Below are positions 1 to 21,387 of a stretch of 21,387 nucleotides of DNA, in pieces. The notes under the pieces were generated by a model, which did not search any database, had not been told where the DNA came from, and saw only the letters and a program-made list of their open reading frames with translations. A program made the translations under genes and the position numbers. Location of the stretch: positions 1 through 21,387 of IMG/VR virus record IMGVR_UViG_3300006928_000119. The stretch is one strand, 5' to 3'. Positions within the stretch are counted from its first letter, which is position 1. Each line of letters starts with the position of its first letter. This stretch comes from a virus.

Positions 1-236
1 AAGATCAATACAAAATAGATTTAAGCAATAATGATTACAATTCTGAATATTCAAAGGATTGGGAAAAAAATATAGATGATCTTATTGTTTACCTACAAAA
101 ATACAAAGAAACAGAAAGAGAGAAAAGTAAAGAAAGCGACAAAGAATTTTATCAGTTTATGTCTAATAAGTATGGTAAAAGCTGGAATGACTACGCTAAA
201 AAGAAAGAGAGACATCTTAATCAGGAGAAAAGCTAA
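1..236 (+). CDS. Hypothetical protein, 5' end cut by window edge
   Basis: An open frame runs from base 3 to a TAA at 234-236, giving 77 visible residues with no start in view. The product is hydrophilic and rich in Lys, Glu, Asp and Tyr, with a strongly charged middle (KYKETEREKSKESDKEF) that looks helical. The following gene starts at 236 in a TAATG overlap, and the end of this gene (CAGGAGAAAAGC) doubles as the ribosome binding site of that gene, so the two are almost certainly co-transcribed. I do not recognise a family. The tight coupling and continuous frame support a real gene, but the function is unknown. Confidence 0.6.
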   Translation, partial: DQYKIDLSNNDYNSEYSKDWEKNIDDLIVYLQKYKETEREKSKESDKEFYQFMSNKYGKSWNDYAKKKERHLNQEKS

Positions 237-385
237 TGGCTAAAGCGTTATTTTGTCCTAAATGCGATACAGAGTATTGGGGATTAGCAACAGGCAAGAA
301 TGGAGCGAGATGCAGAAAGTGTGGATATAGATTCACCTTTGCAGATGTTAATGATGAATACAGTAAATGTATTAGGAGTGTCTAG
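236..385 (+). CDS. Small zinc-ribbon protein (49 aa)
   Basis: The ATG overlaps the preceding stop codon (TAATG) and is preceded by AGGAG at a good distance. The 49-residue product carries two CxxC knuckles, CPKC near residue 7 and CRKC near residue 30. This is the classic spacing of a small treble-clef or zinc-ribbon fold, and Phe/Tyr/Arg residues follow the second knuckle. Such mini zinc ribbons are common in phages and usually act in nucleic-acid or protein contacts, but the partner cannot be read from sequence. It sits between two other small plus-strand genes and shares their operon. The fold call is fairly secure; the role is not. Confidence 0.7.
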   Translation: MAKALFCPKCDTEYWGLATGKNGARCRKCGYRFTFADVNDEYSKCIRSV

Positions 386-386
386 A

Positions 387-572
387 ATGAGTTTACGCGA
401 AGTTGAAGAAGGAAAAAATCTTACTTTTTTATTCAAATACAATAAGAAAGAATATGAAATTGTAATCAAAAACAATGGCAAATATTTACAAATAAGAAAT
501 CCTTGTTTGAAAGACCGCAAAGAATTTGAGATTTATTTTGAATCGATAATTAATTTACAGGAGAAAAGCTAA
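387..572 (+). CDS. Hypothetical protein (61 aa)
   Basis: I chose ATG 387 rather than the in-frame ATG at 300 because AGGAG lies eight bases upstream (374-378) and because the 300 start would cover most of the zinc-ribbon gene. The 61-residue product has an N-terminal acidic/basic segment, a run of alternating hydrophobic and Lys/Tyr residues suggesting beta strands (LTFLFKYNKKEYEIVIKN), and ends in LQEKS. No family is recognised. Its last 16 bases repeat the end of the first gene in the window, although no gene follows here. Its stop lies only ten bases from the end of the convergent terS gene. Confidence 0.55.
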   Translation: MSLREVEEGKNLTFLFKYNKKEYEIVIKNNGKYLQIRNPCLKDRKEFEIYFESIINLQEKS

Positions 573-573
573 T
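558..573 (+). repeat. 16-bp direct repeat of gene end/RBS, second copy (first at 222-237)
   Basis: CAGGAGAAAAGCTAAT occurs identically at 222-237 and 558-573, each time encoding the C-terminal QEKS-stop. At 222 the AGGAG serves as the ribosome binding site of the next gene, whose ATG overlaps the stop. At 558 the sequence after the stop is TAACTCCC, with no start codon, so a ribosome binding site is left without a gene. Confidence 0.75.
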
Positions 574-577
574 AACT

Positions 578-1120
578 CCCGACTACTTACTCTCTATAGC
601 TTTAGTCTCCGACTTGTTCTCAATAGTTATACCCGACTTAGATCCTAATAAGTCCTGGAGTCTCCTCTCTACTTCTTCCCGACTCATCTGATCTATCTTC
701 CCGTGCAATACTTCCCGACGATCAACGATAAGTCCTCCGACTTTAAGCAACAATCCTTGAGCCTGTATAGCTGCGTTAAAAGCTCCCCGACCCCAAGCAT
801 CATCTCTTAGCTTATACAGATCTTCAACTGCACGCTCATGCGTGAGTTCAAACTTCTTCTTAGCTTCCGACATCAAGCGTTCATACTCCCGACGAACGTG
901 AGCGTATTTACTTTCTTCATTCTTACGCATCAGTCTCCCGACGACGACTGGATTCTTATACCCTGCTTTCTTGGCCGCTTCTGCAAACGTCAACTGTGGA
1001 TCGTTGACTGCGTTCCAGACTAGCAATCGTTGTCTTTTCGTTAATTGTTTTTCGTCGTGGTTTAGATATTCAATAGGCATATCTTCTGTATCTTCTAATG
1101 TTTTATCAATCGTTACCGAC
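578..1120 (-). repeat. Cluster of 11 same-orientation GTCGG(G) sites in terS (candidate pac region)
   Basis: On the plus strand CCGAC occurs with its 6-mer at 578-583, 608-613, 632-637, 678-683, 714-719, 736-741, 786-791, 866-871, 888-893, 937-942 and 1115-1120. Seven are CCCGAC, three TCCGAC and one ACCGAC, all in one orientation (GTCGG on the terS coding strand). I count only about as many GTCGG/CCGAC sites in the other 20.8 kb. The copies fall in all three codon phases (xGT CGG four times, GTC GGx twice, xxG TCG Gxx four times) and one spans the stop codon, so protein sequence does not explain them. In P22, SPP1 and related phages the pac site lies inside the small terminase gene; that parallel is inference here. 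Confidence 0.7.
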
Positions 1121-1146
1121 TTTCGTATGTTCATGTCTCTTGGCAT
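583..1146 (-). CDS. Terminase small subunit-like protein (TerS)
   Basis: The 187-residue product has the layout of phage small terminases, which bind packaging sites on phage DNA and recruit the large terminase. Residues about 33-70 (LTKRQRLLVWNAVNDPQL, then AAKKAGYKN) match the usual N-terminal helix-turn-helix of the type 'K/RQ..F....NP..T.AEAA..AGY'. A long helical middle about 80-145 follows (GAFNAAIQAQGLLLKVGGLIV), then the 'MSREEVERRLQDLL' helix typical of these proteins. The start could be ATG 1146 or the ATG four codons later; neither has a strong Shine-Dalgarno sequence. It is the last gene of a leftward run of small genes, far from the visible virion genes, and terL is not in the window. 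The gene is peppered with GTCGG motifs (separate entry). TerS identity is inferred from motif pattern only. Confidence 0.7.
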   Translation of the reverse strand: MPRDMNIRKSVTIDKTLEDTEDMPIEYLNHDEKQLTKRQRLLVWNAVNDPQLTFAEAAKKAGYKNPVVVGRLMRKNEESKYAHVRREYERLMSEAKKKFELTHERAVEDLYKLRDDAWGRGAFNAAIQAQGLLLKVGGLIVDRREVLHGKIDQMSREEVERRLQDLLGSKSGITIENKSETKAIESK

Positions 1147-1261
1147 ATACTACTTTCGCTCCTGGAAATGCTTCCGCTAGTTTAACAATAAATTCACTCT
1201 CTAATAATTCTATAGTTTTTTCATCTAATTCTTTTCTTATTCTTTCTTTTAGTTTTGTCAT
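1106..1261 (-). CDS. Small hypothetical protein overlapping terS start (51 aa)
   Basis: A leftward ATG at 1261 opens 51 codons ending in TGA at 1106, so its last 41 bases overlap the start of terS in another frame. The product is helical-looking and charged (MTKLKERIRKELDEKTIELL at its start, then FIVKLAEAFPGAKVVYAKRHE). There is no clear Shine-Dalgarno sequence, and the start codon lies on one of the TGACAAAACT repeats. The amino-acid composition is protein-like, and the overlap could couple its translation to terS. I recognise no family. It may also be a chance frame, or the true beginning of a longer TerS if a frameshift occurs. Confidence 0.4.
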   Translation of the reverse strand: MTKLKERIRKELDEKTIELLESEFIVKLAEAFPGAKVVYAKRHEHTKVGND

Positions 1262-1279
1262 ATTTTAGAGTTTTGTCAG

Positions 1280-1308
1280 AGTTTTGTCACACTATTCCTG
1301 ACAAAACT
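1280..1308. repeat. Perfect 10-bp inverted repeat, 9-base loop
   Basis: AGTTTTGTCA (1280-1289) and TGACAAAACT (1299-1308) are exact reverse complements separated by nine bases. It is the only pair in the array with close inverted spacing. The arms have only three G/C pairs, so it reads better as a dyad protein site than as a rho-independent terminator, even though a short T run follows on the plus strand. Confidence 0.7.
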
Positions 1309-1351
1309 AATTTTTCTAAGAAATCCTGTAAGATAAGGGTTTTCAGAAGAG

Positions 1352-1377
1352 TATTTATATTTATTTTTTAATATATA
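1352..1377. other. 26-bp uninterrupted A/T tract inside the repeat array
   Basis: All 26 bases are A or T, followed directly by CCCCC and a TTTTGTCA copy. In an origin this would be the duplex-unwinding element; in a control region it could hold promoter elements. It lies between the right-hand (1251-1308) and left-hand (1461-1550) groups of TGACAAAA sites. Confidence 0.5.
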
Positions 1378-1520
1378 CCCCCTTTTGTCATACATTCTCT
1401 TACACCCCCCTATAGTTTTCTACTATTTGTACCCATGTTTTTACAGGAAACCCCAAACCCTGACAAAACTGCCAAAACGCCAAAAGTGCTAGGTGAAAGG
1501 GTTTCAAGCCAATAGTTTTG

Positions 1521-1823
1521 TCATTCATCATCATCCTTTTTGACAAAACCCCCTAAATCTAGATCAAAATGCTCATTTCTCTCTATATCTAGACCAAAGC
1601 TTTCTGAGAGCAAACGACTGATCGAATCAAGGCCCTCTTCCATTCTGGCGGAATTGTTTATTATTTCGCAGATCCCGTACGCCATTATCATTTCGGCCAC
1701 CATATTAGGTTTAGCTCCCCTGATTACAAAGTCGTCAAACAATGTATCCAGGCGTTGCTTACCTTCAATATGACTAGGGTTGCGCTTGTATTTGTTTATT
1801 TCTACTACTTTTAAATGCGACAT
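1521..1823 (-). CDS. Hypothetical protein (100 aa)
   Basis: The frame runs from ATG 1823 to the stop at 1521. The product starts with a basic segment (VVEINKYKRNPSHIEGKQR), continues with two likely amphipathic helices around residues 38-75 (NMVAEMIMAYGICEIINNSA) and ends in an acidic tail KKDDDE. I see no enzyme motif and no membrane segment. It follows the previous minus-strand gene after 17 bases with no strong Shine-Dalgarno sequence. Its last codons contain two members of the TGACAAAA array. A small helical phage protein of unknown role is the most that can be said. Confidence 0.6.
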   Translation of the reverse strand: MSHLKVVEINKYKRNPSHIEGKQRLDTLFDDFVIRGAKPNMVAEMIMAYGICEIINNSARMEEGLDSISRLLSESFGLDIERNEHFDLDLGGFVKKDDDE

Positions 1824-1840
1824 ACCGACAGTATAGCCGA

Positions 1841-2062
1841 TTATTCCTCATATTCGCTTAAAAAAACGGGTTGATCTTTGCCTATATAAGCGCCAAGTAC
1901 GTTAAAGTCCATATACTCAATCGCTTCTTCTGAAGTCATTTCGTCTCTTTTAACTAATATTTCGACGCATTTATCGACAGAATAAATAAGGCGCTCCTTC
2001 TGGACCACCATATCGTAGGTTACTCCTATGATTGCTTCGTCAAATCCGTCTGCTTTTAACAT
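1841..2062 (-). CDS. Conserved phage hypothetical protein (73 aa)
   Basis: The 73 residues follow a pattern I associate with a small family seen in many phages and some archaeal and bacterial prophages. It has an N-terminal 'DGFDEAIIGV' element (residues 5-14), a middle 'RLIYSVDKCVEILVKRDEM' (about 24-42), and the 'EAIEYMDFNVLGAYIG' helix-strand (about 46-61), ending in a PVF/acidic tail. No function is established for this family to my knowledge. ATG 2062 has no clear Shine-Dalgarno sequence, and a short inverted repeat lies just upstream (2075-2101). Family resemblance is from memory of the pattern, not a search. Confidence 0.65.
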   Translation of the reverse strand: MLKADGFDEAIIGVTYDMVVQKERLIYSVDKCVEILVKRDEMTSEEAIEYMDFNVLGAYIGKDQPVFLSEYEE

Positions 2063-2074
2063 ATTAAATAAGGT

Positions 2075-2101
2075 GAGGTACTTCGTTGCTGACTGTACCT
2101 C
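2075..2101. repeat. 7-bp perfect inverted repeat upstream of the gene at 2062
   Basis: GAGGTAC (2075-2081) and GTACCTC (2095-2101) are exact reverse complements around 13 bases, directly upstream of the leftward gene starting at 2062. The transcript could fold here and affect initiation, or the dyad could be a protein site. The 112 bases from 2063 to 2174 otherwise hold no gene I can defend. Confidence 0.4.
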
Positions 2102-2174
2102 GAGCCATTTGTTTTACTTTCTTACGGAGAAAGAGTGCAACTGCATATCTATTATATTATAGAAGTCGTATGTA

Positions 2175-2285
2175 TTACCTCTCTCGAGTCGTTTCAATCC
2201 GAGTGTATTTTTTGTAACGCTTACCTTTGTTAACGCCATTTTGGACCACCCACTTATACTCAATCCTCTCCTTTTGTTCCTTCAT
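2175..2285 (-). CDS. Small basic hypothetical protein (36 aa)
   Basis: ATG 2285 to TAA 2175 encodes 36 residues beginning MKEQKERIEYKWVVQNG and ending RIETTRER. The strand-like EYKWVVQNG followed by the Lys/Arg/Tyr-rich GKRYKKYTR suggests a small beta-hairpin nucleic-acid-binding peptide, but this is only appearance. It overlaps the end of the preceding gene by 26 bases and lacks a clear Shine-Dalgarno sequence. An alternative frame (2114-2239, 41 codons) competes for the same stretch. Weakly supported. Confidence 0.3.
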   Translation of the reverse strand: MKEQKERIEYKWVVQNGVNKGKRYKKYTRIETTRER

Positions 2286-2388
2286 CTTTTTGTTTATCGG
2301 CTAAAAAATTAGCGATGTAAGTTTTATTATCCTTATCCAACTCCCCGTACAATCGTATTATTTCTACGATCTTAGCTTCGTCATTCAT
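2260..2388 (-). CDS. Small hypothetical protein (42 aa)
   Basis: ATG 2388 overlaps the stop of the upstream gene (ATGA arrangement) and is preceded by a purine-rich GGGGGGAAA. The 42-residue product (MNDEAKIVEIIRLYGELDKD, then NKTYIANFLADKQKDE) forms one or two amphipathic, acidic helices and ends at TGA 2260. Translational coupling and coding-like composition argue that it is real. No family is recognised; it belongs to the leftward operon that ends in terS. Confidence 0.55.
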   Translation of the reverse strand: MNDEAKIVEIIRLYGELDKDNKTYIANFLADKQKDEGTKGED

Positions 2389-2603
2389 TTGGTTTCCCCC
2401 CGTTGTTCTGACGCTAGTATATCTTCGTATATCTCACGCCTTACTGCCATTTTAACTTCCTTTGGCAAATCTGTAACCACTTGTATGTCAGTTACTTTGG
2501 GGATCCAATTTTTCCAATTATAAGCTTCGTGTGTAACTTTAGGGTTATAACGATACTCCACCATATCGGCGTGAAGGTCCGTCTTTATATAAAAGTTATT
2601 CAT
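2385..2603 (-). CDS. Hypothetical protein (72 aa)
   Basis: I place the start at ATG 2603, which overlaps the previous gene's stop (AATGAATAA). A start at 2696 would need a 101-base overlap. The product begins MNNFYIKTDLHADMVEYRYN, has a Trp/Asn-rich middle (YNWKNWIPK, about residues 28-36) and a C-terminal helix (KEVKMAVRREIYEDILASE, about 48-66). That last helix resembles the end of many small phage proteins of unknown function. No catalytic motif is visible. It is a middle gene of the 3109-to-583 operon. Confidence 0.6.
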   Translation of the reverse strand: MNNFYIKTDLHADMVEYRYNPKVTHEAYNWKNWIPKVTDIQVVTDLPKEVKMAVRREIYEDILASEQRGETK

Positions 2604-2838
2604 TATCTTTATGCCAAACGGTTCCTTTCCTCCAACCTTCAGGGTCAAAACTTTCTTCCATTTCGGCCATATCAGCTCTCCCTGAATACATTTCATCTAT
2701 CGTAGTCTCCAGGTCATCTATCTCTTGTACGATAGCTGAAGCGGCCCAATCGGGCGCTATGCGTCTAACAATAGCTTTAACTTCTGCTAAAATTTCGTGA
2801 TAGCCTTCGTATTCTTTTGGTTTGTACTGACTACTCAT
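2596..2838 (-). CDS. Hypothetical helical protein (80 aa)
   Basis: ATG 2838 lies inside the end of the upstream gene (stop at 2831), and the upstream GAGGG sits at about ribosome-binding distance; the alternative ATG at 2847 is three codons longer. The product is almost wholly helical: 'YHEILAEVKAIVRRIAP' (about 13-29), 'AASAIVQEIDDLETTIDEMY' (about 32-51), then an acidic Met-rich segment and a Trp-containing tail. The spacing of hydrophobics would allow a helical hairpin or coiled coil. No family is recognised. The overlaps at both ends mark it as a coupled operon member. Confidence 0.6.
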   Translation of the reverse strand: MSSQYKPKEYEGYHEILAEVKAIVRRIAPDWAASAIVQEIDDLETTIDEMYSGRADMAEMEESFDPEGWRKGTVWHKDNE

Positions 2839-3109
2839 CCCACACACCCTCTAACTCATCCAGCTCATCAGTAGATTTTGTAACCTTAATGGCTTCCATT
2901 ACTATACCTAACGCTTCAACCTCGTTAGGCGCGCAATCAAGGGCCATGCGTGTAAAGAACTGTGTACCTAAATGTACTACGTGAGGTACACCAAGTTCCT
3001 GTGCTTTTTCCGTTACTTCTAACAAATCAAACCAAAGTTGATTGTGTATTTCTTCTGCAATATTTTCTTCTGCATCTATTTCTTTTTTAACTATTTTTGT
3101 CTTTGCCAT
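2831..3109 (-). CDS. Hypothetical protein, first gene of the leftward terS operon (92 aa)
   Basis: ATG 3109 is preceded by AGGAGAAAG at a good distance. The 92-residue product has a charged N-terminus (KTKIVKKEIDAEENIAEE), a central helix (FDLLEVTEKAQELG, about 27-40), a His/Thr-containing turn (VPHVVHLGTQFFTRMALD) and a C-terminal helix with an acidic end. There is no membrane segment or recognised enzyme motif. It is the first gene after the divergent promoter at 3138-3167, so it should be the most strongly translated of the leftward small genes. Confidence 0.6.
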   Translation of the reverse strand: MAKTKIVKKEIDAEENIAEEIHNQLWFDLLEVTEKAQELGVPHVVHLGTQFFTRMALDCAPNEVEALGIVMEAIKVTKSTDELDELEGVWDE

Positions 3110-3137
3110 TTCACTTTCTCCTAAGTAATTTACAATA

Positions 3138-3182
3138 AGTATATACTAATTTGTTTACAAGTGTAAACTTATTTTGTATTAT
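3138..3182. promoter_or_regulatory. Divergent promoters with overlapping -35 boxes
   Basis: Rightward: TTTACA (3154-3159), 17 bases, TATTAT (3177-3182), about 26 bases before ATG 3209 with its GGAG. Leftward: TTTACA (complement of 3162-3167), 18 bases, TATACT (complement of 3138-3143), before ATG 3109. Each hexamer differs from the sigma-70 consensus at one position. The two -35 boxes are only two bases apart, so one bound protein could control both directions. Confidence 0.6.
3153..3168. promoter_or_regulatory. Palindromic operator candidate GTTTACA-AG-TGTAAAC
   Basis: This 16-base dyad has perfect seven-base arms and contains both -35 boxes of the divergent promoters. The same half-site appears in the 8048-8089 control region upstream of the HTH gene, and a near copy (ATTTACAAT) lies at 3128-3136. 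Binding by the HTH protein at 8090 is inference. Confidence 0.55.
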
Positions 3183-3208
3183 TACATTTCAACTTTTTGG
3201 AGAAAGAT

Positions 3209-3418
3209 ATGACAAAACTTAAAAACTTAATAGACAGCACTCTAAAACCAGAAGCAAAACAACGACTGAATAACTTTGGTCCAGACAATATGATACTGCT
3301 TTTAGAGGACATTTTAGCAATGGGAAGGGTCGCAGAAGCGATGACTTATATTTGCCAACATCATCCTCAAGTATTTCAAGAGGCTTATAAAGAGGTACTT
3401 AAAAATGACAATAGGTAA
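3209..3418 (+). CDS. Hypothetical protein, first gene of the rightward early operon (69 aa)
   Basis: The start is ATG 3209, with GGAG eight or nine bases upstream, rather than the in-frame TTG at 3197 that overlaps that binding site. The 69-residue product is helical: MTKLKNLIDSTLKPEAKQRL, then a loop FGPDN, a Met/Leu-rich helix (MILLLEDILAMGRVAEAMTY, about 30-49) and a short HHPQVFQEAYKEVLK helix. No family is recognised. It leads the operon that carries the recombination genes and overlaps the next gene by 14 bases, so it is probably an early protein. Confidence 0.6.
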   Translation: MTKLKNLIDSTLKPEAKQRLNNFGPDNMILLLEDILAMGRVAEAMTYICQHHPQVFQEAYKEVLKNDNR

Positions 3419-3818
3419 ACCTTTACGTTGCTACCCATTTAAGAAGAAAGACGGGTCCTTCATGTATTTGCCTTACGACAAAACTGAATTTGATCTAACC
3501 TTTATGGGCAACAACAAAGAAATCAAAGCGGTCAAAGAATACTGGGAAGCTATAGGCAAACCAAAATACGACCCGCGCAGATCAATAACAGAAAACTTAA
3601 CGGATCTAAAAAACTATATCGGCTATTGGCCCGAGCCTTTACTTAGCGACAAGATCGTGCAGACCACTCTGTTAGAATATGAGGACGATGAATCTAAAGA
3701 CGCCGTTCAAGATTATTTTAAGATGCAACAAGAGTTCCAACTTAAACAAGAACAATCCAAGACTAAAAAAGTTTATAGAAAAAAAGATTGGGATGAAGAT
3801 GACGATGTACCATTTTAA
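3405..3818 (+). CDS. Unknown protein with SSB-like acidic C-terminal tip (137 aa)
   Basis: ATG 3405 overlaps the previous gene's end and has AGAGG upstream. The body (residues 1-100) holds likely strands near the N-terminus (LRCYPFKKKDGSFMYLPYD) and a Trp/Tyr-rich centre (YIGYWPEPLL, about 72-81), then a Gln/Lys-rich linker. The C-terminus reads KKDWDEDDDVPF. The tip DDDVPF is nearly the DDDIPF tip with which bacterial and phage single-stranded DNA-binding proteins recruit replication and repair enzymes. I cannot see a clear OB fold, so it may be a divergent SSB or a protein that mimics the tail. Its place just upstream of exonuclease genes fits single-strand DNA metabolism. Confidence 0.55.
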   Translation: MTIGKPLRCYPFKKKDGSFMYLPYDKTEFDLTFMGNNKEIKAVKEYWEAIGKPKYDPRRSITENLTDLKNYIGYWPEPLLSDKIVQTTLLEYEDDESKDAVQDYFKMQQEFQLKQEQSKTKKVYRKKDWDEDDDVPF

Positions 3819-3829
3819 TAGGAGAAAAT

Positions 3830-3985
3830 ATGAGAACAGGTAAAACTCAAATAGAACGACAATCTAACGCTGGATCAAGAGGTAAACGTACCTCTATCGG
3901 TATCAAGAATCTTGGGACCAGTACGATGAACAAAAGTAAACGCCGTATGCGCGGCAAATCTATATATAGAGGACAAGGACGGTGA
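3830..3985 (+). CDS. Basic mini-protein (51 aa)
   Basis: AGGAGAAAAT precedes ATG 3830; the frame ends at TGA 3983-3985. The 51 residues are very rich in Arg, Lys, Gly and Ser, contain only four acidic or hydrophobic-core-type residues in any window, and end in a Lys/Arg cluster, then SIYRGQGR. Small Arg-rich proteins ending in a '(K/R)YRGQGR' tail recur in phage genomes as I recall, but no function is known to me; nucleic-acid binding is the natural guess. The next gene starts at a GTG that overlaps this stop codon by two bases, so the two are coupled. Confidence 0.6.
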   Translation: MRTGKTQIERQSNAGSRGKRTSIGIKNLGTSTMNKSKRRMRGKSIYRGQGR

Positions 3986-4173
3986 AGGAAATTAATTTAC
4001 CTAAAGATAAATATTTGCAAGCAAAAAAAGATACAAGAATAACTGCTAGAGCCAATCAAGAATATCAAGATAAATTAAAAGAAATGTCTAAGACTTATAA
4101 ATTGGCAGAAGGAGTTTTGCTTTCTTATATGATTGATTATTTTTATGAAGAATTAATTGGAGAAAAAAAATGA
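3982..4173 (+). CDS. Ribbon-helix-helix-like protein (63 aa)
   Basis: The start is GTG 3982, overlapping the upstream TGA, with GAGGA upstream. The product fits the ribbon-helix-helix plan of Arc/CopG-type DNA-binding proteins: a short strand TRITARAN (about 18-25), a first helix QEYQDKLKEMSKTYK (about 26-40), a turn, then a second hydrophobic helix EGVLLSYMIDYFYEEL (about 43-58). Such proteins dimerise through the strand and often repress their own operon. It overlaps the next gene by four bases (ATGA). Fold assignment is by pattern only; the target is unknown, and the inverted repeats in the control regions are one possibility. Confidence 0.5.
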   Translation: MKEINLPKDKYLQAKKDTRITARANQEYQDKLKEMSKTYKLAEGVLLSYMIDYFYEELIGEKK

Positions 4174-5006
4174 AACAAATACCAGAATTACTAGAATACG
4201 ACCCTATAGAGAAGGGTGACGCGATTGTTATTAGAGAAATACCAAACGAACTATATCATTCAGAACTGGGCATCAGCTCTAGTTTTGTACGTAAGTTTGG
4301 CGAATCGCAAATACACGCCGTTGAAACGGAACAAGAAACCACCCCCGCAATGAACTTTGGTACTGCTGCCCACTACATGTTAGTAGAAGGCGAGGCCGTA
4401 TTTAATGACAACGTAGGCGTGATCGTTGGATCTCCCTACACCAAAGTAAGTAAGGATTTAAAACAAGACTTTATAGATCGCGGGCTGGTAGTTATTAATG
4501 AAAAGGATTACCTGTCTATAGAAGGTATGGCATCCAATATCATCCCAGAAGCGGATATGTATTTGAACGGTGAGGGCAAGATAGCGGAAGCGTCTTTTTA
4601 TTGGTATGAGGACGACGTGCTTTGTAAGTGTAGACCTGACGTTATATGCAATCCGCAAGGACCACATCAGGATTTTGAGATTGTAGCGGTGGATTACAAG
4701 ACCACTTACAGTTGCAGTCCTGAATCATTCTTAGAATCCGTACTGAAATACGGATACGCGCAACAAGCCGCTTGGTATAGAAGAGGATTAGAAGCTGCGG
4801 GTTACAGAGTTAAAGAGTTTGTATTCGTTGCGCAAGAAAAGAAAGAACCTTACGCAAGCAAGATATTTAAGATAACCGATAAGCAAATGGACAAAGCCTG
4901 GTTAGATATGAAGGATATGTTGGAGTCTTATAAGAAATACCTTAAAGGAACTAAACCTACCATTCATAACAGTCCGAATATCGTTACGCTTGAATTAGAA
5001 GAATAA
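4170..5006 (+). CDS. PD-(D/E)XK exonuclease, RecE/Cas4-like (DUF3799 type)
   Basis: The 278-residue protein has the motifs of phage RecE/exonuclease VIII-like nucleases, which resect double-stranded ends to make 3' single strands for annealing. There is an N-terminal 'LGISSSFVRKF' (about 33-43); the 'MNFGTAAHYML' helix with G64 and H68; the metal-binding D157 in CRPDV; the core 'VAVDYKTT' with D175 and K177; and the 'YAQQAAWYRRGL' helix (about 196-207) with the conserved Gln. It overlaps its neighbours by four bases and one base. Together with the Sak4-like ATPase at 7291-8010 it would form an exonuclease/annealase pair. All catalytic residues appear present. Family membership is quite secure; specificity is not. 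Confidence 0.85.
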   Translation: MKQIPELLEYDPIEKGDAIVIREIPNELYHSELGISSSFVRKFGESQIHAVETEQETTPAMNFGTAAHYMLVEGEAVFNDNVGVIVGSPYTKVSKDLKQDFIDRGLVVINEKDYLSIEGMASNIIPEADMYLNGEGKIAEASFYWYEDDVLCKCRPDVICNPQGPHQDFEIVAVDYKTTYSCSPESFLESVLKYGYAQQAAWYRRGLEAAGYRVKEFVFVAQEKKEPYASKIFKITDKQMDKAWLDMKDMLESYKKYLKGTKPTIHNSPNIVTLELEE

Positions 5007-6331
5007 TGGCCAGATTGAAAAATGAGGACCGATTGTGTGGGGCTTTTTACCAGGCACACAGTTTTTTGGATTTTAATTTAAAGACTCATAACCAAAACAC
5101 AGGTCCTTTATCCGAAGCAAAAATGCTTGGTATAAACTTGCCAGGCGTTATGCGTTATCGTGAACAAGCCACTGAGTATGATGCAAGACTTTTGGACATT
5201 TACCAAAAACTTTGCAAACAAGAATATGATTTGTGGATGGATTCTTTGAAGTTTCAATTTAAAGCAACTTTGTTGCATGAGATTTTGCCACCCAAACAAA
5301 TATTGAATGAATTTTTCGGAGATCTCCATATACGAGTGCCGCACGAAAAAACTTTACTTATATCTGATAGGGGGGGTGCCACCACAATTATGTCGGTACA
5401 AGAACACAAAACAGATCAATTCATTAAAGATGTAAAAAAAGCGAATAAAAAAAGCGGCTTGTTTGCTACCGATGTAGGTTTACGAAAATTATTGAAGCAA
5501 ATCAAAAATTGGAAAACAGAATCGGTTTTGGTTTGCAGAGTGACGTTCGCACACAATATGTCTAAAGAAGAGATATATAAACCAAAGCGTTTTAAGAGAA
5601 AAACTTTGGAAACTATGACCAGACCCACAACAGCGCATTATCCTACAAATCTTGTGTTTCCTTGTGGCCTCACTATTAAAGAAACACAAAATTGCACACC
5701 TGTAATCATAGAAGATGTCCAGCAATTTATTAACGAAAAAGATTATGGTTTGTTTAGCGCAATGGTTTTTCCATACAGCAGTAAACCCATTGAGGGCAAT
5801 TATTTGCAGTGGGACCATACTGAGAAAGAAACGTTAAAGGATAAACTTTGGAAGAGAATGAACAAAAGGTGGAAAATGGAAGAAGAATCTTATGTTCCCC
5901 CAAGAAACAATTTGTGGCGAGCTGCATTACAAACTTTGGTGCATATATCTGTATTAACGCACCCAGATTTTAAAGAGTTTTGTGTAAACATGCTAAAAAA
6001 AGACGGTATGCAACCTAACAAAACACCATACAACAAAGACAATCCTTACAAGAGCCGTCCTGGCTGGCGTCCAGCTTTTGAGCATTACGTAGTAACAATA
6101 AATGTGCCAGATGATGTTAGTAAAGAAGCAGACGCTAGTACACATAAAAAACGTCATCATTTGGTGCGTGGTCATTTAATGAGATCGCATAGTGAAAATT
6201 CAACTGACGGTTTTGTGTGGCGCAGATCTCACTGGAGAGGCAACAAAGAAATAGGTACTGTAACAAAAGATTATGTTATGGATATAGACGAAAGAATTAA
6301 TAAACAAGAAAGAAAGCAAGTTAATGGCTAA
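5006..6331 (+). CDS. Unknown protein with C-terminal VRGH...HWRG motif (441 aa)
   Basis: ATG 5006 overlaps the previous stop. The N-terminal part (1-110) is helical; the centre is mixed and contains a Gly-Gly turn (SDRGGATT) encoded across a G7 run. The C-terminal 60 residues carry 'KKRHHLVRGHLMRS' and 'WRRSHWRGNKEIG' followed by a KDYVMD segment. That His/Arg-rich pair of motifs (VRGH...HxRG) recurs at the C-terminus of uncharacterised phage proteins as I recall, and the His spacing could bind metal or phosphate. I recognise no enzyme family for the rest. It lies between an exonuclease and a resolvase-like nuclease, so a role in DNA processing is plausible but unproven. Confidence 0.6.
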   Translation: MARLKNEDRLCGAFYQAHSFLDFNLKTHNQNTGPLSEAKMLGINLPGVMRYREQATEYDARLLDIYQKLCKQEYDLWMDSLKFQFKATLLHEILPPKQILNEFFGDLHIRVPHEKTLLISDRGGATTIMSVQEHKTDQFIKDVKKANKKSGLFATDVGLRKLLKQIKNWKTESVLVCRVTFAHNMSKEEIYKPKRFKRKTLETMTRPTTAHYPTNLVFPCGLTIKETQNCTPVIIEDVQQFINEKDYGLFSAMVFPYSSKPIEGNYLQWDHTEKETLKDKLWKRMNKRWKMEEESYVPPRNNLWRAALQTLVHISVLTHPDFKEFCVNMLKKDGMQPNKTPYNKDNPYKSRPGWRPAFEHYVVTINVPDDVSKEADASTHKKRHHLVRGHLMRSHSENSTDGFVWRRSHWRGNKEIGTVTKDYVMDIDERINKQERKQVNG

Positions 6332-6731
6332 AATAAATTCCAGAAACAAAGGCGCTCAGTTTGAAAGAGACGTTGTACGTATACTCAATAACTTCTTTAT
6401 AGAGGAAGGGATAGATTACCAAACTAAACGCAACCTAGACCAATACCAACAGAAAGATCTTTGCGATCTACAAATACCACACCATTCAATAGAATGTAAG
6501 TTCTACAAAGAGGGAGATTGGCTAAAATCTGCTTGGTGGGACCAGGTGTGTAAGGCCAGCGAAGATAATATACCTGTACTTATATTCAAATTTAATCGTC
6601 GTCCCATTCGTGTATGTATTCCTTTATACGCAATAAATACCGAGTGGGTTAAAGACAATCAAGCCATAGCAATTATGGCTATAGACGATTGGTTATCCGT
6701 TCTGAAAACTAACTGGAAATCATACTCTTAA
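6324..6731 (+). CDS. Hjc-like PD-(D/E)XK nuclease (putative Holliday junction resolvase)
   Basis: The 135-residue protein has the compact resolvase layout: a basic start then 'KGAQFERDVVRIL' with E14, an acidic D48 in DLCDLQ, and the 'IECKFY' motif with E57 and K59. A 'WWDQVCKAS' helix and a strand 'PVLIFKFNRRP' follow, as in phage Hjc/VRR-type nucleases that cut branched DNA. The length is normal for the group. It overlaps the upstream gene by eight bases and is the last gene of the rightward early operon, facing the DUF669 gene. The nuclease fold is well supported; junction specificity is inferred. Confidence 0.75.
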   Translation: MAKINSRNKGAQFERDVVRILNNFFIEEGIDYQTKRNLDQYQQKDLCDLQIPHHSIECKFYKEGDWLKSAWWDQVCKASEDNIPVLIFKFNRRPIRVCIPLYAINTEWVKDNQAIAIMAIDDWLSVLKTNWKSYS

Positions 6732-6739
6732 AGGAAAGT

Positions 6740-6775
6740 GCTAGGTTGAGCGTTGCGCTCTGGACGACTCCTAGC
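6740..6775. other. Nested stem-loop between convergent genes
   Basis: GCTAGG (6740-6745) pairs with CCTAGC (6770-6775), and inside it GAGCG (6748-6752) pairs with CGCTC (6756-6760) around a TTG loop. It sits in the 57-base gap between two convergent genes, the expected place for a terminator, but the nearest T run (6786-6790) is ten bases past the outer stem. It may be a weak bidirectional terminator or an RNA end-structure. Confidence 0.4.
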
Positions 6776-6788
6776 GTAGCCGATGTTT

Positions 6789-7298
6789 TTAAAGTGAAGG
6801 TTTGCTGGGGGCAGACGCATCACTTTTGGAAGAATCCTTAGACTCGCCCATACTTGGAGGAAGATCAGCTGCTTTTGGAGCTGCCGCTTTTTCCAAAGGT
6901 TTAAATCCTACGATTCTATTGCTATCACCGTAATCAGAACCTTCTTCTGCTTCTTCTACCGCAACCGACACAATAAACGCCTTCTGGTGTAAATCGTGCG
7001 CACTTTTTGGAGGATTGTCGTTACCAAAGCCTAACGCTTTGCATAATCTGGCCCAATCCGCTTTAGCGTATCCTAAATGCTCTTGGTTTTCCGCCCAAAG
7101 CATGAATGGCTTACGCAAGATCCAACCCGCGTAATTGTCGCCAGTTATTTCTACTTCAAGCCATATCATGTCGTTACCCGCTTGAGATTTCTTTTTCTCG
7201 CACGTAGTAACTACACAAGGATAGTCACCTTTTGGAATTGCGGTATTGTCACTACCCGCATCATCTATATTAAAATCAAATCCATCAAAATCACTCAT
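6789..7298 (-). CDS. DUF669-like phage protein (169 aa), candidate ssDNA-binding partner
   Basis: The start is ATG 7298 (MSDFDGFDF), because GGAGG lies nine bases upstream. The TTG at 7322 is not needed. The body resembles phage DUF669 proteins: 'AIPKGDYPCVVTTCEKKKSQAGNDM' style strands with a basic turn, 'WLEVEITGD', then 'YAKADWARLCKALGFG', followed by a strand-rich half ending SNRIVGFKPLEK. The last 35 residues are a low-complexity Ala/Pro/Ser/Lys tail. DUF669 genes regularly sit beside Sak4-like ATPases, and an ssDNA-binding role has been suggested for several. Here it overlaps that ATPase gene's stop codon. The family call is good; the biochemical role is inferred. Confidence 0.7.
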   Translation of the reverse strand: MSDFDGFDFNIDDAGSDNTAIPKGDYPCVVTTCEKKKSQAGNDMIWLEVEITGDNYAGWILRKPFMLWAENQEHLGYAKADWARLCKALGFGNDNPPKSAHDLHQKAFIVSVAVEEAEEGSDYGDSNRIVGFKPLEKAAAPKAADLPPSMGESKDSSKSDASAPSKPSL

Positions 7299-8010
7299 TT
7301 GTCTGCACCTCCGCAAATCCAAGTTTATTAATAATAGTAGTTAGATCAGGGGATTCAAACTCTTCTAACTTACCGCTACGATCTTTGGCAATGTAATTTT
7401 GACCAATTCTCGTTTGTAACCAACGAGAGGTTACGGTTTTACCTTCTTCATTTTCATCGTCAAATGTACGCAAGACCAATACCTCATCAAAGAAGTATGG
7501 TATTTGCGTTGGCAGTTTAGCGCCAACCATCATCGGCTGATAATGAAACATGCCCGAAGATTCATCGCGTTCCCTACTTTGTTTAGCGATAAATACCACG
7601 TGCATCGGAAGGTCCCTAAATCTACGCATCGTTTTAATCATCACTTCGATGACCTCTCCGTACGCACGTCTAGGATCTTTGCTTTTTGCCTTCTCTTGCG
7701 ACAATAAAATTTCGGCCATTTCTGTCACACTATCTAAGCAAACAGTTTCATAGTTCAAAGTTTTATTCTCTAAGAGCGAAGCAATTTCTTCTATTTCAGA
7801 AGCTTCCTTAACCTCAATAGCATCAAGGTCAGGAGCATCTTTAATAGAAAGTAAACCACTCTCCATACTAACGACCAATGTTTTACCAGGTGCCGTTTGA
7901 CAGAGTGTAGTTTTACCCGCACCACTTTCACCGTAGACCAACAGCTTCGCGCCTTGCTGTTCTACAAGTTGGTTTGGGGTTTTAATACGATCTTTTATAC
8001 TATCGTTCAT
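7291..8010 (-). CDS. Sak4-like RecA-fold ATPase (phage AAA, recombination)
   Basis: The 239-residue protein has a Walker A 'GESGAGKTT' (27-35), a strand ending 'VVSMESG' (about 46-52), a Walker B-like 'VCLDSVTEM' with D93, and a 'HVVFIAKQSRE' sensor segment (about 137-147). This is the layout of the short RecA-like phage ATPases (Sak4/AAA_24 type) that assist single-strand annealing and strand exchange. ATG 8010 is preceded by GGAGAAAG. It is followed by the DUF669 gene in an overlapping pair and is transcribed away from the HTH gene. With the RecE-like exonuclease it would make a recombination pathway. ATPase fold near certain; annealase role inferred from family. Confidence 0.82.
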   Translation of the reverse strand: MNDSIKDRIKTPNQLVEQQGAKLLVYGESGAGKTTLCQTAPGKTLVVSMESGLLSIKDAPDLDAIEVKEASEIEEIASLLENKTLNYETVCLDSVTEMAEILLSQEKAKSKDPRRAYGEVIEVMIKTMRRFRDLPMHVVFIAKQSRERDESSGMFHYQPMMVGAKLPTQIPYFFDEVLVLRTFDDENEEGKTVTSRWLQTRIGQNYIAKDRSGKLEEFESPDLTTIINKLGFAEVQTNE

Positions 8011-8027
8011 ATTACTTTCTCCAAAAG

Positions 8028-8109
8028 TTGTTAATAAAAAAGTTTTCGTTTACAATGTGTTGAAAACTTAATTAATACGTATTGTAAACATGAACAAAGC
8101 AAAAAACAA
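8028..8109. promoter_or_regulatory. Face-to-face overlapping promoters with GTTTACAAT operator arms
   Basis: GTTTACAAT (8048-8056) and ATTGTAAAC (8081-8089) are perfect nine-base inverted arms 24 bases apart. Each arm contains a TACAAT -10 box: rightward TTGTTA (8028-8033), 17 bases, TACAAT (8051-8056); leftward TTGTTT (complement of 8104-8109), 17 bases, TACAAT (complement of 8081-8086). The two promoters would fire through each other, giving a mutually exclusive switch that a protein bound to the arms could set. A/T-rich DNA yields chance promoter matches, so the arms are the stronger evidence. Confidence 0.5.
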
Positions 8110-8437
8110 GAACCAATGGAAGATAAATTATCTTTATCGTCAACAACAACTATTGGAGAAGGACCTGATGACTTTATACCAAGAAGGACTGGAACCAGAA
8201 TATAAGGAGCGTGAAGTGGAACGAATAACACTAAAACAGTATATTGAATTTATAGGGATAGAACCAGCCGCAGAATTATTTGGCTGCTCTACACATGCAG
8301 CAAAAGCCTGGAGGTATGGCAATAGACAACCCTCTATTGAACAGGCTAAAAAAATAATTAAAGCCTCTAACGGAAAACTAGATTTTGAAGCAATATTCGG
8401 CTCGATTGAAGAGGCTGATGAGAAAGCGGTTGAATAG
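8090..8437 (+). CDS. Helix-turn-helix regulator, Cro/CI-like
   Basis: The 115-residue frame ends with a helix-turn-helix region at about residues 50-95: 'QYIEFIGIEPAAELFGCSTH' then 'AAKAWRYGNRQPS' and 'EQAKKIIKAS'. This matches the Cro/CI layout with a recognition helix around STHAAKAWRYG. ATG 8090 abuts the operator arm and has no Shine-Dalgarno sequence. ATG 8168 (residue 27) has GGAG nine bases upstream and may be the real start; it would keep the whole DNA-binding region. It lies in a divergent control region whose half-sites also occur at 3153-3168, so it is the natural autoregulator and early switch. The GTG of the next gene overlaps its stop. Confidence 0.65.
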   Translation: MNKAKNKNQWKINYLYRQQQLLEKDLMTLYQEGLEPEYKEREVERITLKQYIEFIGIEPAAELFGCSTHAAKAWRYGNRQPSIEQAKKIIKASNGKLDFEAIFGSIEEADEKAVE

Positions 8438-10557
8438 TGTTAGACGTCAAAGCATCTGCGCAGGATTCTGCGTTGGAGCTTGCTCTTGCTTACGCGGAAA
8501 GTGGCTACACGCCAGTACCATTATTAAGACATAATAAAGTACCACCCAAAGAACTCGGGGGGTGGCAACAATACAAAGAGCGACAACCGACGACGGAAGA
8601 AATAACTCGGTGGTTTAAGAACCGCGATGATTTAGTCGTAGCTTTAATCTGCGGTAAATTCATAGTGGTTGACGCAGACACACCAGAAGCCTGTATATGG
8701 GCAGAAAAGAATTTACCAAACACTCCTTGCAAAGTAGTTACAGGCAAGGGGATGCACTACTACTATAACAACCCAGAGAACTACACTACTTACGTAGCGA
8801 GAAGAACAGACACGTCAGATCCCGCAAAACTTATTGATATAAGAGGAGTGGGTGGATTAATTATTGCTCCTTATAACATTCACGCAACTGGGGCCATATA
8901 CGAACCAAAATTTTTAGACGGGTGGGATTGGCATGACACCAGCGATTTGCCTGACTTAACAAAAGAACATTGGGTGATGATTACGGGCGTTGACAAAGTT
9001 AACGGCAAATCAATTACATCACCTTTCTCAATAGAAGGTGTAGTACAAGGAAGCCGTAACGATAGCGCGGCAAGGTTAGCTGGGAATCTAATAGCTAAGA
9101 ACGTCAGTATAGAAATGGTGGAATTTTTTGTTCAATCTTGGAATCAACAGAACAAACCCCCCTTACCAAGATCGGAAATATCTACTACAGTTAACTCTAT
9201 ATTAAAAACACACGAAAGAAAGAACCAACAGGCTCCAGCTTTTATACAACGCACTTACAACGTGAAAGAACCAACCGATTTATACAACCCTCCAGGCATT
9301 ATTAAAGATGTGTATGACTATTCGGAAAAAATAGCGCAGATACCGCAACCAGCTTTATCCATGCAAACATCACTTGCGCTCGGTTCAGTAGCGCTTGGAA
9401 GAATGTATAGAACGGATATGAATAATTTTAGTTCTATGTTCTTTATGTGTATTGCAAAATCAGGGCAAGGCAAGGAAAACGTAAAGACAGTAATGGAATC
9501 TGTTTTAGACGGAGCTGGGTACGCTGACATAATGGCTGGTGACGGATACACCTCAAGTGGTGCCGTATATAGTTTATTGCGTCATAAACCTACACACGTG
9601 ACCGTAATGGACGAATTTGGTAAAAGGCTAGAGTCTATATCAAAATCAACCAATTCAAATAAAGAGGACGCTATACAGGTCCTTATGGAGACGTGGGGGC
9701 GTTGTCATGGAACGATTAGGCCAGATAACTACTCTATGATGACTTTGACTCAAAAACAGCAACAGGAGGCCCTAGATCGCTCTACAATCAAACCAGCTAT
9801 AACGTTGGTCGGTATGTCTGTACCAAGAAACTTTTACGGAGCTTTATCAACAGGACGTATCGTGGACGGATTTTTAAATCGTTTTATAGTGGTTGAATCT
9901 AAATTACCCAGAAGCGTTAGCCGAATGGTCCCTTTCGTAGAGCCTTCTCACGCTATATGCGAGTGGGTTCGTAAAGTTAGAGAAACCAAAAATGAAATTG
10001 AGCAGATTGCTAGGGATAATTCAGAGGTAGATTTTAAACAACGATTAGTAAAATTTGATGACCATTCTAAGGATCTACTTAATAAACTTGCTTATGAATT
10101 GGTCGATCAACAAAATAAATTAGAAAAAGACGGTTTAGAAGTATTACTGTCTAGAACCAGAGAGAAGGCCATGCGTTTAGCTTTAATATGCGCAGTAGCA
10201 GAGAATCCATATACCAATGTAATTAAAGGTGATATAACCCAATGGGCAATAGATTATGTTTATTACTACGATCAGGTAATGGTAGCTACGTGTGAAGATA
10301 AAGTGGCTGGGTCTGAAATGGAAAGCCGTATTAAACAGGTGTTGAGTTTTATCAGGACGCAAGGAGAAATGGGTATTAGTCGTCGTGATATAGACAGGCG
10401 AGAATTGTTTAGATCAATGAAATCTTTTGAAGTAAAAGAAATAATTAATCGTTTGATGAACGCTGGAGAGATACAAGAAAAAGACGTACGAGTAAAAGCA
10501 ACAGGGCGACCTATGAAAAGAATAGTCGCTATAGATCCTAATTTTTTCGATGACTAA
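8437..10557 (+). CDS. Primase-polymerase / DUF3987-type helicase fusion
   Basis: GTG 8437 overlaps the preceding stop (TAGTG). The 706-residue protein starts with a bifunctional primase-polymerase domain (about 10-170): 'GYTPVPLL', the metal-binding D79/D81 in FIVVDADTP, H107 in 'GKGMHYYY', and D134 in 'IDIRG'. A primase C-terminal-like helical part follows (about 205-262, GSRNDSAARLAGNLI). The second half is a DUF3987-like ATPase with Walker A 'AKSGQGKE' (340-347) and Walker B 'VMDEFG' (390-395), then a winged-helix-like end (GISRRDIDRRELF). It would synthesise primers and unwind DNA for phage replication. This is the only replicase-type gene in the window; no family A or B DNA polymerase is seen. 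Confidence 0.88.
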   Translation: MLDVKASAQDSALELALAYAESGYTPVPLLRHNKVPPKELGGWQQYKERQPTTEEITRWFKNRDDLVVALICGKFIVVDADTPEACIWAEKNLPNTPCKVVTGKGMHYYYNNPENYTTYVARRTDTSDPAKLIDIRGVGGLIIAPYNIHATGAIYEPKFLDGWDWHDTSDLPDLTKEHWVMITGVDKVNGKSITSPFSIEGVVQGSRNDSAARLAGNLIAKNVSIEMVEFFVQSWNQQNKPPLPRSEISTTVNSILKTHERKNQQAPAFIQRTYNVKEPTDLYNPPGIIKDVYDYSEKIAQIPQPALSMQTSLALGSVALGRMYRTDMNNFSSMFFMCIAKSGQGKENVKTVMESVLDGAGYADIMAGDGYTSSGAVYSLLRHKPTHVTVMDEFGKRLESISKSTNSNKEDAIQVLMETWGRCHGTIRPDNYSMMTLTQKQQQEALDRSTIKPAITLVGMSVPRNFYGALSTGRIVDGFLNRFIVVESKLPRSVSRMVPFVEPSHAICEWVRKVRETKNEIEQIARDNSEVDFKQRLVKFDDHSKDLLNKLAYELVDQQNKLEKDGLEVLLSRTREKAMRLALICAVAENPYTNVIKGDITQWAIDYVYYYDQVMVATCEDKVAGSEMESRIKQVLSFIRTQGEMGISRRDIDRRELFRSMKSFEVKEIINRLMNAGEIQEKDVRVKATGRPMKRIVAIDPNFFDD

Positions 10558-10798
10558 AGAGACAAAAAGAATGATTTATGAAATGGCATCTATTTGGTTT
10601 TATATGTTAATGCTATTAACAATTTTAACAGCCAGTGTAATTTTAGCGCCATTTATCTTTTTACATCGTATATATAAACACATATATGAAGGAGTTATTT
10701 ATGAACGCGAAACCGAAGATGGAAACGATCAGCGATCAAAAGCGCGAGGAGCGCGTCGCTGGATTTATAGAAGGATTATGGGGCGTAAGATGTCATAA
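10550..10798 (+). CDS. Single-pass membrane protein (82 aa)
   Basis: ATG 10550 overlaps the primase stop (ATGACTAA). Residues about 15-38 form a strong hydrophobic segment (SIWFYMLMLLTILTASVILA) flanked by charged residues, followed by a Lys/Arg-rich tail. It could be a phage membrane protein such as a small holin-like or anchoring protein, but nothing specific identifies it. Its last 98 bases overlap the next gene in another frame, so the true C-terminus is less certain than the N-terminal membrane segment. The basic tail suggests that the C-terminus lies in the cytoplasm. Confidence 0.5.
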   Translation: MTKETKRMIYEMASIWFYMLMLLTILTASVILAPFIFLHRIYKHIYEGVIYERETEDGNDQRSKARGARRWIYRRIMGRKMS

Positions 10799-11168
10799 GT
10801 TACCAGTTAGTTACGGCTTAGATTATTGGTGTGAAAGCCAAGAAAGTTCTTTCTGGCTAGAAGTTAAATGCCGTAGTTTTGGTATAGATAAATACGATAC
10901 CTTGTTATTAAGTGCTTCTAAATTACGAATGGGAGCTGCGTTATCTTTGGCAACTAATAGGCCATTTGTTTTAGTATTTGCAATGACTGATAGTGTGTAT
11001 TCACACACTTGGGATAAAGACAAAATCTACGATGTGCGTTTCGGTACGATAGCAGAACCGCAATTGCCAGAAGATTCAGAACCGTACGTACATTTAAGTA
11101 AAGAGGAATTGGTTTGTTTATCTGAACACCCGTTAGGGTTTGATCGGGAAGAATTGGGACTTACTTAA
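10701..11168 (+). CDS. PD-(D/E)XK nuclease-like protein (155 aa)
   Basis: I chose ATG 10701, which has AAGGAG seven bases upstream, over the ATG at 10686 that precedes this site. The fold signature is visible: an N-terminal helix with EER (about 16-18), 'SYGLDYWCE' with D41, then 'FWLEVKCRSFG' with E54 and K56, and a 'LLLSASKLRMG' helix followed by the strand 'PFVLVFAMTD'. This is the D-x12-E-x-K core of restriction-endonuclease-like proteins, as in several phage Holliday junction or single-strand-specific nucleases. It is the last gene of the rightward replication operon, and its stop overlaps the stop of the convergent 1026-residue gene. Substrate unknown. Confidence 0.65.
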   Translation: MNAKPKMETISDQKREERVAGFIEGLWGVRCHKLPVSYGLDYWCESQESSFWLEVKCRSFGIDKYDTLLLSASKLRMGAALSLATNRPFVLVFAMTDSVYSHTWDKDKIYDVRFGTIAEPQLPEDSEPYVHLSKEELVCLSEHPLGFDREELGLT

Positions 11169-14100
11169 ACTAAACCAGCTATACCAGCTCGTCTAGCAGC
11201 TATATCTTCGTTAGCTATAGATCCACCCAACAAACTTCTGCTTATGGGCATTTGATTAGGTTGCGTAAGTGCTATTGGTTGGACTTTTGGTATTTCTAAA
11301 CCTCTACTAATTGGTTTGGCTACTTGATCTATTATCTGTTTTGTTTGTTCTCTGAGATTAGGAACTTGCTCTATAACCCCAGAATCTCTTAGATTTCTTT
11401 CAACATCTTCTGCTCCTTCAGCAGTGCTTCTGCCTAAAGTTGAAAAGCCACCCAGTCTAATTGCTTTTTCTACTGCGTCTAAAACTTCACCCATCGCAGT
11501 TTTATCTGTTCTAGACATCAAGCTTACTATTCTTGGATTAGCAAACAGTGTTTTATAGATTGTTAATGTCGCAACTGTAGGTAATAGGTTTAAGTTAAAG
11601 AAACCTGCGGCAAGCGTTCCTGCTACAATTGAACCAGCTCCAGTTTTTTCAGCTCCTGATACTGTAACATTCATCGCTCTTGCAAATCCTTTAAGGGCCA
11701 TTTTTAAATCTTTACCAAACATCGCCTCTAGTGTTTCATCTCCGTAAGAATCTAAAGCCCTTTGAAAGTTACCAGGTTTAAATATTTCTGTTAAGTCTGA
11801 CCCTCCTGGCGTAACTCCTTTCTTAATCAATTGCTCTAATGCTTCATCTTGCACATTTAAAAAAGCTTCTTCAGTCACTTGATTTTTAACTTGATTAATG
11901 GAAGCCGCGCTGTTGGGCCTAAATACAACTTGAGCTATTGTTTCTGGCGTAGCGTTTTCTACGTTGGTTAAAATTTTTGATTGCTCAAATCTAAGCAATT
12001 CATCACTTGCTTTTGCTTTGGTTTCTAAAGTTTCTAAAAAACTATTAAATCCAGGTCCAAATTCCCCACCAGCATTTAATCTTATGTCGTCGGCTAATTT
12101 TGCTACTTCTTCTGGTCTTAATTTAGGACTGTATTTATTAAATTGATTTAAAACAGACATCATCTTTTCGTAATTTTGGCCCAGCAATGGTCTTAATGTA
12201 GATCCATATTGAGTAATATTCTTTACGTATTTTGAAGGATTAAAAACACCAGTAACAGGATCAGTTGCTGTATCAACAGCGTCCTTGAAAAGCCTTCTCG
12301 TTAATTCTGTTTTTAATTTTTCAGCTTTTACAATTTGAACAGGAGGCCCTGCTTGCCCCTGACGTAAACCGCCTCTTGTTAAAGCATTTAGAACATTTTG
12401 CATACCAGTGGCATCATTTTTTGTCAGTATGTGTCTATAAACATCTGGAGCAAGAACTGCGTTTCGTTGTGAATCTGTTATTATTTTTTGAGTAATTTGA
12501 TTATTAAAAGGTTCCATATCTTTAAAATATTGAGCATTTATATTTCTTAGTCTTTCAACCGTTTGTTTTAATACGCTTTGTTGCGGAGTGGCTAAAAGCC
12601 TACCCTCGTATAAAAGTTTATTTGGTGCATCTGTAATAATATCATCTACTTTTTTTAAAACTGCACTCAAAAATTCGCCCGTTTTCCCACTTACTAACCC
12701 ACTAGCTAATTGAGTATCAATTAAAGCAGAACGTATCTCAATTAAATCACTTAATGTTGCACCGTCTTTGTATGCTCCTTTTTGAATCTCTTTACTTAAA
12801 CCTTGCAAAACACCAAGATCAGTGTCGTCTTGTCTATATTTAAGCAGCGGACTTTTACTCTTCAATACATCGTCTATGTATTTACCTACACCTGTCAAGT
12901 CGGCTTTTATTCTTCCTTCAAAACCTTGATTTATTTCAAAATTTCTAATTGCGCTAAAGGCATCATCGTAATCTGCTCTGAAATTATTTATCATTGATTT
13001 ATAAGAGTTTTTCATTGTGTCTTGCACACTCTTACCTAAAGCAGCGCTGTCCATTGCTTCCATAATAGGACCAAAGCTCCCTGTCTCAGAAGATAGATCT
13101 CCCATCATTTTATTAAGGTAGTTTGATACGTCTTTTTCAGCTGATTTTAATTTATCTCTAGCTATCCTTATTTCACCTGATGCAGCGCCCGTTCCTTGAA
13201 AATTAGAAAATTCTTTTGCGGCGGCTCTTTTTGCTGCTAATTTTTCTTGTAATTTTGCTAGTGCTGCCATGTTGTAATTTATAAGACCTCTTTCTCTACC
13301 TTGCTTACCAGCTATAGTCTCACCAATCCCTTGCATCCTTCCTGGTATGGCTCTACCTAAAAACTGTTGACTGACTGCGCCTTTGGAACCTAATTCTTTA
13401 ACATCTCCTTTTTTGACCGCTTTGGCTATTTCTTTTTCATTAGCCATCCTACCAAGTTTTTCGTCGAGTCTTAGCACATCATCCATGTCGTAACCTTTAC
13501 TGACCACGTATGCGTCTCTTATATCTGGAACAGGGGCCTTCTTACCGAAAAAAGCGTGAAAGCCAGTACCTATTAATTCTCCAGCTCCTTGACCTCCAAA
13601 ACCCCATTTAAACTCTCTCCATAATAAGTCTCCTAATTCCTCTCTGTCCTGTAGCTGCACCTCTTGTTGGGTTTCAAACGCTTCTTCTCCACCCTTTCCC
13701 AAAGCAGTACCTGCACCAGCAGCTAACATCCTTGCCAATCTTTCATTAAGAACTAATTTTTTTAATAGACCTACTGCTCTAAGGTGTGGTGAAAGAGTAG
13801 CTATAGCTCCGAATACAGGACCTACTACTCCAGAAAAATCAGCAAAATCGCCCGAAGCATATCCAGTCTCATCTATAACTACGTTTTTATCGGTGTAATC
13901 ATCTTGCTCATATAAGCCTTGCTCTATTAAACTTTTTTGCCCGTCAGGAGTAATTGCTAGTTCGCCTTTAGTATTGTAAGTAAAACCTTCGGGTCCAATA
14001 TAATTAAGCAGAACTTGTTCTTTTTCTATCTCTCTACCGCGTTGATCTCTTTTTTCTGCTAAACCTAGAAAACCTCTAAGCTTCATATTCTTTAAACCCG

Positions 14101-14245
14101 TATCGTAATCAAAATTAAGTTTATCGTAAGCTTCAGACCCTACTCTTTTATTTACTTCTTCATTCGCTTTTTGGATAGCTTCTTCTTCATTCTTAGCTTC
14201 AACCCTGACAATTACATCTTCTGCTAACTTTACGTCGTATTTCAT
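11165..14245 (-). CDS. Large internal virion / ejection-type protein (1026 aa)
   Basis: This is the largest gene here. It opens with a small alpha/beta segment (MKYDVKLAEDVIVRVEAKN), then a hydrophobic Gly/Ala/Leu-rich stretch at about 130-235 (SGVVGPVFGAIATLSPHLRA, then AAGAGTALGKGGEEAF), then a long helical Lys/Glu/Gln/Asn-rich body, and a second hydrophobic stretch near 880-920 (GSIVAGTLAAGFFNLNLL). That pattern fits podovirus internal virion proteins that form a conduit through the envelope during DNA ejection. No lysozyme or transglycosylase motif is apparent. It ends the leftward virion operon, overlaps its upstream neighbour (TAATG) and lacks any terminator before the convergent gene. 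The role is inferred from size, composition and position. Confidence 0.6.
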   Translation of the reverse strand: MKYDVKLAEDVIVRVEAKNEEEAIQKANEEVNKRVGSEAYDKLNFDYDTGLKNMKLRGFLGLAEKRDQRGREIEKEQVLLNYIGPEGFTYNTKGELAITPDGQKSLIEQGLYEQDDYTDKNVVIDETGYASGDFADFSGVVGPVFGAIATLSPHLRAVGLLKKLVLNERLARMLAAGAGTALGKGGEEAFETQQEVQLQDREELGDLLWREFKWGFGGQGAGELIGTGFHAFFGKKAPVPDIRDAYVVSKGYDMDDVLRLDEKLGRMANEKEIAKAVKKGDVKELGSKGAVSQQFLGRAIPGRMQGIGETIAGKQGRERGLINYNMAALAKLQEKLAAKRAAAKEFSNFQGTGAASGEIRIARDKLKSAEKDVSNYLNKMMGDLSSETGSFGPIMEAMDSAALGKSVQDTMKNSYKSMINNFRADYDDAFSAIRNFEINQGFEGRIKADLTGVGKYIDDVLKSKSPLLKYRQDDTDLGVLQGLSKEIQKGAYKDGATLSDLIEIRSALIDTQLASGLVSGKTGEFLSAVLKKVDDIITDAPNKLLYEGRLLATPQQSVLKQTVERLRNINAQYFKDMEPFNNQITQKIITDSQRNAVLAPDVYRHILTKNDATGMQNVLNALTRGGLRQGQAGPPVQIVKAEKLKTELTRRLFKDAVDTATDPVTGVFNPSKYVKNITQYGSTLRPLLGQNYEKMMSVLNQFNKYSPKLRPEEVAKLADDIRLNAGGEFGPGFNSFLETLETKAKASDELLRFEQSKILTNVENATPETIAQVVFRPNSAASINQVKNQVTEEAFLNVQDEALEQLIKKGVTPGGSDLTEIFKPGNFQRALDSYGDETLEAMFGKDLKMALKGFARAMNVTVSGAEKTGAGSIVAGTLAAGFFNLNLLPTVATLTIYKTLFANPRIVSLMSRTDKTAMGEVLDAVEKAIRLGGFSTLGRSTAEGAEDVERNLRDSGVIEQVPNLREQTKQIIDQVAKPISRGLEIPKVQPIALTQPNQMPISRSLLGGSIANEDIAARRAGIAGLV

Positions 14246-16305
14246 TATTTTGTCGTGTCTATAAAGGTAACACCTGGAGTGGGAGTGTAAGATGTTGAGG
14301 TACCTTGAGGTAAGGTTTGTCCCAATTCACTCATAAATATTGTAACTACCTCTTGATCTAACGGTGCTTCATTTCCGTATGGGGCTAAGAAAATAACTGA
14401 AGCTTTAATGTTTCTTTGCGCTTCATTTTTCTTTTGAACAATACTTTTTATATTGTCCTCCAATCTGTTTCTTACTTCCTCAACACTTTGTATTGTGCTT
14501 AAATTTAAGTTACCAACTATTCGTTGCGCTATATCCCTATCAATATTTGATATGGTTCTTCCTGACTCTCCTAATATTTCTTTAATGTTCCTATTAGTAA
14601 GTATGTCTAATGCTATTTGCGCTCTTTTAGTATCTGAAAGCTCTCCAGGATTTCCTGTAAATGCTTTTTGTAGATCTGAAACTTTAGCTCCAATTTTAGC
14701 TGCGAAAGTAGTGAGGTCTGCATTTTGTGCAAAATCTATAACTGATCGTGCTAATTCTTCAGCCGCAATGGCGTTGTTATAATCTCTTACACTAGCGTTC
14801 ATATCTGTTCTAACTTGGAGTATGTCTTTTCTGTCTTTAAGATCTAACCCTCCAGATTTCATCATTTCTTTCAGTAATTCTGCTTGTCTTTCTTTTTCTG
14901 CCCTTTCCTCAACGGCCTTTTCTTCAGCCGCAGCCGCAGAACCTAAAGCAATACCTTTTCCCATTTCGCCAGTAGTGACTAAACCTTTACCTACGTTTCT
15001 AACAAATCTAATAAAGTCGGGGCTACGTGTAAATTCAGCAAAAGTGGTTTCTTGCGTTTTAGGTACAGAAGGAAGAGTTTCACCTTCAGCACCTTTTTTA
15101 TCATCTCCAGGCACTTCTTGTCTTTCTGGATCACCCGAAGTGGCCGCCGCATCAGCTGCTGCCGCTTCAGCCTCTAGTCTTTCTGCCTCTTCTTGCGCTG
15201 CTTGTTCTTCTTCAGTAGGTAAAAATTCTTCTGGAGGAATGACATCTGTTGGTACTTGTTCTTCTTCAACAATATCAATTTCTGTTAAATCTTTTGCTAT
15301 AGAATCTTCTTCTGTTCCTGCGGCCTGTAAAACGATATTATCAATTACTTCAGGACTAAATCCACCCCTGGCTATATACCCTTCTTCAAATTCTCCTTCA
15401 AAAATTTCTCTAGTTTTATCTGCGGCTTTTTTCCCGCCAAAAATATCAACTAAAAATGGTGCTGTTCTTTCAAGCGTTTCTCTACCAACATCCAGTCCCC
15501 CTTTAATCGCAGAAACTATACCGCTTCCGAAATCTTCAGGACCCCATCCCGTCCCTCTTCTTTCATCGAGCGTCGCTCCTCCCCAGCCAGTACCAAGCCA
15601 GCTAAGACCTCGAAGGAGACCTGGTTCGTCATCTGTGATAAATTGTTTTAAAGCTTCATCTACTCCAGCTCCTCTTTCTATATCGGGTGAATTAAAAATA
15701 CGATAAAGCTGTAATCCTTTTCCTCTACCTTCTTGTATATCTTTTATACCCTGAGTAAAATCAACAATCCTACCGTCACTTAATCTAATTTCATTTGGTC
15801 CCAGTTCTCTGCTTTCAACTTCAGGTAGTCCAGTTTCTACTAATCCAGTTCCGCCTAACAACTCATCTATATCTAAAGATAAATCAATGGGGGGTTGGCT
15901 TGCGGGGTTTAAAGTTTCGCCTTGTTGAGTATAGGTACCAAGTCTAGGATCAAGAGAAGGATCGGCTGGTGGTAAACGATCAGGTGCTATATCTGGATTC
16001 ACGTTAAAAGGAGCAACGCCTATTTGGTCTATTCTACTAGGATCTAATGGCCTATTTGGACCTACAAACGTAGGATCGGTTTTTGCTTTTCCACCAACTT
16101 GTTGCGCAATCCTTTCTATAGTTGCCATCCCCAAATCTGATGGCATTTGTAAACCTTTGGATGCGTAATCGGCTTGTAATAATTCAAATATTTCTATAGG
16201 TGCTAATCCACTTAATGACAAATTGGCTATTTGTGCGGTTACGTCAACAAGAGGGGAATTGGCAACATCCCCGTTAGCAAACATTTTTCTTTGAAGTACA
16301 TTCAT
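14245..16305 (-). CDS. Structural protein with acidic Glu/Ala-rich linker (686 aa)
   Basis: The N-terminus 'KMFANGDVANS' is a short motif I associate with virion proteins of marine phages. Residues about 75-180 are Pro/Asp-rich, about 190-315 look folded (RLSDGRIVDF, WLGTGWGGATLDERR), about 330-410 form an acidic low-complexity Glu/Ala/Asp/Thr linker, and 430-686 form a helical C-terminal domain with alternating Asn/Lys/Glu helices. No enzyme motif is visible. The arrangement next to the 1026-residue protein suggests another internal or tail-associated protein. The start has no strong competitor: the upstream gene's stop lies six bases away. A specific function is not claimed. Confidence 0.55.
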   Translation of the reverse strand: MNVLQRKMFANGDVANSPLVDVTAQIANLSLSGLAPIEIFELLQADYASKGLQMPSDLGMATIERIAQQVGGKAKTDPTFVGPNRPLDPSRIDQIGVAPFNVNPDIAPDRLPPADPSLDPRLGTYTQQGETLNPASQPPIDLSLDIDELLGGTGLVETGLPEVESRELGPNEIRLSDGRIVDFTQGIKDIQEGRGKGLQLYRIFNSPDIERGAGVDEALKQFITDDEPGLLRGLSWLGTGWGGATLDERRGTGWGPEDFGSGIVSAIKGGLDVGRETLERTAPFLVDIFGGKKAADKTREIFEGEFEEGYIARGGFSPEVIDNIVLQAAGTEEDSIAKDLTEIDIVEEEQVPTDVIPPEEFLPTEEEQAAQEEAERLEAEAAAADAAATSGDPERQEVPGDDKKGAEGETLPSVPKTQETTFAEFTRSPDFIRFVRNVGKGLVTTGEMGKGIALGSAAAAEEKAVEERAEKERQAELLKEMMKSGGLDLKDRKDILQVRTDMNASVRDYNNAIAAEELARSVIDFAQNADLTTFAAKIGAKVSDLQKAFTGNPGELSDTKRAQIALDILTNRNIKEILGESGRTISNIDRDIAQRIVGNLNLSTIQSVEEVRNRLEDNIKSIVQKKNEAQRNIKASVIFLAPYGNEAPLDQEVVTIFMSELGQTLPQGTSTSYTPTPGVTFIDTTK

Positions 16306-16310
16306 ATTTA

Positions 16311-17471
16311 TTACGTAGTTGGATTTTGCGTAGTTGGATTTTGAGAATATGGATTTTGCGTAGTTGGATTCTGCGATGAGTACGGATTAGCAAAACTTGC
16401 ATACGTATTCAAAAAGGTTCCTAAACCTTGACTTAAAGGATCAATTGGAGCGCCGTAAGTAGTACCCACTCTGGTTCCTCCTGAAACGTATTGAGGTAAG
16501 AATCCTTGTACGTAACTAGCTGCTTGCGTGGGTGCAAACCTATCTTGTACGGCTCTTTCGTATTCTCTGCCAAGTCCTACGTCTTTAACACCTCTTGCAG
16601 TAGCACCTAGTCCAGCTAATTCGCCCCTTTGGGCTGCACCTAAGTTATACGCTGTACCTCCAAGATTACCTATTTGTCCGCCATACCCAGCTACATCTTG
16701 ACCTATTGTTCTGGCAAGACCAGCTCTACGTCCGCCTATATTTCCTAATTGAGTTCCAAATCCAGCTAAATTACCTGCTAATCTTTCTCTTGCTCCAGCT
16801 TGTCTACCAAATTCACCTAAAGCTGTAGATTGGGCTTGTCCAAAGCCTCCACTTCTTATGCCAGCTAAAGCTTCTCCCAGTCCTCTGCCTAAAGATGCTC
16901 TTCTTTCATCAGCAGTTAGTCTGGCTCTAGAACCAAATGCTGACTCTCCGCCTGATTGTATGTCTCTAGCTCGTTGCGCTACGTCTTGTATATCACTTTG
17001 TTTAAATACGTCATCTATTGTTTGTTGTACGACTCTATCTTCAAACGGGTCGTAAAATTGTTTGGTAAGGTTGGGATCAAACTGCATACCAGCAGCTTGC
17101 CTAGCAACGTCAGTTGCTGCTCCTAAATAGTCTTGCTCTCCAGCAAAGTATGGTTGAGCCAGTTCACCAGCTCTACGTGACATGCCAATCCCTTCTTGTA
17201 ACCCAAATAAATTAGTATCTAGATAAGGTTGGTAAGAACCAATCCCTCCGTAAGCACCTTGCATCGCAGCTATTTCTAATGGCGACAAACCTGCGGTCTG
17301 CCTCATTATTGCTGGTTGTCCGTAAGATCTATTAGCTGCGCTAATAGCTTGAGATATTATTCCTGGAGTGTCTGGTGAACCAAAATAAGCTTCACGTACA
17401 TAAGGATCAGATATTGTTTCTTCTCTATTTATACCTGTAGTTATTGGATTAATTGGTAATGGTGCAGCCAT
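16311..17471 (-). CDS. Gly/Ala/Arg-rich virion protein with C-terminal QNPTT repeats (386 aa)
   Basis: After a short Pro-rich start (INPITTGINREETI), residues about 40-300 consist of Ala/Gly/Gln/Arg-rich helices with recurring 'AGxxAxxG' steps (GLGEALAGIRSGGFGQAQST, then LAGNLAGFGTQLGNIG). This looks like a long helical virion component such as an internal or tape-measure-like protein. The C-terminus is tandem QNPTT/QNPYS repeats encoded by 15-base units (separate entry). ATG 17471 overlaps the previous stop (TAATG). I know similar proteins from marine phage contigs without a named function. Structural role is well supported by context, the exact part is not. Confidence 0.55.
   Translation of the reverse strand: MAAPLPINPITTGINREETISDPYVREAYFGSPDTPGIISQAISAANRSYGQPAIMRQTAGLSPLEIAAMQGAYGGIGSYQPYLDTNLFGLQEGIGMSRRAGELAQPYFAGEQDYLGAATDVARQAAGMQFDPNLTKQFYDPFEDRVVQQTIDDVFKQSDIQDVAQRARDIQSGGESAFGSRARLTADERRASLGRGLGEALAGIRSGGFGQAQSTALGEFGRQAGARERLAGNLAGFGTQLGNIGGRRAGLARTIGQDVAGYGGQIGNLGGTAYNLGAAQRGELAGLGATARGVKDVGLGREYERAVQDRFAPTQAASYVQGFLPQYVSGGTRVGTTYGAPIDPLSQGLGTFLNTYASFANPYSSQNPTTQNPYSQNPTTQNPTT
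16314..16373 (-). repeat. Four tandem 15-bp units encoding QNPTT / QNPYS
   Basis: Units at 16314-16328 and 16329-16343 are identical; 16344-16358 and 16359-16373 differ at a few bases, and a diverged NPYSS unit follows at 16374-16388. The repeat is in frame and ends three bases before the stop codon, so copy number can change without breaking the gene. It most likely arose by slippage. Confidence 0.85.
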
Positions 17472-18712
17472 TATATTGCCTCAAATATGTTCATTAACTC
17501 GCGCATGTTTTCCACGCCCTTTTCTCTTGATGCTTTACCACCTGAGATTAATTCTATTCCTGATTTGGTTTTATTAACGTCAAAAGCACCCGCCCCTTTA
17601 GTAGCTGCTGCCGTCATTACAAATTCACCGTCGCTTAACATCGCTGGTATATCATCTGAAGTACCCGTTCCAGGACCTTCTGATTCACCACCGTCACGCA
17701 TGTCTATTTCAGCTACGCCACCTTTTGCGTAATACATTCTGTTGTCTATTGGACCTCCGCCCGCTACATTTAAAACAGTAGGTTTGGGGGCCAATCCAAA
17801 TTCACCTCTGGTCCCGCCTGTTCCTAATTCTTTTGATAGTTGGTATCTCCCTAATTGATCCATCATTACTTGTGGAGTTTGAGCTAATCCACCAGCTCTG
17901 CTTTTCGTATCGTCATATACAGCTTTACCAAGCAGCCCCATTAATCCTAATCCGCCCATACCGCCCATACCGCCGCCAAGACCGCCGCCTGCAAATAAAC
18001 TATTAGAAGTTGGTCCTGTTTGTCCTTTTAAAGTATCTTCAATTCCTTTAATAAATCCAGGTGTTTCTCTACCAAAAAAACTTCCTGTATTTGATGCCAT
18101 TTGATTATATTGGTCTACTGAAATCACGTTGCCATCTGCGTTCATATATCCAGTAATAGGTCCATCCATAGTGTCTGACATTGGAGTGTATTCAGAAGCA
18201 CCTCCGCCCATACCTCCGCTAAATAAACTGCCTATACCCTTTCTGATGGTTGGGCCTATAGTTCCGCCAAACATTCCTGTAGCGCCCTTGATTGGATTAA
18301 AGAATTTTCCAGCTTTAGCTAAAGTGCTACCCACGCCTGGGATACTACTTACTAAACTTCCTAAACCCCCTCCTAGCCCGCCAAGCATCCCTCCTAAAGC
18401 AGTACCAACTCCAGGTACTAACATCGCAATTGGCGCTACTTTTTTAGCTACCTTTTTAAGTGATTTAAAAGCTTTCTTAAAAAACCCAAACTCAGGTAGT
18501 CCTGTTATTGGGTTGATGGACATGCCCGAACCTACTGAATATTCATTTGGATCAAGGCCAGCGGCCCTCATCTCTTGGTTAATACGCGCTTGCGTAGAGG
18601 CTGATATTACGGGTGGTACGACACGTTCGCCCAAAGCAACGTGAGCTAGAAACTGATCTTCGTCTCTACCCAAAGAAGCTAGGCCTGTCTTGTTTGTATC
18701 TATTCTGTTCAT
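17471..18712 (-). CDS. Glycine-rich tail-associated protein (413 aa)
   Basis: Residues about 20-80 read LAHVALGERVVPP, then a Gln/Arg helix, then 'MSINPITGLPEFGF' and a Lys-rich amphipathic helix (KKAFKSLKKVAKKVAP). Glycine-rich hydrophobic stretches follow (about 95-130 and 235-260, GGGMGGMGGLGLMGLLG). The C-terminus carries 'GPGTGTSDDIPAMLSDGEFV' and 'MTAAATKGAGAF'. I have seen this N- and C-terminal pair in tail or tape-measure-like proteins of many marine phages; no experimental function is known to me. The basic helix plus Gly-rich hydrophobic parts would suit membrane contact during ejection. Start ATG 18712 is the only plausible one. Confidence 0.6.
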   Translation of the reverse strand: MNRIDTNKTGLASLGRDEDQFLAHVALGERVVPPVISASTQARINQEMRAAGLDPNEYSVGSGMSINPITGLPEFGFFKKAFKSLKKVAKKVAPIAMLVPGVGTALGGMLGGLGGGLGSLVSSIPGVGSTLAKAGKFFNPIKGATGMFGGTIGPTIRKGIGSLFSGGMGGGASEYTPMSDTMDGPITGYMNADGNVISVDQYNQMASNTGSFFGRETPGFIKGIEDTLKGQTGPTSNSLFAGGGLGGGMGGMGGLGLMGLLGKAVYDDTKSRAGGLAQTPQVMMDQLGRYQLSKELGTGGTRGEFGLAPKPTVLNVAGGGPIDNRMYYAKGGVAEIDMRDGGESEGPGTGTSDDIPAMLSDGEFVMTAAATKGAGAFDVNKTKSGIELISGGKASREKGVENMRELMNIFEAI

Positions 18713-18751
18713 ATATTTCTCGATTTTACCTCTAATCTTACATTCTGTTAA

Positions 18752-19531
18752 TTACATTTCAAAGTTTATTGCATATTCTTTATCTTCTAAAGATTGTTTA
18801 CAGGTTAGCCAAAATACCAATAAGTATCTATTTCCTGATTCAACGGCTAAACCTCGGTGCATGTGAGTGAAGCTAGGAAACATCAAAGCGTGTCCTGTAG
18901 GTATAGGATCTACAATACCTCGTCCTGCAAATTCCGTACCTCCTCCTTCATATTCTCCTGTATTTAAAGGTACTACCACACTTATATCAGCGCTAGAATC
19001 GTGATGCCACGCCCCTTGTTTTTTGTCTTTTAAGTTGTAATTTGCTATTTGAATACCGCCTCCAGTAACGTGGCGCCCCCATATAGCCAAAAAGATAGGG
19101 TTGAAGATACTAAAAACAACAGTCATCAAGGACATGTAAAGATTAGGTACCAGTTCTTGCAATACAATTTCTGGTATTTGTCTATGACTGTCCTCATCTG
19201 GATTCGGTACAAAATTATAAGTTGCTTGGATATTGGTCATTTCATCTTTAAGAATATCGCAAAAAATATCTGAAAATAAAGGCAGCGTATAAACATCTGC
19301 AACAGGTTCTTTTATTAAATTTTTAATAGGAAGGTGCGATAAATCTTGTAAACCTTTGTTTTTATAAAACTTTTTTAAATTAAATATAGAGTCTTTAACC
19401 GATTTAAATGTTTCTTCTTCAATAAACCAGTCAGAAGGTTGCGTTAATAATAAGTTTTTTACTTGGTAATCTTGGCCTGACAGTAGTTCGTCAAAAGTAA
19501 TTGGTTCTATTTGTTTTTTTACTGCTTGCAT
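18752..19531 (-). CDS. 2-oxoglutarate/Fe(II)-dependent oxygenase (prolyl-4-hydroxylase type)
   Basis: The C-terminal half of this 259-residue protein has the double-stranded beta-helix signature: the iron-binding 'WHHDSSADIS' with H176 and D178, the conserved 'EYEGGGTEF' turn (about 193-201), 'PTGHALMFPS', the distal His H225 in 'HMHRG', and the 2-oxoglutarate-binding R235 in 'SGNRYLLVF'. Residues 1-120 are a helical N-terminal region without a recognised domain. Enzymes of this family hydroxylate proteins or nucleic acids. It sits inside the virion operon, six bases from its upstream neighbour, so its substrate may be a tail protein, but host targets cannot be excluded. All metal and cosubstrate residues look intact. 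Confidence 0.85.
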   Translation of the reverse strand: MQAVKKQIEPITFDELLSGQDYQVKNLLLTQPSDWFIEEETFKSVKDSIFNLKKFYKNKGLQDLSHLPIKNLIKEPVADVYTLPLFSDIFCDILKDEMTNIQATYNFVPNPDEDSHRQIPEIVLQELVPNLYMSLMTVVFSIFNPIFLAIWGRHVTGGGIQIANYNLKDKKQGAWHHDSSADISVVVPLNTGEYEGGGTEFAGRGIVDPIPTGHALMFPSFTHMHRGLAVESGNRYLLVFWLTCKQSLEDKEYAINFEM

Positions 19532-19536
19532 ATTTT

Positions 19537-19878
19537 TTAAGTATAGTCGCCAATATTTATTGTCATGTCTCCATTTGTTTTAATAGAAACAGAACCTAAC
19601 GATGCTTGCAGTTCGTACCCTTGTGGATCTACAGGAGTATGTAGCTGTACCCATTTAGCGCCTGTATAAACCTGTAAAACGCCAATAGACGTATTCCATA
19701 TTACATCACCTTCAGAAAAACCTAAAGTGCTGATTTGTTGGTCGTTATATTGAGGCGTGGTGTCGGGATCAAATGCACCAAGATTTATTTCTAATATTCT
19801 AACTAAACGATTGTAAATGTCTCTATTTACAAATTGATTTGATTCAATCGGTAAACGAGTTTCTAATAATTTGCTCAT
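19537..19878 (-). CDS. Small tail-associated protein (113 aa)
   Basis: ATG 19878 overlaps the upstream stop (ATGA). The N-terminus is helical (RDIYNRLVRILEINLGAFD, about 19-37). The rest is strand-rich, including 'GDVIWNTSIGVLQVYTGAKW' (about 58-77), a pattern common in phage tail fibre and baseplate pieces ('W..t.g.l.v..G..W'), and a final beta segment (SVSIKTNGDMTINIG). It lies between the propeller-like tail protein and the oxygenase, and so probably belongs to the tail or its adhesin assembly. I do not recognise a named family. Confidence 0.55.
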   Translation of the reverse strand: MSKLLETRLPIESNQFVNRDIYNRLVRILEINLGAFDPDTTPQYNDQQISTLGFSEGDVIWNTSIGVLQVYTGAKWVQLHTPVDPQGYELQASLGSVSIKTNGDMTINIGDYT

Positions 19879-21387
19879 CTTCTGCCATCAGCTTTTACGT
19901 CTAAGCGAGTAGCGCCCAATCTCCACCCTAAAGAAACATTACCATCGCCAGACTGGTCATCGTTAGATTCTACTCTAATAACTGCTTGTCTACCCCTAGC
20001 TCTTACATCTGCTTTTGTTGTAGAAGAACTAATTTCAGAAGTGGCTTTAGTGGTTAAGGATTCCCCTGGGAAATTCCTTACTTTAGTAACAATATTAATT
20101 GATCCAGAGTTGCTATCTTGTAAAAAATTTATATCAGGAATTACAGAAGATATGGAAGTAAATTGGTTGCCATCACCTATATCAAAATCACTAGATTCTA
20201 TAAACACTCCAGTCATAGCGCTACCGTCATCGTCATACCCTATTTCATGCTGGTATAAATAATTATCTTTAGTTGCTTGAGGATAATTAACAACTCCAGA
20301 ATCTAACCAAGCGTGTCTTTCTAAATTTCCGTAATACCAAACTTGCTCTTGTGTGTTGTAGATAACGTAACGATCTATTTCACTTGAAGAACTAGAAGGG
20401 TAGAACCAGCCAACTTCATTATTTTCGCTGTTTGTAAATGCGTGTATTTTATAAGCTTGTCCAACATTTATATCAGAAAAAACATAACTTGATACCGAAC
20501 AAGGCATCTTTTGAACGCTGCCATTATATAAATAAAAGCTTCCAAAGCTCATAAAATATATACCCATATCTGATGTTACTGCTGCTTTAGGCCCAATTAA
20601 TCCTGTCGCTTCATTAATTAAATTAACAGCAAAAGTGTAAGGAGGACCTACAAATTGCATGCTATAAACTGACGTATCAGTAAATACAACTATTTCTTGT
20701 CTAGATTTAACGGCGCCAACTATTTTTGACCCACTAGACAAACGTAAAGATCCAGCGCTGTTGGTTATAAGAGGTTCAAATTCAAGTTCATTTTCTTGAT
20801 CTGAAAAGGCAATAAGCATTGGATCACTCGCTCCACTACGAGAAGATCCACTCATAGGGTCTGCGCCTAATACTATTAAATGTCTATCAACCTCTGAAGT
20901 TATCACCTGTAAACCTATAGTCGGGACCTGATTGGCACCACTTATTCCAGACAATGCAGCTGCCCTAACGGTTAAACCATTATTTTCTACCCACCTATAA
21001 ATGCCCCCACCTCTAGGATTCATAATTAAATTTTCACCAAAATTATCATGCGTCCATAAACGCAATTGCCCTGACGCACTTATAGAACTTACAGATCCAA
21101 ATGTTCCAGAACCCCACGTTCCAGTACCCCAACCCGAAGAAGGAACATACGTATCTAAGCCTACGTTAATTTGATACGCTCCAACTACGGAACTACCACC
21201 ATTACCACTGTCACTACCATTAGCAGTTACTGTGTCTCCGTCTGTGTCTTTAGCGGTTATTGTGTAAGTGTTTGTTCCTGTAACTAAGAGTATTTGATAT
21301 TCTTGATTTAAAACAGCAGCAGTGACTAAACCACCTAAAGTAGCAGCACCACTAAAAGTAACGAAATCATTAGTGACAGCCCCATGA
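19875..21387 (-). CDS. Tail protein, gp10/propeller-like, start beyond the right edge
   Basis: The reading frame stays open from the stop at 19875 to the window end, giving 503 visible residues; a TTG at 21065 is only an internal codon. The first visible residues read HGAVTNDFVTFSGAA and LNQEYQI, a strand-rich domain frequent in marine podovirus tail proteins, followed by a Gly/Ser/Trp segment (GWGTGTWGSGTFG). Then 'LWTHDNFGENLIMNPRGGGI' and repeated hydrophobic strands follow (about 130-400), resembling the P22 gp10-type tail-accessory fold or another beta-propeller. It is presumably part of the tail hub or neck. Its first residues lie outside the window. Confidence 0.65.
   Translation of the reverse strand, partial: HGAVTNDFVTFSGAATLGGLVTAAVLNQEYQILLVTGTNTYTITAKDTDGDTVTANGSDSGNGGSSVVGAYQINVGLDTYVPSSGWGTGTWGSGTFGSVSSISASGQLRLWTHDNFGENLIMNPRGGGIYRWVENNGLTVRAAALSGISGANQVPTIGLQVITSEVDRHLIVLGADPMSGSSRSGASDPMLIAFSDQENELEFEPLITNSAGSLRLSSGSKIVGAVKSRQEIVVFTDTSVYSMQFVGPPYTFAVNLINEATGLIGPKAAVTSDMGIYFMSFGSFYLYNGSVQKMPCSVSSYVFSDINVGQAYKIHAFTNSENNEVGWFYPSSSSSEIDRYVIYNTQEQVWYYGNLERHAWLDSGVVNYPQATKDNYLYQHEIGYDDDGSAMTGVFIESSDFDIGDGNQFTSISSVIPDINFLQDSNSGSINIVTKVRNFPGESLTTKATSEISSSTTKADVRARGRQAVIRVESNDDQSGDGNVSLGWRLGATRLDVKADGRR

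Follow-up and report, generated by a model that had tools for sequence, protein, structure and literature searches.

How the small terminase subunit chooses phage DNA has been called elusive and controversial (PMC9611059). The pac site of phage P1 is built from the hexamer TGATCA/G, present in seven copies inside the small-terminase gene pacA, and synonymous changes to these hexamers reduced the titre about 9-fold (PMC10028697). In SPP1, direct repeats of the pac region surround the start of terS, and the helix-turn-helix (HTH) of the SF6 small terminase (TerS) binds DNA without sequence preference (PMC4737164). P22 pac is a 22-bp asymmetric site within terS (PMC9611059), while the HK97 TerS ring, sliding along DNA, uses its N- and C-terminal segments to read a polar site (PMC11331095).

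The locus described here lies in a viral contig of 21,387 nucleotides, all of which was analysed (the window), and consists of a GTCGG(G) array at 578-1120 on the minus strand, written through the gene for a small terminase subunit (terS, 583-1146, minus strand, 187 residues; assigned from the open reading frame call and the family matches of its relatives). We consider it likely, with a probability of roughly two in three, that this array belongs to an extended, polar, multi-copy pac-type recognition region read by TerS in marine tailed phages. As expected of a pac site, the array lies in or adjoins terS and is conserved as DNA. It resembles P1 pac in being a repeated short word inside the small-terminase gene, and the site inside that gene is also a likeness to P22. 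The SPP1/SF6 pac region (pacL-pacC-pacR) likewise overlaps the small-terminase gene and has direct repeats, and its TerS is of the same Terminase_2/SF6 sequence family.

Relative to these known sites, what is new is the length, the copy number, the strict polarity, the islands that extend as far as terL and the change of word from clade to clade, in a region whose role in packaging we infer. P1 pac spans 161 bp, whereas the present array has 11 GTCGG over 543 bp and extends in relatives, with islands, to as much as ~8 kb. The initial annotation had placed the copy number far above that of described pac sites; with seven hexamers in pacA a many-copy pac is not unprecedented, but the present array is larger. 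Each P1 hexamer holds a Dam-methylation site, whereas GTCGGG and GCTTG(A), the word of a related clade, contain no GATC and so do not share this P1 feature; unlike P1 pac, the array also keeps strictly to one orientation and its word switches between clades. The repeats of SPP1/SF6 pac are few, belong to several kinds and surround a single cut site, in contrast to the long array of one word seen here, and terS and terL are adjacent in SPP1 but roughly 4-10 kb apart in the present phages. P22 has a single short site and HK97, a cohesive-end packager, one cos site, as against the many copies of the present array. A zone of ~8 kb is far longer than the pac sites of the cited literature, which counts against the pac reading. 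No relevant paper was returned when the literature was searched for GTCGGG together with phage and terminase.

Recounting the window gave the same 11 GTCGG, seven of them GTCGGG and all in one orientation, that the initial annotation had reported, with 10 rather than about 11 further copies in the rest of the window (both strands counted). Site 1 (1116-1120, phase 2) reads GTCGG followed by T, and site 2 (938-942, phase 0, GTCGGG) is common to relatives. There follow sites 3 (889-893, phase 1, GTCGGG), 4 (867-871, phase 2, GTCGGA), 5 (787-791, phase 1, GTCGGG) and 6 (737-741, phase 0, GTCGGA), then sites 7 (715-719) and 8 (679-683), both GTCGGG in phase 1 and retained by most relatives. Sites 9 (633-637, GTCGGG) and 10 (609-613, GTCGGA) are in phase 2, and site 11 (579-583, GTCGGG) lies over the terS stop codon, where many relatives keep it (alignment site 563). 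All eleven are on the minus strand. The ten within-gene sites are distributed 2/4/4 over codon phases 0/1/2, with one further site across the stop codon, and the claim that the word occurs in all three phases therefore holds. The array zone is truncated in the window, as the contig ends 582 bases past terS.

The whole-window total of GTCGG is unremarkable (21 against a shuffle mean of 14.5, with 5 of 100 shuffles reaching 21); the exceptional feature is the clustering. Within 578-1120, 11 GTCGG compare with a dinucleotide-shuffle mean of 0.68 (maximum 5; 0 of 3000 reach 11), and seven GTCGGG with a mean of 0.14. Synonymous-codon shuffling of terS gave a mean of 2.8 GTCGG against 10 observed and 0.85 GTCGGG against 6 observed, neither observed count being reached in 20,000 shuffles, and under this null GTCGG and GTCGGG were the top 5-mer and 6-mer of the window terS. 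The array is thus non-random and non-coding in origin, and the proposal of selection at the DNA level is well supported. The opposing view, that codon usage, conserved peptides or strand skew generate the word, can point to several sites within the conserved peptides VRREY, DRREV and MSREE; it is refuted by the codon shuffles, by codons under the motif that are nearly fixed where others vary, by dense intergenic islands and by the lesser enrichment of one-mismatch core variants, and we regard it as scarcely credible.

Conservation was assessed among relatives of the window (clade A), which like the other clades were sampled as fragmentary metagenome contigs. Every clade-A relative checked keeps the array, with 584 GTCGGG on the terS strand and 6 on the opposite strand across 54 dereplicated loci. 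GTCGGG tops the 6-mer enrichment in a set of 34 dereplicated clade-A terS genes (198 against 29.9 expected), and in the terS alignment it occupies 23 distinct positions in all three codon phases. Nearly all members carry the word at some of these positions, and one or two members at others; because occupancy differs in this way, word sites are gained and lost while the array persists. At sixfold-degenerate codons with a conserved amino acid, entropy is 0.42 under the motif versus 1.79 elsewhere (for example, a serine codon is TCG in 30 of 30), a result that is supportive rather than conclusive by itself since it comes from seven conserved motif columns. Two outcomes named beforehand as refuting the initial interpretation, a codon null with similar counts and homologues lacking the word, were thus not what was found within clade A. 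Separately, the one-base variant TTCGGG forms clusters of eight in the zone of the clade-A members L133, L145 and L159.

Longer relatives carry the word beyond terS as well, with no change of strand: islands, each with a few to several closely set copies, extend over roughly 8 kb up to terL. The initial annotation described an array written through terS, but the array is not confined to that gene: islands run towards terL, and in a more distant clade (E) the array lies just 3′ of terS. The word is largely confined to the interval from terS to terL; one contig (G016) has 11 copies in this zone and zero elsewhere in 35 kb. Here terL and portal were recognised by PHROG_38 and PHROG_1216, and zone boundaries are approximate where a contig lacks terL. 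Across twelve long contigs the density of GTCGGG is 6.8/kb in terS, 5.0/kb in intergenic DNA and 0.85-1.9/kb in other open reading frames of the zone. With one-mismatch variants and the opposite strand as controls for strand composition, the zones of eight contigs held 129 GTCGGG on the plus strand and 1 on the minus strand (expectation 1.4 per strand), and variants of the GTCGG core with one base changed were not comparably enriched. Unbiased ranking of zone k-mers put GTCGGG at the top in each of seven further long contigs as well as in G001, G003 and G010; in G011 it came second, behind its own overlap TCGGGA. The same strand asymmetry of 129 to 1 excludes hairpin arms, and terminator hairpins were rejected on this basis. 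No common period was found in the spacing of GTCGGG (gaps of 5, 7, 8, 12, 22, 36 and others), so helical phasing was discarded, and a search for a wider motif around the word found zero information beyond the six bases.

Although both strands of the zone carry genes, the word keeps to one; the array is accordingly a DNA element whose orientation is fixed with respect to the genome axis. This bears on the idea that GUCGGG repeats act in a terS-to-terL transcript, for example in antitermination or translation control. Such an RNA signal would agree with the words lying on the sense strand of terS and terL in clades A, D and E, and with some islands adjoining terminator-like T runs. It is nevertheless improbable, given that orientation is unchanged inside minus-strand open reading frames of the zone (54 copies on the plus strand versus 2 on the minus strand) and that the array of another clade (B) opposes terS and the local small genes and runs with terL.

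The window TerS (P0001) itself had no match in Pfam or PHROG. Its relatives did: 30 of the 44 that were aligned matched Pfam Terminase_2 (PF03592), and the TerS of clades B-E matched PHROG_51 (terminase small subunit). A family HMM searched against the PDB matched the DNA-binding domains of SF6 TerS (4zc3/3zqp/2cmp, E 9e-6 to 3e-5). Judged by these sequence matches, the P0001 family is a small terminase of the Terminase_2/SF6-like type. The structure model of the window protein (pLDDT 67) shows short helices at 37-48, 54-61 and 66-74 followed by longer helices, and the predicted three short helices at 37-74 would fit, as expected, the N-terminal HTH of a TerS; a fold search with this model of modest quality gave no significant PDB match. 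None of the bacterial genomes searched encodes a P0001 relative, and a search of phage records for isolates of the GTCGGG clades found none.

A protein-free scan for three close GTCGGG copies in 2.9 million viral contigs recovered contigs with TerS relatives of 28-53% identity, as well as many high-GC matches without such a gene pattern. In clade D (TerS ~50% identity; about 50-55% to the window protein) GTCGGG islands lie 2-4 kb past terS, and in clade E (TerS ~30% identity) some 10-20 copies begin just 3′ of terS, partly inside a small overlapping open reading frame. Orientation is again maintained, with 242 GTCGGG on the plus strand and 11 on the minus strand in dereplicated clade D loci, and 545 and 33, respectively, in those of clade E. 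The word is specific to the clade. In clade B (relatives of the SAR11 phage HTVC027P) GTCGGG is almost absent, and the stretch between terS and terL holds GCTTG(A) in dense arrays that keep a strict 7-bp period; clustering of GCTTG was seen in 39 of the 42 loci, and none of the distant DNA showed it. The terS of clade B points the other way from terL, and it is the strand of terL that carries the GCTTG array. Locus L314, sister to clade B in the TerL tree, likewise carries GCTTG, and because of this its small GTCGGG cluster was judged incidental. The GCTTG arrays at HTVC027P 16506-17733 and L314 4175-4303 lie partly inside small annotated open reading frames on the opposite strand.

The most that clade F (HTVC023P) shows is a short CTAGGA cluster, and clade C loci showed no clear comparable array; the absent or weak arrays of these two clades count against the pac reading. 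In HTVC023P (L083) six CTAGGA at 11597-11764 lie immediately upstream of terS, on the same strand as terL, and recur in relatives, so CTAGGA is possibly a third word, belonging to relatives of HTVC023P. These phages also speak to whether the words are Chi-like sites, that is, oriented words for a host recombination/exonuclease complex that would guard the concatemer end left by the packaging cut. Oriented words of the Chi kind protect a free DNA end from such a complex, and the strict single orientation and the several islands about 1-1.5 kb apart near the presumed cut would suit this function. HTVC027P and HTVC023P, however, are recorded on one host strain and the GCTTG array is present in HTVC027P only, which disfavours a word set by the host (as far as clades B and F are compared), and the word is largely restricted to one zone, as in G016. 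We therefore hold a Chi-like role to be unlikely.

To identify what the word is inherited with, shared genes were compared between clades (open reading frames of at least 50 aa, E 1e-6, a cut-off that would miss a common reader of very small size or very high divergence). Clades A/D and E have terS, terL, portal, capsid and other structural genes in common, but not their replication genes. The PolA/primase/helicase module of clade E is instead common to B and F, and partly to C, and the word differs between E and B despite this common replication module. GTCGGG is thus inherited with the packaging and structural module and not with replication, which disfavours a replication origin in which the words would be iterons for a phage replication initiator. 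An origin is not without appeal: the words are short and repeated, some in a gene and others in mostly non-coding islands, and SPP1 oriL has direct repeats inside the gene of its origin-binding protein (PMC6316719). The same word nevertheless accompanies different replication genes in A/D (Prim-Pol, Sak4, exonuclease VIII) and E (PolA, primase, helicase), different words accompany common replication genes in E and B, and the arrays adjoin terS and not initiator genes. The word is therefore not inherited with a replication initiator in the manner of iterons, and this explanation has little chance of being correct.

Since the common word tracks packaging and structural genes, and phages with one replication module or one host strain differ in word, the packaging machinery is most likely its reader, and the proposed link of the array to packaging is well supported. 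The TerL tree supports A+D firmly (100/99) and the joining of E to A+D moderately (85/80); on this phylogeny it is plausible that GTCGGG arose once. Within the packaging machinery TerS is the natural candidate for the reader. Its HTH recognition helix is not conserved among A, D and E, which have one word, so direct reading by that helix is unsupported, and covariation of HTH and word was rejected because the helix does not change in step with the word. The nearest relative with a solved structure, SF6 TerS, has a non-specific HTH, and this too counts against a word read by the HTH. By analogy with HK97, reading by terminal segments during sliding would suit a polar, irregularly spaced word.

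Taken together, these results are consistent with a model of pac-type recognition in which a short word recurs many times in one strand, throughout terS and, among relatives, also in islands on the way to terL. The TerS ring, together with TerL, would recognise phage concatemer DNA via the density and direction of the word; TerS/TerL would load at the array, and TerL would cut in or near the zone and then package towards terL and the structural genes. TerS binding to known pac sites has been weak and hard to measure. A more specific version is possible, although on balance doubtful: that words of 5-6 bp over up to ~8 kb are read cumulatively by a moving TerS ring and are private to each clade (GTCGGG, GCTTG, possibly CTAGGA), preventing cross-packaging. 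If so, a phage would leave the DNA of its relatives unpackaged, also in the case of the two that are found on one SAR11 strain. These phages offer a natural series with the same layout and different words, including one isolate (HTVC027P), that would make the recognition question testable, and the words provide a sequence tag by which packaging sites, cross-packaging and satellites could be found among uncultured marine phages.

Several further features of the contigs were recorded. A tRNA scan of the contigs examined found none. Terminal overlap was seen in one contig only, the clade D genome G015 (54742 bp, L602-L604), whose ends are identical over 148 bases; this genome therefore assembles as a circle, and the overlap is consistent with circular assembly only. 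By hand count, of 19 clade-A contigs longer than 20 kb, nine stop no more than 4 kb downstream of terS and one stops no more than 4 kb upstream; these may be genuine DNA ends, or the assemblies may have broken at repeats or in hypervariable DNA. Other words are also concentrated in individual zones: the palindrome GGATCC occurs nine times in the zone of G001 (L085, about 5683-14448) and twice elsewhere, while the terS-terL zone of L104 (DSL-LC04, 11911-17546) has 60 and 32 GGCCG per strand against 8.7 expected, with CGGCCG also enriched. Oriented GTCGGG arrays without a detected TerS on the contig stretch were found at L250 1088-1203 and L336 163-310; L336 is similar to clade E and L250 (56% GC) not clearly so, and the two may represent a further clade or a satellite. 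In the window, positions 4170-10557 form a replication/recombination module, with genes for an exonuclease VIII-like protein (4170-5006, plus strand), a Sak4-like annealing protein (7291-8010, minus strand) and a Prim-Pol/DUF3987 primase (8437-10557, plus strand), and a gene for a 2OG-Fe(II) oxygenase-like protein (18752-19531, minus strand) lies amid the structural genes.
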